Shown: one piece after another, positions 1 to 64,000 of the stretch
Layout of the letters: each line of letters starts with the position of its first letter
Position numbering within the stretch: the stretch's first letter is position 1
Assembly: GCA_029267335.1 (NCBI GenBank)
Contig: JAJUJC010000001.1
Span: 496,001-560,000, forward strand
Reading direction: 5' to 3'
Origin: Intestinibacillus massiliensis
Lineage (GTDB): Bacteria > Bacillota > Clostridia > Oscillospirales > Butyricicoccaceae
DNA length: 64,000 nucleotides
Made by a program: the position numbers and the translations under genes
Notes under the pieces: model-generated
What the model was told of the DNA's origin: nothing
Databases searched by the model: none
What the model saw: the letters and a program-made list of their open reading frames with translations, nothing else

Positions 1-814
1 CAAGTTCCTGCTTCTGGATATTATCTGCCAATTCCTGCTTTTTCTCTACTTGTTCCTTTATGTCGTCAAACTTTTTAAGCTCGTCTTCATGCCGTTGAAT
101 AAGCTCTATAGCCGCCTGAATTTCCAAATCATATTTGTGCAAAGTTTCCTTATGTAAAGAAACTTCTTGCTCACTTTTGGTTTTGCTTTGCAAAATGTCT
201 TCGTACTTATCTAGTTTTTTTAACGCCTCATCTCGCTCTTTCTCATAGTCCTTTTGAACTTGCATAAGATCAGCTATTGTATTTTCAATTTCTTTGATTC
301 CTAAAATACGTGCTATTGCGTCCTTATACTTCTCACTATTTGCAACACTATAATCATTTATTTTTTCGCCGTCAAAAAAGAAATATTGCGCCGCATCTTC
401 GTGTACTAGGGAATTAATAAAGTCCGCTTTCTCTTCAGTATCAGCAGTGATTGGTTTGCCGTTACTGATAATAGTAAGAACGCTTTCAAAGTCTTTGGAA
501 GCCGGAATCCCCTGAAATTTACCCCGTGGTTGAATGATTCTGGTAATTTCAATATCTTCGCCATTATGTTCTACAAACATTGTAACCGCTGCCTGATATT
601 GTCCCTCATTAAAGGCGTTAACATTGATTAAATCCTTTAGGTCTTCTTTCGGTCCGTACATACAGAAAAGCACGCCCATGAAGAAGCAACTTTTGCCGAC
701 ATCGTTGTTTGCAAATAGTATGCTAATGTTTTTCTCCCCATCAACAGGGAAGTCAAAATTTATTTCACCATAGTACGCACGATAGTTTTCAAAACGAATG
801 GACTTAATAATCAT
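1..814 (-). CDS. DndD-like SMC/AAA ATPase, N-terminal part (cut by window edge)
   Basis: The start codon is at 814 and overlaps the stop of the 56-aa gene upstream (ATGA), so the two are translationally coupled. About 271 codons are visible before the window edge. The N-terminus has the ABC/SMC-type layout: a beta-strand-rich opening, a Walker A-like loop at about residues 35-42 (ANNDVGKS, so the usual first glycine is replaced), then an FFFDGEKI stretch of the kind also present in the DndD of this locus, and a long charged coiled coil. As the last visible gene of the Dnd operon it probably works with the PLD-helicase in restriction or DNA sensing; that role is inferred. It is a paralogue of DndD rather than a copy. 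The C-terminal half, with Walker B and signature motifs, is outside the window. Confidence 0.75.
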   Translation of the reverse strand, partial: MIIKSIRFENYRAYYGEINFDFPVDGEKNISILFANNDVGKSCFFMGVLFCMYGPKEDLKDLINVNAFNEGQYQAAVTMFVEHNGEDIEITRIIQPRGKFQGIPASKDFESVLTIISNGKPITADTEEKADFINSLVHEDAAQYFFFDGEKINDYSVANSEKYKDAIARILGIKEIENTIADLMQVQKDYEKERDEALKKLDKYEDILQSKTKSEQEVSLHKETLHKYDLEIQAAIELIQRHEDELKKFDDIKEQVEKKQELADNIQKQEL

Positions 815-981
815 TGTTTCTTCACCTCCGCTTCTACTTCATCTGCAATAATGGTATTAAAGTCACCGCGAAAATGACGTTTTTTCTTATAAACTAATCG
901 GCGCTCAATCTTTAGAATTTCCTCCACCACCATTGGCTCAATATCTTTTTCTGTGGCGATTTTTTCTAACAACTTCTCCAT
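811..981 (-). CDS. Small charged protein (56 aa) in Dnd operon
   Basis: ATG at 981, nine bases after the stop of the helicase gene, and its stop overlaps the next start by ATGA. The product is 56 residues, rich in Glu, Lys and Arg, mostly predicted helical, starting MEKLLEKIATEKDI and ending AEVKKQ. I do not recognise a domain. Its tight packing between the PLD-helicase and the DndD-like ATPase suggests that it is a structural or regulatory partner of one of them. Coding status rests on the coupling at both ends and the full open frame. Confidence 0.65.
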   Translation of the reverse strand: MEKLLEKIATEKDIEPMVVEEILKIERRLVYKKKRHFRGDFNTIIADEVEAEVKKQ

Positions 982-990
982 ATTCACACC

Positions 991-3042
991 TCAATACTCA
1001 TAAGGATTTAGCTTATGGGCAGACAGAAACGCATCTAGTTTAGAGCGCTCCTGCATTCCATTTATTGCATCATCTGCAATTATGTTAATTCTTTTATATT
1101 GACTTTCTACCATTAATTTAGCTATTTTCAGTTCTTCGATAGAAGCAGTGCTTGAAAGCTGTGGATAGACTAAATAATCAAAAACCCATGCCTGTTTTTT
1201 ATCGGGAGCAGTACGAAGCACACGACCACGCCGTTGAATAAATTGCCTCTCTGAGGTAGAGGAACTTACAAAAATCGCGGCATCACAAGCGGGAATATCG
1301 ATTCCTTCGTCTAGACATCCAACAGCCAACAAAATCCTTCTAATTCCCATCCGAAATTCTTTGAGCATTACCGGACGCATTTTTGAAGCATCTTTATCAC
1401 CTGTGTACTCGAAGTACTGTTTATTGAGCAAATCCAATTTTTGTTTAAAGGTTCCTAGTTGATCTAGGTCGTCTCCATATATCAGCACCCTAGCCGTAGA
1501 TGGAAGAATATAAAATATTTCGTCAAAGTAATTAACTTTGTTCCCACATTTTTTTATAATTCCAGAGCGTTCTCGATACAATGATTCGAGTTGGTCTGCA
1601 TATTTCTTTTTTTGCGCTGCTTCCGTTTTGCCACTTTTAAGTGCCTGCTTTAATTTAGTGATTTTTTTACATTTCTCTAAATAAAGCTCCCATTGGTCAT
1701 CCGTTAAAGGACAGGGGATTATCTTGTAATCATATTCAACAAGGTACTTCGAACGCTGGGCATCACGAATAGAAAATTCGTATTTATTGCGATGGTAAAA
1801 GTCAAGAATTCTTTCAGATCCTTCTTCATCAAAGTTTCTTTCTGGAGTTGCGCTAAGGCCTATTCTATATCGAGGAGAAAGTTCCATAAGCCGCTGCGCA
1901 GTGGGGGATCCCATATTATGTACTTCATCACATATCATGGCAAAGCACTCTGGTTTTATACTTTGCCACTTATCCATTGCAAATGGCTTAATGGCAGAAT
2001 CGTAGGTCGAAATCACCACTGTCCGGCGTGGTATTTTTGCTTGAATCAGCGCAAGTAGCAAGTCCTGCCATTGTGGGTTAATTGAGCTGCATTTCATTAT
2101 ATAGACCGCTGGGTAAAACAATTTCACATCTCGCTCCCACTGTTCTACTAACTCTATTCCGGGAGCACAAATTAGCATGAGCTGCCAGTTCTCTACTTGA
2201 CTCATAGCGTATAGTGCCGCCTTTGTTTTACCGGCTCCCGTCGCCATCATAAACAAGCAGTTATAGTTTTTAGCGACGAATGCATCTTTGGCATCTTCTT
2301 GACATTTGCGCGGCTCAAACCCACAAATTGATTTGTTAGAAGTGCGAAATGTCTGGTCAATAGGCTCCTCTGGCGCATTTTGAATCATACGCTGGCGAGC
2401 TGCGGTGGGAAAATCATACGTGACTACACTAGGAGCCTCATTTGCCCATAGCTTTTCAAATCGTTTCAGCTTCTCTTGCACACGAGGTTCTAGCGCCGAA
2501 ATCCAACTTTTTGATACTTCGAAAGATTCCTCGTTGTCAAGCCACCCATTCAAAGTTTCATTAATTGAGCCCAAGAAGGAAACCACATTGTTATCTGAAT
2601 CACGGAAAATTCCAAATTTTTCATGAAACAGTTTTAGCTTTTGGGGTTGTCCTTTGTCTTGCCGCATACACACTTTGATATCTAGTCTGTCATTTTTTAT
2701 TAACCAGCACAGATTTTTTACATTAGCTATATTAAGGCTAAGGAACTTCTGCACCTCATTGTCGATTCTTGAGATCATCATTTCCTTGATGTTATATCCC
2801 AATGCAATTTGGCGCATATCATCTTCGCTCAAGTTTACACTGCAAATAATCCGAATTCTCCCGTTATTTTTTATAAATGGGAAAAGACCGTTAGCAATGT
2901 AGCATAGAATGGAGGAACTAAAGTAGCCTACAGCACGGCAGTATTCGATGCTCTCTTCAAGGCAGGGAATATAAAAATCATCAATTAAGTTGTTTTCTCC
3001 ACTCCAATAGGTATCCTCAAAATTTATAGATTGTAAACTCAT
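991..3042 (-). CDS. PLD-like nuclease fused to SF2 helicase (Dnd-associated restriction enzyme)
   Basis: 683 aa. Residues about 15-165 form a phospholipase-D-type nuclease domain with H140-x-K142 followed by GSIN at about 158-161, although the Asp of the HKD pattern is shifted by one. From about 245 there is an SF2 helicase: ATGAGKT (267-273), DEVH (372-375), GLSATPER and QRRGRVLR motif VI. Helicases of this build are known next to dnd modification genes, where they are proposed to restrict unmodified DNA. Here it is the fifth structural gene of the dnd operon, starting 23 bases after the dndA stop. It probably translocates on DNA and cleaves DNA lacking phosphorothioate; substrate and cofactor are not readable from sequence. 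A stand-alone anti-phage enzyme is the alternative. Confidence 0.8.
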   Translation of the reverse strand: MSLQSINFEDTYWSGENNLIDDFYIPCLEESIEYCRAVGYFSSSILCYIANGLFPFIKNNGRIRIICSVNLSEDDMRQIALGYNIKEMMISRIDNEVQKFLSLNIANVKNLCWLIKNDRLDIKVCMRQDKGQPQKLKLFHEKFGIFRDSDNNVVSFLGSINETLNGWLDNEESFEVSKSWISALEPRVQEKLKRFEKLWANEAPSVVTYDFPTAARQRMIQNAPEEPIDQTFRTSNKSICGFEPRKCQEDAKDAFVAKNYNCLFMMATGAGKTKAALYAMSQVENWQLMLICAPGIELVEQWERDVKLFYPAVYIMKCSSINPQWQDLLLALIQAKIPRRTVVISTYDSAIKPFAMDKWQSIKPECFAMICDEVHNMGSPTAQRLMELSPRYRIGLSATPERNFDEEGSERILDFYHRNKYEFSIRDAQRSKYLVEYDYKIIPCPLTDDQWELYLEKCKKITKLKQALKSGKTEAAQKKKYADQLESLYRERSGIIKKCGNKVNYFDEIFYILPSTARVLIYGDDLDQLGTFKQKLDLLNKQYFEYTGDKDASKMRPVMLKEFRMGIRRILLAVGCLDEGIDIPACDAAIFVSSSTSERQFIQRRGRVLRTAPDKKQAWVFDYLVYPQLSSTASIEELKIAKLMVESQYKRINIIADDAINGMQERSKLDAFLSAHKLNPYEY

Positions 3043-3064
3043 AGTTCCTCCTAATTGGATGAGG

Positions 3065-4249
3065 TCAGTTCAACTTTTCTATCAAAGCATTTACCGACTC
3101 CACTGTATCAACTTCAGTAAGAGAGAGTCTCAATACGCGTGATACATCCTCGCTTCTTCCAATTGCTTTCAGCACATGTGACGGCATTCCAGCAGTACAG
3201 GCGGAGCCTGTAGAAAGCGCAAAATCAGAGCTGATGCTTTTGATGAACCGCTCGTTATTGAAGCTGGCATCATGAACGATGATGCTAAATATGCCCGGCA
3301 CATGTTGTTCAGGATTTCCCAACAACTCTAACTTCTTGTGTTGGGTAATAAGTGCACGCACTTCTGTATCTAGGTCGAGAAGCGCTTTTTGAGTTTGTTC
3401 CGCATTATGAAAAGCTAGCTCAGCGGCTTTCCCGAACCCAACAATATTGTGTACCGACAGTGTTCCTGCACGCAGGCCCTGCTCCTGCTCTCCACCATGC
3501 ATATATGAGCTCATGGGAGGAAGCCCGTAGTCATCCCCTCGAATAAAGGCTGCACCAATACCCTTTGGGCCATGAAGCTTATGGGCAGATAATGATAGAA
3601 AATCAGCAGGCACTTCCTGCAAGTTGATTGGAAGCTTCCCAACAACTTGCGTTCCATCGACATGGATGAGAACTCCATGCCGGTGCGCAATATCAGCAAG
3701 ACCCGCAATATCATTTAACGACCCGATTTCATTGTTAGCCCATATGAATGAAGCCAGAACCGTGCTGGACCTTATGGCCTGCTCGAAAGAATCTAATGTT
3801 ACCTGCGCAAACTCATTAACTCCCAAAAAAGTAACTTCATACCCTCGATCCACCTTTCTAGGTTCTCCCGATAATGAGAATGTCGCATCTTGATTGGAGT
3901 AAATGTCACCGTTTAGAAATTTGCAGGTGTTCAATGTGGCGTGATGTTCTACAAGAGAAGTAATAATGTGGTTTCCTTTGTTCTCATAATACTTCTGATA
4001 ATCTGCAACGCCTTTAATAATCATATTGCTGCTTTCTGTTGCTCCGGCAGTAAATATGATTTCCTCTGGCTTTGCATGAAGGAGCTTTGCAACCCAATAA
4101 CGACTTTCTTCCACAGCATCTTTTGCTGCGGTAGCTTGGGGATAATATTTACTGGAAGGGTTTCCAAATTCCGAGGTCAAGAAGGGAATCATTGCTTCGT
4201 ATACCTCGTGTGCAATAGAAGTGGTCGCACTATTGTCCAAATAAATCAT
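3065..4249 (-). CDS. dndA: Cysteine desulfurase, DndA type
   Basis: 394 aa, full length for the NifS/IscS family. The PLP-binding lysine is in SAHK (K224), preceded by the HVDGTQ motif, and the sulfur-accepting cysteine is in TGSACTAG (C351). The enzyme takes sulfur from L-cysteine as a persulfide and would hand it to DndC. Its ATG overlaps the dndE stop (ATGA), and it lies inside the dnd operon rather than beside iscU or sufU, so sulfur donation for DNA backbone modification is the best reading. By sequence alone it could equally be called IscS-like; location decides the name. Confidence 0.88.
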   Translation of the reverse strand: MIYLDNSATTSIAHEVYEAMIPFLTSEFGNPSSKYYPQATAAKDAVEESRYWVAKLLHAKPEEIIFTAGATESSNMIIKGVADYQKYYENKGNHIITSLVEHHATLNTCKFLNGDIYSNQDATFSLSGEPRKVDRGYEVTFLGVNEFAQVTLDSFEQAIRSSTVLASFIWANNEIGSLNDIAGLADIAHRHGVLIHVDGTQVVGKLPINLQEVPADFLSLSAHKLHGPKGIGAAFIRGDDYGLPPMSSYMHGGEQEQGLRAGTLSVHNIVGFGKAAELAFHNAEQTQKALLDLDTEVRALITQHKKLELLGNPEQHVPGIFSIIVHDASFNNERFIKSISSDFALSTGSACTAGMPSHVLKAIGRSEDVSRVLRLSLTEVDTVESVNALIEKLN

Positions 4250-4626
4250 ACGGTATCACCAACTCCCAAAGCTTCTAAAACGTACTTGTCCATATTTCCT
4301 GCGTGCTTAAACCTGGACTCCAGAATAATGGCACCCCTGTCAATGTGAGCTTTTACGTATTTTGGAAAGAACTCATCGTCAGTCAAGTGCCGTCCTTCTA
4401 CTTGCTCAATAAGCACCTTAAAATATTCATCAAATTCTCCCATAATCGTTTGCCGATTAAGTTCCTGCCCATTTGTGTCGTAGTTAAACTTATCTGCAGG
4501 AGTGCCCTCCTTGAGTGACCACGCAATCGCATGTTTCACAAGGGTATACGGTTTTAGGTGTGTGCTACGTTCAATTTCACAAAAAATATTTTGTGTGCGT
4601 TTTGCAGTTTTCAATTTAAATATCAT
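4246..4626 (-). CDS. dndE: DNA sulfur modification protein DndE
   Basis: 126 aa, the usual size of DndE. The N-terminus (KTAKRTQNIFCEIERSTHL, then PYTLVKHAIAWSLKEG) has the DndE pattern of a small helical DNA-binding protein. DndE from other bacteria binds nicked DNA and associates with DndC and DndD. Start and stop overlap dndD and dndA by ATGA at both ends, so expression is coupled. Position between dndD and dndA supports the call. Confidence 0.88.
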   Translation of the reverse strand: MIFKLKTAKRTQNIFCEIERSTHLKPYTLVKHAIAWSLKEGTPADKFNYDTNGQELNRQTIMGEFDEYFKVLIEQVEGRHLTDDEFFPKYVKAHIDRGAIILESRFKHAGNMDKYVLEALGVGDTV

Positions 4627-6812
4627 GCTGACACCTCATTAAAATATCCAGGAGTCAACACAGTCTGGCCTTTGTCTGTGCTATAATCCAAAAGATATTT
4701 GTGCGCAGTATAGGGTTCCAAGATCTTTTGATACCGCCCAACAACCTCTTCGTCGGTGGAAAGAATGATTACTTGCTTACTAATTCCAGGAAAAAATAGC
4801 TTTGCAATTTGCTCTCGATGTTCAGTATCAATACGTGCAAAGGGAGTATCAATTACAAATGGAATAGACTGTCCGGATGTCTTAATGATTGCCCAGTAGA
4901 GTGCTAAAATGAACACTTGCTTTTCACCCTTAGAAAGCTGGCTTAGTTCCATATGCTTATATAGTGAAACCGGCTCTTCATCCATTAGGCTCATCTGCTC
5001 CCCGGACAAGTGGCGCCCCAAAGAATGTTTCAATTCTTGTATTGAGTTCAAATGAAAATGCTCCAGCGCCTTTTGCACTCCGGCCATCCCAAGCCGTTTA
5101 GAAAGCTCATCCCCGCCTACATTCTGAAGAAGCAGCGCAAGCTCACGAGCTGTATAGACTTGCTTTTTATAAATGTTGATATTGAAGTTATCGTCCAATT
5201 CAATCAACTCAATAAAGTCATTCTTACGAATGATTTTGCGAAATATTTCCAAAGTAAGGTTTTCAACCTGTTTGAATTTTGCGTGGGCAGCATCTTGCAT
5301 CATACAGTCCATCACCTGACTCATCCGGTCAGTATAAATATAAGCGGTCTGATCCTTTGCCAACCTGCGAAGTTCCTTTTTCTGATTTTCCAATTGAGCT
5401 TTTGCTGCATTTAGTTCGCCTTCCGCTTCGGTGAGACGCAGCATCGTCGTCTCTCTTGTGTTTTCATATTGAAAAATTTCTGCTGAGATATTCTTAATGC
5501 TAGTGAAAAAACTGTCGGCATCCACTTCTGGCAGTGCGTCTCTCAGTTGTTTTGTGAGACGATCATATTTTGCTGCGGCCTTTGCTTTGTTTTTGCAAAT
5601 ATCAATCATTCCCCGAACATCAAAATTTTGAAGTCGGACGAATGCAGAAACCACACGATTTTCTTGCTCCTGCGATAAATCGTGAATATGCTTAAAGTTG
5701 TCGATTTCAAAATTAGGCATTAGTTGCTTCGCTATTTTTTCAGAAAGCACTTCAGCAAGTCGCTTGGGTTGAACAACTTGCTCATTTTTCGGTAGTTCAC
5801 ACAAAACCTGATAAAGCATATCATTGGAAAGCTGCTGCATTACTGTTTGATATCGATTTGCTTCACGCTCTTTCCTAAGCTGAGACTTTGCAGTGTCCGC
5901 CAATTCTTTTGTAATATATAGCGGCATTAAGTTTTCTGCAAAATCACGAATTTGCTTTGCATGGTTGCTCCGAATCGCATCTTGATGCTGCGCTTGCTTA
6001 CTTAACTTTTCTCGAATCTCTTGATTGAGCCCACCGGCATTTTCAAAATTTGCTCTAATGGCATTTTCTTCGTTATGCAAGTCAGTGAGTCTCTGATCAA
6101 GCTCCGGCATAATTGTCGTTAGATGGGAAATTTCATCTGACAGCCCTTGGATTTTGGCTTCAAGCGCTAATACTTTTTCGGTAGTGGCTTGATGCAACTC
6201 ATTTCCATTTTCTAGCCCGACATAAGAATCACAGAATTTTTTGATCAGCTGAAATGTGTCATATCCACAAAGAGTGAGGACTGCGTTTTTTATATAGTTG
6301 TTGTAGCTACCGGTTGAAAAGAATTCTGCAATTTCTTCACCATCAAAAAAGAAAAAGTCAAACAAATTAGGGGGGACAAGGGAAAAAAGATAGTTTTGAA
6401 AAAAATCCATGTCTTTTGCTTTTAATAATATTCCGTCTTGATAAACAGCATAGTCTTCACTTAATTTTTTGCCGGTGTAATTCCATTCGCGATGGATGGT
6501 GTACAGGGAACAAGACCGGTCGGTAGGCATTGAAATTTCGATCTCAACAAAAGCTGTTACATCCTGTTTTGTGTACGCATCATGATTGATTAGTTCCTTA
6601 ATCTTTGCCGTATATTGATTGTTTTTATCTTGAAAGCGAAAACATTGTGGGCCATATAAAGCAAGCTTAATGGCTGTAAACAAAGATGTTTTTCCAGCAC
6701 CATTATTTCCGCCTATCAATACCACATTCTGCTCATTTTTGGTACTCAAATCAATTGTGTTTTCGCCAACATATGAACTGAAATTACAAATTCGAATCTT
6801 CTTGATCTCCAT
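4623..6812 (-). CDS. dndD: DNA sulfur modification protein DndD (SMC-like ATPase)
   Basis: 729 aa from the ATG at 6812, chosen because AAGGA lies eight bases upstream; an in-frame ATG at 6836 has no such site. Walker A is GGNNGAGKT at about residues 34-42, followed by FFFFDGEEIAEF, a long central coiled coil of roughly 200-480 residues, and a C-terminal LSKGEKQ signature with PFVIDTPFARID Walker B/D-loop. This is the RecN/SMC-type ATPase of the dnd gene set, thought to supply ATP-dependent DNA nicking or remodelling during sulfur insertion. It overlaps the end of dndC by about 29 bases and is coupled to dndE. Confidence 0.92.
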   Translation of the reverse strand: MEIKKIRICNFSSYVGENTIDLSTKNEQNVVLIGGNNGAGKTSLFTAIKLALYGPQCFRFQDKNNQYTAKIKELINHDAYTKQDVTAFVEIEISMPTDRSCSLYTIHREWNYTGKKLSEDYAVYQDGILLKAKDMDFFQNYLFSLVPPNLFDFFFFDGEEIAEFFSTGSYNNYIKNAVLTLCGYDTFQLIKKFCDSYVGLENGNELHQATTEKVLALEAKIQGLSDEISHLTTIMPELDQRLTDLHNEENAIRANFENAGGLNQEIREKLSKQAQHQDAIRSNHAKQIRDFAENLMPLYITKELADTAKSQLRKEREANRYQTVMQQLSNDMLYQVLCELPKNEQVVQPKRLAEVLSEKIAKQLMPNFEIDNFKHIHDLSQEQENRVVSAFVRLQNFDVRGMIDICKNKAKAAAKYDRLTKQLRDALPEVDADSFFTSIKNISAEIFQYENTRETTMLRLTEAEGELNAAKAQLENQKKELRRLAKDQTAYIYTDRMSQVMDCMMQDAAHAKFKQVENLTLEIFRKIIRKNDFIELIELDDNFNINIYKKQVYTARELALLLQNVGGDELSKRLGMAGVQKALEHFHLNSIQELKHSLGRHLSGEQMSLMDEEPVSLYKHMELSQLSKGEKQVFILALYWAIIKTSGQSIPFVIDTPFARIDTEHREQIAKLFFPGISKQVIILSTDEEVVGRYQKILEPYTAHKYLLDYSTDKGQTVLTPGYFNEVSA

Positions 6813-8199
6813 CCACGATTCCTTCTTCCGTATCACACAAAGATGCCTCCTGGAGCCACTGCTGTGTCACCAGTTTACCGAGAGCATCTCTTAAGCGCTT
6901 TGTATTTGAAAAATATTTATTCTTACTCGTGCTAAAAATCATTGTGTGCAGCAGTTCAAGAGGCACATTATATTGCTTTGCATACGCCTGCAATTTTGCA
7001 ACTGTGTCATCATCAAACATAGGCCGCTTTAAATGATCCCACGGCAACCGTGTTTCCATTACCCTATAATACAGATCGACTAAAGTGCGGCGTGAAAGAT
7101 CCTTTTCATTGTCCCATATTTCATCAATTGCGCGCAGCTCATCTTCAGTAATCAATTCATAGCTCATTTGCTTTTGGATGCTGAGTAGACGCTCTAAGAT
7201 CTCTTGCCGTGCTTCCCATGTAAATGGGCCAAAGCCTAATTCATTATTATTTGTCCAGTAAACAGTACCGTCTCTACGCTTTTTCTCGCGTTTTTCTGGT
7301 ACATCCCTGATTGACATGAGCCATTTGCGAAACTCAGCGAGCGGAATAAGCTCTCTATGGCCTGTTTTGATAAACCCATTTAAAGACTTATCCTCTTTAA
7401 CAACGGTGCAAACCCAGCATCCAAAGCGGGATTGTCCGCAAGTCTGTGGCTGAGCATCCTTGCTGGAAAAACCAGCGAATGGACATTCTCCGCCATCCGC
7501 GCCAGAATACAATTCGACAATTCGTCTATTGTCCCCGCCCCACGCATTCTTCATGGAGTTTTCCATTAGGATTTTCCATACATCATCCGTGGTTAGTTCG
7601 ACAATGGCAGGGTATACATAGGCCTGCTTAATAGTTTCATGACGGTTTAGCAGGCGGTCGGCCAACTCTCGTCCTTCAATTCGTCTTTTTCGAGCAATGC
7701 TTTCTTCTTTGCGTACGCCCAAAAGCACAACAACCTCTGTTTTCTCTTTTTCAATGATCTCATTGATATATGTGCCGCTGGGGGCGATCTTTAGTCGATC
7801 CGTACACCACCTAAATGTACCATTGGTCCGAGGAGTGGGGAAACCGCGACCAATTACATTAGCCCAAAACGTTGTGTCTGGGGCTGGCGTTACTTTTTTC
7901 ACTACGACGGGGAGTTTGTCTTTTTCTGCGGCTTCGCTAAGCAGATAAAGCATGTCATCCAAATATTGCTTAATCAAAGGGTTTTCCACCAGGGTATCGG
8001 AAGAAACAATGTGCACGCTTTTCTTTCGTTCATCTGGCTTTAAGTTCTTGAGCATAAGGTAAACAAGATGCGTTAGAACAGTGGAGTCCTTGCCACCACT
8101 ATACCCAATTATCCACGGCCGTTCATCCGATTGATAGACAAATTTAATTTCGTCTAGTAAGTCTTCTAATTTGTTTTCATTAAAATAGCTGTTCGTCAT
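6784..8199 (-). CDS. dndC: DNA phosphorothioation protein DndC (PAPS reductase family)
   Basis: 471 aa from the ATG at 8199; an in-frame TTG at 8211 is possible. The PP-loop SGGKDS lies at about residues 34-39 and binds ATP. A group of four cysteines (in GGECPF, QTCGQS, GCWVC) at about 232-266 matches the iron-sulfur site of DndC. In known systems DndC carries sulfur activated by DndA to the DNA backbone. The stop lies within the dndD start region, giving overlapping genes. The regulator gene is directly upstream, so the operon reads regulator-C-D-E-A. Confidence 0.92.
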   Translation of the reverse strand: MTNSYFNENKLEDLLDEIKFVYQSDERPWIIGYSGGKDSTVLTHLVYLMLKNLKPDERKKSVHIVSSDTLVENPLIKQYLDDMLYLLSEAAEKDKLPVVVKKVTPAPDTTFWANVIGRGFPTPRTNGTFRWCTDRLKIAPSGTYINEIIEKEKTEVVVLLGVRKEESIARKRRIEGRELADRLLNRHETIKQAYVYPAIVELTTDDVWKILMENSMKNAWGGDNRRIVELYSGADGGECPFAGFSSKDAQPQTCGQSRFGCWVCTVVKEDKSLNGFIKTGHRELIPLAEFRKWLMSIRDVPEKREKKRRDGTVYWTNNNELGFGPFTWEARQEILERLLSIQKQMSYELITEDELRAIDEIWDNEKDLSRRTLVDLYYRVMETRLPWDHLKRPMFDDDTVAKLQAYAKQYNVPLELLHTMIFSTSKNKYFSNTKRLRDALGKLVTQQWLQEASLCDTEEGIVDGDQEDSNL

Positions 8200-8214
8200 A
8201 TTGGAAACCAAACC

Positions 8215-8526
8215 TCACTCTTTATTGCTTTCTTCACCAATCGTTTGGAGAATTTTCTTTGAAAGCTGCTTTTTGTCTTCTGGAAGTTTCGCAAGAATAC
8301 CCAAAATTTCTTGATCGGTAGAGAAGTGTGGGGTGCCCAAAAGCAACTCGTCCAGCGAGACCGAAAATTCTTTTGCAATCTTGGCTAAGCAATCTACGCT
8401 AGGCTGGGCAATTCCATTTTCATAATTACTTATATTCTGTTGTGTTGTCCCAATTTGAGCCGCAAACGCCTTTTGACTCATTTTCTGCCGCACACGAAAT
8501 TCACGGATACTTTTCCCAATTTCCAT
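8215..8526 (-). CDS. XRE-family regulator of the dnd operon
   Basis: 103 aa. Residues about 5-60 form a Cro/C1-type helix-turn-helix (RQKMSQKAFAAQIGTTQQNISNYENG), with a short helical tail. It is the first gene of the dnd transcript and lies where dndB, the repressor of several dnd clusters, might be expected. It probably represses its own operon and perhaps the divergent gene at 8687. The operator cannot be fixed, but the 160-bp divergent gap is AT-rich with a TATAAT box at 8547-8552. Confidence 0.88.
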   Translation of the reverse strand: MEIGKSIREFRVRQKMSQKAFAAQIGTTQQNISNYENGIAQPSVDCLAKIAKEFSVSLDELLLGTPHFSTDQEILGILAKLPEDKKQLSKKILQTIGEESNKE

Positions 8527-8546
8527 ATCATCACCTACTGTTTTTT

Positions 8547-8575
8547 ATTATACAACAAGTTTTGAAAAAAACAAA
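8547..8575 (-). promoter_or_regulatory. Candidate promoter of the dnd operon
   Basis: On the minus strand a perfect TATAAT (8552 to 8547) lies about 20 bases before the regulator ATG, with a TTTGTT/TTGTTT -35-like stretch 16-17 bases further upstream. The match is good at -10 and weak at -35, which suits a regulated promoter. Confidence 0.5.
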
Positions 8576-8686
8576 GATTTTAAGTGAAATATGGAGAAAA
8601 GAAAAACAAACAACCAAAAACGCTTGTAACTGGCCACGTTCAGAGTTAATACCATACACAACAAAATTGTGGAGGTATTTTCGAAC

Positions 8687-9667
8687 ATGAAAAGAAATTC
8701 GTTGGATTTATGTAGCCTAATTCTTAAGGAACAGGCCACACCGCATTTATATTCAAATGATTGGATGCGCCAAAGAAAGCATGTTTTACGCGAACTTCAG
8801 TCACTGCCACTTAAAACAAAAATTTTATTGACGCGAAGCCTTATCAAAGAAGCAATTGAAACTTTTGGTTGTGAGTATATTTATATATCTTTTTCTGGCG
8901 GGAAGGATTCCACGGTGCTTTCTCATATAGTCAGACAGATATATCCAGAAATGTTGCACCTATTTGCGGATACGTCATGCGAATATCCTGAAACTATTTC
9001 GTTTATACAGGAGATGCAAGCTTCGGGAGTAAATATTGAGGTAATTATTCCAACCGACCGTCAGGGAGTTTTGTGGACATTTGATCGTGTGGTATCAGAA
9101 CAAGGGTATCCACTGTTTTCAAAAACAGTAGCAAATGGCATCCGAACGTATCGGCATGCTAAAACGGAGATTACAAAACAAAATTCAATTGACTATATGA
9201 GCCGCCGATTTCCGAGCTATTTACCATATCTTAATTTAAATATATCCGATCTATGCTGTGAGAAACTTAAAAAAGGGCCTTTGAAGAGAGCTGCGCACAA
9301 GGCAGGAATGAAGTGCAGTATGATAGGAACTCTAGCAGAAGAGAGTCAAACTCGGGAGCGAGATTGGCTATGCAACGGATCAAATATTTTCTTTGTCAAA
9401 AAAGACAACCAGTGTCGCCCCCTTTCCTTTTGGACTGAAGCTGATATTTGGGCCTATATTCAACAGTTCAACGTACCAATCGCAACACTATATAGCAAAG
9501 GATACGAGCGAAACGGTTGCATGTATTGCGGGTTTGGAATAAAGAGCGAAAAAAGAAGAAAAGGCATTAATAGGTTTGAGCGCTTGAACCAAACCCATCC
9601 ACAGGAGTATTTGCATATGGTTTCTCGCTATAGGGATCTTTTTGATACCTGCAAAATTGAATATTAA
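8687..9667 (+). CDS. PAPS reductase-like sulfotransfer/PP-loop protein
   Basis: 326 aa from the ATG at 8687, with GGAGG 11 bases upstream; a GTG at 8669 is less likely. SFSGGKDS at about residues 68-75 is the PP-loop ATP-binding motif, and the C-terminal half has cysteine pairs (LCCEK, GMKCS, GCMYCGFG) that could bind an iron-sulfur cluster or zinc. It is the same superfamily as DndC but clearly different, and it is transcribed divergently from the dnd operon. It could be an accessory sulfur-transfer enzyme or an unrelated island gene; function is not determined. A terminator follows its stop. Confidence 0.75.
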   Translation: MKRNSLDLCSLILKEQATPHLYSNDWMRQRKHVLRELQSLPLKTKILLTRSLIKEAIETFGCEYIYISFSGGKDSTVLSHIVRQIYPEMLHLFADTSCEYPETISFIQEMQASGVNIEVIIPTDRQGVLWTFDRVVSEQGYPLFSKTVANGIRTYRHAKTEITKQNSIDYMSRRFPSYLPYLNLNISDLCCEKLKKGPLKRAAHKAGMKCSMIGTLAEESQTRERDWLCNGSNIFFVKKDNQCRPLSFWTEADIWAYIQQFNVPIATLYSKGYERNGCMYCGFGIKSEKRRKGINRFERLNQTHPQEYLHMVSRYRDLFDTCKIEY

Positions 9668-9674
9668 TTAACAG

Positions 9675-9713
9675 CCGTTGTGCAGCATTCTGAGAGTGTA
9701 GCACAACGGTTTT
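9675..9713 (+). terminator. Rho-independent terminator after PAPS reductase-like gene
   Basis: CCGTTGTGC (9675-9683) pairs exactly with GCACAACGG (9701-9709) and is followed by TTTTAAA on the plus strand. Confidence 0.8.
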
Positions 9714-9804
9714 AAACTTTAGCATGAGTGAATTCATTGACATTGTCATTTGCAAACCATAAAATAAATACAAGTGATTTATATTAATAATGGAGGGGTT
9801 GTCA

Positions 9805-10158
9805 ATGCGTCCAGATAATTGGCAGTTAGAGGAAGCTGTTATGCTTATTGACCTTTATTTCCGCACACAAAGCCTTTCGTCGGAGCAAGTTGAGGAAGAG
9901 GTTAAAAAACTATCATTGTTACTTCGCAATAGGGCTGTATTACTAAAAAAGACTATTGATGAGCGCTACCGCAACATAAATGGAATTGGCATGCAGTTAG
10001 AATCTGTTCGTTATCTAACTTCCAACGGAACTGCTGGACTTGATTGTCCTAGCAAGGCAAGTGAATCTGCACTTCAACTTTATCGTACACTGCCTGAAAC
10101 ATTTGCCCAACTCGTAAATGAATTTAATGACCGGTATAAAGCCTTATCCGTAAGTTAA
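9805..10158 (+). CDS. Small protein resembling an HNH-endonuclease N-terminal region
   Basis: 117 aa from the ATG at 9805, preceded by GGAGGGG at eight bases; an in-frame ATG at 9790 overlaps that site. The segment RNINGIGMQLESVRYLTS followed by GLDCPSKAS resembles the stretch found at the start of many restriction HNH proteins, but no HNH nuclease domain follows. It may be a lone interaction module or a truncated defence gene at the edge of the Dnd island. The family link is from memory and moderate. Confidence 0.6.
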   Translation: MRPDNWQLEEAVMLIDLYFRTQSLSSEQVEEEVKKLSLLLRNRAVLLKKTIDERYRNINGIGMQLESVRYLTSNGTAGLDCPSKASESALQLYRTLPETFAQLVNEFNDRYKALSVS

Positions 10159-10243
10159 AGGTAAAGTTATCAGATTAGGATCAGTTGAAGCCAGAGCAAA
10201 AGCAGAACAATAAAGAGCGTGCAAATTAAAAGGAGTAACAACC

Positions 10244-10633
10244 ATGAACCATTACGACTGGCTGGACGCATACCTTCTGGCAAAGCCCGGCGTGACCAAG
10301 GACTACAAAATCGAATGGTGCTGGTACCGCTATATGGTGGGCGGCAAGATGTTCGCTGCCACCATGCGTCCGTCAGAGAAATATGACCCGTCCTATGCAG
10401 AAAAGGACCTCATCAACCTAAAGTGTGATCCGATGCTGGCCGAGCTGCTGCGCAAGGAGTACCCCGAGGTGCTGCCCGGCTTCTACAGCGACAAGCGCTG
10501 CTGGAACTCGGTGGATTTGGGTGGCAGTCTCACGAATGACCAGCTCAAGCAGATGTGCGACGACTCCTATCGACTCATCTTTGGGAAGCTGACAAAGAAG
10601 CTGCAAAAAGAGATTCTGGAGGCTACACCGTGA
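10244..10633 (+). CDS. MmcQ/YjbR family protein
   Basis: 129 aa with AAGGAG before the ATG. The pattern of KPGVTKDYKIEW, GGKMFAATM, INLKCDP and a C-terminal NSVDLGGSLTNDQLKQMCDDSYRLI matches the MmcQ/YjbR (double-wing) fold, a small DNA-binding-like family of unknown role. First gene of a tightly packed plus-strand run of chromosomal genes; its TGA overlaps the GTG start of the next gene. Confidence 0.85.
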   Translation: MNHYDWLDAYLLAKPGVTKDYKIEWCWYRYMVGGKMFAATMRPSEKYDPSYAEKDLINLKCDPMLAELLRKEYPEVLPGFYSDKRCWNSVDLGGSLTNDQLKQMCDDSYRLIFGKLTKKLQKEILEATP

Positions 10634-11085
10634 CCCGCCGCATTGTGGTAGACGCTGATGGCTGTCCGGTAGTAAAAGAGGCCATTGCGATAGCGGGCCA
10701 CTTTGAAATCGAATGCCTGCTCCTCTGCGATACCGCCCACCGCTTCGAGCGGGAGGGAGCGCAGACGCTGACCTTCTCCAAGGGGGCGGACAGCGTGGAT
10801 TTTGCGCTGGTGAATCTAGTGCAGCGGGGGGACGTTGTGGTGACGCAGGACTACGGCCTTGCCGCCATGTGCCTTGCCCGTGGCGTGCGCATTCTCAATC
10901 AGGACGGCATGGAGTATACCGCCGACAACATCGACGCACTGCTGCTGGCGCGGCATACCGCCAAGAAAATTCGCAATGGCGGCGGTCGGCTGAAGGGGCC
11001 ACCCAAACGCACAGCAGAGCAAAATAAGTCCTTTGCACTGGCGCTGGAACAACTTTTAAGCAAAGCGGGAAACAAAAATACATGA
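10630..11085 (+). CDS. YaiI/YqxD family protein (DUF188)
   Basis: 151 aa from a GTG at 10630 that overlaps the upstream TGA (GTGA). RIVVDADGCPVVKEAI at the N-terminus, TQDYGLA in the middle and GGGRLKGPPKRT near the C-terminus are hallmarks of the YqxD/YaiI family, a PIN-related fold thought to be nuclease-like, without a proven substrate. It is coupled to the phosphodiesterase gene by an ATGA overlap. Confidence 0.9.
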   Translation: MTRRIVVDADGCPVVKEAIAIAGHFEIECLLLCDTAHRFEREGAQTLTFSKGADSVDFALVNLVQRGDVVVTQDYGLAAMCLARGVRILNQDGMEYTADNIDALLLARHTAKKIRNGGGRLKGPPKRTAEQNKSFALALEQLLSKAGNKNT

Positions 11086-11534
11086 AGAAGCTTGTAATTT
11101 TATCCGATACCCACGGACTTCTGCGAGAGCAGGTGCTGACAGAACTGGACACAGCCGACGTGATCATTCACGCCGGAGACATCAATACTCCGGCTATCGT
11201 CGAAACCCTCCAATCCTATGGTGAAACCCATATCGTGCGCGGGAACAACGACAAGGAATGGGCGGAGCGTCTGCCCCAAAGTCTGCGCGTCACCATCGAG
11301 GGCGTGTGCTTCTTTCTGGCGCACAACAAAAAGGACGTGCCCAAGGATTTGACCGATGTGGATGTGATTGTATACGGACACTCCCACAAATACTTCACGG
11401 AAATCACAAACGGCGTGCTGTGGCTCAATCCCGGCAGCTGCGGCAAGCAGCGGTTTGATTTGGAAATCACCCTGTGCCGCATGACGGTGGACGCAGGAAC
11501 ATACCGGTTTGAAAAGGTGCTGATTGACCATTAG
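11082..11534 (+). CDS. YfcE/MJ0936-type metallophosphoesterase
   Basis: 150 aa. The calcineurin-like motifs are all present: SDTHG near residue 8, HAGDI, RGNND, a His in AHNKKD, and YGHSHK with LNPGSCG. Such enzymes are metal-dependent phosphodiesterases with activity on small phosphodiester substrates; the physiological substrate is unknown. The ATG overlaps the DUF188 stop. Confidence 0.9.
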   Translation: MKKLVILSDTHGLLREQVLTELDTADVIIHAGDINTPAIVETLQSYGETHIVRGNNDKEWAERLPQSLRVTIEGVCFFLAHNKKDVPKDLTDVDVIVYGHSHKYFTEITNGVLWLNPGSCGKQRFDLEITLCRMTVDAGTYRFEKVLIDH

Positions 11535-11560
11535 GCCACCAAGGGAAAGGTGGGTCACCC

Positions 11561-12313
11561 ATGAGAATTATCCTATCTCCCGCCAAGAAAATGAACGTGG
11601 ATACCGACAGCCTTGCGCCCCAAGGCTTGCCACAGTTTTTGCCCGAGTCGGAACGCATCAAGATGGCTTTGCAGGCGATGTCCGACAAGCAGTTGCAGAC
11701 CCTGTGGAGCTGCAAAGATGTCCTTGCCAAGCTAAATGTGGAGCGGCTGCGGGCGATGGATCTACATAATAATCTTACTCCGGCGATTCTTTCCTACGAG
11801 GGAATCGCCTACCAGTACATGGCACCAAGTGTGTTCGAGAACGGTCACTTTGCCTATGTGCAGGAGCATCTGCGCATTCTCTCCAGCTTTTACGGTCTGC
11901 TGCGCCCCTTCGACGGGGTGACACCCTATCGCCTGGAAATGCAGGCAAAGCTATCTGTGGACGGACATCGGAATTTGTATGACTTTTGGGGCAGTAAATT
12001 GGCAAAGCAGCTGGCTTTGGAGACGGACTTTGTGCTGAACCTTGCCTCCAAGGAATACAGCAAGGCAGTGGCGCCCTACCTGCCATCCGGTGTGTGCTTT
12101 CTTACCTGTACCTTTGGCGAACTGAAGGACGGCAAGGTCATAGAAAAGGGAACCCTGTGCAAGATGGCTCGTGGGCAGATGGTGCGCTGGCTGGCGGAGC
12201 ACAATGTAACCGAGCGCGCGGATATTCGCAAATTTGACGAGCTGGGTTACCGATTCGCAAGTGCCTATTCCACCGTTCAAAACCATGTTTTTATCAAAGC
12301 CGATGCCTGCTGA
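11561..12313 (+). CDS. yaaA: Peroxide stress protein YaaA
   Basis: 250 aa, full length. The N-terminal LSPAKKMN, LSYEGIAYQYM, LRILSSFYGLLRPFDGVTPYRLEM and C-terminal ARGQMVRW motifs are those of the YaaA (DUF328/UPF0246) family. In E. coli YaaA lowers free iron and oxidative DNA damage under peroxide stress. It lies 26 bases after the phosphodiesterase gene in the same run. Confidence 0.93.
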   Translation: MRIILSPAKKMNVDTDSLAPQGLPQFLPESERIKMALQAMSDKQLQTLWSCKDVLAKLNVERLRAMDLHNNLTPAILSYEGIAYQYMAPSVFENGHFAYVQEHLRILSSFYGLLRPFDGVTPYRLEMQAKLSVDGHRNLYDFWGSKLAKQLALETDFVLNLASKEYSKAVAPYLPSGVCFLTCTFGELKDGKVIEKGTLCKMARGQMVRWLAEHNVTERADIRKFDELGYRFASAYSTVQNHVFIKADAC

Positions 12314-12371
12314 GACAGGCAGTTTGGCGGATTCTGTGCAAACACATGATAAAAAGGGAGGAGGCTACCCA

Positions 12372-13127
12372 ATGATCTGTTATTTTAGCGGCACCGGCAA
12401 CAGCCAGCGGGCGGCGCGGCAGATTGCCGAGGTCTGCGGTGACACACTTTTTTCCATCAATCAGAGCTTACACAGCGGCAATGCAGAAACGCTCCACTCC
12501 AATTCGCCCTTTGTGTTTGTTGCCCCTACCTATGCGTGGCGGATGCCCCGGGTGGTGGAGCGGTGGGTGGAAAAAACCACCTTTACCGGAAGCCGTGATG
12601 CCTATTTCATTCTGACCTGTGGCAGCGAGTGCGGCAATGCCGGGGCCTACGCCGAAGCGCTGTGCAAACGAAAGGGCTTCACCCTTTATGGCCTTTCGGA
12701 GGTCGTGATGCCGGAAAACTACTTGGCGTTGTTTCCCACGCCGGATAAAGGGTCGGCGGAGCGGATTCTGGCCGCCTCCGTGCCACGTATCCGGGCGCTG
12801 GCTGAATATATCCGGAACGGGAAGCCCTTACCCGCAGAGAAAGCCAGCCTGACCGACCGCCTCAAAAGCGGGCCGGTAAATCCGCTCTTTTATGCCACGA
12901 CGGTTTCGGACAAAGGCTTCACCGTAGGGGATAGCTGCATCGGCTGCGGACTGTGCGTGGGGCGCTGCCCCCTGAATAACATCAGCATGGAGGACAAGCA
13001 TCCACGCTGGAACGGCAGCTGCACCCACTGCATGGCCTGCATCGGCGGCTGTCCGGTCGAGGCGATTGAGTACAAAAAGAAGTCCAAGGGACAGCCCCGC
13101 TATTACATCATGGAGGAGAAGCCTTGA
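12372..13127 (+). CDS. EFR1-type flavodoxin/ferredoxin protein
   Basis: 251 aa from the ATG at 12372, preceded by GGGAGGAGG. The N-terminus ICYFSGTGNSQ is a flavodoxin FMN phosphate loop, and the C-terminus has two 4Fe-4S motifs (CIGCGLCVGRCP and CTHCMACIGGCP). This is the layout of EFR1 ferredoxins of anaerobic Firmicutes, which carry low-potential electrons; the partner is unknown. Its TGA overlaps the TTG start of the DUF3795 gene. Confidence 0.9.
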   Translation: MICYFSGTGNSQRAARQIAEVCGDTLFSINQSLHSGNAETLHSNSPFVFVAPTYAWRMPRVVERWVEKTTFTGSRDAYFILTCGSECGNAGAYAEALCKRKGFTLYGLSEVVMPENYLALFPTPDKGSAERILAASVPRIRALAEYIRNGKPLPAEKASLTDRLKSGPVNPLFYATTVSDKGFTVGDSCIGCGLCVGRCPLNNISMEDKHPRWNGSCTHCMACIGGCPVEAIEYKKKSKGQPRYYIMEEKP

Positions 13128-13666
13128 AAGACTTTATCCGGGAATATCCTCTCTTTTCCCTCTGCGGCCTGAACTGCGGGCTGTGTACTATGCATATCGG
13201 GGGTCTCTGCCCCGGCTGCGGTGGCGGGGATGGCAACCAAAGCTGCGCCATTGCACGGTGCGGTAAGGAGCGCGGCGTGGAATTTTGCATCCACTGCGGC
13301 GATTATCCATGTGCCAAGTACGATGGAATCGACGACTACGATTCCTTTATCAGCCATTTGAGTCAAAAGCAGGATTTGGAGAAGCTTGGGTGTATCGGTT
13401 TGGACGCATACCGTCTGGAGCTGGACGAAAAAATTACCATGCTGGCGGCTTTGCTGGAACGCTACAATGATGGACGGCACAAAAGCCCCTTTTGCACGGC
13501 GGTGAATCTGCTGGGAATAGAGCGTTTGCGAGTGATTATGACAACACTGGGAACCAAAACTACTCCCGACATGACACCAAAAGAAAAAGCCGCTCTTGCA
13601 TCACAGTTGATGGAAGCAGCGGCAACGGAGCAGGAAGTGTCCCTAAAGCTGAGAAAAAAGAAATAG
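13124..13666 (+). CDS. DUF3795 cysteine-rich protein
   Basis: 180 aa beginning at a TTG that overlaps the previous stop. The N-terminal third carries many cysteines (SLCGLNCGLC, GLCPGCGGG, CAIARCGKERGVEFCIHCGDYPC), which is the DUF3795 metal-binding pattern, probably zinc or iron-sulfur. The C-terminal half is helical and ends in a basic tail. Function unknown; adjacency to the ferredoxin suggests redox or metal handling. Confidence 0.85.
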   Translation: MKDFIREYPLFSLCGLNCGLCTMHIGGLCPGCGGGDGNQSCAIARCGKERGVEFCIHCGDYPCAKYDGIDDYDSFISHLSQKQDLEKLGCIGLDAYRLELDEKITMLAALLERYNDGRHKSPFCTAVNLLGIERLRVIMTTLGTKTTPDMTPKEKAALASQLMEAAATEQEVSLKLRKKK

Positions 13667-13675
13667 GGGTTTGTT

Positions 13676-14020
13676 ATGAAGAAGGTTAAAATCACGGTGC
13701 TTAAAACGACTCTCGATCAGGAGTTGGCGCTGGAATACGGTGCGGAGGGTCTTGGTCCTTGCCCTATGCTGAAGGTGGGACAGGTGTTTTATGCCGACTA
13801 TGCCAAACCCGACGGTTTTTGCCACGAGGCGTGGAAGGCCATCTATCAGTATGTGTTTGCTCTAGCCCACGGCATGGGCGAGGAGTTGTTCTACTATGGC
13901 GACTGGATTCGCAAACCAGGTGTGGCCATTTGCAGCTGCAACGACGGTTTGCGCCCAGTGATTTTTAAGCTGGAGACCACCGACGAAGCGGCCACCATCG
14001 ACTATGCCCCGATTCGGTAG
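13676..14020 (+). CDS. TIGR04076 family protein
   Basis: 114 aa. The start KKVKITVLKTTLDQELALEY, the GPCPMLKVGQVF segment, CHEAWKAIYQYVFAL and a C-terminal GVAICSCNDGLRPVIFKLE match the TIGR04076 family of small anaerobe proteins with conserved cysteines. Role unknown. It follows the DUF3795 gene by nine bases and belongs to the same run. Confidence 0.85.
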   Translation: MKKVKITVLKTTLDQELALEYGAEGLGPCPMLKVGQVFYADYAKPDGFCHEAWKAIYQYVFALAHGMGEELFYYGDWIRKPGVAICSCNDGLRPVIFKLETTDEAATIDYAPIR

Positions 14021-14035
14021 AAAGAGAGACATACC

Positions 14036-14548
14036 ATGCAGCTCGGCCTGACCATTCCGTTGCAAAAACAGTTAAAAATCAAAAACCTGTCCTACGGCGA
14101 GCCATTGGACAGGCGTTTTTGCTGGGATTTACACGGCATCACGCTCTATGGGCGAAGCTGCCTGCTTGCGGTACATTGCAGCAGCCGCTATACCTTCACG
14201 CTGTTCGATTTAAGCCATTTCGACTGGGGCGACCTATCCGGCACTTTCCTCCGAGGAATGCAGGATAGTTTTTTGGCGGCGGGTATTCCGGTGGATGTGT
14301 GCAGGCGTTATTTGGCGCAGGTGGATACACCGCAGCTCACCAAAACACACGGACGGCGGGAGGTGGCGTTCCTCAACCGCGCGTGGGACGATGTGGTTGC
14401 GCTTGATTACACCGTTGACCAGAGTACCCAATACCAGCCGCTTTTGGACAGCGCGGTCAATGACTTGCCTCGCCGCTGTGCGGGATATGAGGAACTGGGC
14501 ACGGCGGCGGAGCGGCTGCGGCAGAGTTTGGAAGGCTGGGCAACGTGA
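14036..14548 (+). CDS. DUF6933-like protein
   Basis: 170 aa, no membrane segment or signal. The opening MQLGLTIPLQKQLKI, the segment FCWDLHGITLYGRSCLLAVH and the helical C-terminus resemble DUF6933 proteins; this assignment is from memory. The gene lies 15 bases after the TIGR04076 gene and ends the plus-strand run before the AraC gene. Confidence 0.7.
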   Translation: MQLGLTIPLQKQLKIKNLSYGEPLDRRFCWDLHGITLYGRSCLLAVHCSSRYTFTLFDLSHFDWGDLSGTFLRGMQDSFLAAGIPVDVCRRYLAQVDTPQLTKTHGRREVAFLNRAWDDVVALDYTVDQSTQYQPLLDSAVNDLPRRCAGYEELGTAAERLRQSLEGWAT

Positions 14549-14624
14549 CCTCTCATTTTAGTGCATCAAATCAGAGGACGCACACGAAATGATGTACTAT
14601 ACTAAAAACAAGGGAGCGATCAAA

Positions 14625-15473
14625 ATGGAATGGATTGAGCGACTAAACAAAGCGATCAATTATATTGAGGAAAATTTAACCGGCGAGATTGACTACGAAC
14701 AGCTTGGGCAGATTGCATGCTGCTCGTCCTATCATTTTCTGCGGATGTTCGGCTATATGGCGGGGATGCCGTTGTCGGAATATATTCGCCGCCGGAAGAT
14801 GAGCCTTGCTGCCGCTGACCTGCAAAGCGGCGAGGAAAAAATTATTGATGTTGCCGCAAAATACGGCTACGAATCTCCAACTGCATTTAACCGAGCCTTT
14901 CAAAGTGTGCATGGCTTTGCACCGTCACAGGCGAAGGCTGCGGGTCAGACCATCAAATCCTTTCCACCTATTTGCTTTCAAATATCCATCAAAGGAGCAA
15001 CGCAAATGGAATACAGGATTGAGAAAAAAGAAGCGTTTCGTATCATAGGGATCAGCGCACCACTGGACAAAGAGATTGAAAAAAACTTTGAAGCGGTACC
15101 TATGCTATGGGGCAAGGCGGCCCAGGACGGCACCATCCCTAAGCTGTGCGCAAAAATGAACAGTCAGCCCATGGGCGTGCTCGGGGTAAGCGCCTGCAAC
15201 GCATCGGCAGAGCAGTGGCGCTATTACATCGCGGTTGCCAGCACTGCCGATGCAGGTGAATTTGAAGAATACACCATTCCTGCATTTACATGGGCGGTTT
15301 TCCCCGGTGAGGGCAGCGGAATTTCCATTCAGCAGCTGGAACAGCGCATCGTCACCGAGTGGCTGCCAACCTCCGGCTACGAGTATGCAGATGGCCCGGA
15401 TGTGGAGGTATACCTCGACCCCAACCCCGAGAACACCAAATATGAGGTTTGGATTCCGGTGATCAAAAAGTAA
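14625..15473 (+). CDS. AraC-family regulator with GyrI-like effector domain
   Basis: 282 aa from the ATG at 14625 after AAGGGAGCG. Residues about 1-105 hold two AraC helix-turn-helix motifs (YEQLGQIACCSSYHFLRMF and DVAAKYGYESPTAFNRAF), and residues about 125-282 form a GyrI/SOUL-like effector-binding domain ending YEVWIPVIKK. Such proteins sense small hydrophobic molecules and activate nearby genes. A bidirectional terminator separates it from ywbE. Confidence 0.92.
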   Translation: MEWIERLNKAINYIEENLTGEIDYEQLGQIACCSSYHFLRMFGYMAGMPLSEYIRRRKMSLAAADLQSGEEKIIDVAAKYGYESPTAFNRAFQSVHGFAPSQAKAAGQTIKSFPPICFQISIKGATQMEYRIEKKEAFRIIGISAPLDKEIEKNFEAVPMLWGKAAQDGTIPKLCAKMNSQPMGVLGVSACNASAEQWRYYIAVASTADAGEFEEYTIPAFTWAVFPGEGSGISIQQLEQRIVTEWLPTSGYEYADGPDVEVYLDPNPENTKYEVWIPVIKK

Positions 15474-15486
15474 ACAGGGTCAATGA

Positions 15487-15531
15487 AAAAGGCAGATGTC
15501 CAAGGAAACTTCCCTCAGACATCTGCCTTTT
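15487..15531. terminator. Bidirectional terminator between AraC gene and ywbE
   Basis: AAAAGGCAGATGTC (15487-15500) is the exact inverse of GACATCTGCCTTTT (15518-15531), with T-rich ends on both strands. It lies between convergent genes and can serve both. Confidence 0.88.
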
Positions 15532-15544
15532 GTGTATTTTCGGA

Positions 15545-15736
15545 TTACAATATCTCCTGCACCCGGCCTACCTGCCCATCCTCCAGCATGACCTTGATGC
15601 CGTGGGGGTGGGTACTGCTGTTCGTCAGCAGGCGTGCCACAATGCCCTCGGTGCGCTTTCCGGTGCGCTGGTCGGCCTTGAGCACGATGCTTACACGTGC
15701 GCCTATTTTCACATCTGCGCGGTTTTGTCCATTCAT
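15545..15736 (-). CDS. ywbE: YwbE family protein
   Basis: 63 aa, full length for YwbE (DUF2196). It reads as a single small barrel: VKIGARVSIVLKADQRTGKRTEG, then VARLLTN and HPHGIKVMLEDGQVGRVQ. Function unknown; widespread in Firmicutes. Convergent with the AraC gene and ended by the shared hairpin. Confidence 0.93.
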   Translation of the reverse strand: MNGQNRADVKIGARVSIVLKADQRTGKRTEGIVARLLTNSSTHPHGIKVMLEDGQVGRVQEIL

Positions 15737-15868
15737 TGAATTACCTCTTCATAAAGCAGTTTTCTATATTATACCCTACGGAAGCTTAAGCGACAAGCGA
15801 TGAAGCAATTTCAGCACAAACACGTTTCGGCTAAAATAGGATAATGTCACATTTTAGCTGAAACAACT

Positions 15869-16429
15869 TCATTTTTGTTTTTGGCACTGCGAAATCAGCT
15901 TCATGTGCTTTGCCGACTTTGATGCGCGGCTGTCATTCACTGTGGCGGCTAGGTATTTGATGAGCCATTCCTTTGGAATCAAATAAGTGCTGTTATAGGG
16001 AATGGCCTTCAGCTTGCCGTCCCGGATCCATTTATGGACTGTGGGGCGGGTATAGCTTAAGAGCTTGCCGGCCTGTTCGGGCAGCAGCATGTCCGGCTGG
16101 TCTGCCCACTGTTTTTTCAGCAGTGCGGTGAATGCTTTGGCCGTAACCTTTCTGTAGTTAATATGCTTGACCGACGGCTTTGATGGGAAGCTGCCGGGAG
16201 GCGGCAGGTTCTTCACCTTACCCTGCTCCATATTCTGCAGGAAGATAATCACATCGGCCAGATTAATGGTAAAGCGCCTTGTCTGGTTGCCGTTATCTTC
16301 ACATGGAATGACACTGTGCTCCAGCAGCCATCTAGCTTTGCGCTTGCTGACGTGGCAGATTTTATAGAGCTGATCCATGCTGATGGTTGCGGGATATTCT
16401 GCTAGTAAATAGCTGTAATCTGTATTCAT
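15869..16429 (-). CDS. Excisionase-like double helix-turn-helix protein
   Basis: 186 aa from the ATG at 16429; GGAGG lies five bases upstream and overlaps an earlier in-frame ATG at 16441. Two helix-turn-helix segments are visible, about residues 18-75 (MDQLYKICHVSKRKARWLLE) and 118-165 (AGKLLSYTRPTVHKWIRDGKL), the second of excisionase/MerR type. It lies beside a tRNA 3' fragment and candidate integrase arm sites, so it may be the recombination directionality factor of a lost element. No integrase gene is seen. Confidence 0.7.
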   Translation of the reverse strand: MNTDYSYLLAEYPATISMDQLYKICHVSKRKARWLLEHSVIPCEDNGNQTRRFTINLADVIIFLQNMEQGKVKNLPPPGSFPSKPSVKHINYRKVTAKAFTALLKKQWADQPDMLLPEQAGKLLSYTRPTVHKWIRDGKLKAIPYNSTYLIPKEWLIKYLAATVNDSRASKSAKHMKLISQCQKQK

Positions 16430-16441
16430 AAAGGCCTCCAT

Positions 16442-16811
16442 TGGCGATGCAAACCCAAAGATAAAATCTTGGGTTCGAATCGAGGGTTATTTGCCTGTAA
16501 AGTCAATGGTGGCCGCTGTTTTCGTGTGTTTGTGAGTGTAGATAATGCTTTGAAAAACGTCAAGTCGTGTGGGTTGAGACACCGGTCAGGAAAATAAAAT
16601 CTCTCAAAGTCCGCTATCTACCCAAATTTCTACGCTTTTTCTACGCTTTGTTGGAAAACGTGCAAAAATGCCGGTTTTCAGGAAGCCGCACAACTGCTAG
16701 CTTCTTGCCCTAGAAAGCCTGATTTTATGCGAGTTTGCGGGTTCTTACCTTCTCTTAAAGTCACTCAAAGTATCTTATAGTAATTTGGTATACATTTACT
16801 CGAAATGCGTT
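16442..16811. other. Non-coding stretch next to tRNA fragment, att-arm-like repeats
   Basis: No convincing gene. It contains the tandem TTTCTACGCTTT / TTCTACGCTTTG at about 16629-16652 and two CTCAAAGT copies (near 16604 and 16757) on the approach to the tRNA 3' fragment. Such repeats are typical of integrase arm-binding sites beside an attachment core, but this is inference. Confidence 0.4.
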
Positions 16812-16854
16812 TGACGGAAACGTCACGTGGGTTCGAATCCCACCCTGTCCGCCA
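16812..16854 (+). other. tRNA-Ser-type 3' fragment (candidate attachment-site scar)
   Basis: A long variable arm (TGACG-GAAA-CGTCA), a T-arm (GTGGG-TTCGAAT-CCCAC), a 3' acceptor half CCTGTCC, discriminator G and CCA are all present. No matching 5' acceptor half GGACAGG or anticodon arm occurs upstream, so the gene is not complete. A long variable arm with discriminator G fits tRNA-Ser. Duplicated tRNA 3' ends mark the far end of elements integrated in tRNA genes. The rest of the tRNA would lie to the left, outside the window. Confidence 0.7.
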
Positions 16855-16860
16855 AAAAAG

Positions 16861-16893
16861 AACCGCTGAAATTAAATGATTTCAGCGGTTTTT
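16861..16893 (+). terminator. Terminator after the tRNA fragment
   Basis: AACCGCTGAAAT (16861-16872) pairs with ATTTCAGCGGTT (16879-16890) and is followed by further T residues. It also faces the end of the minus-strand anti-sigma gene. Confidence 0.85.
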
Positions 16894-16919
16894 CTGTTGT
16901 CTATTGATGAAGCAGAGAT

Positions 16920-17351
16920 TTATTTCTGCTTCGGTTTTCTGCGTGCAAAGGCAAAGCCTACGCCAAAGATACCACTCAAAAGCAGGAACAGCCATGCCAT
17001 CGGGATAAAGCCGAACGGTTCTACCAGCGTGCCGTCGGGTGCAACATAACTGCCGATCGCCTGAAAAGCGATCACGCATGCTGCACATGCGAGCAGCGAG
17101 ATCGCGAGCGCTCCCTTTAAAAAAGATGCCTTTCGATTCTTTTTCCAGACCTGCGCAGTCTCCCAAATCAATTTTGCCTCGTCCATATTCTTCACCATCG
17201 TAGTTTCCTCCTGCATTTGTTTCCATTCCTCTCTGCATTGCGGGCAGCTTTGCAGATGCGTCTCCACTAACTTTGCGCTTTCCTCGCTGCAAACACCATC
17301 ATGATATAAGGGAAGCAGATCCCGAATTACTTCGCATGAAATATCCATCAT
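16920..17351 (-). CDS. Anti-sigma factor with zinc-finger (zf-HC2) domain
   Basis: 143 aa from the ATG at 17351, which overlaps the sigma-factor stop (ATGA). The N-terminus has the zinc-binding pattern of zf-HC2 proteins (CEVIRDLLPLYHDGVC ... HLQSCPQC), and two hydrophobic segments at about 79-98 and 112-134 anchor it in the membrane. It should hold its partner sigma factor inactive until an envelope signal arrives. The coupled upstream gene is that partner. Confidence 0.88.
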   Translation of the reverse strand: MMDISCEVIRDLLPLYHDGVCSEESAKLVETHLQSCPQCREEWKQMQEETTMVKNMDEAKLIWETAQVWKKNRKASFLKGALAISLLACAACVIAFQAIGSYVAPDGTLVEPFGFIPMAWLFLLLSGIFGVGFAFARRKPKQK

Positions 17352-17821
17352 AGCAGCTCCTTCCATTTGATTCTGCCGCGGTGATACGTCACTCGCGCCC
17401 AACTTTCCGTTTTACCGAACAACTGCCCGATTCTGGAGAAGGGTAACTCACCAAATATGCGCAATAGCAGCACTTCCTTATACGGTTCGCCCAATCGGTG
17501 CAGCGCTTGCTGCGCCTCAAAGGCGATCTCACCCGTAAGGTAATCCTGTTCCGGCTCGCCCGGCGCGATCTGTTCCGGCGCTTCTTCCTGTGGCACACAT
17601 CGCTTTCGTTTTTTCAGCGAGGAGAAATAGCTGTTTTTTGCGATCTGGCATAGCCATACATACACTTTACACTGCCCTTGGAAACGGTCAATGTTTTGCA
17701 GAGCCTTAAAAAAAGTCTCCTGCGTCAGTTCCTCCGCCTCGCTTTCGCTGCGGCACAGAGAAAGAACATATTTATAGACGTCCGTAAAATATTGCACATA
17801 AAGCGTTTCAAAATCTCCCAC
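17348..17821 (-). CDS. ECF RNA polymerase sigma factor
   Basis: 157 aa from a GTG at 17821 with a GCGAGG site. Region 2 is at about 5-70 (FETLYVQYFTDVYKYVLSLC, EAEELTQETFFKAL, VYVWLCQIAKN) and region 4 at about 105-155 (LGEPYKEVLLLRIFGELPFSRIGQLFGKTESWARVTYHRGR). With the coupled anti-sigma factor it forms a standard signalling pair. The upstream region probably carries its own promoter, which I could not define. Confidence 0.92.
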   Translation of the reverse strand: MGDFETLYVQYFTDVYKYVLSLCRSESEAEELTQETFFKALQNIDRFQGQCKVYVWLCQIAKNSYFSSLKKRKRCVPQEEAPEQIAPGEPEQDYLTGEIAFEAQQALHRLGEPYKEVLLLRIFGELPFSRIGQLFGKTESWARVTYHRGRIKWKELL

Positions 17822-17993
17822 GTACTCACCTCGCTTTCCCCTATATGACTTTCGTCCTGCGGTTTCGTTACACAGATCGTAAAAAAATTTTATGCTCCGC
17901 CATATCGTTTTGCTGCACCGATTGCAATCCCTGACAAGATACTGTCAGGATTTGATGCTATACTACAGCTATTCTTTGTCGGGTGGTGCAGCT

Positions 17994-18365
17994 ATGAAAA
18001 ATGACCGATTATTTCGGCTCGTCTATTTCCTGTTGGAACGCGGCAGTATGACCGCCCCGGTATTGGCACAAGCGCTTGAGGTATCGGTACACACGGTGTA
18101 TTGCGATATGGAAACGCTGTCAATGGCAGGCGTGCCGATCCACGCCACAGTGGGTAAAAACGGCGGCATCTCTCTGGCAGAAGGCTACCGCTTTGACAAA
18201 GCGCTGTTATCCGATGCGGAACAGAACCAACTGGTTTTCGCTGTGCAAAGCCTCAAAGCTGCCGATCAGCAGGTCGATCAACTGCTTTTCAAACTGGGCA
18301 TGACCTCTGCCGAAGCCAAAGCGCAGATGGCGGCTTTTTTCCCGCAGCTCAAGCGCGGGCGGTAA
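17994..18365 (+). CDS. HTH_11/YafY-like regulator lacking its WYL domain
   Basis: 123 aa from the ATG at 17994. Residues about 5-60 are a winged helix (RLVYFLLERGSMTAPVLAQAL, VHTVYCDMETLSMAGVPI), as in YafY/DeoR-like regulators, followed by a GGISLAEGYRFDKALLSD linker. Family members of this build usually continue with a WYL ligand domain of about 180 residues; here the gene stops early in a basic tail, so it may be a natural short form or a truncated gene. Confidence 0.75.
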   Translation: MKNDRLFRLVYFLLERGSMTAPVLAQALEVSVHTVYCDMETLSMAGVPIHATVGKNGGISLAEGYRFDKALLSDAEQNQLVFAVQSLKAADQQVDQLLFKLGMTSAEAKAQMAAFFPQLKRGR

Positions 18366-18386
18366 GCAGCATCGATCGGCAAAAGC

Positions 18387-18422
18387 AAAGCGAAGGGAAT
18401 CATACGATCCCCTTCGCTTTGT
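18387..18422. terminator. Hairpin between regulator and deformylase genes
   Basis: AAAGCGAAGGG (18387-18397) pairs with CCCTTCGCTTT (18410-18420), lying between convergent genes and likely usable in both directions. Confidence 0.75.
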
Positions 18423-18475
18423 TCACTTTTGATCGTTCTTTTCCTGTGGGCATATGCTGTTTGTACTGCGGTTTG

Positions 18476-18886
18476 TCAAATCAGGATGCCGTCACAGTGG
18501 TCGATCTCGTGCTGAATGATTTGCGCGGTAACGCCGGTAAAGGTCTTGATACGCGTTTGAAAATCGCGATTTTGATACTGAACCTTGACGGACTGCCAGC
18601 GTCGGGTCTTTCGCGTGCCCTCCAAAGATAAGCACCCCTCCTCCGCTTCATATCCTCCGGATTGCTTGAGAATCTTCGGATTGAACATCACCATATATTC
18701 GCCCTGATTGTCGAAAGCAATGATACGCTTTTTGATGCCGATCATATTCGCCGCCATGCCGACGCACCCATCCTGATGCGCCTTGAGGGTTTCGAGCAGG
18801 TCGTCTGCGACCGACAGATCCTCCGGTGTCGCCGCCTGCGCACGCAGGGACAAAAAGATAACATCTTTCATAATTTCTCGAACCAT
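18476..18886 (-). CDS. def: Peptide deformylase
   Basis: 136 aa from the ATG at 18886, with AGGAGG eight bases upstream. The three family motifs are present: GCVGMAANMIG (motif 1, GxGxAA type), EGCLSL (metal cysteine) and QHEIDHCDGIL (metal histidines and catalytic Glu). It removes formyl groups from new proteins. It stands alone, not next to fmt, so it is probably a second, accessory deformylase of the short Firmicute type. Confidence 0.93.
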   Translation of the reverse strand: MVREIMKDVIFLSLRAQAATPEDLSVADDLLETLKAHQDGCVGMAANMIGIKKRIIAFDNQGEYMVMFNPKILKQSGGYEAEEGCLSLEGTRKTRRWQSVKVQYQNRDFQTRIKTFTGVTAQIIQHEIDHCDGILI

Positions 18887-18995
18887 AGCTTCGATCCTCC
18901 TGTCTCTTTGTTCTATCATACCATGCTTTGGTTTTGAAAGATAGCTTTTTCATGCAACGAATGCCCTAGCCCGTTTCCGCCTGCACCGCCTACAG

Positions 18996-19025
18996 AAAAA
19001 CCCTCCCAAACAAGGGAGGGTTTCT
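18996..19025. terminator. Terminator hairpin
   Basis: AAACCCTCCC and GGGAGGGTTT form a 10-bp stem with a six-base loop, ending in T-runs on both strands. It follows the end of the decayed kinase gene on the minus strand. Confidence 0.82.
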
Positions 19026-19027
19026 GT

Positions 19028-19452
19028 TCATTCGTTTCTCGGCCGCTTTTCTGCCATACAGGTGCAAAGTGTTCCATAGAGTATCTCCGGGTCGATTGGC
19101 TTGGACCAATGCGCGTTCATTGCCGCTTGATACGAAGCGATTACATCATCTCCAAGTGCGTTCGCTGTAAGCGCGATGATAGGAATGCTTGCGGCATTCC
19201 CACGCGGTAGCGCGCGTATTGCTGCCGCTGCCTCACCTGCTCCGGCGCATCCAATTCCGCTCTGGCAAGCGCGGTCAGGTTGACGATCGCATTCATCGGT
19301 GCAAAAATATCATGAATATGGAGCATCTGGAGGCAATCTGGGAGCATGCCACTGTTGCCATTTGAATTCACTCGTTCAGAGACTGCAAACCAATTTGCTC
19401 CACCGAACAATGCGCTCGATGTGCAAAAGAAATCTTTTTTCTTTGTCTGCAC
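19028..19452 (-). pseudogene. Decayed hybrid histidine kinase (HisKA and receiver fragments)
   Basis: One frame reads HDIFAPMNAIVNLTALARAELDAPEQV, which is close to a HisKA dimerisation box (HDIRTPMNAI type). Another reads IPIIALTANALGDDVIASY ... HWSKPIDPEILYGTL, the end of a receiver domain, stopping at 19028. The ATPase domain and most of the receiver are missing, and the two pieces are in different frames. It is a deletion remnant of a hybrid sensor kinase. Confidence 0.78.
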
Positions 19453-19571
19453 CTGTGCTCATTCATCGCTCAGGCTGGGCAGACTCAATTATTTATTCAT
19501 AAGTCTACCTTACCATATTTAGGTCAAATTCAGCACCCTGTTTTGTGTGCGGTATTGCCCTAGTATTTTTC

Positions 19572-21368
19572 TCATTTTTTTGATCCCGCTAAGGCAGTTT
19601 TGGATTCCTGATGCTGAATTTCCAAGGATGTTCTTTCGTTCTCTAACATCTGAGAGGCTTCCTGCTCTTTACGCAGCTTGAATTTTCCAATCTCCTGTTG
19701 TAGAATTTGCGCCTGCGCCGCAAGCTCCTCGCTGGCGGCGGAACTTTCCTCCGCAGTTGCAGCGTTGGTTTGCACCACTGCGGACACCTGTGAAAGTCCC
19801 TGATTAATTTGTTCAATAGCTGATGCTTGTTCCTCAGATGCGGTTTCAATCTCTTCAATTGACTTCACAACCAAACCTGCTTTTTCTGCCACGGTAACCA
19901 GAAGTTTGCGTGTCTCATCTGCAAGCTGTTCCCCCTCGGAAACGGTAGCAACCGATTGCTGGATTAAGTCTGAAGTCTGCTTTGCGGCCGCTGCGGATTT
20001 CGCTGCAAGATTGCGCACCTCATCTGCTACCACAGCAAAACCCTTTCCTGCATTTCCTGCGCGTGCAGCCTCTACAGCGGCGTTAAGTGCAAGAATATTT
20101 GTCTGGAAGGCGATATCCTCCACAAGCTTAGTGATCTTCGAAATTTCCCGTGAAGACTGCCCGATTTCTCGCATAGCGTTATTCAGCTTGTCCATATATT
20201 CGTTGCTGGATGTGATTCCTTGTCCAGCCTGCGCTACATATTCGCCTGCTTTCTGCACACTAGCGGCATTTTTCACCGCCTGCTCCGAAATGCTGACAGC
20301 GGAAGCCGTTAATTCCTCAACAGTTGCTGCCTGTTCCGTAGCACCAGCAGCCAAGGCTTGTGCACCACCGGAGACCTGGTCAGCACCAACGCTAACCTGT
20401 GCTGCTGTTGCTGATACAGAAGAAGCCAAAACATGGAACTTGTCCACAAGATTGGCAAGTGCCTTACCCATAACATCTTTTTCAGAGCGTACAGTTACCG
20501 TTGTGGTCAAATCTCCGGTTGTGATGATTTCTGCCTCTTTGCTCAGGGTTACAGTTTCGTCAATTAACCTGTTAAATGCCAAAGAAACTTTTCCTATTTC
20601 ATCCTTTCGATTCTTCACTTTTTTGTCTTCTTCTGTAAGTAGACCATAAATATCAACATCGCCAACCGCAAGATGTTCGGAAACCATCGCTAGCATTTGC
20701 ATTGGCTTGCTAATAATACCGGATATGTACATACTCAATAGAATTGCAACAGCAAGACAAATGCCAATAATAAAAAGCATCACAAATACTTCAATCCATG
20801 CCCTCTTCTTTTCAGTTGCAAGACCTTTTTTGGCAAGAGTATCATTAAAATCGATTAAGGCATCAAACGCGTCACCAGCGCTTTTTGCGGTAGCTCTCCA
20901 TTGTGCATGCATTAAACCAAAGATTTCGTCTTGCGTTGCACCTGCGTTAGCTGCCTCCACTATCTTATCAACTGTATCTTTATAATCTTCATAAGCTGTT
21001 TTACTTGTATTAAAAAGCTGCTGTTCCTCGCTGCTATCTCCCAGCGTTTTTGTATAATTTTCAAGTTGCGTTTCAACAGCGTCCATAGAAGCTGTGATTG
21101 CTTCGATGGATTTTCCTTTTTCAGTATCATAGTTAATATATAAGTCTCTGACATCGACTCTCAGATTTTCTAAAGCAATGCCGGCAGCACCTGTATATTT
21201 AACTCCCAGGGTGTTCTCATCATATAATTTCTGTTGGCTATTGATCATACTAATCATGCTTATAATACCAACAATGCCAATAAAAACACCTAAAAATGCC
21301 GTGAACAAAAAGCCAATTCGCAATTTTTTAGATATCTTTAGATTTTCAAACCACTGTTTCATCTTCAT
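19572..21368 (-). CDS. Methyl-accepting chemotaxis protein (4HB sensor)
   Basis: 598 aa from the ATG at 21368; upstream in-frame codons overlap cheW. A transmembrane helix at about 14-36 and another near 190-210 flank a four-helix-bundle periplasmic sensor, followed by HAMP and a cytoplasmic signalling domain with the hairpin motif [24 protein letters not shown]. It should receive an extracellular signal and control CheA. The preceding gene is cheW, so the two form one unit, although cheA is not in the window. Confidence 0.93.
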
Positions 21369-21423
21369 TCGCGCTCTCTTTCTTTTATTACCGAATAAAA
21401 TATTGTTCTGCAACGGAATCTCT

Positions 21424-21930
21424 TTACACATATTGTTCCAAATTGTCCATCAGTTCTCCATATAGTAGCTTAGCGCTATCTATGAGAAGAACAACATTAT
21501 TTTCCAACTTTGCAATACCAGATAAATAGTTCTGATTTGTTTTCTTTTCCGTTTTAGGTGGCTGAGATATGGTTTCTGCATCAATTTCTATCACTGCATC
21601 TACCTCATCCACAATCAACCCAACTTCTTTCTCCTGTATCAGCACCACAATAATACAGGTTCTCCCATCATAGTCCCTTTCCTTTTTCCCCAGCCTTAAA
21701 CGAATGTCAATGACAGGAATGATGCTTCCTCTCAAATTGATTACGCCTTTCATGTAAGAAACCGAATCTGGAATCTCTGTAATGGTTTGCATTCCAATAA
21801 TTTGCACTACATCAGCTATTGGCGTTGCTATAAGTTGCTTGTCAACAAAGAATGTGAGATATTTACCTTCCATATCCGAATCTGATTCCAGCATTTGAGA
21901 CTCTTCTTCATCACACACTATATTTTTCAT
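21424..21930 (-). CDS. cheW: Chemotaxis coupling protein CheW
   Basis: 168 aa. After about 25 acidic residues comes a full CheW domain: [58 protein letters not shown] and a C-terminal LLIDSAKLL. It couples receptors to CheA. The downstream chemoreceptor starts 56 bases after it. Confidence 0.93.
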
Positions 21931-22103
21931 TTTTATCCTCTTTTTTCATTTGCTATTTATTTTTTATATACTTGCAGTTCTTAAGATAAACAATTATTTT
22001 TAAAAGACAGCATGAATTCAATCTGCGTAGATACCGTGGATACCCCCCTGGGAAACCTTTTTCGGAATTTGCTCCGTTAAATTGCAAGCTTCCATCCGAA
22101 GAA

Positions 22104-23192
22104 CTATAGAATCACTTCCCACCTATCCCGACCTGAATTTTTTGCAAGATACAATGCTTTATCTACTCTGCAGATAAAATTTTCCATCGTCTCGTCTTTT
22201 TTATACTGAGCAGCCCCAATACTTGTAGTAACAATGCTTTTATCAGGTAATATTTGTTCTTTACGAATAGTAGAACAAATTCTCTCTGCCACTAATTCTG
22301 TTTGAGGCAAGTCGGTCATAGGCAAAAAAACCAAAAACTCCTCCCCTCCGTAGCGAATAGCAATATCTTCACAACGACAACACTTCTTCAAAATTGAAGC
22401 AAACCTTTTTAAAACGTTATCCCCCACAACATGACCGTATTTATCATTGATCGATTTGAAGTTATCTAAATCCGCCATAATAGCAGCAAGCGGTAAATTG
22501 TGTCGTTGCGAGAGCGCAATTAAAGAAGAAACCCGGTCTTGCATAATATACCGATTAGCCAATCCTGTTAGACTATCCATTCTGGAAGTTGCTGCGATCT
22601 TTTCATTTGCTTCTGCCAACTGAGTTATATGAAATTCCAATTCTCTACTTAACTTCTTTTCTTTAGAAATATCTACTATTTCACCTACAAGGCCCTTTTC
22701 ATCAGAACTAGGTACCGAAAAACCACTACTCCAGTATAGACATTCGTGCAATTTGCCGTCTGTAAAACGGAACTGCTGTTCATAATGTACCGTCGATTTT
22801 TCACGTATCATTTTAATATCTTCGTCTTGGTATTTTTTTCTATCATCAATAGGCAAATATTCTAGATCCATAACTGTTTTTCCTATAAGCGAGTCTCCCT
22901 CTATACCAAATAATTCTTTATACTTTTCATTAAAAAAAACAAATCTTGTATTCTTATCTTTGATAAAGATGGGGTTTGGTAACGAATTTAAGGCTTCTTT
23001 ACAGAAATTCATGATAGCAAGCGTATTCTTCAAGTTCATCTGTAACTCAGCTTTGGATTTCTTGTATTTAAGCAATACCTGCCTGACAGGCTCAAGAAGC
23101 GTTCTAAGCGTTTCATCAAGCTCTGACCAAGTGGCGTATTCACCATATCCACTTTCTATGGAAGTTATCCAGTCCGCTATTTTTACACACAT
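22104..23192 (-). CDS. PAS-GGDEF diguanylate cyclase
   Basis: 362 aa, no membrane segment. A helical N-terminal region of about 60 residues leads to a PAS domain (FIKDKNTRFVFFNEKYKELFG) and then a GGDEF domain with RYGGEEF at the active site. The GGEEF signature is competent for c-di-GMP synthesis. An I-site-type RxxD is not obvious to me. It lies between cheW and the HD-GYP gene in a block devoted to motility and c-di-GMP signals. Confidence 0.92.
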   Translation of the reverse strand: MCVKIADWITSIESGYGEYATWSELDETLRTLLEPVRQVLLKYKKSKAELQMNLKNTLAIMNFCKEALNSLPNPIFIKDKNTRFVFFNEKYKELFGIEGDSLIGKTVMDLEYLPIDDRKKYQDEDIKMIREKSTVHYEQQFRFTDGKLHECLYWSSGFSVPSSDEKGLVGEIVDISKEKKLSRELEFHITQLAEANEKIAATSRMDSLTGLANRYIMQDRVSSLIALSQRHNLPLAAIMADLDNFKSINDKYGHVVGDNVLKRFASILKKCCRCEDIAIRYGGEEFLVFLPMTDLPQTELVAERICSTIRKEQILPDKSIVTTSIGAAQYKKDETMENFICRVDKALYLAKNSGRDRWEVIL

Positions 23193-23404
23193 AAGCTTCC
23201 TCCCTCCTTTGAGATTAAAAAAGACAGTATCAAGTGAAGTTCATAATCGAGGGTCCTGCGCTAATAAAGCACTCTACCACAAGTAGTTTTAATGGTATCC
23301 CAACTGCATACCTATATAAATCTTCAAATTGTGAGCTTTGTGTTGCTTAGTTAAAAGACAAACAAATTTTTCACTTTATTATTTGAGTGTTTCAATAATA
23401 ATGA

Positions 23405-25666
23405 TCATTTAAACCTGCACGCAAGTGTGGCAGAATTTACAGATGAATAATCTTGATCTTTGATATATTCTGTGAAAACCTCAACAATTTTAGGGTCGAA
23501 TTGAGTTCCAGAACAGCGTCTCAGTTCTTTTATCGCTTCCATTTTGTCAATATATTCCTTGTATGGTCGTTCTCCAGTCATTGCTTCGTAGGCATCAGCA
23601 ACCGCAATAATTCTTGCTACGAAAGGTATTTCTTCACCGGATAAACCTCTTGGGTAACCCCTACCATCCCAGCGCTCGTGGTGTGATAGAACGTATTCTG
23701 CTAAATGCGTATATTCATCAACTGATTTCAGAATATGATACCCTATTTCAGGGTGTCTTTTAATTTCTTTATATTCTTCATCAGTAAGCTTATCCGCTTT
23801 ATCAAGTATGTTGCTATTAATCGCAATTTTACCAATATCATGCATGAAACCGGCTGTCTCTACCTCTTTAAGCAGCTGGCTGTCAAGGTTTAATAGCTCA
23901 CCAATTAAAAGAGAAATTTCGCTGACTTTTCGGGAATGAATTTTTTCTCTGCTGTTGGTTTCCTTTAATGTGTGCATAATTGCCTTAATTGTTTGATTTC
24001 TCATACTTTGGCTCTCTATTAGTTTTTTAGAGTACATATGTTTCTCTGCTTTCGAAAAAATCTCACTGATATTATGAGTACTATTTGCTTTTGTCTCCCA
24101 ACCAATTGAAACAGATATTATAATGTTTTCCATTTTTTCTTCTTTAACCGCTGAATAAATAGCGTCAGTGATTTCAACAGCTTGATTTTCAGTGGTATTG
24201 GGTAATAACAAAACGAATTCATCACCACCAATTCTTGCTACAACATCTTGCTTTCTGCTGTTACTTGTTAGCATTTTTGCAACGCTTTTTAACAATAAGT
24301 CTCCGGCGTGGTGTCCGAACGCATCATTGGTCAATTTAAGACCATTCACATCAAGCATTACTATTGTTAGCGGTAAATTGAAGCCAGTATCAAACTTTGT
24401 TAATTCCTCTTCAAAAAAATGTCTGTTATAAAGACCGGTTAGTTGATCATGCTTGCTGATATATTCAATTTTTTTCTGTTTCTGCTTTTTTTCTGTAACA
24501 TCTCTAAACACTAAAACAACGCCAGTGATTTCCCCGTTCTCATCTTGGATCGGCGCAGCGCTATCTTCTATTGGTACTTCATGTCCATTCTTTGTAATCA
24601 GCAAAGTATGATTTGCTAATTCAATAATTTTTCCGGTTTCAAAAACTTTCTTTACCGGATTATCGCATTCACGCCGTGTATGCTCATTAATAATATGAAA
24701 AACCGTTTCAAATGCCATACCCTTAGCTTCATCAAGCGTCCAACCTGTCAAACTTTCCGCTACAACATTCATTATGTCAACTTTTCCATCTTTATCGGCA
24801 GAAATAACCGCATCTCCCAACGAGTATAATGTTGTCTTGAACAAATTATGTTCTGACTTAAATTTCTCCTCCAGTTCTTTCTGCTGAGAAATATCAATAA
24901 GACCTCCAATCATTCTTAGGGGTATATCGCCATCCCAGTCAACGACTCGACCGAAAACCCTTACCCAAATTGTAAATCCATTTTTATGCCGATACCTTAC
25001 CTCATTAGAAAATGGCATTATTCCATGGGTATTAACATGCTGTTGCAAGCCTTCATTTATTTTAGTGATATCTTCTTCGTATATTAATGTTTTCCATGTG
25101 TCTGGTGAATCAGGCAATTCCTTCTCAGAGTAACCAAGCATCGCTTTATAGGAGGCACTTATGTACTTCTTTTTATTATGAATATCCCAATCCCAGTATC
25201 CAGCCGATGTATTATTTAGAAAAGTCTTAAAAAAGTCTCTTTCCCAATCAATGTCTTCTGTTGGATTTTCTTGTTTGGATATTTCTGAAAATACAGTTGC
25301 AAATTGATATTTTGTGGGACTATATATATTTACACTAAAATATTTTTTCAAGTCTGGAGAATAATTTTCACAGGCAAATGATTTATTATTTAATGCCACT
25401 TCACCACATTTTTTAATCCAATCGTTTTCTGTGTTTGGCAATACTGCTTTCACTGTGCAATTCTTAATATCCTTTTCTTTCAAGCCTGTGAGTTTTTCAA
25501 ATGCTCTATTGACTTTTAAAAATCGATAATCTACCGGATTCCCTTCTTGATCGCAAATAATTTCATGTAAAGCGAAACCTTCTGCCATGTTTTCTAAGAG
25601 GCTTGGGAATCTTTGATTAGAATCGAGTGTTATATTTCTCATTTTTTTTAGTTTTAAACTTTTCAT
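23405..25666 (-). CDS. PAS-GGDEF-HD-GYP c-di-GMP enzyme
   Basis: 753 aa, soluble. PAS domains occupy about 1-115, 135-265 and 275-390; a GGDEF domain follows with RIGGDEFVLLLPN, then an HD-GYP domain with HDIGKIAIN and HHERWDGRGYPRGL. Both catalytic signatures are intact, so it could make and degrade c-di-GMP, with PAS sensing setting the balance. The start lies close behind an esterase remnant, so its promoter may be within that remnant. Confidence 0.92.
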   Translation of the reverse strand: MKSLKLKKMRNITLDSNQRFPSLLENMAEGFALHEIICDQEGNPVDYRFLKVNRAFEKLTGLKEKDIKNCTVKAVLPNTENDWIKKCGEVALNNKSFACENYSPDLKKYFSVNIYSPTKYQFATVFSEISKQENPTEDIDWERDFFKTFLNNTSAGYWDWDIHNKKKYISASYKAMLGYSEKELPDSPDTWKTLIYEEDITKINEGLQQHVNTHGIMPFSNEVRYRHKNGFTIWVRVFGRVVDWDGDIPLRMIGGLIDISQQKELEEKFKSEHNLFKTTLYSLGDAVISADKDGKVDIMNVVAESLTGWTLDEAKGMAFETVFHIINEHTRRECDNPVKKVFETGKIIELANHTLLITKNGHEVPIEDSAAPIQDENGEITGVVLVFRDVTEKKQKQKKIEYISKHDQLTGLYNRHFFEEELTKFDTGFNLPLTIVMLDVNGLKLTNDAFGHHAGDLLLKSVAKMLTSNSRKQDVVARIGGDEFVLLLPNTTENQAVEITDAIYSAVKEEKMENIIISVSIGWETKANSTHNISEIFSKAEKHMYSKKLIESQSMRNQTIKAIMHTLKETNSREKIHSRKVSEISLLIGELLNLDSQLLKEVETAGFMHDIGKIAINSNILDKADKLTDEEYKEIKRHPEIGYHILKSVDEYTHLAEYVLSHHERWDGRGYPRGLSGEEIPFVARIIAVADAYEAMTGERPYKEYIDKMEAIKELRRCSGTQFDPKIVEVFTEYIKDQDYSSVNSATLACRFK

Positions 25667-25680
25667 AAAACTTTGCGCAA

Positions 25681-25910
25681 GTGAGTTTCCTTGCGGCTCC
25701 TTTCATGCTTGTTTTCCCAAATTTAGGGGTGATGCCTAGCTCCGTGAATGGTTCATGTATCTTTAAAAAGTCCAACGGACCAAACCAATTTACAACAGCT
25801 TGTACCGTTGATGTGTCGCTAAGATTATCCGTATTATCATCTTCTAGGATGCTTAAATTTTCTGTAGTTCCGATCATAGCAGCAAGATTGCACCGGCACT
25901 GTCTTCTCAT
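25681..25910 (-). pseudogene. Remnant of an alpha/beta-hydrolase (esterase)
   Basis: The frame reads NLAAMIGTTENLSILE, then VQAVVNWFGPLDFLKIHEPF, the pattern just after the nucleophile elbow of BD-FAE-type esterases. The elbow GxSAGG itself and both ends of the enzyme are missing, and the ORF runs into the start of the next gene. It is a fragment, not a working esterase. Confidence 0.65.
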
Positions 25911-26437
25911 ACACCAATTTTTTAGAATTAAGATTATATTTTAATGTATTAGCTTTAATAAATCTTATAGCAGCTTTGCAGTCATTTACTGCAGCTAAAA
26001 AATGGCTTCCTGCGATAGTTTATAGTGTATCGCTAGAATCACAGGGAGTGGACCACTTCCTTCATTGGGCATGTATATATTTAATGTCTGCGTTTTCGAT
26101 ACATTCGAATACGAAATATTAGTATATTGTTTTTTATTGATAAAGTATCAACATCTCAACCATCTTACAAAAACACTTATTTTTTTCATTTTTTCGTCTC
26201 TTATCATCAAAAACTTGTATATTTATTCATTTTACAACAAAAATGTGGCGTAAATAAGGCACAAATACGCGAATATTCGCACAAATATATGTGAGTTTAG
26301 TTTTCCTCTCTGTTAACTTCTAATGTTCAAAATCCAACTCTACAGCCATGCAAAACGAAACTTACATCTTCCATGCAAATCCAGGTTGAGACGTATTGTT
26401 CAAGCGTTTGGCTGTTGCTGTTGATGTACACTTAAAA
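25911..26437. other. AT-rich intergenic stretch with a 64-bp repeat
   Basis: No supported gene; a 62-codon plus-strand frame at 26065-26253 is low-complexity AT sequence without a ribosome-binding site. It holds the first copy (26225-26288) of an imperfect direct repeat also found before the next chemoreceptor gene. Confidence 0.5.
26225..26288. repeat. 64-bp imperfect direct repeat, copy A
   Basis: Aligns without gaps to 28495-28558, about 54 of 64 positions identical, sharing ATTCATTTTACAACAA, TGGCGTAAATA and GCACAAATA. The two copies flank the chemoreceptor gene at 26475-28448. Probably a promoter-linked regulatory site or a duplication scar. Confidence 0.65.
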
Positions 26438-26468
26438 AAGGAATGATCCATAATTTGAATCATTCCTT
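26438..26468 (-). terminator. Terminator of the Cache chemoreceptor gene
   Basis: AAGGAATGAT (26438-26447) pairs with ATCATTCCTT (26459-26468); on the minus strand a run of six T follows. Confidence 0.85.
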
Positions 26469-26474
26469 AAATAA

Positions 26475-28448
26475 TTAGTTTTTAAGCATAAATTTTGAAA
26501 TCAAACTTTTTAACAAACTGGATTGAGTTGACAACTCCTCGCTTGTAGCAGCGCTTTCTTCTGCCGTTGCGGCATTTATTTGCACAACTTCAGATATTTG
26601 TTCCACTCCCAAATTGATTTGTGAAATGGATATCGCTTGGTGATCTGAAGCCTGTGCAATTTTTTCAATGACATCTACTGTTTCCATTGTGATTTGTGCG
26701 CTTGACTCAAGTGAATGTGCCGTTTTGTTCGCAATGGAAGAACCGCTTTCTACCGCTTGTATGGTTTGCTCGATAAGTGCTGTTGTATCTTTCGCAGCTT
26801 CAGCCGATCTTCCCGCTAGATTTCTAACTTCATCTGCTACAACAGCAAAACCTTTTCCTGCTGCACCAGCACGTGCTGCTTCAACTGCAGCATTTAATGC
26901 AAGAATATTTGTTTGAAATGCAATATCATCAATTACTTTAATAATTTTTGAAATTTCCTTGGATTTTAAAGTGATTTGATTCATTGCCGCTAACATATCA
27001 TTCATTTCATTATTGCTCTTATGCAATTCTTTTCCGGCAAGCTCTGCCATACTACTTGCTTTTTTTGCATTGTCTGCATTTTGCTGAATTTCAGTAGTGA
27101 TTTCAGCTATGGATGCTGACAATTCTTCAATGGAACTTGCTTGTTCTGTAGCACCTTGTGAAAGTACCTGTGCGCTATTGGCAACTTGTCCAGAACCGCT
27201 TGCAACTTGATCTGCTGATTGATTCATCTCCAAGAACGTTGCATTTAGATTTGATAAAAGTGACTGCATATTTTCTTTTAGTTTAATAAATTGTCCAACA
27301 TACTCATTATGTAATTCAATCATGAGATTGCCTTGTGATATTTCACTAAGTGCATTGGAGATTTCATCAATATAGCTTTGATAGTTTACTAGCTGCTGAA
27401 TAGTCAAATTAAAAGCATTTGCAAGCTGTCCTATTTCATCCTTTGTATTAATAGCGAGTTTTACATCAAAATTGCCATTCGCTATTTTTTGTGCAACATT
27501 CGTAACCTTTTTAATCGGTTTTGCAATTTTATCACTGACAAAATAAGTTATTACTGCACCGATAATTATAGCAATAAATGAGAAAAGTATCAGTACAAAA
27601 CTTATTTTCTTAATCTCTTTTAGAACCTCGCTCGTTTGAATACCCACTGCGACAATCCAAGGACTATCTTCAATTGGAGCAAATCCTACTATTTTATTAA
27701 TACCCTTGTAAGTATAGTCTCCACTTCCAGATTCACGCTTAATCATAGACTCAGTAAGCGCACCTAATTCTTTAAGGGATTGATCCGTTTTAGCATTTTC
27801 GATGTCATTATCTTGACTCAAAACTAATTCCTTGTCTTTATGACCTATGGTAGTGCCTTGGTTATTGATTATATATGCATACCCGGTTTCACGATAGTTT
27901 ACTTGACTGACGATATCCGATAAAATTTGTGCATCCTTTCTCCCGTAGAACACACCAATTATTTGCCCATTTTCATAAACCGGAGCTGCATATATAATTA
28001 TCAACGTACCGTCTATGCTACTGGTAATTACGTCTGAAGCTGCTAGATTTCCTTTCATAGCTGATTTAAAATACTCTCTATTTACGATATTCGTTGTTTC
28101 CCGTTTTGTGTTGAAAACAGTGCTATTGCCTGATTTGTCGGCAAATGCAAAAGCTAAGTATCCGCTTCTTTTGGATTCTGCTTCAAAAAATGATATTTTT
28201 TGTTCTATCGTTGCCTTTTGATCACTTAGTAATTGATTTTGCGCCAATGCATTTACATAATTTAACTCATTATCTCTTCTTGATTGAATGTAACTAGCCT
28301 CTTGTTTTGCCATCTCCTTCAAGTCGCTATGTGTGCCTTCAATTAAGTTGTTACTGGTGGTATAGATTGATAAAAAACCTAAAAAAGAAGTTAAAAAAAG
28401 GATTACTGTTGTAAAAATAACTATTAGCCTAGTTTTTAATGATTTCAT
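26475..28448 (-). CDS. Methyl-accepting chemotaxis protein with Cache sensor
   Basis: 657 aa. A transmembrane helix at about 7-29 precedes a double-Cache extracellular domain of about 240 residues ([41 protein letters not shown]), a second helix at about 283-303, HAMP, and the conserved signalling tip [22 protein letters not shown]. Cache receptors bind amino acids, organic acids and similar small ligands. It has its own terminator and stands as a single-gene unit. Confidence 0.93.
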
Positions 28449-28494
28449 ATCACTTAACCGCCTTCATCTTCCATAGTTGAAAAGCTACATAATT

Positions 28495-28558
28495 ATTCAT
28501 TTTACAACAACAATATGGCGTAAATATGGCAGAAATATGTAAACATTAGCACAAATAA
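28495..28558. repeat. 64-bp imperfect direct repeat, copy B
   Basis: Second copy, 47 bp upstream of the Cache chemoreceptor start. See copy A at 26225-26288. The position before a start codon favours a regulatory role. Confidence 0.65.
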
Positions 28559-28605
28559 ATAATTACTCGTGTTTTGACAAAAAATATGATTATATGCAAG
28601 CACAA

Positions 28606-28633
28606 AAAAAGATTGGTTTTAACCAATCTTTTT
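28606..28633 (-). terminator. Terminator of the sensor kinase gene
   Basis: AAAAAGATTGGTT (28606-28618) pairs exactly with AACCAATCTTTTT (28621-28633), with a T-run on the minus strand following the kinase. Confidence 0.88.
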
Positions 28634-28682
28634 GACCATCCTTTTCATATGTGCTTCTTATTGTAGATTTATAATTAATAAT

Positions 28683-29924
28683 CTAACCTTTACTAACTGT
28701 AAAACTAAAGGATGTTCCTTTGCCATGCATACTCTCAACCCAAACTCGTTCATTGAGCCCTTCGATTATTTCCTTTGCAATAGACAGACCAAGTCCACTG
28801 CCATTCGCGTTATGTATTGTCTCATCTTTGTAAAACCGATCAAATATATAAGGTATTTTCCCCTTTTCAATTCCAACCCCATTATCTGATATAATCAGCA
28901 TAATGTAGTTGTCGTAGTTTTTAGCATCAACTACTATTTTGCCATTTTCATTAGTAAACTTTAAAGCATTATCTATCATTATATTTATTACCTGCAAGAT
29001 CCTATCTTTATTAGTATATAGTACAGGCAACTCAAATGCCGTTTTTGTTATTTCAAAGTCAATTCCAATATCCTTTATAATCACTGAGTATTGGTCGAAT
29101 ACCTCCTGCATTAATTCCTTTCCGCTTATATGTTGCTTTTCAAAATTCGCTTGCCTATTCTGAATTTTACAAAGCTCTAACATGTCTGTTACTAGCTTTT
29201 GCAGATTATTGCTTTCTCTAATAATTATACTATAATACTTAGCTTTCGTTTCCTCGTCTTTTACAATATCGTCTTGTAAAGTTTCCGCCAACGCTTTTAT
29301 AGAAGAAATTGGCGATTTAAGTTCATGGCTCACATTTGTAATATAATTTCTTTTGGTTTGTTCCAGATATAACATTTCATTATAGTAGCTCTTTAAAAAA
29401 ACCACTATTAAAATAAGTCCAATAAAAAGTGTGACAAAAAAAACAAGATAAAACCCATTTAGAACAGCTTTATAGTCACTTGCAGGTTTCATAAGAAACA
29501 CTGCACCACTCACTTTGTTTTCAATAACAATAGGATACCCTAAAACTATGGTTTCATATTTCCTATCATCGACTTTATCAATCACAGCTAACCTATTTCC
29601 ATCCAGTACACTAGGTAAATAGACTGCCAAATTCTTTGATAAAGTTGGATCTTCCACTCCTATCCCATCATAATCTTCTGTAAAGATATCTATCTCTTGT
29701 CCATTAACATCACAAGCAACTAAAATAAAATCATTATTTTTAGGAAGATTTCTATTGCCAGATTCGATTTCATTTGCGAGATGCTTTATAAAAGGCGTCA
29801 ATTCATTTTTCTTATAGTTCAAAAAGAATGATTTTATAGCTAGAGTGCCTAAAATTTGACTCATGATATATATAAGAACAATAACTCCAAAAACAATTTT
29901 CTTATCTGAAAGCAGCTTCCTCAT
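28683..29924 (-). CDS. Sensor histidine kinase
   Basis: 413 aa. Transmembrane helices at about 11-31 and 153-175 flank an extracellular domain of about 120 residues. HisKA has the phospho-accepting His in NVSHELKSPISSIKALAETL, and HATPase_c has N (IMIDNALKFT), G1 (ISDNGVGI) and G2 (GSGLGLSIAKEII) boxes. The start overlaps the stop of the response regulator by ATGA, so it was the second gene of that operon. With the regulator split by the prophage, both its promoter and its partner are gone. Confidence 0.93.
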   Translation of the reverse strand: MRKLLSDKKIVFGVIVLIYIMSQILGTLAIKSFFLNYKKNELTPFIKHLANEIESGNRNLPKNNDFILVACDVNGQEIDIFTEDYDGIGVEDPTLSKNLAVYLPSVLDGNRLAVIDKVDDRKYETIVLGYPIVIENKVSGAVFLMKPASDYKAVLNGFYLVFFVTLFIGLILIVVFLKSYYNEMLYLEQTKRNYITNVSHELKSPISSIKALAETLQDDIVKDEETKAKYYSIIIRESNNLQKLVTDMLELCKIQNRQANFEKQHISGKELMQEVFDQYSVIIKDIGIDFEITKTAFELPVLYTNKDRILQVINIMIDNALKFTNENGKIVVDAKNYDNYIMLIISDNGVGIEKGKIPYIFDRFYKDETIHNANGSGLGLSIAKEIIEGLNERVWVESMHGKGTSFSFTVSKG

Positions 29925-30230
29925 TGTTCCACCTCAAATTTATAACCAACGCCATAAACCGACTTAATATCTAGCCTTTTGGGGGAAATGCAAATTTTGG
30001 GACGCAACCTTTTTACAAGAGTATCTACTACTCTCGTATCTCCAAAGTAATCATAGCTCCATACATATCTCAATATTTGTTCTCTCGATAAAACTTTATT
30101 TATGTTTTTAGAGAAGAAAATTAACAATTCTGTTTCTTTGGGAGTTAAATCCAATTTCTTATTTCCAATACATACTTCATATCCTTCAGCATCGATTATA
30201 AGTTCTCCAATCACAATTCTTTCCAATGTG
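29921..30230 (-). pseudogene. OmpR-type response regulator, C-terminal remnant cut by prophage
   Basis: Only the winged-helix output domain remains: LERIVIGELIIDAEGYEV, LTPKETELLIFFSKN, VLSREQILRYVWSYDYFGDTRVVDTLVKRLR, then KSVYGVGYKFE. The receiver domain of about 120 residues that should come before is absent, and the sequence upstream changes to prophage end repeats. The right half of the gene should lie beyond the far prophage end, outside this window. The kinase gene follows with an ATGA overlap. Confidence 0.85.
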
Positions 30231-30250
30231 TTTGTAGCGCGACGAGATTT

Positions 30251-30300
30251 TTGAGAAATTGGGACAACATATTTGAGAAAAATAGGCCGTTTCTGAGAAG
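30251..30300. repeat. Terminal repeats, candidate transposase-binding sites
   Basis: TGAGAA occurs at 30252-30257, 30274-30279 and 30294-30299, the first two inside TTGAGAAA, at intervals of 22 and 20 bases, starting about 20 bases from the host boundary. Mu ends carry comparable short transposase sites in series, so these are candidate R1-R3 equivalents. Confidence 0.55.
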
Positions 30301-30380
30301 CATTTCCGAGGCTCGCTCACTTGCATCGCTCACCCCATTTTAGAGGGTAAGTCATGCAAAGGGGCGAGCCCTTTTTGATG

Positions 30381-30425
30381 CCCAGAAAAGGGAGGTTTTG
30401 AGCCCCTCTTTTCTGGGTCTTTTTT
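30381..30425 (+). terminator. Terminator-like hairpin at the late end of the prophage
   Basis: CCCAGAAAAG (30381-30390) pairs with CTTTTCTGGG (30408-30417), followed on the plus strand by TCTTTTTTG. It would stop transcription entering the prophage from the host side, and may also end the late operon weakly in the other direction. Confidence 0.65.
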
Positions 30426-30440
30426 GCCCCTTTGCCCGTC

Positions 30441-30590
30441 TTATTCGGTGAAGGTTCCAGTGCCTTCCTCCTGGGTCGCCAAATACTCAGCGACCGGGAC
30501 GATATAGGCTTCGGGGAGTTCCTCAATCTGACGCTTTCCGTTTTTAACAAGAACTGCGTAGACCGTTACCATGTACTGTTTTACTTTCAT
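30441..30590 (-). CDS. CD1375-like small phage protein (49 aa)
   Basis: ATG at 30590 overlaps the upstream stop (ATGA). The product begins MKVKQYMVTVYAVLVKNGKR and continues IEELPEAYIVPVAEYL, which resembles the CD1375 family of tiny proteins found at the tail end of clostridial phage fibre operons. Function unknown. It is the last gene of the late operon. Confidence 0.7.
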   Translation of the reverse strand: MKVKQYMVTVYAVLVKNGKRQIEELPEAYIVPVAEYLATQEEGTGTFTE

Positions 30591-30787
30591 TTATTTTGTC
30601 CTCCTTCAAGTTGTGTAACGCGCTCTGTGAGGGCTGCGTTCGCTTCTGTCAGTGCTGCGATCTCCTCATATAGCCCGGCGATCGCCTCATAGACGTCAAT
30701 GTTCTGTGCCTCGTTTTGCTCCTCTCTCTCTCGAGTGATCTCAGAGAGAGGCTTTTTCGGAGTGAGGTATTTCATGCCTTGACTCAT
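30587..30787 (-). CDS. Coiled-coil protein after the DGR target (66 aa)
   Basis: The ATG at 30787 overlaps the stop of the variable adhesin (ATGA), and the stop overlaps the next start. From about residue 30 the sequence is a regular heptad coiled coil (VYEAIAGLYEEIAALTEANAALTERVTQLEGG). Tight coupling to the adhesin suggests a trimerisation or assembly partner, by analogy with fibre chaperones; not recognised as a family. Confidence 0.68.
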   Translation of the reverse strand: MSQGMKYLTPKKPLSEITREREEQNEAQNIDVYEAIAGLYEEIAALTEANAALTERVTQLEGGQNK

Positions 30788-32643
30788 TCGTAAGCACCTC
30801 CAAACCCAGAGATGGAGACTTCGCCTTCGTACCCCGTATTTTTGGTGATGGTGAAGCGAATATTTACGCCCCACTTTGCCGCCGTTTTTGCGGAGTTGGT
30901 GAAGTTGAAGACTCGGTTGATTGCTACCTGCGCCGTGATGTCTTCCCATGTAGGAACGGCGTCAAAAGCGTTGTTGCAAGCCTCGACCTTTGCGACTGCG
31001 CCTTCGATCTTCCATGTAGGGGTCACGAGGATTTTTGTCGCCATTGCGTCAGTCTCTTCGGCTGCGGCTAACTGGAACGAGATGACCGTTTCCTTCTTGG
31101 AGAAGTTCCACACTCTGACAGAGGTTGCAAAGTTTCCATCTACCGCCTCTACTCTGAGTTGGTGGCTTCCGTTGGCGAGCTTAAGCCAGTTTTCACGGCT
31201 CACCTCAACCGTCGCTTGCTGCCCGAGCGTCGCTTGATAGGAGCGTAGCTCGATGCTGTCCAGATACTCAGTAATGACGACGTTATCGCCTTCAACGTCT
31301 GAAACGGTGTAGTTCTCAGCAAAGGCCCCCGTCTGCAATCCGATGTCTGAGTCTTGCCCGGAGATCATAGGCGCGGAGTTTGTACGCTTGAAGGTGAGTC
31401 TTCTGTACGCCGTCCCGCCCTTGCCGTCGGTGACGGTGATCGTGAGGGTATTGACCGAGTTGAGGGTTAGCGTGTAGAGCTTCTGATCCGTGATCGAGAG
31501 AGAGAGCTGCTCTCCGATCGGCGCGTTATTGATGGTTCTCAGCACCTCGTCGTTGAGCTTCTCCGTGACCGTTAGCGTGTCGCCGTCTGCGTCATCCACG
31601 GTATAGGTGTGAGTGAAGCCGAGGTTTTTATCGCCCAGGTTCGTATCTGTGCCGGAGATGGTCGGTGCGGAGTTGGTTCTCGTGAATGTCCACGTCCTCG
31701 TCGCGCTGCCGCCTTGACCGTCGTTCACTGTTACCTTGACCGTATGAGCTCCGAGCGACAAAGTCGTAACCGGGACGCTGATCGTGTACTGCGTGTTTCT
31801 CGTCGGCGAGAAGGTCTTCTTCGTAACTCCGTCAATGGACTCAACCGCCGTCAGAACGTCGCCGGAGTCGGTGTCGTTCACGCTGTACGGGATTGTGAAG
31901 TCGTTGTTCTTGTCTCCGAGGTTGCGATCTGTGTCAGAGATCAGAGGAGCAGTGTTCAGGACTTCAAGGACGGGGCGGAAGCCGCGGAGCGCGTCCCGGC
32001 CGGAAGACGAGCCGTAACACCAGCCGCGGGCCGAGTCGTACCCACGGAACGCCCGGTACGACGCGTCGCTTGCATACACCTCTTGACACCAGGAATAGAC
32101 GCCGATCCAGTGCCAAAACTGATTGTGTGTGCTGTTGTGGTCTGTACTGTTCATGGATGAGTCGAGGTCAGAGCTTACCGGGGCCGGGAGCCCTGTAATG
32201 ACCTCCTCACGAGTAATGAACCTGTCCCACTCGTTGTTAGTGGGCGAACCTCCCGCATAAGCGTCAGAGGCGTTTCTGTAGTTACTACCGCCCGTCAAAA
32301 GACGGCACTTGTAGCGAGCTCCGTCGATGGTGATTTCCTTACCAGAGACGAGCCCTTGAGCGTTTAGATCATCCCACGAGACAGACACCAGAAGGACACG
32401 GTCGCAAATAAGAAGCGTTTTGTCTCCGTCCTGGATTTTGTGCCATTGGAGTTTATTTGCCTCAGCGGACGGCGTGTTCCCGATGGTGTAGTTCGCCATA
32501 GAGCCGGACATGCTCGGGATGTTGCCGTTTCCGTTGCTGCCTCCTGCCGCGTCGTCATTTCTCCACGGCTTAGTAGGTAGGGCAAGGATTGCCCCGTTGT
32601 TGTAGAAACCGCCTAACTTGACGGTTCCGAGATAGGTAGCCAA
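30784..32643 (-). CDS. DGR variable protein: C-type-lectin/FGE-like adhesin with Ig-like repeats
   Basis: 619 aa from a TTG at 32643, with GGAGAG eight bases upstream; no better start exists. Residues 1-228 are the diversified domain: a Gly/Asn-rich start, TREEVITGLP, NQFWHWIGVYSWCQEV and GFRPVLEV, the usual closing strand of DGR lectin folds. Variable positions are Y196, F199, D203, G207, C209, G211, G215, D217 and L219. Residues about 230-322, 323-420 and 421-516 are three Ig/cadherin-like repeats, each starting near AP-x-IS and GD or IGL; 521-619 is a further beta-rich domain. It lies after the baseplate genes, so it is the likely receptor-binding tail protein. It overlaps the RT gene by 74 bases. 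Confidence 0.88.
   Translation of the reverse strand: MATYLGTVKLGGFYNNGAILALPTKPWRNDDAAGGSNGNGNIPSMSGSMANYTIGNTPSAEANKLQWHKIQDGDKTLLICDRVLLVSVSWDDLNAQGLVSGKEITIDGARYKCRLLTGGSNYRNASDAYAGGSPTNNEWDRFITREEVITGLPAPVSSDLDSSMNSTDHNSTHNQFWHWIGVYSWCQEVYASDASYRAFRGYDSARGWCYGSSSGRDALRGFRPVLEVLNTAPLISDTDRNLGDKNNDFTIPYSVNDTDSGDVLTAVESIDGVTKKTFSPTRNTQYTISVPVTTLSLGAHTVKVTVNDGQGGSATRTWTFTRTNSAPTISGTDTNLGDKNLGFTHTYTVDDADGDTLTVTEKLNDEVLRTINNAPIGEQLSLSITDQKLYTLTLNSVNTLTITVTDGKGGTAYRRLTFKRTNSAPMISGQDSDIGLQTGAFAENYTVSDVEGDNVVITEYLDSIELRSYQATLGQQATVEVSRENWLKLANGSHQLRVEAVDGNFATSVRVWNFSKKETVISFQLAAAEETDAMATKILVTPTWKIEGAVAKVEACNNAFDAVPTWEDITAQVAINRVFNFTNSAKTAAKWGVNIRFTITKNTGYEGEVSISGFGGAYE
31971..32064 (-). repeat. 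DGR variable repeat (VR)
   Basis: Aligns without gaps to 33956-34049. 16 of 94 positions differ. 15 are at adenines of the template (coding strand) and change nine AAC/AAT codons to TAC, TTC, GAC, GGC, TGT, GGC, GGC, GAC and CTC. The sixteenth is a T-to-G change (CTC to CGC, residue 220) close to the end where homing initiates. Just past 31971 VR has one base more than TR, so the two initiation sequences differ slightly, as expected of IMH and IMH*. Confidence 0.93.
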
Positions 32644-33751
32644 ATTGCATCTCTCCTTCCACTTTGATGAATGGGTAAGGCGCGAATATCTTCTTGCTTA
32701 GGTTATAAGCCGACGCCCATCGAGCGAAGCCGAGCCATGAATTGACCGCATTGACGACCGCCTTCATTGTGAGAAGTCCGGCCTTCATTTTCTCGACCAT
32801 CTTCTTGATGCGCCGCTTCTCCGCCCGTTTTGACTCGGTGCGTATGAGGAGATGCGTCGTCTTAATCTTGAAGCCATAGGCGTTCACGCCCTGCCTTAAA
32901 TAGAAAATCTTGGTTTTTGAGTTTGTCTCAAGGTGCAGCTTCTCAGCGAGAAACTCCTTGATTTTTGCGAGCCATTCCCGAGCCGTCGCTTTGTTTGGTG
33001 CAATGACGATCACGTCGTCCATGTACCGAGTATAGAGCGTTGCTCCCAGGTATCGGACGCAATACTGGTCAAGCTCGTTGAGGTAGATATTGGCGAAGTC
33101 TTGGGAGCTTACGTTCCCGAGAGGGATGCCTCTTTCTCCTTCTGGACTTGAGTCTATTACTTTGCAAAGCAGCCGATAAAGCTTTAGGAAGTCCTGGTAC
33201 TTTTCCGGGTGCTTCTTCTTAAGCTTCTTGAAGCGTTTTGCAAGGATGCTTTTGAGGACATCTCGGTCAATGGAATAAAAGAACTTGCGGACATCGAGTT
33301 TGATGACCATAGCCTCGTCGCCCCATTTTGCACAGGCGACCCTCATATCACGTTGCACATTGAACGCCGCTCGAATAGGGCCTTTCCCATATTGGCAAGC
33401 GAATGAACGATCGACGAATACCGGGCGGTAGATGTTCTGTAGCTCCTCATGGATGACGAGCTGCACGATCTTATCTCGAAGCCTCGGTATTGAGAGAGCC
33501 CGCCTCTTAGGTTCTGTTATTATCGTGTGATAATAGGAGCCCGGAGCGTATCGTCCGCTCTTGAGGTCACGCCATAGATTGACGTTATTGAGTTCTCTGT
33601 AGAGATCGTAGTCGACGGCCTCTTTCTTGTATTTTCGAGGGCCGCGAAGAGCCTCTTTGTAATGTGTTTCTATCCGATCATATCCGACCGCCTCCTCGAA
33701 GGTGGAGGGCGGCATAATCGGCGGTAATTGCTTTAAGGGGAATTTCGTCAT
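32570..33751 (-). CDS. DGR reverse transcriptase
   Basis: 393 aa from the ATG at 33751 (AAAGGA upstream). RT motifs in order: IPRLRDKIVQLVIHEEL, the first catalytic Asp in VIKLDVRKFFYSID (about 153), IPLGNVSSQDFANIYLNELD (about 209-228, the SQ box of DGR and group II-like RTs), catalytic YMDD (about 243-246), and a thumb-like C-terminus with SWLGFARWA. It copies the TR RNA into cDNA with errors at adenines. No maturase or nuclease domain is present. The stop lies 74 bases inside the adhesin gene. Confidence 0.94.
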   Translation of the reverse strand: MTKFPLKQLPPIMPPSTFEEAVGYDRIETHYKEALRGPRKYKKEAVDYDLYRELNNVNLWRDLKSGRYAPGSYYHTIITEPKRRALSIPRLRDKIVQLVIHEELQNIYRPVFVDRSFACQYGKGPIRAAFNVQRDMRVACAKWGDEAMVIKLDVRKFFYSIDRDVLKSILAKRFKKLKKKHPEKYQDFLKLYRLLCKVIDSSPEGERGIPLGNVSSQDFANIYLNELDQYCVRYLGATLYTRYMDDVIVIAPNKATAREWLAKIKEFLAEKLHLETNSKTKIFYLRQGVNAYGFKIKTTHLLIRTESKRAEKRRIKKMVEKMKAGLLTMKAVVNAVNSWLGFARWASAYNLSKKIFAPYPFIKVEGEMQFGYLSRNRQVRRFLQQRGNPCPTY

Positions 33752-33923
33752 CGTGGCATCCTTTCCATAATTGAAACGGCTTGGCAGCATTGACGCGGGT
33801 TTCTACCCACTTTGTAAGCTCGCCGCGTTCCTTGTTCTTTTGCGGTCTGCTACTGTTTTTACGCCGTGTTGCATGGCGAAGGATTACCTCTCCCTTGAAG
33901 TATAACAAGGACACGTCGCCGGA

Positions 33924-33936
33924 GCCGTAGCACGGC
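33924..33936 (-). other. Hairpin downstream of TR
   Basis: On the transcribed minus strand, GCCG-TGCTA-CGGC lies about 20 bases after the TR end, between TR and RT. DGR template RNAs need structured sequence just downstream of TR for priming, so this may be part of it. The stem is short; low confidence. Confidence 0.35.
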
Positions 33937-33955
33937 GATCGTATAACCTACAAGG

Positions 33956-34049
33956 CGGGGCGGAAGCCGAGGTTCGCGTTCCGGTTGGAAGACGAGTTGT
34001 AATTCCAGTTGCGGGCCGAGTTGTACCCACGGTTCGCCCGGTTCGACGC
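33956..34049 (-). repeat. DGR template repeat (TR)
   Basis: Lies between avd and RT on the same strand. In register with VR it reads S-N-R-A-N-R-G-Y-N-S-A-R-N-W-N-Y-N and on through nine Asn codons (eight AAC, one AAT). Of 20 adenines, 15 are changed in VR; the five unchanged include the two in Tyr TAC codons. Fully randomised, AAC/AAT codons cannot become stops, and nine of them allow 15 to the ninth power (about 3.8e10) combinations. Confidence 0.93.
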
Positions 34050-34075
34050 CAAACAGAGATAACCCTCAGTAGGTG

Positions 34076-34468
34076 TTACTTTTTGCTATAGGGCGAGCTT
34101 TGCGGATTGTGCTCGCTCGTTTTGTTGTAATAGGCTTGCTGTAGCCCGCCTATTATTCTCCCGATTTCCGCGAGGTCTGTCTGTAGCTCAAGAGCTTTTC
34201 CTTTCGTGATATACTTCTGGTTTCTTGCAACGCCGAACAGGGTGAGGAGCAACGTCTTCTCGCCGTCTGCTTCTTGGAGGTACTCCATCCTCTTTGCGGT
34301 TCGGATGTTGGTAAACATGACCGTATCACGAATGAGTCTATAAATAGCTTGCTTTATCTCTTGGCACAAGCAAAACTTCTCAGCGGCGGGGAAGTTCTTA
34401 AGCAAGGGGTAAATCTTTTCAAGGAAGACCTCCGCCTTCTTTTGAAGAGTCGTTTTGTTATCTGCCAA
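34076..34468 (-). CDS. avd: DGR accessory variability determinant (Avd)
   Basis: 130 aa from a TTG at 34468 with GAGGTG upstream; it overlaps the end of the previous gene by 11 bases. It is all-helical with many lysines and arginines (KAEVFLEKIYPLLKNFPAAEKFCLCQEIKQAIYRLIRD, then KRMEYLQEAD, IGRIIGGLQQAYY), the pattern of the four-helix-bundle Avd that forms a ring with the RT and binds TR RNA. Its place immediately before TR fits. Confidence 0.88.
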   Translation of the reverse strand: MADNKTTLQKKAEVFLEKIYPLLKNFPAAEKFCLCQEIKQAIYRLIRDTVMFTNIRTAKRMEYLQEADGEKTLLLTLFGVARNQKYITKGKALELQTDLAEIGRIIGGLQQAYYNKTSEHNPQSSPYSKK

Positions 34469-34751
34469 CGTAGAGACACCTCGCTTCTTTTATGCGCTCA
34501 AGCCCGGTGTCGTCTCCGTGTAGCTCGAAGCCGTAGTCCGTGAGCCGTATCTCGATAGGCTTCCCTGTGATCGTATTGTGCCCTCTAACGATACCGACGT
34601 CAACCTCTAACACTTCCAGACCGTCTACCGTGACGAGGAGGAGCTCGTCTTCCTGTAGGCCGCTACAGTGCTCACATATAGGAACAAGCTCGTTAAGTAT
34701 ATTCCCGACGATGCAGCTCGCTCGCTTCTTGGTACAAGCAACCTTACACAT
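34458..34751 (-). CDS. Cysteine-rich protein between tail gene and avd (97 aa)
   Basis: ATG at 34751 overlaps the upstream stop. The first 30 residues carry C2, C6, C13, C26 and C29 (CKVACTKKRASC ... ICEHC), a possible zinc site. The rest is beta-rich with repeated acidic stretches, ending YGFELHGDDTGLERIKEARCLYVGR. No family recognised. Coupled to both the preceding tail gene and avd, it is part of the fibre/DGR transcript. Confidence 0.68.
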   Translation of the reverse strand: MCKVACTKKRASCIVGNILNELVPICEHCSGLQEDELLLVTVDGLEVLEVDVGIVRGHNTITGKPIEIRLTDYGFELHGDDTGLERIKEARCLYVGR

Positions 34752-35055
34752 AGATTTTTCGGGCGATTGAGTCGTAAATGCCGGATGTGATCGCGACGCT
34801 GTCAACCGTGTCAAAGTTCTTTAAGAAGACATTGTTTGTCATGTTGTTGAGTGTGGCATCCTTAAGAACCTTGATTTCCTTCTGAGCGTCCGCAATGAGC
34901 CCGGCCTGGATGTTAGTCTCGTCGGTGACTAACTTAATACCTTCGTCCATGTGTCCGAGGTTTGTTTGACTTAACGGTGTCCCTTCTTGGATGACTTCTC
35001 CTGTTGCGACGTCTTCGACGTGGTCAAGCCATCCCACTTTCTCATAAGCTTTCAT
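34744..35055 (-). CDS. Tail-fibre-region protein (103 aa)
   Basis: Start taken at the ATG at 35055; an in-frame ATG at 35064 lies only three bases after GGAGG. After a short start (KAYEKVGWLDHVED) it reads GTPLSQTNLGHMDEGIKLVTDE, like the first segment of many phage tail-fibre proteins. It is probably a fibre base or adaptor between the gp48-like protein and the adhesin. No clear family. Confidence 0.65.
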   Translation of the reverse strand: MKAYEKVGWLDHVEDVATGEVIQEGTPLSQTNLGHMDEGIKLVTDETNIQAGLIADAQKEIKVLKDATLNNMTNNVFLKNFDTVDSVAITSGIYDSIARKIYV

Positions 35056-35371
35056 TGCTTGCATCTACCTCCATTTCTCGAATGTTGTATTTGAAGGCTA
35101 CATAAAGCCCCTTGCTTGTCGTCTTCGAGAAGCTGCGCCCGGTGGCCTCGGCGATGACATCGCCGTCCGTGTCAATGAGCTGCACGTTCTCAACCGTGCC
35201 GGAGACAGTATCGTCAAAGTAGACGTATACCTTCGCGCTCGTTCCCTCGACGATCTTGCGGAACGGACTCACGGTTTTAGGCTGCCCGTCGAGCGTGTAC
35301 GCTGCATGATCTACCGAGTTTACAAACCTTCGCCCGATCTTCTCAATTCCGACTTCTGTTAGTGTTTTCAT
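35042..35371 (-). CDS. Phage tail-region protein (109 aa)
   Basis: Beta-rich sequence of about 109 residues with VGIEKIGRRFVNSVDHAAYT and FKYNIREMEVD, adjacent to the gp48-like gene (ATG one base past its stop). It overlaps the next gene by 14 bases. Probably part of the tail tip or fibre network; family not recognised. Confidence 0.65.
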   Translation of the reverse strand: MKTLTEVGIEKIGRRFVNSVDHAAYTLDGQPKTVSPFRKIVEGTSAKVYVYFDDTVSGTVENVQLIDTDGDVIAEATGRSFSKTTSKGLYVAFKYNIREMEVDASNESL

Positions 35372-36214
35372 TTACTGGTTGCCTCCTTTCAAGTAAGTGC
35401 TTTGAGAGCACTTCGGATAATTATTGTCTCCGTCGTTCTCGCGAGATAGAACGTCAATGTTAGAGGAGAGCCCCTCATACATAACAAAGTCGCACGGCTG
35501 ATAGAACGACTCAGACGCGGCGATCGTTCCGACTCTCGGGAACTCAACATCTCCGCCGTCGCTCGTCCCATGTGCAGCCACAAGAGCCGTGAGTAGATGC
35601 CCTTCGTTTGCCACTCTTGGGAATATGCCACAAACGATCTCGCCGCAACGAGGATACCTTGAAGCACCAGATCGGAAGGTTGACAAAACTTCTATTGTCG
35701 CCCCCGTATCCATCCCATAGGAGGGTTTGCTGCTTCCTTCCTTAACCCGGCGAACCTCGGCGTCGATGACATCGAGATTATTGACGCCGGACTGTTTATC
35801 TCCTCTGAGGAATACAATGAACTCCGCCCATCTGTCGGTATCCTGTAACGAAAAGAGTTCGATATAGCTTCGCTCATATCCCAGAGCAGCCAGAGCCCGG
35901 AGTATGCCTTGCTTTGTTCCGGCTTCTTCTGCGATGATGCCCTTCATTGATAGGCGCGTCCTGTAGGCTTCTGTGCTTTCTCCTGCGAGTCTCGGCATCT
36001 CTCTGTCCTGCCCGTGTACCGGGAGCATGACAGAGCTCGCTGTGGCGACGTTAGCCTCGTCCCGTACTCGGAAGACGTCCTCTTTCATCCCGTCGAAGAT
36101 GCGGCCTATCACTTTGAAGAAGACGAAGAACTGGTTGACCGACCGCTTTCCTTTTTTCAAAGGGCCGAACAGAAGGTCAAACATGTACTCCCCAAATGTG
36201 TTAAACTGCTTCAT
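35372..36214 (-). CDS. Baseplate wedge/tail protein, gpI (Mu gp48)-like
   Basis: 280 aa. Begins MKQFNTFGEYMFDLLFGPLKKGKR and has the LPVHGQDREMPRLAGESTEAYRTRL and GTKQGILRALAALGYE motifs of P2 gpI/Mu gp48 tail proteins. It follows the gp47-like gene directly, the order found in Mu. It links the baseplate to fibres. Confidence 0.78.
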   Translation of the reverse strand: MKQFNTFGEYMFDLLFGPLKKGKRSVNQFFVFFKVIGRIFDGMKEDVFRVRDEANVATASSVMLPVHGQDREMPRLAGESTEAYRTRLSMKGIIAEEAGTKQGILRALAALGYERSYIELFSLQDTDRWAEFIVFLRGDKQSGVNNLDVIDAEVRRVKEGSSKPSYGMDTGATIEVLSTFRSGASRYPRCGEIVCGIFPRVANEGHLLTALVAAHGTSDGGDVEFPRVGTIAASESFYQPCDFVMYEGLSSNIDVLSRENDGDNNYPKCSQSTYLKGGNQ

Positions 36215-36218
36215 CGCC

Positions 36219-37352
36219 TCACTCCCTTCGTACCGTTACAGACACGGCTCCCAGGGTGACGACTTTATCCTTCGCAAGCTTGACGTCCTGCGAGGGGCTT
36301 GTAATCTCGACGTTTGTCGCCGATGCGTAGCCGCTGCGGATTGCATGGTTGATGTCCGATAGTCTCAGCTCGTAGAGCTTTCGACCCTTGCGGACTGCAA
36401 GGAGCTCAGAAAGTAGCGAGGAGACTTTGGTCTTAACTTCGTTGTCTTCCGCCGTGTCGCTTACTGTTACGGATACCGCCACATCTTGAGGCACGGTCAC
36501 AGAGCTTTTAACGAGCACGTCGTCGTATGGCCCGGTAATCAGATCAACGGCACTACGAACCTCGGACAGCAAGCCCTCGGTCGCTTCTCCTGCCGTGCCT
36601 GTTACAATGACGTCGATTGTACCTTGCCCTCGCGGGTGGTTGCAATCTGCTTGAGCAAACAAAACTCCGGGAACAGACTCAGCCGCATTGACAAACGTGT
36701 CCTCGATTGCTCTTGTCGCTCGCTCTGCCCACGAGCGAAGCCCTCTTGTGCGGAAGCTGTCGTCTTCCTCGGTGTCGCTGCCTTCTCTAACAATCCAGTT
36801 CTCGCCGTTGCTAATGGTTGAAACGCCGCTGAGGTATGTGAGGCTCTTTGTAATCTGTTCTTGAGGAACATTGTATCGGGAGCCTTCTGCCTCAGCCTCC
36901 ACCAGAACGTCGACCGTTCTTGAGCCTTTTTGTAGAACTGAGGCTTCAATGGTGAAGAAGCGAAGCTCCTCTCCGTTGATGTCCTTCTCTGTTTTGAAGA
37001 CGTGTCCCTTCGGTATTTTAACCGCGTCGGCTTGATCGTCTGTTCTTGACAGTGTCACAAACCCCTGTGTCTTTTGGGCTTTCTTTCGCTTCTTTGCGTA
37101 GTCCGCCGCCTTGATGTCAAGCCACGCGCCCCGCGCATGACTGACAAACATATTGTTTAGAACTGTGCGAAGGAGCTCGGTAAACTCGATCTTGATGCGG
37201 AGCACAATCATCATGATCGTGTAGAACACGCCGCCCGAGTGGAAGTTCGAGACAACGAAACCTTCCTCCTTCAGCTCTGCGATAGTCGCTTCCTTTAGCT
37301 CTTCAAGCTCGGGGACTGGAAGCACCTCGTCGAGTATTTCTTTATCAATCAC
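36219..37352 (-). CDS. Baseplate J (Mu gp47)-like protein
   Basis: 377 aa from a GTG at 37352 that overlaps the gp46-like stop. Motifs GAWLDIKAADYAKKRK and GFVTLSRTDDQADAVKIPKGHVFKT, then AEAEGSRYNVPQEQI and SGVSTISNGENWIVREGSDTE, are those of the baseplate J family. It should form the baseplate wedge. Confidence 0.9.
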   Translation of the reverse strand: MIDKEILDEVLPVPELEELKEATIAELKEEGFVVSNFHSGGVFYTIMMIVLRIKIEFTELLRTVLNNMFVSHARGAWLDIKAADYAKKRKKAQKTQGFVTLSRTDDQADAVKIPKGHVFKTEKDINGEELRFFTIEASVLQKGSRTVDVLVEAEAEGSRYNVPQEQITKSLTYLSGVSTISNGENWIVREGSDTEEDDSFRTRGLRSWAERATRAIEDTFVNAAESVPGVLFAQADCNHPRGQGTIDVIVTGTAGEATEGLLSEVRSAVDLITGPYDDVLVKSSVTVPQDVAVSVTVSDTAEDNEVKTKVSSLLSELLAVRKGRKLYELRLSDINHAIRSGYASATNVEITSPSQDVKLAKDKVVTLGAVSVTVRRE

Positions 37353-37758
37353 TTGTTACCACCTCCACACTTACCGCGTCGATGATGACGTTCAGTTCCC
37401 GGCGTTCTGACTCCTCCGAAAATTGGAACGAGCAGTATAGCCGGAAGGTATCGTCTTCATGGTCGACGGTTACTTGAATACTTTCCGGGAGGATGACCTC
37501 CCTTTTCTGTAGACCGAGCCTTGCGCGCTGCACAATCTCAAGCCTCGTGAGTTCGTCATCCTCGCTTTGGATGAAGTCGTACAAGCTCCACCCGAAGTCA
37601 GCATCATAGAATAGATCGCCCTTCTGCGTGAGAGCTTCGAGGATGATGTTCTGATAGAGACATTCGAGACCGGAGCAGAGCGGCGCGTCTCCGTCTGCCG
37701 CTTGTGTAAGCTGCCAGTCCGAAGACAGGCGAATATCGGTGTCTGATAGACCCGTCAC
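37345..37758 (-). CDS. gpW/gp25-type baseplate protein (Mu gp46)
   Basis: 137 aa. Contains DGDAPLCSGLECLYQNIILEALTQKGDLFYDADFGWSLYDF, the gp25-like lysozyme-type baseplate fold in all contractile tails, and an ending rich in beta-strands. It overlaps its neighbours by four bases on one side and eight on the other. Confidence 0.88.
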   Translation of the reverse strand: MTGLSDTDIRLSSDWQLTQAADGDAPLCSGLECLYQNIILEALTQKGDLFYDADFGWSLYDFIQSEDDELTRLEIVQRARLGLQKREVILPESIQVTVDHEDDTFRLYCSFQFSEESERRELNVIIDAVSVEVVTSD

Positions 37759-38117
37759 AATACCACCTCCCCAATGATTGCCGGAGAGATGTCTCCGTAG
37801 GCAAACGCTACCGCGACCACCGCTCCGCTTTGGAACTGTTTCTTAGACCTAATTCCGGGGAGAGGAGGGAAGTCTTCATCGACATTCCCGAAGCGGTCTA
37901 TAATCGTAAGACCGTACTCATACCACGAAGCCACAATATGCCCTCTGTAGCTTCCCCCGGACTCGTCGTTGTAAATGACGAGCTCCTCGAGCTCGTAGGT
38001 CTCGGCGAGCTTCTTCGCTGACGAAACGATCGCATAGGAAACGGCGGGGAGCGTCAAGTGCGGATAGTCAGCGGTGAGGGTCTTTGTTATGACGCTCTTG
38101 ACCATTTGTTCAAGCAT
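37755..38117 (-). CDS. Baseplate spike/assembly protein (Mu gp45 position)
   Basis: 120 aa from the ATG at 38117, preceded by AGGAGGGG. A short helical start (MLEQMVKSVITKTLTADYP) leads to an OB-like beta domain (GSYRGHIVASWYEYGLTIIDRFGNVDEDFPPLPG) as in gpV/gp45 spike proteins. No metal-binding HxH tip is visible. Position and fold support the call. Confidence 0.72.
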   Translation of the reverse strand: MLEQMVKSVITKTLTADYPHLTLPAVSYAIVSSAKKLAETYELEELVIYNDESGGSYRGHIVASWYEYGLTIIDRFGNVDEDFPPLPGIRSKKQFQSGAVVAVAFAYGDISPAIIGEVVL

Positions 38118-38139
38118 TGGCGTCCCCTCCTTTCTGGTT

Positions 38140-38895
38140 TCAAAAATAGATTTTTGTGCGGATGAAGCCCGAGTCATTGGTTGCAGATACGACCTTCTTG
38201 ACCTCGAACTCTCCGCTCACTTGTGGGTGTATTACATTGATGTTGTGCGAGTGCTTCACGAATGGAGCGGAGACCGTTTCCAGTTCCCAGACGCCCCCGG
38301 TTCTCGTAAGGCCGAGAATATTGACTCCATACTCGAAGGCGTAAACCTTCTTTTGTTCCGGGCGTTCTCCCCAATAAAACACGCCGCCAGAGAAGAAGAA
38401 CTTCTTCTTGATGCCCCATGCAGCATGTACCGCATTGATCGCCTGGATGACGTTCATTTTTCGGATAGGGACTTGCTTTCGTTCTGGGTATCCCTGTGAC
38501 GAGAGCTTCATCTTCGTGACTCCTGCTTGTGACAAGAAGTAGGAGATCATCTCCTGGGGCGTTGTGTTGAGAAAAGTGTTGTTGATCGTGGTCTCTTCAA
38601 GAAGCAGCATATCATCTTTGAGGTTGACCTCATTTGCAAAGCCGCCCCCGTCGTAGCCTTGAGCAACATACCCGGAGAACACTTCCTCGAAACTGTTGTT
38701 ATACCCGAGATTGATGACTGCCGGGTCTTTTTTGTTGAGGCTTATCTTTGGCTGATACTGCTCCGTAAAGCGTACCTTTGCCCAATCAAAGTATGAGTCC
38801 TGCGAGGAGAATACTTCAAGCTCGACGCCTTGGTCGAAACAATAGGAGCCCACACGAGCCTCAATTTGCGGATAGTAAAGTTCGGTTATCTCCAC
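38140..38895 (-). CDS. Baseplate hub/late control D-like protein (Mu gp44 position)
   Basis: 251 aa, starting MEITELYYPQIEARVG, with beta-rich repeats and the segment NVIQAINAVHAAWGIKKKFFFSGGVFYWG, as in phage late control gene D-type hub proteins. It lies where Mu has gp44 (P), between the gp43-position gene and the spike. Confidence 0.72.
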   Translation of the reverse strand: MEITELYYPQIEARVGSYCFDQGVELEVFSSQDSYFDWAKVRFTEQYQPKISLNKKDPAVINLGYNNSFEEVFSGYVAQGYDGGGFANEVNLKDDMLLLEETTINNTFLNTTPQEMISYFLSQAGVTKMKLSSQGYPERKQVPIRKMNVIQAINAVHAAWGIKKKFFFSGGVFYWGERPEQKKVYAFEYGVNILGLTRTGGVWELETVSAPFVKHSHNINVIHPQVSGEFEVKKVVSATNDSGFIRTKIYF

Positions 38896-38907
38896 GGTAT
38901 GACCTCC

Positions 38908-39486
38908 TTAGTACGGCATCTGAGAGACACGGTTCATAGCCGCCGACGAGCTTGCGTCATCTACGGCGGGAGACTTCCCTCTGTTACTGCTTAAGTAATT
39001 CTTGTAGTCAGAGTTTAAGCTGCTCGCCGTCTGAGCTGTCGCTTTGCCCGAGGAGCTGCCGGAACCGCTTTTCTTTGCTGCGATTGTCTGGGGGATGTAC
39101 TCCCAGAACTCAAGCGTAACAGAGAGTTGATCTTTCTTGCTTTCTGCCTTGTGGCTTAGGTTCTTAAAGAGCACCTTATCAATGCCGTGGGCTGCTGTGT
39201 CTTCACTTACAATAGGAATAGGCTGCGGTACTGCTTGCCCCGGTTTTCGGAAGATCGCCCGGAGCGTTGCGAGCCTCTGGTACTTCGTGCTTGAGCCTAC
39301 ATTGTCGAGAATGAGCTCGATGTTGACCTTTGCATCCTCGTACCCGGTAGCCTGTTTCGGCTTGGCTGCGCTGCCTTCTACTTCTTGCTCGTCAATCTTC
39401 GCCGTCTCCTTGACCTCAATACTTTTGAGGAGGCCAGGGAGGACGACCCCGTTCACTTTGACGAGTTGGTCTTCAACGTAAATCAT
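38908..39486 (-). CDS. Tail protein in Mu gp43 (DNA circulation) position
   Basis: 192 aa. A beta domain (VKVNGVVLPGLLKSIEVKE, AKVNIELILDNVGSSTKYQ, LATLRAIFRKPGQAVPQP) is followed by a low-complexity Ser/Gly/Lys tail from about 140. In tail operons a domain like this joins the tape measure to the hub. The gene starts 16 bases after the tape-measure stop. Family is uncertain. Confidence 0.65.
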   Translation of the reverse strand: MIYVEDQLVKVNGVVLPGLLKSIEVKETAKIDEQEVEGSAAKPKQATGYEDAKVNIELILDNVGSSTKYQRLATLRAIFRKPGQAVPQPIPIVSEDTAAHGIDKVLFKNLSHKAESKKDQLSVTLEFWEYIPQTIAAKKSGSGSSSGKATAQTASSLNSDYKNYLSSNRGKSPAVDDASSSAAMNRVSQMPY

Positions 39487-39501
39487 GGTCGCCCTCCTTT
39501 C

Positions 39502-41886
39502 TTAAGCCGGTTCTGGTTGCGCGTCCGTGTCGACCTCGCCGCCGTTTGCGTTGGTGTAGTCCTCCACTTCCTTGAGAAGAGAGAGGAGGAGCTGCAAGTC
39601 TTTGATTTTCTTGACATCAACTTGCATGAGAAGCTTTTGGATGATGACGTTCTTCTCGCCGCCAGAGCGCGAGCCTTCGCCGTCATCTTGGTTTTGCTGA
39701 GGCTCTCCGCCGAGCTTTACCTTTTTTGCGGGTTCTCTGGTGAGTGTCCCGTCTACCTTTTGGAAGCCCTTTTCAACGGCTTTCGCGGGTGCATCCTGCG
39801 CCAATGCGACGCCGTCCGCAAAGGTTGTCATCGTCCTTTGACCCGATAGGGTGAGGGTGGAGAGTGGGCCTTCTTTTGCGTCCGAGTGCGGGAACAGGTT
39901 CTTGACCTTGCCGAAGATGTTCTTCACGGCATTGACGGGAGCCATAGCCACCGACTTGATGCCATCAACAAATGTTGTAATGAGCCGCTTTCCGGCTTCT
40001 CCAAACCAGGAGATTTTCTCCTGTATCCATGTCACCACGTTATTGAAGCCTTGCCGGATGAAGTCAATCCCCTGGGCGATGCCTTGTCCTATGCCTTGGA
40101 AGAACCCGAGGAACGCTTGGAAGCCTCCTTGTAGCCACTGGATACCCGCCGAGACTGCATTGCAACATGCGTCCCATGCACTGCGAAGCCACGCGGTAAC
40201 GGAGTCCCAATTCTGCCAGAGCAGTATGATAGCAGCAACAAGGGCGATGATCGCTATAATTATCCATGTGATCGGGTTAGCCAGGAGTGCAGCGGTAAAG
40301 CTCCATACCCCGGCAATAAGCCCGGGAAGGGCGGTCACTGCTGTTACAATCGCCTGTTTTGCCATTCCAATAAGCCCGAGAGCCATGTTCTTGAGAGCCG
40401 TAACGCCAGAGATTGCGGCGGTCTTTGCCATACTTGCAATGTTGACAGCTACGTTTTTAATGCCCGTTATCGCCGTAGAGCCCGCCGTCTTCATGACGGA
40501 GAACCCTTTCTTAATACCGTCCCCGGCGTACAGGGCCATAATATGAACGGTATCTAATAGGTCTGGTATCTTACTTATAGCTCGGGCAAACCCTCCGACG
40601 AACCCCGCCGTCTTTGTGAGAACGAGGCCGACGTCGCCAACAACGGCGATCGTAGTGCCCGCAACCGTGAGGAAGCCGCCGATAGCAAGAACAACGAGCA
40701 TAATAACTCGGACGAGCTCCTGGTTATCTTCTATCCATGTCGCGACCTTTGAGAGTAGTTGCTCACCTTTTCCCATAAGATCGTTGACTGTTGGTAGTAA
40801 GCTGTTACCGATAGACTCCTTGACGTTTTGGATGCGCTGCGTCAATCTCTCAAACCGCTCCGGCTCGGTCTCCTGCATCGCGGACGCCATCTCTCGGGCG
40901 ACTCCTGCGCCGGAGCCGAGGGAGTCGTACATCCCGACGATGTTGTCCTGTAGGTCGCCGACCTTGTTATACATGAGGTCGATCAGCGCGACGGCTTCGG
41001 TATCTCCGAACGCCTTTTGAAGTTCTACCTTCTCAGCGGCGTCCATCGTCTCGCCGAACTTTCCTCTCAGTTTGTCGAGGATCTCCGGCATACTGAGCAG
41101 TTGGTTGTTGGTGTCTGTGAACTTTAGGCCGAGCTCCTCGCCGCCCTTGACCGCCGAACGAAGGAAGGCTTTATACTTGGTTCCCGCCTCAGCTCCTCCC
41201 ATCGTGGCCTGTAACATGCCGAGGATAGAGAGCTGCTCTTCAAGCGGCACGTTTGCCGTAGTCGCCGAACCGCCGAGGGTTTGGATGGATTGCGCCATGC
41301 CGGAGCCCGTCGTCTTGAACTGCTGCACCGATTTCGCGATACCCGCCGAGAACATTTCCCCGAACTCCATATCGGATAGGTCGTTATAGTAGTCCTTATA
41401 GATGCCGTACCCCGTGGCAAAGAGGGAGGTCATCTCTGCCGCCGTTGACTTCGTTGCCTTGCCCGTAAGTGCTGCGAGACTCGTCATATCGGCGACGCCC
41501 TCGTCTGATAGAGAAGCAATGCCGGACTTGATGTCATAAGCCGCCGTGATGAAGTCCGACTTTGTCGTGCCGCTCCATTGATCGGAGAAGCTCTTCGCGG
41601 CATCTTCGACGGCCTGTAGGTCTTTGACGCCCAGAGAGGACAGCTCTCCGATTGCCTTTCTTGTGGCGAATGTAGCTTGAACCGGGGCGAGTGTGGCGTC
41701 TGTGATCTGCGCTCCGACGCCCGCCATGACTGCGCCCGTTTTTGTGATATTCCCGAGGGTTTGGTTCATGCCCTCGAGCTTTGAGACCGAGTTGCCGACG
41801 CTCGACTGAACGCCCGCCATTGGGCCCGTTAGGTTGTCGATCATATTCATAATGAGCGACAATTTGAATACAGACTCTAAACTCAC
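39502..41886 (-). CDS. Phage tail tape measure protein
   Basis: 794 aa from a GTG at 41886 after GGAGGTG. The N-terminal third is a helical TP901-type domain (KAIGELSSLGVKDLQAVEDAAKSFSD, SVQQFKTTGSGMAQSIQTLGGSATTANVPLEEQLSILGMLQATMGG, AFGDTEAVALIDLMYNKVGD). Hydrophobic helices lie near 390-420 and 520-560, and a repetitive region 560-690 ends in the basic C-terminus. Length sets the tail length. A plus-strand cargo gene with its own promoter starts within 52 bp of this start. Confidence 0.92.
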   Translation of the reverse strand: MSLESVFKLSLIMNMIDNLTGPMAGVQSSVGNSVSKLEGMNQTLGNITKTGAVMAGVGAQITDATLAPVQATFATRKAIGELSSLGVKDLQAVEDAAKSFSDQWSGTTKSDFITAAYDIKSGIASLSDEGVADMTSLAALTGKATKSTAAEMTSLFATGYGIYKDYYNDLSDMEFGEMFSAGIAKSVQQFKTTGSGMAQSIQTLGGSATTANVPLEEQLSILGMLQATMGGAEAGTKYKAFLRSAVKGGEELGLKFTDTNNQLLSMPEILDKLRGKFGETMDAAEKVELQKAFGDTEAVALIDLMYNKVGDLQDNIVGMYDSLGSGAGVAREMASAMQETEPERFERLTQRIQNVKESIGNSLLPTVNDLMGKGEQLLSKVATWIEDNQELVRVIMLVVLAIGGFLTVAGTTIAVVGDVGLVLTKTAGFVGGFARAISKIPDLLDTVHIMALYAGDGIKKGFSVMKTAGSTAITGIKNVAVNIASMAKTAAISGVTALKNMALGLIGMAKQAIVTAVTALPGLIAGVWSFTAALLANPITWIIIAIIALVAAIILLWQNWDSVTAWLRSAWDACCNAVSAGIQWLQGGFQAFLGFFQGIGQGIAQGIDFIRQGFNNVVTWIQEKISWFGEAGKRLITTFVDGIKSVAMAPVNAVKNIFGKVKNLFPHSDAKEGPLSTLTLSGQRTMTTFADGVALAQDAPAKAVEKGFQKVDGTLTREPAKKVKLGGEPQQNQDDGEGSRSGGEKNVIIQKLLMQVDVKKIKDLQLLLSLLKEVEDYTNANGGEVDTDAQPEPA

Positions 41887-41900
41887 GCTTTTCTTTCACC

Positions 41901-41931
41901 TCCTGATCTGATATACTGGAAGCAAAGGAGG
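41901..41931 (+). promoter_or_regulatory. Promoter and ribosome-binding site of plus-strand cargo gene
   Basis: Extended -10 TG-A-TATACT (TATACT at 41912-41917) without a strong -35, then AAGGAGG at 41925-41931 before the ATG at 41939. The promoter lies in the same 52 bp that carry the tape-measure ribosome-binding site on the other strand. Confidence 0.6.
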
Positions 41932-41938
41932 CGGTAGT

Positions 41939-42184
41939 ATGACCTTGATATTTGTTATGTTGAAGGTGCTTGTGTTTGCTCTGTGCGCCGGGGCGATCGT
42001 TTCCGTTATTGTGTTTGTTCCATTAGGTCTATATGTCATTCCATACGCCCTGTGGGTAGGGCGTGAGCAGACTATGGGTAGACAGAAGGACAAACTCCAA
42101 AAGGGCGAAAATGTATTCCGCACCGCAAAGAACGCGACAAAACTCTATAAAGCATGGATAACCAGGCAGGAGCCGACCTTTTGA
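41939..42184 (+). CDS. Plus-strand membrane protein (moron), 81 aa
   Basis: ATG at 41939 after AAGGAGG. The first 40 residues are two hydrophobic stretches (IFVMLKVLVFALCAGAIV, then VFVPLGLYVIPYALWV), and the C-terminal half is basic and soluble (RQKDKLQKGENVFRTAKNATKLYK). It is transcribed against the tail operon, with its own promoter and terminator, which is the mark of a moron. Small membrane morons often act in superinfection exclusion; here function is unknown. Confidence 0.72.
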   Translation: MTLIFVMLKVLVFALCAGAIVSVIVFVPLGLYVIPYALWVGREQTMGRQKDKLQKGENVFRTAKNATKLYKAWITRQEPTF

Positions 42185-42200
42185 GGTCGGTTCTTTTTTT
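42174..42200 (+). terminator. Terminator of the plus-strand cargo gene
   Basis: GAGCCGACCT and AGGTCGGTTC form a hairpin (about 42171-42193) around a short loop at the gene end, followed by seven T residues on the plus strand. Confidence 0.85.
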
Positions 42201-42426
42201 ATTCCGAGAACACCTCAGAGATTGCCCGAGACATTATCCCTTGCTCAAGCTCTTGCACATACCTCGCACGGGCGACATACCTCATAAACTCTTCGAGATC
42301 AATCGCCTCGATGTCAAACCCCTCTAAGCAAGCCGGAGGGAGGAAGCGGTATATTTCCAGAAGCCCGGCTTCAACCACGTTCCCCCGTATCTCCGAGAGC
42401 TGCTCGCTTAGAGCATCTTCAAATTT
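42199..42426 (-). CDS. Tail assembly chaperone, -1 frameshift extension
   Basis: An open frame in the -1 register continues from the heptamer AAATTTG (42426 to 42420) to a TAA at 42199-42201. It adds about 73 residues, EDALSEQLSEIRGNVVEAGL, then IYRFLPPACLEGFDIEAIDL and YVARARYVQELEQG. It has no start codon or ribosome-binding site of its own, and it begins within the last codons of the upstream gene. This is the G/GT arrangement found before tape measures in many phages. Confidence 0.85.
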   Translation of the reverse strand, partial: KFEDALSEQLSEIRGNVVEAGLLEIYRFLPPACLEGFDIEAIDLEEFMRYVARARYVQELEQGIMSRAISEVFSE

Positions 42427-42842
42427 GTTTGCTTGGAGAGGCCGAGCATACCGAGCAGCTTCTCACCAATGGAGAGAGCCAGAGCCGGATACTCCTCAAG
42501 GTCGGCTTCTAACGCTGCCTTGCTTTCCTCCGTGACGTTGTCGAACAAGAACGTCTTGAGGGCCTTTGTCGCGCCCTGCGCGGTGGTCTTGACGTAGCGG
42601 TCGTAGCTCCCGGTCGAGGGCTTCTTGAAGAAATATTCGACCGTCTTCTCGGTCTCGTCGTCAACGTCAATCGTCGCACCGACGCGATAGACCTTTCCAT
42701 ATTTCGCCTTAAGCTCCTCGGCTCGCTTTTTCTTCTCAGCCTCAGCGGAGAGCATAGCTTCAACCGCTCCACCGGGGGCGAGTGCCCCTTTGATTACGCC
42801 CACCGCTTCCGCAATGTCGTTCGTTTTCTTCATATCTTCCAT
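42408..42842 (-). CDS. Tail assembly chaperone (0-frame product)
   Basis: 144 aa, AGGAGG before the ATG. Soluble, lysine/glutamate-rich, with AEEKKKRAEELKAKYGKVYRV-like helical segments, GATIDVDDETEKTVEYFFKKP and a C-terminus ALSIGEKLLGMLGLSKQTNLKML. Its last codons contain the slippery site ACA-AAT-TTG. The position directly before the tape measure and the frameshifted partner make the role clear. Confidence 0.85.
   Translation of the reverse strand: MEDMKKTNDIAEAVGVIKGALAPGGAVEAMLSAEAEKKKRAEELKAKYGKVYRVGATIDVDDETEKTVEYFFKKPSTGSYDRYVKTTAQGATKALKTFLFDNVTEESKAALEADLEEYPALALSIGEKLLGMLGLSKQTNLKML
42420..42426 (-). promoter_or_regulatory. -1 programmed frameshift slippery site
   Basis: A-AAT-TTG in the zero frame, a perfect X-XXY-YYZ heptamer with both codons re-pairing as AAA-TTT. 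A weak hairpin (GCTC-TAAGC-GAGC) follows eight bases later. The -1 frame is open for 73 codons. Confidence 0.82.
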
Positions 42843-42878
42843 GATAAAATCCTCCTATCAATTATTTTGAGATAACGC

Positions 42879-43316
42879 TTACACGGGTTCGACGCCGTCC
42901 TGGATAACGCCGCCGAAGATCATAAGGTCAAGGTCGACCGTGAGCTTCTTGTCTCCCTGTGCCGCCTTGTTGCTTCGCTTGCTGATCTTAACCTTCTTGA
43001 GCTCGTCGATGCGAGTGCGCTCGCCTTCGTTGGCGTAGCTTACGACGACCGAAGGAATGTCCACTTTGTAGAATGGAACGCCCTTCGCCTTGCACCATGC
43101 AAGGAAGTCGTCATAGTCATCTCTCAGCATGGAGATTTTGCCGGACGCCTTATAGTTGCCCGTTCCGTAGCCTCTCGGCTTATTGCCGCGACCATAGACT
43201 TCTTCCATCTCGAGCTCGTCGTCATAGCTGATTTCCTGGACATTCAGAACGAGGCCGGGAACCTTGACATCAACGTCGCCCCAATCGTAGGCTTTTCCGT
43301 TTACTTTCAAAGACAT
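42879..43316 (-). CDS. Tail tube protein
   Basis: 145 aa, AGGAGG before the ATG. Small beta-rich protein with GDVDVKVPGLVLNVQEISYDD, PRGYGTGNYKASGKISMLRDDYDDFLAWC and a final LTVDLDLMIFGGV, the pattern of contractile tube subunits next to the sheath. Its order sheath-tube-chaperone matches Mu. Confidence 0.87.
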   Translation of the reverse strand: MSLKVNGKAYDWGDVDVKVPGLVLNVQEISYDDELEMEEVYGRGNKPRGYGTGNYKASGKISMLRDDYDDFLAWCKAKGVPFYKVDIPSVVVSYANEGERTRIDELKKVKISKRSNKAAQGDKKLTVDLDLMIFGGVIQDGVEPV

Positions 43317-43335
43317 AGTTGTTTAACCTCCTTCC

Positions 43336-44781
43336 TTATTCGCTTGGCTGCGCTCTGCCGAGGTCTACCTCGACCTCGCGGATGTAGCCACGGGATACAT
43401 AGCGGATTTTAACCCGCATTTTTTCGTCCTCGAGAATAGTCGCGCCCTGTCCTTCTGGGACTGTGATCTCGGCGGAGCTGATCTCCTTCGCGTCGATCAT
43501 ATCCTGCAAAGGCTTATACATGAACTTTGCTCGGGTTTCGAGCTCGCCCTGTACGTCCTCGAGGTCGATGTCGTCATTCAGAAGCAAGAGCCCCTCTTTG
43601 CGGGTCTCTCGGATGATCTTGTTCTTGACGCGCACATCCTCAGCATAACGATAGTCGCTTCCGTCCGGGCACATCATCTTTGTGTGATAAACAAAGATGT
43701 CATCCAGACCGTCATACTCGCGGAAAGTAAGGAAGCCCGCAAGATCGAGAAGCTCGATAATCGCGTTGTCCATTCCTGCCGGAGCCAGTTCGAGGAGCTG
43801 CGTCTTAGGAATACCGAAGCCCGCCTCCGATCTGGTTTTTCCGATGGACTCTTGCACCTTCGCTTTTGCATAAAGGCCGGATGCAAGACCCGCCAAATTG
43901 ACGCGCTGCGTCGTGCCGTCAAGCTTCACCAGAAGGCCCCATCCTGCGACTACTTGGACGTCGTAGTTTTTGATCTTCTTTCTGTCGGCCTCAAGTCCCA
44001 GAGCCCAATCGGTGAGGTCTCCGCTTTCCCCTTCGGTCGGGAAGGCTGCTTCCATCACGAAGAACATAGGCTTATGGTAGATGTCGCGGAGTTCAATCTG
44101 GGCGGAGCTGATCGCTTGCCATAGAGCAAGGGAGCTCTCGCCGACAATGTGGATAAACTCATACTCTTGATTAAAGTTTTTGAGCTTGTCGACCGCCGCA
44201 ATGACGTCGCCGTTTGTCATCGTCGGCGCGGTGGTCTTGAATGTGTAGGAGTCATTCACCAGGAAGGAGCTCGGTTTCTGGTCTTCCTGTGTTGCCTCAG
44301 CAAACACAAGCGTCAGTCCTGTACCTGTGAGCTCGTAGGAGCCCGTTACAGGTACGGTTGTCTCGTTGCTGTAACTATTGCCGCCGTCGATTGATACGAC
44401 GAAGGCAGCGGCATTGAGCCCGCCCTGTGCAGTGATCTTAACAATGACCGGGAAGGCGTTCGTCGGGCTACCGTTTACGGTAAGCGTCCCGCCGCCATCT
44501 CCCTTTTTAGTAATCTCTCCCAGAGTTCCCGCCGTAGTTGCGGAAACAGGGAGGCAATACACTCGGTTCGCGCCGAACTGGACAGAGTCCATAACGGCGT
44601 CAGCCAGTGGAGAAAGGCCGAGGCGAGCTTTAATCTTCGCCGCGTCCATGTCTCCCGTCACGATAATCGGCGCGTCGGATACTACAGGGGAAACGCCGAT
44701 CTTGACATGCAAGCCGTCGCCTTTTGCAGTAGCAAACCCGAGAAGGCCGTCCGTGACCTTGTGAGTAACATCTCTGAGCAT
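43336..44781 (-). CDS. Contractile tail sheath protein
   Basis: 481 aa, directly after the previous stop. The Mu gpL-like (DUF2586-type) sheath is seen in LLGFATAKGDGLHVKIGVS, VVSDAPIIVTGDMDAAKIKARLG, ANRVYCLPVSATTAGTLGE, FIHIVGESSLALWQAISS, ADRKKIKNYDVQVVAGWGLLV, then EDVRVKNKIIRETRKEGLLLLNDDIDLEDV. Sheath contraction drives DNA injection. Confidence 0.9.
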   Translation of the reverse strand: MLRDVTHKVTDGLLGFATAKGDGLHVKIGVSPVVSDAPIIVTGDMDAAKIKARLGLSPLADAVMDSVQFGANRVYCLPVSATTAGTLGEITKKGDGGGTLTVNGSPTNAFPVIVKITAQGGLNAAAFVVSIDGGNSYSNETTVPVTGSYELTGTGLTLVFAEATQEDQKPSSFLVNDSYTFKTTAPTMTNGDVIAAVDKLKNFNQEYEFIHIVGESSLALWQAISSAQIELRDIYHKPMFFVMEAAFPTEGESGDLTDWALGLEADRKKIKNYDVQVVAGWGLLVKLDGTTQRVNLAGLASGLYAKAKVQESIGKTRSEAGFGIPKTQLLELAPAGMDNAIIELLDLAGFLTFREYDGLDDIFVYHTKMMCPDGSDYRYAEDVRVKNKIIRETRKEGLLLLNDDIDLEDVQGELETRAKFMYKPLQDMIDAKEISSAEITVPEGQGATILEDEKMRVKIRYVSRGYIREVEVDLGRAQPSE

Positions 44782-45045
44782 TTACTTATTCGCCTCGCTT
44801 TCCTTGGTGCGAGGTCTGCCGTCCATAGGTGCGCCTGTAAAAGACTCGACCGCATGGACGAACTCTTCCTCGCTGATCTGCTTGCCGGGTCTCCAATCCT
44901 GCGCGGCACATACACCCGCAAAAATCGCTTTCCCGATCTTGTGGCTTTTGCGAAGCTCGTCGATCTCGAGGAGCTTCGGGGCCTGTTTGGTTACTTCCGG
45001 CTCTGCCGCTTTCGCGGTGTCCGTGGTCTGGTTCTTAGTTGCCAT
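44782..45045 (-). CDS. Small tail-region protein (87 aa)
   Basis: The ATG overlaps the previous stop, and the stop abuts the sheath start. Helical and charged, Lys/Thr-rich start then LLEIDELRKSHKIGKAIFAGVCAAQDWRPGKQISEEEFVHAVESFTGAPM. It occupies the Mu gp38 position. Family not recognised. Confidence 0.7.
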   Translation of the reverse strand: MATKNQTTDTAKAAEPEVTKQAPKLLEIDELRKSHKIGKAIFAGVCAAQDWRPGKQISEEEFVHAVESFTGAPMDGRPRTKESEANK

Positions 45046-45556
45046 CTGTAGGCTCCTTTCCGTTGTTCTTTGTTACGGACTCGACCTCGAGCTCGGTGAG
45101 CTTCGCGAAGTCCGTGTCTCTATAAATGCCGCCGTCAAACCGAACCTTGATTTGTACGGCGACTTTAGCTTTTAGAATTGAGTCGTCGCTGTCTACCCAA
45201 TCCGCGCCCTCGACCTCAAGCGGTACGAAGTTGCCGTCGACCATGACGCCGGAGCCGAGGCCGGAGAGGAACCTCTCAAACATCGCCTCCGCTGCATCTT
45301 CGGTGTAGTCTCCAATAACCACAGTGAACGAAAGACCTCGGTCAAATACCTTTCTCCTCTTTTTCTGCGCTCCTGTTTGGTCACTATATCGTGTTTTTGA
45401 GCCGTTTCGGTTAAAGGTTTCAGACTCGAAGAGTACCGCTCCTATGTGACTATCTTGACTACGTTCGAGTGACTTCTGCGTGGTATGAGGCTTTGACTTG
45501 AGCCCGGCCTCCTTGAGCTTGTCAAGAAGGTATTGCTTGCTCTGTGCGTATAGCAT
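45035..45556 (-). CDS. Tail completion protein (Mu gp37 position)
   Basis: 173 aa. Begins MLYAQSKQYLLDKLKEAG and has GLSFTVVIGDYTEDAAEAMFERFLSGLGSGVMVDGNF, an alpha/beta protein in the position of the Mu tail-terminator gene between the gpG-like protein and the sheath. Homology to gp37 is inferred from place. Confidence 0.68.
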   Translation of the reverse strand: MLYAQSKQYLLDKLKEAGLKSKPHTTQKSLERSQDSHIGAVLFESETFNRNGSKTRYSDQTGAQKKRRKVFDRGLSFTVVIGDYTEDAAEAMFERFLSGLGSGVMVDGNFVPLEVEGADWVDSDDSILKAKVAVQIKVRFDGGIYRDTDFAKLTELEVESVTKNNGKEPTDGN

Positions 45557-45559
45557 TGT

Positions 45560-46051
45560 TTAATCCTCCCTTGCAATAAAGTCCTCGACCGTGCCTTTGA
45601 TCTCCTGCATATCGTCGTCCGAGAGGCCGAGGTACGGACGGGCGGGGATGTTGATTTTGACCTTCTTTTTGCTGACCCATTGCCCCCCGACCTGGAAGCG
45701 CAAGGTCTTCGCTCTTCGGGCTCGTATGGTTCGGCCCTGTTCGCCGAACTGGTGCGTCGCCGCATGTTTGGCATTGGTGCCGACCGCGAAGCCCGAGGCA
45801 TCCGACTTTGATCGTATGGAGTTCCGAAGCTGTGCAGTCTGAACGAGCGTTCTCCCGCCCTCAGTTGCCGCACGGATGGAGGTCTTCCACGTTTTATCAT
45901 CCGGCCCCTTACTGGTTTTGAAGCGTTCCAGGGTGGACTCGCGGACGCCTTCGCCGATCGCGGCGTTAATCTTCTTCTTGTCAAGCTCTGCGAAGCCCCG
46001 TATCTTGCGGAGCATCGCTCGGGTATCTCCTTCGAGTCGGATGCTATACAT
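45560..46051 (-). CDS. Phage virion morphogenesis protein (gpG/tail S family)
   Basis: 163 aa. MYSIRLEGDTRAMLRKIRGFAELDKKKINAAIGEGVRES, then GKGPD-like segments, QTAQLRNSIRSKSDASGFAVGTNAKHAATHQFGEQGRTIRARRA and PARPYLGLSDDD show the Mu gpG / P2 gpS morphogenesis family (positions continuous here but quoted in parts). It works at the head-tail joining stage. Confidence 0.88.
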   Translation of the reverse strand: MYSIRLEGDTRAMLRKIRGFAELDKKKINAAIGEGVRESTLERFKTSKGPDDKTWKTSIRAATEGGRTLVQTAQLRNSIRSKSDASGFAVGTNAKHAATHQFGEQGRTIRARRAKTLRFQVGGQWVSKKKVKINIPARPYLGLSDDDMQEIKGTVEDFIARED

Positions 46052-46052
46052 A

Positions 46053-46508
46053 TTACATCCCCCTCATTGTCCTCCGGCTAAAGAGCCGGGGGTTTGAGCT
46101 TACCGAAAACCCGGTTGACGCTGCTGTCTGCGGGTCGTCGGCCTGGGCCCCGATTGAGACCTTTCCCTCCGCGACAAGCGTGAGAAACTTGACCGCCGCA
46201 TTGTAGCGGTTTAAGTAGTTCTTTTCTTCTCCGTTTTCGTCAATGCCGATGCGGGAGTAGAGGTTGTAGACTGCGATGTCCTTCGCAAACTTATTGATTA
46301 CCTTCGGCGTCGGGTCGATCGGGACGGCGTACCTTTTCGCAAGGTATCCGTCAATCTCTCCCTCAGCGTCAGCAATCGCCGCTTCAATAATGACTCCGGC
46401 CTTTGCTTCTCGTTCGGCTTCGTCCTCAATATAGGAGTCGCCGATAATGGTGTTCAGCGCGTCGTCCTTGAGCATTTCGCGGACTTCCGCTTTTGTGCAG
46501 TAACTCAC
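46053..46508 (-). CDS. DUF1320 (Mu gp36)-like protein
   Basis: 151 aa from a GTG at 46508 (GGGAGGGG upstream). Starts MSYCTKAEVREMLKDDALN and has the ADAEGEIDGYLAKRYAVPI and FAKDIAVYNLYSRIG segments of DUF1320 head-tail connector proteins. Gene order with gpG is as in Mu. Confidence 0.88.
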   Translation of the reverse strand: MSYCTKAEVREMLKDDALNTIIGDSYIEDEAEREAKAGVIIEAAIADAEGEIDGYLAKRYAVPIDPTPKVINKFAKDIAVYNLYSRIGIDENGEEKNYLNRYNAAVKFLTLVAEGKVSIGAQADDPQTAASTGFSVSSNPRLFSRRTMRGM

Positions 46509-46541
46509 GTTGTCCCCTCCCTTCTAAGAGTTGGTTCCGAC

Positions 46542-47432
46542 TTAGGCGTTCGCGCTGCCGTCAGAGCCATAGGCCATCTGCCAGAAACCGAAGCCCGCGT
46601 TGCCGCGAGAGTCTGCGCCGTAAAGGTAAGTTTTCTGGAAGAAGACATTGTCGTCATTCTCGGCGGTCTTGCTTACAAACTTTGCCTTCTTGCGCTGCTG
46701 ATAGATCAGCGGCTTAATGGGGCGAGTGGTGCAAAGCAGATACCACGCGGCATCCTTGCCCGCAAGCTGAGGAACAACCAGAGCCTCGGCGGTTCCCTTC
46801 ATAGTGTTTGTGCTGCCGTTGATGAAGTCGGACTGTGTAATGCTGCGAGCTACCCCTTCCAAAGCAGGAGGCACGACGAGCAGGTTCGGAACCAGACCCA
46901 GAGCGCGGCCTTTGCTGTTGGTGAGTGACATGATCGCGGAACGTGCCGCTACATAAGCGTCAAGGGTAAGCTTTGCCGTGCCCTTGTTAGAAACGGTCTT
47001 TTCGCCGATCTTGTGGCTTGCGGAGAAGAACGCCTCTCCGTCAAAGCATTTCTCGGTAAAGCCGTCCTTAAGCAACTCAAAGATCAGCTCGTCGGGGTGC
47101 ATGGCTGCGGACTGCCCGAGCATCTGGATAGACGGATTGTAGAGACCGATCTTGTCGTCCTCAATCGCATTGCGTCCGACGCCTACCGTCAGCTCGAAGT
47201 CCTTGTTTTTGATAACGTAGTCGCTTCCGGCGAGGTTCTGGATTTCACGCTCGCCAATCCATTCTCTCATGCCGGGAACATCGCCGAGCCATGCGTAGGT
47301 TTCGGCGTCCGTGGTGGAAGGTGTGACAGTTGCGACTCTTTCGTAGAGAGGTTTTTGCTCTTCAAGTGCCTTGTTGAAAAGGGTGTTGAAGCCGATAAAA
47401 ATGCCTCTCAAGTTCTGGGAACTAATAATCAT
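46542..47432 (-). CDS. Mu gpT-like major head protein
   Basis: 296 aa. Begins MIISSQNLRGIFIGFNTLFNKAL, followed by YAWLGDVPGMREWIGERE, IEDDKIGLYNPSIQMLGQSA and DGEAFFSASHKIG, the pattern of the Mu major head subunit. It is the main capsid protein and lies between the decoration/DUF2190-like gene and gp36. Confidence 0.92.
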   Translation of the reverse strand: MIISSQNLRGIFIGFNTLFNKALEEQKPLYERVATVTPSTTDAETYAWLGDVPGMREWIGEREIQNLAGSDYVIKNKDFELTVGVGRNAIEDDKIGLYNPSIQMLGQSAAMHPDELIFELLKDGFTEKCFDGEAFFSASHKIGEKTVSNKGTAKLTLDAYVAARSAIMSLTNSKGRALGLVPNLLVVPPALEGVARSITQSDFINGSTNTMKGTAEALVVPQLAGKDAAWYLLCTTRPIKPLIYQQRKKAKFVSKTAENDDNVFFQKTYLYGADSRGNAGFGFWQMAYGSDGSANA

Positions 47433-47456
47433 GGTTTTTTATCCTCCTTGTTTCAT

Positions 47457-47900
47457 TTAGCCCGCTGATGCTACAGGGTAGTTGAGGGCTGCGTTAATTT
47501 CTACCGCGACGCCGTTGTCATCCACTCGGACAACAAGCCCGGCAACAGAGGAGCCGGTAGCGAGAGCGGTAACGGTCTGGTCGTCCTCCATATAGCAAGG
47601 CTTGAGGACGTGGGCCTTTGTGAGCTTGTTCGCGGTGGTTGCGGTATTCGAGAACACGAAGACGCCGCGAGAGACGTTGATGACGACATCGCCGTCCGAG
47701 CCTTCGTTTTTGACGGTCTCCTCGGCACATCCCGCCGCTGTGAGGCTCGCCGCCTTCTTAGCAGGGATTGCGTAGCCGTTGGCGTCGATCGCCACAAGCG
47801 AGCCCTGGTAAATGGTTGTTGAGCCCTTCACGGGAAGGACGAGAGCCTTTGCGCCGTTTGCGATCTCAGAAGTGTCTCTTGCATTAGTTAAAGCTGCCAT
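47457..47900 (-). CDS. DUF2190-type head decoration protein
   Basis: 147 aa. Hydrophilic, with AKALVLPVKGSTTIYQGSLVAIDANGYAIPA, GDVVINVSRGVFVFSNTATT and AGLVVRVDDNGVAVEIN, a small beta capsid-decoration or DUF2190 fold. It lies between the protease/scaffold gene and the major head protein. Confidence 0.78.
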   Translation of the reverse strand: MAALTNARDTSEIANGAKALVLPVKGSTTIYQGSLVAIDANGYAIPAKKAASLTAAGCAEETVKNEGSDGDVVINVSRGVFVFSNTATTANKLTKAHVLKPCYMEDDQTVTALATGSSVAGLVVRVDDNGVAVEINAALNYPVASAG

Positions 47901-47907
47901 AGTTTAT

Positions 47908-48483
47908 TTACTCCTTTCCGTACTTCTCGACATCTTCTTTGCTGATGCCGAGCTGTTTGCAGACGAGCATCGTCGCCTCGTCAACCTTGTCGCCCTTGAG
48001 CTCCTTCACTTCGCCGCCTGCAATCTCGCTCATGGGCACGACCTGGGGAGCTTTTTCAACGAAAGAGCCGAAGCCCTTCGGGTCGCTCAATGCGTAGCTC
48101 TTAGCCCACTCAGACTGCGCCGGAGTGATCTTCCCGGCTTTGAGTGCGAGGGTGACAGCGTCAGCGGCGTCTCGCTCCTGGTTCTGCTGTTTGAGAGCCT
48201 TGAGCTCTTCAATAACATTGACGCCGTTAATGTTTCCGCCCTTGAGCTCCATGATCTTTGCGCTGACATCGTCGGCGGGTGCGCCCGCCTTAAGACCCAG
48301 AAGCTCACAAACTGCCTTGTTCGCTACCACCTTCTCGGCGTCGGGCGGCTGTGCTCCCGCGCTTGCGGCATCCTTGAGAGCCTTGTTCTCGTCCATGCAG
48401 GACTTAAGGGCCTCCATGACTTCGTCCTCGCTTGCCTCTTCTCCGAGGCCGAGGAGCTGCGCGATCTTCTTAATGATCTCCAT
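47908..48483 (-). CDS. Nested scaffold protein (internal start of protease gene)
   Basis: An in-frame ATG at 48483 follows AGGAGG seven bases upstream, inside the protease gene. It would give a 191-aa protein, MEIIKKIAQLLGLGEEAS and following, mostly helical and acidic. In Mu the scaffold Z is made from a nested start within gene I in the same way. The evidence is the strong internal site and the family precedent. Confidence 0.75.
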   Translation of the reverse strand: MEIIKKIAQLLGLGEEASEDEVMEALKSCMDENKALKDAASAGAQPPDAEKVVANKAVCELLGLKAGAPADDVSAKIMELKGGNINGVNVIEELKALKQQNQERDAADAVTLALKAGKITPAQSEWAKSYALSDPKGFGSFVEKAPQVVPMSEIAGGEVKELKGDKVDEATMLVCKQLGISKEDVEKYGKE

Positions 48484-48945
48484 GTTGTTTTGTCCTCCTT
48501 CAAATGTTTGTGAATTGACGATCGGGGACATTCCCTCAATCGCCGGGGTATTGGTTAAGGCTAACGAGTGCAAGCCCGTCGCCTTTCCGTCCTTCTTTCG
48601 GACAGTGATGACCGGGGAGAGGTATCGGTACTCTTTGTTCTCAAGATACTGAGCAGCGGTCGGCGTCCATTCGACGCGGGCTTTGATGCTTCCGTCCTTG
48701 AGAAAGAGTTCTTTGACCCATCCGGCGGCGGGAGCCTGGACGCCCTTGAGCGTCTGGTGCTCATAGTCGACTACAAGGTCGACGCCGCGCTGTGCGATCT
48801 GACGTTTCATCTCTCGAAGACTTTCTTCATCAACGAAGAACTCTCCCTTCGAGCTCGTCACATGTCCGAGGGGCATAATGGAGATGACGCTCGGAGCTTC
48901 TCCGATGTCGACATCGCCCCCCTTTAGGATGATATAATCCTTCAT
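47908..48945 (-). CDS. Mu gpI-like head protease/scaffold precursor
   Basis: 345 aa. The first 150 residues form the protease (DVDIGEAPSVISIMPLGHVTS, VVDYEHQTLKGVQAPAAGWV, KEYRYLSPVITVRKKDGKATGLHSLALTNTPAI), the rest is helical scaffold. The protease part should process the prohead. A nested scaffold start is at 48483. Confidence 0.9.
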   Translation of the reverse strand: MKDYIILKGGDVDIGEAPSVISIMPLGHVTSSKGEFFVDEESLREMKRQIAQRGVDLVVDYEHQTLKGVQAPAAGWVKELFLKDGSIKARVEWTPTAAQYLENKEYRYLSPVITVRKKDGKATGLHSLALTNTPAIEGMSPIVNSQTFEGGQNNMEIIKKIAQLLGLGEEASEDEVMEALKSCMDENKALKDAASAGAQPPDAEKVVANKAVCELLGLKAGAPADDVSAKIMELKGGNINGVNVIEELKALKQQNQERDAADAVTLALKAGKITPAQSEWAKSYALSDPKGFGSFVEKAPQVVPMSEIAGGEVKELKGDKVDEATMLVCKQLGISKEDVEKYGKE

Positions 48946-49082
48946 TTTGCGTGTGTCCTCCTTTGCTTCGCTCCCGAACCACTCTCTAACGCCGTTATAA
49001 CGCGTGATAACGGTTGCTTATTCTTGTAGTGGAAGAATTACCCTCCGATATAGTTAAGCCGTTTATAGGGCTTCTCTGGGGC

Positions 49083-49823
49083 TTACGGCGGCATTTCTTC
49101 CTTTTGCCGTTTTTGGTACGCTTTGACGAGTGGTTCGGGGTAGCCTTTGAGGTCTGGGTTAAACCGTACCTTTGCCGGGTTGGTCGAGAACTGAGGGTCG
49201 GGGAGGATATTAACGAAGCGACCGTCCGGGAGTTCTCCTCCTCGCGGTGTTACATCCTCGACCTTGAGCCCTCTCTGTTCGACCTGTCGCTTTGATAGGC
49301 TCCTCACGGTGCAGCGACAACGGAAGCCGTTAGGCGGGAACCAGGTGTCCCAGACCGGGGAGTCTGCCGGAAATACTCTCCCATCCATTGCGAGATGACT
49401 CGGTCGGGTGTGGGTATCGTTAACCGCGTCGTACTGCCAATAAGGGCGGAGCTTCACGACGTCCGGGTCTGACATTTGCTCATAGTGCCCCACGTTGTAA
49501 GCTGTCTGGATATTCGTCCGAAAGATGTTGTCCGCTTGTAGTGGGTCAAGTCCTTCGTATCCCTGCGACTCTAAGAACTCGTTCATATTTGCCCGAAACT
49601 CGGTAAAGGTGTTTCCTTCTTCAAGAGCTGCAAGGATTTCGTCATAGAACCGCTTGAGTATCTGGGTCTTGCTGTAGCCGGATACAGTGAAGGCGAGGTT
49701 TCTGTACCCCTCGGCGATCTTATAGAACTCCGATGCCTTGACGGGTACGCGCTCCTTAAAGTAGTCCACGGCCTCCTCGAAGGTCATATCCTTGCGGTTG
49801 AATAGGGCGTCGATCTCATTCAT
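49083..49823 (-). CDS. Phage head morphogenesis protein (Mu gpF-like)
   Basis: 246 aa. The ATG overlaps the portal stop by eight bases. Residues about 85-180 carry the minor head/F domain with FRTNIQTAYNVGHYEQM, TRPSHLAMDGRVFPADSPVWDTWFPPNGFRCRCTVRSL. It acts at the portal vertex. Confidence 0.92.
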   Translation of the reverse strand: MNEIDALFNRKDMTFEEAVDYFKERVPVKASEFYKIAEGYRNLAFTVSGYSKTQILKRFYDEILAALEEGNTFTEFRANMNEFLESQGYEGLDPLQADNIFRTNIQTAYNVGHYEQMSDPDVVKLRPYWQYDAVNDTHTRPSHLAMDGRVFPADSPVWDTWFPPNGFRCRCTVRSLSKRQVEQRGLKVEDVTPRGGELPDGRFVNILPDPQFSTNPAKVRFNPDLKGYPEPLVKAYQKRQKEEMPP

Positions 49824-51402
49824 TGTTTACCACCCGCCCCTCAAGGTCTGCGTAGAGCATTACCTTTTGAAGCAGCTCCTCAACCTGTGAGACGTCCATC
49901 TGGTCAAGCAGGGAGGCGACTTGCTTGTCGTCCTCCATCATGTCACGAAGCTCCTCAAGGCTTCCGGCTTTCTCAATCATTTTGAGAACAGGAGAGAACG
50001 CCTTCTTAAAGCTTCCCGCGCTCCTCTTGACGGCTACATCTGCGAGCTTGTCGATGCGCTGCTGCGTCCCGATCGGCGCGGTGGAGGGCTCCTTGAGTTC
50101 GAGTTGCTTAAGCTGCATACCACCATATCCTCCAATTTGAGGAGGGGACGGCGTTGCGACTTCCTCGTCTCCTTCCGGCTTCGGGATAGAGAACTTCTTG
50201 TAAATGTACGACGTAGGAACCTTGAGCCCCGTCTTTTCAATTAGCGTTCCGAGGATGTTCGCCGTCTGCTCGAGGTCTTCCGACTCCTCGCAGTCAAAGC
50301 GAAGGTAAGGGATGCGCTTGTCTTCCCCAAAGTTGAAGATGCAAAGGGGGCGGATGAGGTCTCGTCTGAGCGTTGCAGCGAGAGCCTTGCAGTCTGCGAC
50401 GGTGAGGTCATGTCTTACCTCGTTGTGGGTCTTGGACTGTGCGAAGCTGCCTCCGCCCGAGTCCGATGTAAGAGTCTGCCCGAGTATAGCCTTGCTGATC
50501 TGCTCGTCGCAATATCGGGCGAGCCGCTCATAGAGGTCGGTGCTCGAGGCTTTTTCGGTTGTTATAAAGTCGATGGTCGTGCCGTCCGGGATAATGCCCG
50601 CCGCGTCTGCGCCGATCTGAATGAGTGCTTGCATGAGCGCGATCTTGTCGGCTTCGCTCGCTCCCGGCTGATACTTGCCCAGGCGGAGCGGCATACCGTA
50701 GACCTCGCAAAAGGCTATCCAGTCCTTGATGTCGTAATTCTTGAATAGGTACATCCACGAGACGACGCGAAGGACTCCGGCGCGAGAAGGGTGTCCGCTG
50801 CGAGCTTTGTAGCGGTGAACAATAAACTTGCTGTCCGGGAGGAGTATGCCGTCCGGGGCTTCCTTGGTTCTCACCTTAAAGGAGTCGTCTACCGTGTCCC
50901 AGAAGAACCGCTTTTGATGTCGGGAGCGAATGTCATTGACAACCACATGCCCCTCGTCATACCCCCACATAATTTCAGAAACCGAGAACCCTTTCCCGAT
51001 AGCATCGAGAAGGTCGGTCATGACATCCTCGAGACTCTCAAGGCTGCCGATCTGCGACTCAATAAAGTCGGCGATCTCTTTGTCCCTTGGGTCGTCGCTG
51101 TCAAATGGAATGATCTCGAAGTCGAGACCCGTGACAGCGTTCTTTCTGGTTTGAAGCTGCGAAAAGAGGTGAGGGTCTTTCTCCTCGATCTCTTCAAATA
51201 GCTCCATTTGTCGGAGCACGTCCCCGGCGTCAGCTTCTCGGAATATCTCCGCGAGCTTCTGCGGGGTCAATCCGTTCGATGGATACTCGCTATACTTGTC
51301 TGTGACCTGGGCGACGGCGAGCTCGTTCGTCTCGGGTCTTCGCAGAGGCGGAGCCTGGGGGCTTCGCTGCTGCTGTTGCTTTTTGTTTTTGTTCTTTGCC
51401 AT
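49816..51402 (-). CDS. Portal protein (DUF935, Mu gp29-like)
   Basis: 528 aa. After a Gln/Lys-rich start the body shows LRQMELFEEIEEKDPHLFSQLQTRKNAVTGLDFEI, SEIMWGYDEGHVVVNDIRSRHQKRFFWDT, YMFKNYDIKDWIAFCEVYGMPLRLGKYQPGAS and AILGQTLTSDSGGGSFAQSKTHNEVR, the DUF935 portal pattern. It sits between the terminase and the gpF gene. Confidence 0.93.
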   Translation of the reverse strand: MAKNKNKKQQQQRSPQAPPLRRPETNELAVAQVTDKYSEYPSNGLTPQKLAEIFREADAGDVLRQMELFEEIEEKDPHLFSQLQTRKNAVTGLDFEIIPFDSDDPRDKEIADFIESQIGSLESLEDVMTDLLDAIGKGFSVSEIMWGYDEGHVVVNDIRSRHQKRFFWDTVDDSFKVRTKEAPDGILLPDSKFIVHRYKARSGHPSRAGVLRVVSWMYLFKNYDIKDWIAFCEVYGMPLRLGKYQPGASEADKIALMQALIQIGADAAGIIPDGTTIDFITTEKASSTDLYERLARYCDEQISKAILGQTLTSDSGGGSFAQSKTHNEVRHDLTVADCKALAATLRRDLIRPLCIFNFGEDKRIPYLRFDCEESEDLEQTANILGTLIEKTGLKVPTSYIYKKFSIPKPEGDEEVATPSPPQIGGYGGMQLKQLELKEPSTAPIGTQQRIDKLADVAVKRSAGSFKKAFSPVLKMIEKAGSLEELRDMMEDDKQVASLLDQMDVSQVEELLQKVMLYADLEGRVVNNE

Positions 51403-51416
51403 GTTGCCCCACCTCC

Positions 51417-53192
51417 TTAGTAGGCCCCACGCTTAAAGTCTAAAGCGCGGGCGATAACTGAGCGGTACTCGGTCTTCCTGCCGATCTTGCAGTCAAGCGC
51501 AAGCTTGACCACCATTTGCAAACCGTCCGGGCCGTCGTCATTCTTGCCCATTGGGTACTCGGTCATCTGCTTATAGAGTGTCTTGTGCTTCTTTGAGAAC
51601 TTGATGTACCCGTTTTTTACAAACGGCTGCAAGCTCTGGATGCGGGCGTCTTTGTTCTGGGTGCTGTTGATCTCTGCGATAGGCAGATACTCACCCGCCT
51701 CCGCTGAACGCTGACGCATTATCTCGGCGAAGTAGTATTGAAACTGAACCGTCTCGACGCCGAACTGGTAGTAGGGCCTCTTAAACTCTCGCTTAAGTCG
51801 GCGGCTTGCTTCGAGTGCGTCGTCGATGATCTTGTCGGGCTTGCGCTTCTCAATGTCTGCAATGAGGATATAGAGGAAGCCCGTCTGTGTGTCCTTGGCA
51901 AGCGCAAAGATGGAGCTTGTATCCGACTTCTTATTCTTACCGAGCGACGGGTCGTTCGCGCCAAAGAACAGGAAGCGAGGGTCGGAGAAGTCCGGGGGTG
52001 TCTTTCCGTCGTCATCGTAGAAGTCAAACCATTCCTCTTGGAAGGTGCAGCTCTCCGGGTCGATCGGGTCGTTCTGGATTTCACTGTTAAAGCTCGCCTC
52101 GCCCTCAGAGATACGAATAACCATGAGGTCGTAGTAGGAGAGCTTCTCTTCCCAGAGAACGGCGGTTCCTTCAAGCATTGCCTCCCGATTGGCGTCGAAG
52201 AACGCTTTCCCGTCCTCCTGCCGTTCCTCGTTGGAAAGGTCTGTAAAGATGCGTTCCCATGCGTCCCATAGCTCCGTGTTGGATGCGAAGCTGATAACGC
52301 CTCGGTATACCGCTGTCTTATAGCTTGGGTTCTTCGCGACGTTGGCAAGCAGCGCGTCGAAGTGGAGCAGCGTTCCAATATAGACAATGTCGGTATAGGT
52401 GTCGCCACACTTTGACACTGCTTTATAGAACCAGTTCCGAAGCTTCTTTCTCTGGTCTGGTGTGTTGACGTTCTCGTCGTTTTCCAGATCGTCGCAGACA
52501 ATCAGATCGGGACGCCATTGCTTGTGGCGTCTACCACGGATTTTCTTCCCGGAGCCGATCGCTTCGATCTTGACTCCGTTCGCCAGTAGGATGACCGAAG
52601 CCTTCCATACCTTGCCCTCAAGCTCGCCGAAGTCTTCCTTGAGTGCTGCGTTCTCTTCGAGCTCCGTTTTGATGTCGGCGAGGAAGCCCTCGGCCTGTTC
52701 GGAGCTGTCCGATAAAATAAGAATGTAATGCTTGTAGGCGTACACGGCGGCGTGTAGGTCGTCCTTGAAGGTGAAGGTCGTACTCTTGGCATGACCACGG
52801 GGAGCCTCGATTGCTCGGCGGCATCCGTCGGCTCTGTTGATTTCCTTCGAGAACTCTGTAGGGTCGAGTCCCTTCATGACGCCCTCTCTCCAAATGCGAT
52901 CGAGTTCGCCATGAAATGCCGGGGACTTTCTCACGAAGTAGTGAGCAAGGTAAGCTCGCCCGAAGTATTCAAGGTCAATCGCCCCGAGCTTCCGGCGTAA
53001 CCCCTTCGGCCCGGTCAGTTCCTTCCCGGCCTTGTATGCCCGGAGAAGCTGCGCCCGACGTTCGGGGAAGTTGTCGCCCTGGGTGACATACTGCTCAAAG
53101 AGTTCTCTCTGATACTCACGATTGGCGACCGCCTCACGGTCTTCCGGCTCGTTGAGCTTTTCGAGGTATTCCTCAAGATCAATCTTCGCCAT
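51417..53192 (-). CDS. Terminase large subunit (Mu gp28-like)
   Basis: 591 aa from the ATG at 53192; upstream frame belongs to the small subunit gene. Walker A-like APRGHAKST at about 128-136, Walker B-like LIVCDDLEND near 217, then nuclease-type acidic motifs in FFGANDPSLGKNKKSDTSS. It packages DNA by headful from the transposed copies. Its gene overlaps DUF3486 by 14 bases. Confidence 0.93.
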   Translation of the reverse strand: MAKIDLEEYLEKLNEPEDREAVANREYQRELFEQYVTQGDNFPERRAQLLRAYKAGKELTGPKGLRRKLGAIDLEYFGRAYLAHYFVRKSPAFHGELDRIWREGVMKGLDPTEFSKEINRADGCRRAIEAPRGHAKSTTFTFKDDLHAAVYAYKHYILILSDSSEQAEGFLADIKTELEENAALKEDFGELEGKVWKASVILLANGVKIEAIGSGKKIRGRRHKQWRPDLIVCDDLENDENVNTPDQRKKLRNWFYKAVSKCGDTYTDIVYIGTLLHFDALLANVAKNPSYKTAVYRGVISFASNTELWDAWERIFTDLSNEERQEDGKAFFDANREAMLEGTAVLWEEKLSYYDLMVIRISEGEASFNSEIQNDPIDPESCTFQEEWFDFYDDDGKTPPDFSDPRFLFFGANDPSLGKNKKSDTSSIFALAKDTQTGFLYILIADIEKRKPDKIIDDALEASRRLKREFKRPYYQFGVETVQFQYYFAEIMRQRSAEAGEYLPIAEINSTQNKDARIQSLQPFVKNGYIKFSKKHKTLYKQMTEYPMGKNDDGPDGLQMVVKLALDCKIGRKTEYRSVIARALDFKRGAY

Positions 53193-53748
53193 CCGTGACC
53201 ACCTTCTCCCTTGCGCGAGCCAATACGTCGCTGAGGTCTCCCGCGAGTTCCGGGTGCTGCTTGATCGCCGCCATGAGCTCGACTTCCATCTGGTCAAAAG
53301 CGATCTCCGCTTTCTTCTTCATGTCCTGCCGCACTCGTTTCTCATAGGTTGCATTACGAGCAAGAGAGGCAATCAGACGCCCGGCCTTGTCAAGCGGCAT
53401 CTCATTGAAGTCGTCTTCCGCTGTGCTTACGCGCTGCATGAGTCCGTCCATGAGAACCATTGACGCCGCCTTCGTATAGTCGAGATCGGGGTGCGACTCG
53501 ACCGCCTGGGCGATCGCTTGAGTACGCTGTAAGGTCTCGGCTACGCGCTGCGCCGCTTGGTTGGAACGGATAGCATAGCGACCGATCGCGCTCTTGCTGA
53601 TCTCATAGCCCTCGGTTTTGAGCCATGCCGCGAGCTCTTCGTATGTGTTAGAGGTGTCCGTCAGCCTTGCGTCGAGCTGCCCCTTAATATCATCCGGGAG
53701 CTTGTCGACCGTGGAGCTGACTCGCGTCCTGCGTCTTTCCTTAGACAT
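53179..53748 (-). CDS. DUF3486 terminase small subunit-like protein (Mu gp27)
   Basis: 189 aa. Begins MSKERRRTRVSSTVDKLPDDIKGQLDARL and has an HTH-like segment TYEELAAWLKTEGYEISKSAIGRYA followed by long helices, the DUF3486 pattern. It starts eight bases inside the previous gene. Confidence 0.9.
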   Translation of the reverse strand: MSKERRRTRVSSTVDKLPDDIKGQLDARLTDTSNTYEELAAWLKTEGYEISKSAIGRYAIRSNQAAQRVAETLQRTQAIAQAVESHPDLDYTKAASMVLMDGLMQRVSTAEDDFNEMPLDKAGRLIASLARNATYEKRVRQDMKKKAEIAFDQMEVELMAAIKQHPELAGDLSDVLARAREKVVTDGED

Positions 53749-54064
53749 CGACGCCGGGGTCGTCGATCGTGCTTTCTACAAGGTCGACGCCTTTCCTCGT
53801 AAGCTTGATGACAGCGTCTCGGCGATAGGCATTGTAGGCGTTCGCCGTGCGCCCGGTGAAGGCGATATAGCCCGCCTCCTCCAAATACTCGAGGTGCTTC
53901 GAGATGTCCGGGGAGATGATAAGGCCGTCGCCGACAAGGGCGTTCGTGATCTGCCGAACGAGGAGCGCGTTCTGATTGCCTTTCGCCAGGGCTCGGATGA
54001 TGTAGCCCCTTATCGCCTTATTCTTGCTGACTTCCTGCTCCTGCATTTCGTCCATAAAAGCCAT
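53741..54064 (-). CDS. Winged-helix protein in late operon (Mu gp26 position)
   Basis: 107 aa, AAGGAGG before the ATG. Shows a winged-helix layout: RGYIIRALAKGNQNALLVRQITNALVGDGLIISPDISKHLEYLEEAGYIAFTG (given in parts of one continuous segment), then VIKLTRKGVDLVES. Similar small proteins precede DUF3486 in Mu-like phages. Role unknown. Confidence 0.75.
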   Translation of the reverse strand: MAFMDEMQEQEVSKNKAIRGYIIRALAKGNQNALLVRQITNALVGDGLIISPDISKHLEYLEEAGYIAFTGRTANAYNAYRRDAVIKLTRKGVDLVESTIDDPGVDV

Positions 54065-54069
54065 AGCTT

Positions 54070-54360
54070 TTATTCCTCCTTTCCTTTGCTACCCGCGCCA
54101 TAGAGCAGTTGGTCAAGCTTGTCTTCAACGCGGTTCATAATACGGATATAGTCTTCTCTCGTGACGTAGATAAGGGGGAGGTCTGCCTTGAGGTCGTTGA
54201 GCTTCTCCTCCACCTTCTCGATCTGCGACGCGTTTTTTCTGTCTGCCTCCTCGAGTGTGGTGAGTGTCTTCTTAATGAAGAACGTCAACGCTCCAACGAC
54301 GAGGGTACAAAGCAGAGAGGCCGAGGCCCCGATGATGGTTGTTATTTGTACTGCATCCAT
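54070..54360 (-). CDS. Small membrane-anchored coiled-coil protein (96 aa)
   Basis: 96 aa, AAGGAGG before the ATG. One transmembrane segment at about 7-29 (TTIIGASASLLCTLVVGALTFF) precedes a helical charged region. It is next to the holin and in the Mu gp25 (DUF2730) position. A role in lysis or envelope association is plausible, not shown. Confidence 0.72.
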   Translation of the reverse strand: MDAVQITTIIGASASLLCTLVVGALTFFIKKTLTTLEEADRKNASQIEKVEEKLNDLKADLPLIYVTREDYIRIMNRVEDKLDQLLYGAGSKGKEE

Positions 54361-54372
54361 GCGCTGCCTCCT

Positions 54373-54849
54373 TTACTCTCCGCCAGAGGCCAGAAGCTCG
54401 CCGTCCAGGGTGATATAGGGGTCTTCCTGTTTCACCTTACGGACTGCGTCCTCAATGCACTTGACAAGGTAATCGTCGAAGCTGCCGAGGTTCTTTGTGA
54501 TGATTGCTTGTGCCTCCGGCGTGATTGCTGTCTTGACGTCGTCAAAGACTTGTTTTCCCAGAGCAAGCAGCTCCTCACGGCTTGCCGTTCCGCTCTTGAC
54601 AGCGTCACGCAAAGCCTTTGCGGTGGTCTGCTCCATTGCGCCGACCGAGATAGAGGCAAGGCTCTCCACGTCGTCCAGGGCATTGTTGAGCAGTTTTCGG
54701 GTCGCGTCGTCCTCAATCTGTGACGTCTTAGCCTTCGCCATGTTGACGCCGATGCGGATGTAATACATCGCATAAGCACCGAGCAGGGTGATGACTCCCA
54801 GAGCCACGTTGACCAGAACTTCGCTCGCCATTGTTTGAATTGCTTCCAT
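54373..54849 (-). CDS. Phage holin, LL-H type
   Basis: 158 aa, AAGGAGGACGC before the ATG. One transmembrane segment at about 10-31 (VLVNVALGVITLLGAYAMYYI) and a long helical, charged tail, the form of LL-H holins. First gene after the Mor/C-type gene and the terminator, so the probable first gene of the late operon. Lysis enzyme is the amidase upstream. Confidence 0.83.
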   Translation of the reverse strand: MEAIQTMASEVLVNVALGVITLLGAYAMYYIRIGVNMAKAKTSQIEDDATRKLLNNALDDVESLASISVGAMEQTTAKALRDAVKSGTASREELLALGKQVFDDVKTAITPEAQAIITKNLGSFDDYLVKCIEDAVRKVKQEDPYITLDGELLASGGE

Positions 54850-54885
54850 GATGATGCGTCCTCCTTTTGGGTAAAAAATAAGAGT

Positions 54886-54921
54886 ATGAACTTTAGTTCA
54901 TACTCTTATCTTAATGCCTTT
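54886..54921 (-). terminator. Long palindromic terminator before the late operon
   Basis: ATAAGAGTATGAACT and AGTTCATACTCTTAT, 15-bp arms around two bases, with ATTTTTT following on the minus strand. It lies between the Mor/C-type gene and the holin gene. It should stop early/middle transcription reading through. Confidence 0.85.
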
Positions 54922-54935
54922 TCTGTGAAGTTAAT

Positions 54936-54976
54936 ATATGTAGCACTTCTGAGAAAAAAGGCGATATTCACTTGTG
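54936..54976 (-). promoter_or_regulatory. Candidate Mor/C-dependent late promoter region
   Basis: On the minus strand, CTACATATATTAAC gives a TATATT -10-like box, with a dyad-like TTCTCAGAAGTG just upstream where a -35 would be, and no good -35 box. Activator-dependent Mu-type promoters lack a -35. It is just after the activator gene. The terminator would then lie in the leader of this transcript, which is unusual. Confidence 0.35.
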
Positions 54977-55309
54977 TTATTTACTGTTTTCGGTCTCCGG
55001 CCCGGCGTCGATGTAGTCGAACAATTCCATTTGTCCCTCAAGACGTCCGGCTCCGCAAAGCTGCCGAACCCATCGCTCCGTGACGCCGTACCTCTTCGCG
55101 AGCTCAAGGTGGTTGTACCCGTTGAACTCCTCTTTGATCTGGGCGTCTCGGACGGGGCGAACGAGGCTTTCCGGCTTCGGGATGTAAAGCGTCGAGCCTC
55201 CGACTACCTCGGCAAGTTTGACAAAGTTCTCGGCTCCGATCGCCTCGGCGATCTCTCTGTAGTTCTCCGGGAGCATTTCGACCGTCAAGCTTTTGGATAG
55301 ATCGTCCAT
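54977..55309 (-). CDS. mor: Mor/C family transcription activator
   Basis: 110 aa. IAEAIGAENFVKLAEVVGGSTLYIPKPESLVRPVRDAQIKEEFNGYNHLELAKRYGVTERWVRQLCGAG is read along the protein (quoted in the order of the Mor dimerisation part and the HTH part). It is the Mu Mor/C fold, which activates middle or late promoters. Located immediately before the late genes. Confidence 0.92.
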   Translation of the reverse strand: MDDLSKSLTVEMLPENYREIAEAIGAENFVKLAEVVGGSTLYIPKPESLVRPVRDAQIKEEFNGYNHLELAKRYGVTERWVRQLCGAGRLEGQMELFDYIDAGPETENSK

Positions 55310-55327
55310 GTCCTGCGCCCCCTTTCT

Positions 55328-56647
55328 TTACTCGGTCAGCTTTGCGAAAGTCTTTCCGAGGATGCCGAGAACCTCTCCGACTGTGATATTCTCGCCGAGC
55401 TTTCCTTCCCAATACTCCGGCGAGTTAATGACCCCGGCTTCCGTGAGAGCCTTTAGCCCGTCCGTCTGCCATGCCGGGAAGGTCGGTTCGTCCGGCTCCT
55501 TCGGCGGTTCTGTTGGCGTCTGAGGCGTCTCCTGCGCGATGATCTTATCCAATAAGGAGAGAACTCCTTCGCCGTATCCCTTGCCGGGAACGGCCCACCC
55601 TTTGCCGTTTGGGTTATCGGCTGCGCCGAGCCACTCCACATAAGGAGCAGAGCCACGAGCCACGAGAGAGAAGCGAGGGTCGACACATTCATTCTTAAGT
55701 GCGCTTGCTGCTGCATACGCCTTGAGGTGCTGCACTTGAGCGCGGACGCCAATACGGGGAGTCGGGAAGCTTGCCGCCTGTCCCTGGGCGTTACCATTAA
55801 GGGCCCCGATGCCTGCATAGTTGTTTTGACTTGGGAGGACGATGCCGCCGTATTTGAAGAAGCCTGTCTCCTTGAGACTCTGAGCGAAGGCAACATCTCC
55901 ACGAACGCCCTCAACTCGTCCCTCTTCGATGAAGAGCTGCGCGAGTTCTTCCAGAGTGCAGCTTGTAAGCTGAGGAGAGGCGTTCTTGCTTCGGCAATAG
56001 AGAGCCATCTGAGCCGCCGTTGCCACGGGCTCGCCCATGATCTCCGTCTTGCTTTCCGGCTTTGCCTCCTGCTTGAAGTAAGCGGCAAGGATGTCGGCTT
56101 CGGCGACCGCCATCTTCTTGAGGTTGGCATCAACTGAGAGCCACTTCGTCGCCTTGGTGTTGGTGTGGAAGCTGTGCTCGATCAGCATGTAGAACGGAAC
56201 GCCAACGGCGCGAGCTCCGCGAAGTACCCCGTAGTATTCGCCGCCCGCGTCGTTCTTGCGTGTCGCTGTGCGCCCGGCCTGTGTGGTTCCCATAAGCTGT
56301 CCGATCATCTTCGCAAGGGAGAGGGCGAGTTCGTCGGCGTTGTTCTGGTTATCGTATGCACGGTATACGACCGGGTAGTCGACGCTCTCCGTTCCGCAAG
56401 CGTTGGAGTGTAGCGAGATAAAGACATTACATCCCTTTGCCGCTGTGCCTCGGCTGTAGACGGTGAGGTCGGTGTTCTGGTCTGCTCTGGTGGTGATTAC
56501 CTCGAAGCCGCGTTTCTCAAGTTCTGCTTTGAGGTAGAGGTGGAGCTTCCAGTTCATCGCGCTCTCGAAGTAAGTCTTGACGACGGGACTCTGGTTGTAG
56601 TTGCTGCCGACGTGCCCGGCATCGAGACAAATCTTAATGTTACTCAT
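55328..56647 (-). CDS. Endolysin: N-acetylmuramoyl-L-alanine amidase with glucosaminidase-like domain
   Basis: 439 aa from the ATG at 56647 with AAGGAG. Amidase_3 at about 1-180: CLDAGHVG, FISLHSNAC, the Glu in LIEHSFHTN. A second part, about 200-375, has FIEEGRVEGVRGDVAFAQSLKETGFF and NNYAGIGALNG, as in mannosyl-glycoprotein endo-glucosaminidase-like domains; a proline-rich linker leads to a short C-terminal domain. It should cut cell-wall peptide and glycan for host lysis. It lies before mor, separate from the holin. Confidence 0.9.
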   Translation of the reverse strand: MSNIKICLDAGHVGSNYNQSPVVKTYFESAMNWKLHLYLKAELEKRGFEVITTRADQNTDLTVYSRGTAAKGCNVFISLHSNACGTESVDYPVVYRAYDNQNNADELALSLAKMIGQLMGTTQAGRTATRKNDAGGEYYGVLRGARAVGVPFYMLIEHSFHTNTKATKWLSVDANLKKMAVAEADILAAYFKQEAKPESKTEIMGEPVATAAQMALYCRSKNASPQLTSCTLEELAQLFIEEGRVEGVRGDVAFAQSLKETGFFKYGGIVLPSQNNYAGIGALNGNAQGQAASFPTPRIGVRAQVQHLKAYAAASALKNECVDPRFSLVARGSAPYVEWLGAADNPNGKGWAVPGKGYGEGVLSLLDKIIAQETPQTPTEPPKEPDEPTFPAWQTDGLKALTEAGVINSPEYWEGKLGENITVGEVLGILGKTFAKLTE

Positions 56648-56777
56648 TGTCGTCATCTCCTTCCTCGTCGGGTGCGTGGAAGATCGGGTCTCCGTCAACC
56701 TCGTTCAGCTCCGGCTCCTGTACCGGGGCGGTGTTGGCTTTCTGCTTGGGAGCCTTGTTCGTTTTGGTTTCTGCCAT
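56640..56777 (-). CDS. Small acidic protein (45 aa)
   Basis: ATG at 56777 after AGGAGG. Starts MAETKTNKAPKQKANTAPV, ends GDPIFHAPDEEGDDDNE. Low complexity and disordered, overlapping the amidase start by eight bases. Function unknown. Strong ribosome-binding site and packing support coding. Confidence 0.68.
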   Translation of the reverse strand: MAETKTNKAPKQKANTAPVQEPELNEVDGDPIFHAPDEEGDDDNE

Positions 56778-56790
56778 GATGTTATACCTC

Positions 56791-57168
56791 CTATAGCTTT
56801 CTGATCGGAAGGACGACCTTGTCGATGTACTCTCCGATCGTGTAAGTTGTTTGGTTCTTCTCTTCAAGTTCCTTCATGAACTTTTTGGTCTCAAGCGCAA
56901 TCTTCAAAAGCTTGAGAACCCCGACTTGTTCAGCGTCAACCGTTCGCATGTCCGCCGATACCATGCAACCGATCGCCCTCTGTAAATAGAGGAGGCTTCC
57001 GTAAGTGTCCATCTCTCCCCATTCTTCAAGGACTTCCTTCGCGAACTTCTTGCGGTTGAGCTTCGGCTTATCCGGGGGAAGAACGCCTTCCTCTTGGAGC
57101 TGCTTCTTGACGCGGGCGTTAAGAGCCTTCTCGCGCTGCGTGAGCTTCTTTTTCTTAGGTGCTGCCAT
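56791..57168 (-). CDS. Early-region protein (125 aa)
   Basis: Very basic start (KKKKLTQREKALNARVKKQLQ), then a helical domain (FAKEVLEEWGEMDTYGSLLYLQRAIGCMVSADMRTV). The ATG overlaps the GemA stop region. I do not recognise the family. Possibly DNA-binding given the basic N-terminus. Confidence 0.7.
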   Translation of the reverse strand: MAAPKKKKLTQREKALNARVKKQLQEEGVLPPDKPKLNRKKFAKEVLEEWGEMDTYGSLLYLQRAIGCMVSADMRTVDAEQVGVLKLLKIALETKKFMKELEEKNQTTYTIGEYIDKVVLPIRKL

Positions 57169-57619
57169 GCTCGGCCTCCTTCTGCTTCTCGCGGTCTACC
57201 ATCTTCTTGAGGGCCTCAATGACCTTGAAGCATTGCGAAGGATTGAGCCATTCGATGCGGTCGACGTTACAAATACGTTTGACGAAACCGTTAATTCTGC
57301 GGTTGTCGTTGTTCCATCCGAGTTCTTCACAAAGGGCGTATATCTTGTGACGCTGCTTCTCTGTGCGGGCGTCGCCGCCCTCGTCGGTGCGCTTGCTGCG
57401 TGTGTCTCTCTGGACGCCGTCCTTCATATTTTGAAGGACGCGGGCGAGGGTGTTGATCTCGCCCTGTGTGAGCTTCTTCATGGACTCCTTGCCCGTCTCT
57501 CGGAACACGACCGCGTGGAGGTCTTCCTCCGACAACGCGAGCTCCGGCGACTTGGCAATCGCCCAGAGGGTACGGATGGAGGCGGGAGCCCTGCCTCCTG
57601 TATTTCTTGCTGCTGCCAT
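57155..57619 (-). CDS. gemA: GemA-like regulatory protein (DUF1018, Mu gp16)
   Basis: 154 aa from the ATG at 57619 after GGAGG at eight bases; a GTG at 57628 is possible. The DUF1018 pattern is seen: IRTLWAIAKSPELALSEEDLHAVVFRETGKESMKKL, then QRHKIYALCEELGWNN and FVKRICNVDRIEWLNPSQCFKVIEALKKM. Mu GemA affects host gene expression and DNA topology. Confidence 0.87.
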   Translation of the reverse strand: MAAARNTGGRAPASIRTLWAIAKSPELALSEEDLHAVVFRETGKESMKKLTQGEINTLARVLQNMKDGVQRDTRSKRTDEGGDARTEKQRHKIYALCEELGWNNDNRRINGFVKRICNVDRIEWLNPSQCFKVIEALKKMVDREKQKEAEHGST

Positions 57620-57634
57620 TCCTTCCACCTCCGT

Positions 57635-58156
57635 TTATACGGCGGAGCTTGTGCGCTCGACCTTATCCTTAAAGACGTCATAGCCGAAGACGTCCTTTTG
57701 CTTGTAGGTAGCTCCTACGGCGTTTACTGTGTCCTCTCCGTACTTCTTGAGGTTCTCTTTGTTCACGGTCTCCTTGACCACGATACAGTCGTTCATGTTG
57801 CGAGCCTTGAGGCTGCGGATGATCTTCTCAAGCTTCTCCTTGGCGGTTGGTACTGTGACGCTTGTAGAGAGTCGGAAGCCGACCTCCCCATAGTTGAGGG
57901 CTTTGCTCTTGGCTTTGCCGAGGTCGGTACGATGTTCCTCGACAAACTCCTTGATGTCCTTTTCAAGCTTCGCGATGCGGTCAGCGTGAGGCTTGCTTTC
58001 CTGCTCGGCGACCTTCTTCGCGCCGATGATCTGACGGTTCATCTCTGCCTCGATGTCTCCCAGTGTGAGCTCTGCCTCAGCGATCTCTCGGAGAGCTGCA
58101 TCGACTTCCTCCCAGGACTTGATCGCCGGGGCTTCTGTAATTCGTTTTCTTGCCAT
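57635..58156 (-). CDS. gam: Gam-like host-nuclease inhibitor
   Basis: 173 aa with AAAGGAG before the ATG. Starts MARKRITEAPAIKSWEEVDAAL, with LREIAEAELTLGDIEAEMNRQI, long helices of the Gam coiled coil, and SVTVPTAKEKLEKIIRSLKARNMNDCI. Mu Gam is a Ku-like DNA-end binder that protects phage DNA. Confidence 0.92.
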   Translation of the reverse strand: MARKRITEAPAIKSWEEVDAALREIAEAELTLGDIEAEMNRQIIGAKKVAEQESKPHADRIAKLEKDIKEFVEEHRTDLGKAKSKALNYGEVGFRLSTSVTVPTAKEKLEKIIRSLKARNMNDCIVVKETVNKENLKKYGEDTVNAVGATYKQKDVFGYDVFKDKVERTSSAV

Positions 58157-58389
58157 GTCGCGGCTCCTTTCATTTCGGTTGTATAGTTAGGCTCGGAGTC
58201 AGTTTCCTCCTCGCCGTCATAGAGGACATAGTCCTTTGTGACCATCATGTAAACCCCGAGGGGTAGGGTGAAGAGTATCGCCGTCGCGTCTCGGTCTTCC
58301 GGCGTCTTGCCCGTGGAGGCAAGAGCCAGAATTGCGAAGGAGATCGCGACCATACACAGACCCATGAGTCGTTGTTTTCTCATTTTCAT
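58039..58389 (-). CDS. Two-helix membrane protein overlapping gam (116 aa)
   Basis: ATG at 58389 after GAGGGGCG. Hydrophobic segments at about 8-25 (LMGLCMVAISFAILALAS) and 37-54 (TAILFTLPLGVYMMVTKD). The frame extends 118 bases into gam in a different register, an unusually long overlap, so the C-terminal 40 residues may not be conserved. Role unknown. Confidence 0.62.
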   Translation of the reverse strand: MKMRKQRLMGLCMVAISFAILALASTGKTPEDRDATAILFTLPLGVYMMVTKDYVLYDGEEETDSEPNYTTEMKGAATWQENELQKPRRSSPGRKSMQLSERSLRQSSHWETSRQR

Positions 58390-58405
58390 TGTCTGCGCCC
58401 CTCCC

Positions 58406-59377
58406 TTAAAGCATCATCATAGAGGACGCTTGCTCGATGTGTTTGAGGGTAATCGTCTCGCTGCCTGTCTCCTCGAGGATGCGGAACACATTCGAGAGGG
58501 TTCGGTCGAGTAGGCGGAAGCACCCGGTTTGCATATTGCAAGCGCGAGCCTTGATTTCAGCCATTGCCTCGGGCTGCACGTCGTAGCCTTCGAGGTACTC
58601 TTCGACTTCCTTCTGAGAGAGGCCCCGGAGGGTAGCGTAGAAGTCAACGCGGTTCGCCATACGAGCGAGGTAGGTCTTGATCGTTGCCTCAAGCTTCGGC
58701 TCTCCGGCGATTACCAGACCGACGTCGCTCTGGTCGAAGATCGCGCGGAGTATCTCCATCTTCTTTGCGGTGTACTTGCTGACGAGCTTGTCGGCCTCGT
58801 CGATAATGAGAAGGTATCCCTTGTTTACATTGAAGAACTCGCGGATACCGTTGACCCTGCGCCAGATTGTGCCGTAGCCACTCGGCAAGCCGATAGACCG
58901 CTCAATCGCTTCCACAAGGTCGCGGCTGCTCATGGTGTCGTCACACTCGATATAGGCGACGCGCGGGAGCTTGGCGTACTGCTTGAGGGTGTGGGTCTTT
59001 CCGTAGCCGGAACGCCCGACCACGATGCCGAGCCCGATATACTCTTGACAGCTTTGACACACGCCGAGGACGGCGGTCGCGTCGCGGCTCTCGAAGAACT
59101 GCGGGCGGGTGGTTGCCTTCTGGTTGGAGGAGGTGGGTACTTCCACCTCTTCGCCTGTGCTCTGTGCCAGATACTCGGCGAGCTTTGCCTCAAGGCCGTT
59201 CGCGTTGCTGTCGTACTTGCCGGACAGATAACGGGACACGGCGGTTCTTGAATAGTTGACCTCTTTCGCGAGGGCTGCGATGCTCGTCTTTGTGGTGGAG
59301 AGATATTCGTTGAGCTTCTCCGCGAGGGTCTTGCTGTTGGTGTAAACGGCGTTCGCCGTTGCTGCTGTAACTTCCAT
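58406..59377 (-). CDS. MuB-like transposition ATPase
   Basis: 323 aa with AAGGAGG. An N-terminal HTH (about 18-56, LSTTKTSIAALAKEVNYSRTAVSRYLSG) precedes an AAA+ domain: Walker A GRSGYGKT at 121-128, Walker B YLLIIDEADK at about 188-197, and a C-terminal helical domain. MuB delivers target DNA to the transposase and controls target immunity. Located just after transposase A. Confidence 0.93.
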   Translation of the reverse strand: MEVTAATANAVYTNSKTLAEKLNEYLSTTKTSIAALAKEVNYSRTAVSRYLSGKYDSNANGLEAKLAEYLAQSTGEEVEVPTSSNQKATTRPQFFESRDATAVLGVCQSCQEYIGLGIVVGRSGYGKTHTLKQYAKLPRVAYIECDDTMSSRDLVEAIERSIGLPSGYGTIWRRVNGIREFFNVNKGYLLIIDEADKLVSKYTAKKMEILRAIFDQSDVGLVIAGEPKLEATIKTYLARMANRVDFYATLRGLSQKEVEEYLEGYDVQPEAMAEIKARACNMQTGCFRLLDRTLSNVFRILEETGSETITLKHIEQASSMMML

Positions 59378-59389
59378 TGTGTTTCCTCC

Positions 59390-61456
59390 TTATTCGTTCA
59401 TCGCCCGTAAGCGAGCGAGTGCTGTTCCTGCTTTCTTTGCGAGGTATTCGTCCCCGGCTGCGGCCTTTTTCTTGCGAGGAGCTGCCGCCATCTCTGCGCG
59501 GAACTCCTTGTCGTTGGGTAGTGTAACAACCTTCGAGCTGCGCTCTGCCTTGATCGTGAGGTCAATTTTGCCCACGGCGTCGGACTGTCTGCCTTGTTCC
59601 AGTCGAGCCTCGTAAGGCATTTGAACGCCCTCGAGGAACTCCTCAACGTCTCGCTTCTGCCGCTTCTGTTCCCGCATGTGCTTCTCAAGCGCAACTTGCG
59701 AACAGTGTTGACCGTAAGAGAGAACCTCGGCGGAAACCGCCTCGCATATCTTCCGGCCTTCCTTGTCGTAAACGTAAAGCTTGGTCACGTCGTCGATGTC
59801 CCACTTGACGCCGACCTTTTGACCGATGTACTTGCCGAGCTCGCTGTCCGTATACATGACGCCGAACTTCTGAATACCGACGTTTCTCACGAGCGCGATG
59901 TCCGCCTTCATGAGAAGCATCGCCGCATATTCGCGGGGAGGAGCTGCCTTCATGTAGCGAGAGCCATTCTCGAAGAGCTCGATCGGAGTGACCCACTTCT
60001 CATGGTTCTCCTTGAGCCCTCGGTGCTCTCTGGTGTGGTACTTGGTATCCTTCCACGCGAGCCATAGATCGAAGAACTCTTCCATCGTGAGCAGCTCTCC
60101 GCGCTCAAGCATCTTGTCGATGTCCTTGTTCCGCTTGGCGTAGGTCTTCGACCCGGTAAGGGTTCCCGTGTAGCTCTCAAACCATTTCGAGAACTTGGAG
60201 CAGACCGTCGAGAAGAAGCGTTCGATTGACTTATCCCACGGCTGATACGGTAGGGAACGCCCGACCTCTTGGATGCCGATTGACTGGTAGAAGCCGATTG
60301 TCTCGGCGTCGAAGTCGAAGTCGATCTTTCGGTTCTTTCGGCTCTGCCCGGTCATGGTCTCGCCCGTGTAGTCCTTGCCGTTGTCGATGTGGAGTATCTT
60401 CGGTACGCCGCCCGGCTTGCTATAGATCATCTTGACGAGGCTTTCCTTCAAGGTCTGGGAGTTGGCATCCACACAAAGCACGTCGCCGATGATCGTTCTT
60501 GTCTTGACGTCCATCCATGCGACAAGCTTCGGTCTGACTGCCTTAATCTTGCCGTTCGGCGCGGTGTACTGAACCCAAATGTCGAAGGTGTGCTCGTCGC
60601 CGACGACGTACTCCATAACCTCAAGGGAGGCGGTCTCGCGTCGAGCCTTGACCATCATCTTGTTTTTCCATTCCCTCGTGCCGTTGGCTGCGAGGTATCG
60701 GGCACTCTCTGCGCCCGGTCTGTCCATAAGGTGCTTGATGTACCGGGCGACGGTCTTGATAGAGGGGTAGCTCTCCCAGGAGCGAGCCTCTGCGATCTCC
60801 TCAAACTTCTCAAAGAGCATCTCGATCGTGCCCAGGTTCGCCGCGAAGCTGCGGTCAAACCATATATTTTCAATGACGGCCTTCTGCTCGTCGGTGAGGC
60901 TTGGGAACGTGTCCTTCTCCTTGGGCTTCCGGCAAAGAGCCAGTGCCCGGAAGTAGTCCCGGTTCTGTCCATCCTCTTTCTCAAGCTTGAGGGCCCAGGC
61001 GTTAGCCTCGAGGATGTTCCCGACGTATCGGTAAAGAGTCGGGAGGCTGACACCCAGAGCCAGAGCATACCGTTCGGCGTATGCCGTGCGGTCTTCGCCT
61101 TCGTAGTCGACGAAGCTCTGCACCTTGCCCGCGAGCTCGATCGCTTCGTAGTATTGCTTCTTGCGGCTTTCGATAAAGTGGTTGAGGTCTGCCTCAACGT
61201 ACCAGGGAGCCGCGTCTGTTCGCTGTTCTATGATGACATCCCTCCCGTCTACCTTTTGCTTTGCCTTGTGTGCCTTCCTCGCCTTGGAGGAGAGAGAGGC
61301 GACAGAGACCATAACTTGCTCCTTGCCGCCACCCTCGCGGGCCTGTGTTTTTGTTTTGAACGCTCCGGGGTTGCGCTTCATCCTCTGAACGAGGGTGTTA
61401 TACTTGACATCTTCAAGCTCTGCGGCATCCTCGAGCGTGATATAGATTTCCGGCAC
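59390..61456 (-). CDS. MuA-like DDE transposase
   Basis: 688 aa from a GTG at 61456 after GGGAGG. An N-terminal DNA-binding part (about 1-75 and 120-245, with a second HTH) precedes the RNase H-like core: first D at about 287 (VGDEHTFDIWV), D358 (LHIDNGKDY), E412 (KSIERFFSTV), then a beta-barrel and helical C-terminus that would bind MuB. It cuts and joins phage ends for integration and replication. Confidence 0.94.
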   Translation of the reverse strand: MPEIYITLEDAAELEDVKYNTLVQRMKRNPGAFKTKTQAREGGGKEQVMVSVASLSSKARKAHKAKQKVDGRDVIIEQRTDAAPWYVEADLNHFIESRKKQYYEAIELAGKVQSFVDYEGEDRTAYAERYALALGVSLPTLYRYVGNILEANAWALKLEKEDGQNRDYFRALALCRKPKEKDTFPSLTDEQKAVIENIWFDRSFAANLGTIEMLFEKFEEIAEARSWESYPSIKTVARYIKHLMDRPGAESARYLAANGTREWKNKMMVKARRETASLEVMEYVVGDEHTFDIWVQYTAPNGKIKAVRPKLVAWMDVKTRTIIGDVLCVDANSQTLKESLVKMIYSKPGGVPKILHIDNGKDYTGETMTGQSRKNRKIDFDFDAETIGFYQSIGIQEVGRSLPYQPWDKSIERFFSTVCSKFSKWFESYTGTLTGSKTYAKRNKDIDKMLERGELLTMEEFFDLWLAWKDTKYHTREHRGLKENHEKWVTPIELFENGSRYMKAAPPREYAAMLLMKADIALVRNVGIQKFGVMYTDSELGKYIGQKVGVKWDIDDVTKLYVYDKEGRKICEAVSAEVLSYGQHCSQVALEKHMREQKRQKRDVEEFLEGVQMPYEARLEQGRQSDAVGKIDLTIKAERSSKVVTLPNDKEFRAEMAAAPRKKKAAAGDEYLAKKAGTALARLRAMNE

Positions 61457-61478
61457 TTCTGTCCCTCCCTTCTGCTGT

Positions 61479-61700
61479 TCATGCTGCGATTGCCTTTTCG
61501 ACCTTGCGCGGGTCGAGTTCGAGGGTCGCGACGATCAGCGGGAGATACTTCTCGCCGGAGCGGACGCCATAGAGGATATAGCTGAGATACTGCGGCGACG
61601 TCCCGATCTCGTCGGCGAGTTGGGTCTTCGTCATGTCCTTGTCGGTTAGGGCCTTGACAACCAGTTTCCCGAACTTGGTGAGTTTGCTGTTCGCGTTCAT
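61479..61700 (-). CDS. Ner-like HTH regulator (73 aa)
   Basis: AAGGAGG before the ATG. A complete small HTH (KALTDKDMTKTQLADEIGTSPQYLSYILYG) with a short C-terminal helix. Mu Ner is a small repressor of early transcription directly before A; this gene holds that place, but the HTH is closer to Cro/CI type. Confidence 0.8.
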   Translation of the reverse strand: MNANSKLTKFGKLVVKALTDKDMTKTQLADEIGTSPQYLSYILYGVRSGEKYLPLIVATLELDPRKVEKAIAA

Positions 61701-61736
61701 CGCGCTCCTCCTTTCTCTGCGTTGTGGTTCTTAGAT

Positions 61737-62186
61737 TTACTTCCGGGTGCGCCGACCGTTCCAAAGCTCCGCGACGATCGCAACGACCGCCACGCCACCG
61801 AGCAGGAAAAGAGGGTTCAAGCGGAGAGCCAAACAAGTGGCCCCAATGCCGAGGGCTGCGGTTCCTGTTATCCCGATGCCGAGCAGAAGGGCGAGGAAGC
61901 GGTCGGTCGTGCTTCTGGTGAAGCGGACGACGACTCGTTTCCGGCGTTCACGCTTCGGCCCTTTCTCAATTTCCTTGAGAATACGATCGCAGTAACGCAC
62001 AGCGTTCGCTGCATCCTCGAAGTCCTTCTCCATTCCCGGCACTGCCTTGAACGGGTTCTTAGCCTGTCCGCAAGCTCTCTTGTTGACCAGGGCGTCGCGC
62101 TTGATCTTGTGGATATAGGCGACGGCTTCTTCCTTCTCTCGAAGCCCCCGGAAGAACTCCGGGAGATTGCTTGTCTTTTCTGTCAT
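61737..62186 (-). CDS. Two-helix membrane protein, early region (149 aa)
   Basis: ATG at 62186 after AAAGGAAG. Soluble helical N-terminus (FFRGLREKEEAVAYIHKIKRD) and two hydrophobic segments at about 100-140 (FLALLLGIGITGTAALGIG, LFLLGGVAVVAIVAELW). It could sit in the host membrane; function unknown. Next to the divergent cargo gene at 62262. Confidence 0.7.
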   Translation of the reverse strand: MTEKTSNLPEFFRGLREKEEAVAYIHKIKRDALVNKRACGQAKNPFKAVPGMEKDFEDAANAVRYCDRILKEIEKGPKRERRKRVVVRFTRSTTDRFLALLLGIGITGTAALGIGATCLALRLNPLFLLGGVAVVAIVAELWNGRRTRK

Positions 62187-62219
62187 GCTGCTGCACTTCC
62201 TTTCTTGTCCCCGTAGCCG

Positions 62220-62225
62220 TATAAT
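62220..62225 (+). promoter_or_regulatory. -10 box of plus-strand cargo gene
   Basis: Perfect TATAAT 37 bases before the ATG at 62262, on the plus strand, with no strong -35. GGAAGGGGG lies between them as ribosome-binding site. Confidence 0.5.
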
Positions 62226-62261
62226 GGAAGTACAATCCAAAACGGAAGGGGGTGTAATAAA

Positions 62262-62516
62262 ATGACTAAACGAGATAAATACATCGAAGAGCTATCTAAA
62301 ACAAACTTTGTAACAGGCTTAACCTCTTCGATGGTTGCCAACGAACTTGGAGCCCGTGCTCTTCTGCAAATCCTAATCGACAAGGGAGTTATCACTCATG
62401 AAGAATGGGTCTCCGCTATCACTGACGTGACCGAGCGTTTCGTGGATTTACATGTGCATGAGTACGACGAAGAGCACGAGCCAGACTTCCTGGACTTTAC
62501 TCCCGGCAAAGAGTAA
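62262..62516 (+). CDS. Plus-strand small acidic protein in early region (84 aa)
   Basis: ATG at 62262 after GGAAGGGGG. Helical, soluble, acidic C-terminus (HVHEYDEEHEPDFLDF), with KRDKYIEELSKTNFVTGLTSSMVANELGARALLQIL at the start. It overlaps the end of the opposite gene by 20 bases. A second moron-like cargo gene; no terminator of its own is visible, and function is unknown. Confidence 0.65.
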   Translation: MTKRDKYIEELSKTNFVTGLTSSMVANELGARALLQILIDKGVITHEEWVSAITDVTERFVDLHVHEYDEEHEPDFLDFTPGKE

Positions 62517-63528
62517 GCTCGCCGATCTCAACTCCGCTGATTGTTTCCGCGATTATGACTCCGCCCTGTGACTTCACAAGAACTTGTTGACCAATGAGAG
62601 CTCCGAGTTCTGGGCTACGATACCATTCACCTTGGATTTTCACGCCATGAAGATAGACCATTTTCAATTCCTTTGCCTTGGGTCTATCTGTCTCGTTGTT
62701 GTAATCTTCGAGTTCTTCAATAAGCTTTTGCAAGCCCTTCATATTCGGGGTCGCCTCTTCTACAGGCGGCTCCGTTTTCTTTGCTCTGCGCTTCCTGCGG
62801 TACTCCTCGACGGCGTAGTTCTTCATCCACATTTTGAATAGCTCGTGTTGATGCTTGTAGAGTTCAGCCTCCAACGTGCGGCGGGCGAGCCCGGTCACGC
62901 GGTCGATCTGTTCGTCCAGGTCAAGGCACATCTCGAAGATGTTGCGGTAGAGCATACAGTCGTTAGGCGGACACTCCGCCATAAGCTCGAGGCCGAGCTC
63001 AAAGGTCTTGCGTGTGGGTGCGCCGTCCGGCGAGTGAACGAAGTCCGCTCCCGGCTGAGGCTTGAAGATGTCCGGCTTGACGAAGCAATCCTCCTCTTCA
63101 ATAAGGCCGAGCCGCTCAAGGGCGACCATAAAGCCGTAAAGCTCGTGGGCTGCGGTGCGCGGGTCGATGTCGGAATAGTGGCGGCTCTTGACCTGTGTCT
63201 CAAGCTGCGACTTCCATCCGGCGATCATGAGCTGAGGCTCGACGTTGTCCTCCTCGGTCGCGTCGTCAGTCTCCTTGATGACGGTGTAAGTAGCTGCGGG
63301 CTCGTCCACTTCAAGCTCGGACTCAAGGTCGCGAGCCTGTTCGATTGCTTCTTCCAGAGTCTCCGCGCCGTCGTACTCCATAACGGAGCGGTCGACGTCA
63401 AGGCATCCAGTGTAAAGCTCTGCGTCGATAACGCCATAGTTACCCAGGGCGGTATCTGCCCACTCGCGAAGCTCGCGATCATTAAACTTAACAACGAGGT
63501 ATCCGTTGATCTTCTTGATTTTTCTCAT
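62497..63528 (-). CDS. Early-region protein of unknown function (343 aa)
   Basis: AAGGAAGG before the ATG. N-terminal segment INGYLVVKFNDRELREWADTALGNYGVIDAELYTG, a helical centre with FELGLELMAECPPNDCMLYRNIFEMCLDL, a basic stretch RRKRRAKKTEPP, and a final KVYLHGVKIQGEWYRS-like beta part with GQQVLVKSQGG. It is the first large gene of the early transcript. I do not recognise the family. Confidence 0.78.
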   Translation of the reverse strand: MRKIKKINGYLVVKFNDRELREWADTALGNYGVIDAELYTGCLDVDRSVMEYDGAETLEEAIEQARDLESELEVDEPAATYTVIKETDDATEEDNVEPQLMIAGWKSQLETQVKSRHYSDIDPRTAAHELYGFMVALERLGLIEEEDCFVKPDIFKPQPGADFVHSPDGAPTRKTFELGLELMAECPPNDCMLYRNIFEMCLDLDEQIDRVTGLARRTLEAELYKHQHELFKMWMKNYAVEEYRRKRRAKKTEPPVEEATPNMKGLQKLIEELEDYNNETDRPKAKELKMVYLHGVKIQGEWYRSPELGALIGQQVLVKSQGGVIIAETISGVEIGELTLCRE

Positions 63529-63558
63529 AGCTGCTATTCCTTCCTTTCTTCTGCCTGG

Positions 63559-63723
63559 TTAGGCGATCGTCGCGGGGACGACGCGGATTGTATCGGTATG
63601 CTTGTGGAGGATGACGAGCTCTCCGTTCTGCTTCTGCTTAACGACGAGCCAGTTCTCCGGCGAGAGACCCGCTTGTCCGAGTCTGATCTTCTGTTTCCTG
63701 GTCGGCTTTTTTCCGTGACGCAT
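63559..63723 (-). CDS. DUF6906-like small phage protein (54 aa)
   Basis: ATG at 63723 with AAGGAGG. MRHGKKPTRKQKIRLGQAGL, then SPENWLVVKQKQNGELVILH matches the tiny DUF6906 family of clostridial phages. It is the first gene after the early promoter. Confidence 0.8.
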   Translation of the reverse strand: MRHGKKPTRKQKIRLGQAGLSPENWLVVKQKQNGELVILHKHTDTIRVVPATIA

Positions 63724-63804
63724 GGCCTTTTTCCTCCTTTTGGATATATCTTTTCGTACTCGGTTGTGGTATGCTTTGTATGATTTAATTTTTAATCTAC
63801 TTTC

Positions 63805-63833
63805 ATTATAGTAGCCTATTCACTAATTGTCAA
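63805..63833 (-). promoter_or_regulatory. Phage early promoter (consensus sigma-A)
   Basis: On the minus strand a perfect TTGACA (63833 to 63828), a 17-base spacer and a perfect TATAAT (63810 to 63805) are present. It points into the early genes. An operator repeat lies in the spacer, so repressor binding would block it. Confidence 0.85.
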
Positions 63834-63878
63834 CATTTATTTTAGCCTAATCACTATTTTAGGAGGTTAATCACTATG
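63812..63878. promoter_or_regulatory. Repressor operators (three direct repeats)
   Basis: TAGCCTATTCACTAAT (63812), TAGCCTAATCACTATT (63843) and GGTTAATCACTATG (63865) share a core TaATCACTA. Two are 31 bp apart; the third reaches the repressor start codon. They lie between the repressor and the early promoter and are probable operators of the divergent switch. Confidence 0.6.
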
Positions 63879-64000
63879 AATTTGTTCGAGAGAGTTCAGA
63901 AACTAATCAAAGAAAAAGGTCTTACAGTTAAACAGGTTGAGCGCGATTGTGGTCTTGCAAACGCAACTATTCGTCGTTGGGAGACGCAAACCCCTAACAT
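63876..64000 (+). CDS. Phage repressor, HTH part (cut by window edge)
   Basis: ATG at 63876 with AGGAGG. The 41 codons visible read a Cro/C1-type helix-turn-helix (FERVQKLIKEKGLTVKQVERDCGLANATIRRWE). It is transcribed away from the early promoter, so it is the lysogeny repressor of the prophage. Confidence 0.85.
   Translation, partial: MNLFERVQKLIKEKGLTVKQVERDCGLANATIRRWETQTPN

Follow-up and report, generated by a model that had tools for sequence, protein, structure and literature searches.

A complete diversity-generating retroelement with an internal variable repeat in a Mushu-like transposable prophage

The window, a stretch of 64,000 nucleotides from Intestinibacillus massiliensis, carries with a probability of about 0.93 a complete diversity-generating retroelement (DGR) in a Mushu-like transposable prophage. 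The genes for the accessory protein Avd and the reverse transcriptase (RT), the template repeat (TR) and the target gene are all located on the minus strand, as are all other stranded features given below. The original prediction had placed these parts together on one strand, and coordinates, Pfam and PHROG agree with it. The avd gene (34076..34468) encodes 130 amino acids and matches PF22296 (bAvd, E 3.6e-25) and phrog_3206; the names in PHROG are 'Avd protein of DGR' and, for the next gene, 'Reverse transcriptase'. This RT (406 aa, 32570..33790; PF00078, RVT_1, E 5.6e-17) has intact LGNVSSQ and YMDD motifs, which fit the DGR type ([ILV]GxxxSQ, YxDD). Its best solved relative by sequence is 8ub7, 'Reverse transcriptase' (E 2.2e-35), which we take to be the BPP-1 enzyme and which ranks ahead of group II intron RTs. 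The target gene (30784..32643) encodes a tentaclin-type protein of 619 aa (Big_9, E 2.3e-10; phrog_36643, 1040 bits). Its ribosome-binding site AAGGAGAG and the spacing ahead of the TTG start (32644..32658) lie within the 3' end of the RT gene; the site is kept in homologues, which start with ATG or TTG at the corresponding position. RT and Avd adjoin in nearly every cassette long enough to show both.

TR (33956..34049) and the variable repeat VR (31971..32064) align without gaps over 94 bp with 16 differences (83% identity), of which 15 are found at the 20 template adenines (hypergeometric P=2.5e-12), exactly as had been reported before. None of the 16 differing positions is an adenine in VR. 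The nine Asn codons of TR read Tyr, Phe, Asp, Gly, Cys, Gly, Gly, Asp and Leu in VR, again as described, and the only non-adenine difference is a T->G exchange (CTC->CGC, codon 220). All TR adenines stand in AAY or TAY codons and thus A->N can never create a stop. The same bias was found in ten independent TR/VR pairs, with 125 of 216 adenines but 6 of 724 other positions changed, and in 17 more pairs (206/370 versus 29/1228), which include one repeat of L005, so that 26 pairs are independent. Two loci, L003 and L004, have a TR identical to that of the window but another VR, and these VRs depart from TR at adenines only. Between the window VR and that of a contig with the identical TR, 11 of 12 differences are at template adenines, the twelfth being the window's own T->G; related phages with an identical TR and another VR are what the original prediction had proposed to look for. 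All changed VR codons between these phages (9/9) are nonsynonymous, whereas changes in the rest of the target gene are mostly synonymous. In the genome of the window itself TR and VR are the sole two strong matches, and no further VR was found there. The pattern shows the outcome expected of misincorporation opposite adenines, and the earlier reading as a footprint of mutagenic retrohoming is borne out by the window pair and by the other independent pairs.

The prophage starts at 30233 and runs past the window (30233..64000) to the window-equivalent position 65013, giving a total length of 34,781 bp. Its ends TGTGAGGAGAC...CGCGCTACA resemble the termini of Mushu, and it is flanked on both sides by the 5-bp duplication GTGTT (left copy 30228..30232). 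It splits the gene of an OmpR-type response regulator, the 3' part of which is located at 29921..30232; removal of the prophage reconstructs an empty site with an intact response-regulator ORF of 268 aa. Pfam matches include MuA, MuB and the Mu portal. The MuA-type DDE transposase (59390..61456; PF09299, PF02914) is accompanied by a MuB-type AAA ATPase (58406..59377), syntenic with the Mushu transposase B. The element is a true Mu-like transposable phage, in agreement with the first annotation. Upstream of the DGR cassette are the genes of a baseplate J protein (36219..37352) and a Tail_P2_I-like baseplate/tail protein (35372..36214). The host is a gut-type Firmicute: its genome encodes Spo0A and lacks Omp85, as expected from the Gram-positive host claimed before. 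Mushu-type RTs were detected in 2 of 394 genomes of the order, including this one.

The target protein consists of an N-terminal lectin-fold domain, followed by Ig-like domains and a conserved C-terminal domain. The C-type-lectin-fold domain (aa 2-231, 31951..32640) reached an AlphaFold pLDDT of 92.3 when modelled alone with 37 sequences, whereas it stayed below 50 when the full-length target was modelled with five. Its best VIA matches include TvpA (2y3c, Z 8.8), Mtd (1yu3, Z 7.5) and TaqVP (5vf4, Z 6.8). VR occupies the last beta strands of this domain, and a location within the C-type-lectin fold is that of DGR targets. By this layout of lectin, Ig-like and last domain, the latter judged by conservation alone, the target protein is a 'tentaclin' of the Mushu branch. 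VR does not lie at the end of the target gene but is internal (codons 194-224 of 619). A C-terminal VR is usual for DGR targets, but not defining.

The idea that TR and VR arose by ordinary duplication and then drifted apart through point mutations could draw on the fact that the copies are only 83% identical and that one difference is off adenine. The confinement to adenines in the window pair and in the other pairs, 26 independent ones in all, refutes it, and the adjoining RT and avd genes also speak against it, so that we consider this explanation practically impossible. It is also conceivable, but unlikely, that the DGR was active in an ancestor but has since fallen silent in this prophage. 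Only one state of VR has been recorded for this strain, and in Mushu cultures one study saw no clear VR signal, read variation being absent or shifted (PMC11792537). Against a fossil argues that Avd, RT, TR, spacer and target are all unbroken, and that the phage with the identical TR, the RT of which is 97% identical, differs in VR, whereas the remainder of its target gene drifts mainly at synonymous sites. The DGR is apparently working in this prophage.

Rather than sitting on a tail fibre and recognizing a bacterial receptor, the variable protein might decorate the capsid like Hoc and bind mucus, a possibility that we take seriously without favoring it. Related proteins are named Hoc-like head decoration in GenBank and PHROG, among them the homologue in the nearest phage ('Hoc-like head decoration'), and PMC5883640 contains a statement that cites T4 Hoc for mucus binding. 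However, the Hoc label rests on the Ig domains, and T4 Hoc has no lectin domain (PMC10743442). In addition, the target gene follows the baseplate J and Tail_P2_I genes, which is the expected place of a tail fibre, and no other fibre gene is seen in the annotated Mushu genome. The target is likely a receptor-binding fibre and not a mucus-binding or capsid-decorating protein. The original prediction had said so outright, but the word fibre is an inference, as the homologue carries the Hoc-like name.

The spacer between TR and RT (33845..33940) matches the full length of the Rfam covariance model RT-9 (RF03080) with 75.8 bits (gathering cut-off 46.1, E 5.5e-13), and RT-9 was present in the homologous cassettes searched. 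One further RT-9 match, in G199, is under the cut-off and has no RT nearby. A helix of 12 bp brackets TR: its 5' arm AGGGTTATCTCT (34055..34066) is located just before TR and its 3' arm AGAGGTAATCCT (33880..33891) inside RT-9. In 23 distinct DGR RNAs this helix is 100% paired with 5 compensatory pairs, which was reached in 0 of 500 shuffles, and RNAalifold returns the same helix. This covariation shows that the template RNA adopts a closed fold around TR, which is conserved across the whole group. We found no earlier description of this helix or of RT-9 as TR-RT spacer, although a link between RT-9 and DGRs may have been mentioned before. A second candidate helix between the 3' end of TR (CCTTG) and RT-9 (CAAGG) shows covariation at some of the loci but is broken in L060 and L062. 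Alternatively, the CAAGG block can form a helix with a local CCTT of the spacer, which is 98.9% paired and contains one covarying pair. A thermodynamic search for a duplex of TR flank and spacer gave 100 of 500 shuffles as good for BPP-1, in a crude test that is weak for the window too (73/500).

The 3' end of TR with its flank (TTCCGCCCCGCCTTGTAG, 33948..33965) is of the IMH* type and consistently unlike the VR version. At VR, the IMH and the following coding DNA (codons 222-237, 31933..31980) have frozen synonymous sites: 11 of 14 codons are identical in seven divergent phages, compared to 15% elsewhere (P 2e-7). The frozen stretch is also kept in more distant loci, and in homologues VR is likewise internal, at the same position. 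This conservation suggests that the retrohoming signal probably sits inside the target gene, just behind VR. An internal VR with frozen synonymous sites behind it was not found described before. A BPP-1-like stem-loop behind VR was not supported, as 21 of 200 shuffles were as good and the DNA fold is not clearly better than these. Directly behind VR lies CCTTGAAGT, to which the conserved RT-9 block ACUUCAAGG is exactly complementary. A simple search located this block in 19 cassettes, and in all of them it agrees better with the VR flank than with the TR flank. The spacer RNA could both scaffold reverse transcription and recognize the target gene by pairing, which we regard as very improbable. 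Such RNA-guided recognition lacks covariation: the RT-9 block changes in L057, L058, L061, L068 and L071, while the VR flank does not. If true, retrohoming would be partly RNA-guided, which would explain why an internal VR is followed by frozen coding DNA.

From gene order and strand, we propose that transcription of the operon covers avd, TR, the RT-9 spacer and the RT gene. As its covariation shows, the 12-bp helix between the segment just before TR and the spacer closes a loop around TR. By analogy to BPP-1, the RT together with Avd would copy TR from its 3' end and misincorporate opposite adenines, and the cDNA would then take the place of VR in the target gene. Homing may be directed by the identical 3' stretch together with the frozen coding DNA that follows VR. 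As a result, nine Asn codons, located in the last strands of the N-terminal C-type-lectin domain, would be randomized. The Ig-like domains could form a stalk and the conserved C-terminal domain the virion anchor, and the protein most likely binds a ligand on the host cell or in mucus. Phages spread by transposition would thus meet varied receptors.

The DGR of the Bordetella phage BPP-1 shares Avd, TR, spacer, RT and a lectin-fold target with the window element. In BPP-1, VR ends mtd (3443-3576 of gene 3438-4583) and a GC-rich inverted repeat follows it, whereas here VR is internal, the target lies downstream of RT and no such stem-loop is seen. The Rfam RT-9 model covers the spacer only, and the helix with the 5' flank of TR falls outside it. 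The comparison ties RT-9 to DGR template RNA and, from two dozen related cassettes, yields an RNA fold that can be tested in a DGR remote from BPP-1. The cassettes also suggest that coding sequence can carry a homing signal, a point relevant to the question of why VRs are mostly located at the ends of genes.

The prediction of a mobile system that spreads and re-targets holds in so far as the DGR lies in a Mu-like Gram-positive prophage, but this combination is not new. DGRs in transposable phages were known earlier (Toussaint 2013, as cited in PMC5883640). The Bacteroides hankyphage (PMC6199706, PMC12135933) and Bacillus phage BalMu-1 are likewise transposable, Mu-like and equipped with a DGR or DGR-like RT, but their hosts and targets differ, and the BalMu-1 RT is only ~30% identical to that of the window. 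Tentaclins (PMC10743442) share the N-terminal lectin domain with a hypermutated beta-hairpin, the Ig domains and the conserved last domain; the Mushu protein is discussed in the same paper, and sequence identity between Mushu-type proteins and the nd4/nd12 tentaclins is low (PMC10743442). The closest known system, with ~70% DNA identity, is Faecalibacterium phage FP_Mushu/Mushuvirus mushu (MG711460, BK063464), the DGR and target of which are already published (PMC5883640, PMC11792537, PMC10743442). Virions and transposition were demonstrated for Mushu, which inserts at many sites and has no fixed attachment site (PMC5883640, PMC11792537). It shares the order Avd-TR-RT-target at the late end, the Mu-type transposase, similar ends, RT-9, the TR-bracketing helix and the target architecture, its 'Hoc-like' protein being 77% identical in amino acids to the window target; it differs in the host genome and in having a TR and VR of its own. 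The window element itself represents a known phage type, which is thereby confirmed in another host. In the Mushu record the target gene probably starts 44 codons before the annotated start, at an ATG with the conserved ribosome-binding site inside the RT gene.

The avd gene (34076-34468), the template repeat (TR, 33956-34049), a spacer, the reverse transcriptase (RT) gene (32570-33790) and the target gene (30784-32643) follow each other in this order on the minus strand, confirming the original prediction of a diversity-generating retroelement (DGR) with all its components together on one strand. The variable repeat (VR, 31971-32064, minus strand) aligns with TR over 94 bp. As predicted, 15 of the 16 differences between them lie at template adenines, of which TR holds 20 (P=2.5e-12), and no differences in the reverse sense were found; the proposed list of nine changed Asn codons (to Tyr, Phe, Asp, Gly, Cys, Gly, Gly, Asp and Leu) was exact. 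Because all template adenines sit in AAY or TAY codons, a stop codon is unreachable by TR mutagenesis, and about 6e11 reachable protein variants were computed. In the locus L006 the active-site motif of the RT (2670-3881) is CADD and not YMDD, in a cassette that is otherwise complete and has a diverged VR.

The prophage extends over 34,781 bp (window 30233 to window-equivalent 65013) and its ends match those of Faecalibacterium phage FP_Mushu (Mushu), whose gene order it parallels along most of its length with 66-79% DNA identity. Its Mu-like nature was verified by MuA, MuB and a Mu portal encoded in the prophage, GTGTT flanking it on either side, and a 268-aa response-regulator gene that becomes whole again upon in-silico removal. 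The description as Gram-positive is fair, as Spo0A is present and Omp85 absent in the host genome. The combination is not new: Mushu, a transposable phage that carries a DGR, was published in 2018 (PMC5883640, where Toussaint 2013 is cited for Mu-like Firmicutes phages with DGRs) and further cases are described in PMC10805732 and PMC11792537, so the system is of a known kind. The element is ordinary in itself; the good result is the comparative one, on the RNA and the putative internal homing signal. To the left of the prophage, the host DNA (window 991-9667) contains a dnd-type phosphorothioation cluster (DndA, DndC, DndD, DndE, PbeA-like helicase according to PADLOC) and an additional BrxP/SspD-like protein.

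The IMG/VR contigs L003 and L004 (RT 97% identical) carry exactly the window TR with a different VR, which is common to both, and the pair was counted once. The proposed comparison with related phages gave the expected pattern: the window and L004 differ at 12 VR positions, of which 11 correspond to TR adenines and the remaining one is the T->G change specific to the window. All nine changed codons are nonsynonymous, and changes in the rest of the target gene are mainly synonymous. In ten TR/VR pairs (window, L004, L001, L002, L005, L006, Mushu, its 1300-year-old relative, MT836657 and host genome G348) 125/216 adenines and 6/724 other positions are changed, and in seventeen further IMG/VR pairs, including L051, which is the same contig as L005, 206/370 and 29/1228, respectively. 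These adenine-confined changes in relatives rule out chance or ordinary divergence as the source of the pattern. Just upstream of VR (window 32100-32600) the target gene diverges from L004 by up to 18%, and the RT gene by about 3-4%. As the upstream changes are mostly synonymous, they suggest recombination around VR and not selection.

Roux et al. (PMC8144416) attribute the usual C-terminal position of VRs to a requirement for cis-acting DNA downstream of them. In the window 395 codons of the target gene lie behind VR. Mushu's own VR is also internal (34819-34912, target gene ending at 36099), contrary to the 2018 study, which places the VRs at the 3' end of genes (PMC5883640). Within codons 222-237, 11 of 14 informative codons are identical among seven divergent phages vs 15% elsewhere (P 2e-7, for a stretch picked after being seen), and in a scan of all equal-sized stretches this one ranked first of 358, bar one tie-level neighbour. 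It is kept even in cassettes with targets only ~59% identical. We read these frozen codons as a homing signal preserved inside the reading frame. The TR flank (CGCCTTGTA or CGCCCTGTA) is constantly unlike the VR flank (CGTCCTTGAA), just as IMH* and IMH, the TR and VR versions of the 3' flank, differ in BPP-1.

The spacer matches the Rfam model RT-9 (RF03080; 33845-33940, minus strand, 75.8 bits), which also matches the spacer in those homologous cassettes that were searched and is above threshold in 2/394 genomes of the order, only those with a Mushu-type RT. In an alignment of 24 template RNAs a 12-bp helix joins the segment before TR (34055-34066, minus strand) to RT-9 (33880-33891, minus strand). 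All its positions are paired in all 24 RNAs, with two-sided changes at five pairs, and it varies in several distinct ways (L055, L057, L058/L061, L060/L062, L065, L069, L070, L071). When a weaker 5-bp helix is counted in, pairing reaches 99.5% of cells, vs 44-70% in slid versions, these counts being inflated by the relatedness of the sequences. None of 500 shuffles attained any measure of the two helices, and RNAalifold recovered the 12-bp helix unprompted. The 12-bp helix shuts TR into a loop. The BPP-1 spacer recruits RT-Avd, and synthesis is halted there by a motif within the end of avd (PMC12875486); by analogy, the TR-bracketing helix may set both start and end of copying.

The target gene starts within the RT gene with TTG at 32643, preceded by AAGGAGAG. 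Since Mushu and others have ATG and the same signal at the equivalent position, the Mushu target is probably 44 codons longer than annotated. The N-terminal domain, modelled from 37 sequences (pLDDT 92.3), has as its nearest solved folds Treponema TvpA (Z 8.8, 148 residues, 3.6 A), PvdO, BPP-1 Mtd (Z ~7.5) and Thermus TaqVP (Z 6.8), where Z <8 would be weak if taken alone. The assignment to the C-type-lectin/FGE fold of DGR targets is nevertheless sound, because three DGR variable proteins are among the best rows and VR lies on the last strands, as it does in those proteins. Ig-like domains come after the lectin domain, an architecture called tentaclin (PMC10743442). Overall, the original interpretation is supported except for its novelty and its certainty that the target is a tail fibre. 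The best viral fold matches of the lectin-domain model (window 31939-32640) are virion structural proteins of the large phages PhiPA3, Noxifer and PhiEaH1. In another phage, L027 (Dulem virus 33, 5989-6579), a region 75% identical to the last 197 residues of the target, but with no lectin domain, lies between tail and lysis genes; this part is perhaps a movable anchor module.

The contig L021 (IMGVR_UViG_2887205122_000002) encodes a surface protein of 1,723 aa that has Listeria-Bacteroides repeats, ends in LPQTG and contains two domains of the lectin type. The DNA of these domains (4393-4486 and 5260-5353) resembles the phage TR at 67/74 and 48/74 non-adenine positions; no RT was found on this 22-kb contig. 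Genome G212 has two similar pattern matches with about equal spacing, and these sequences raise the question whether they could be DGR targets encoded by the host, the template lying elsewhere, or could be served in trans.
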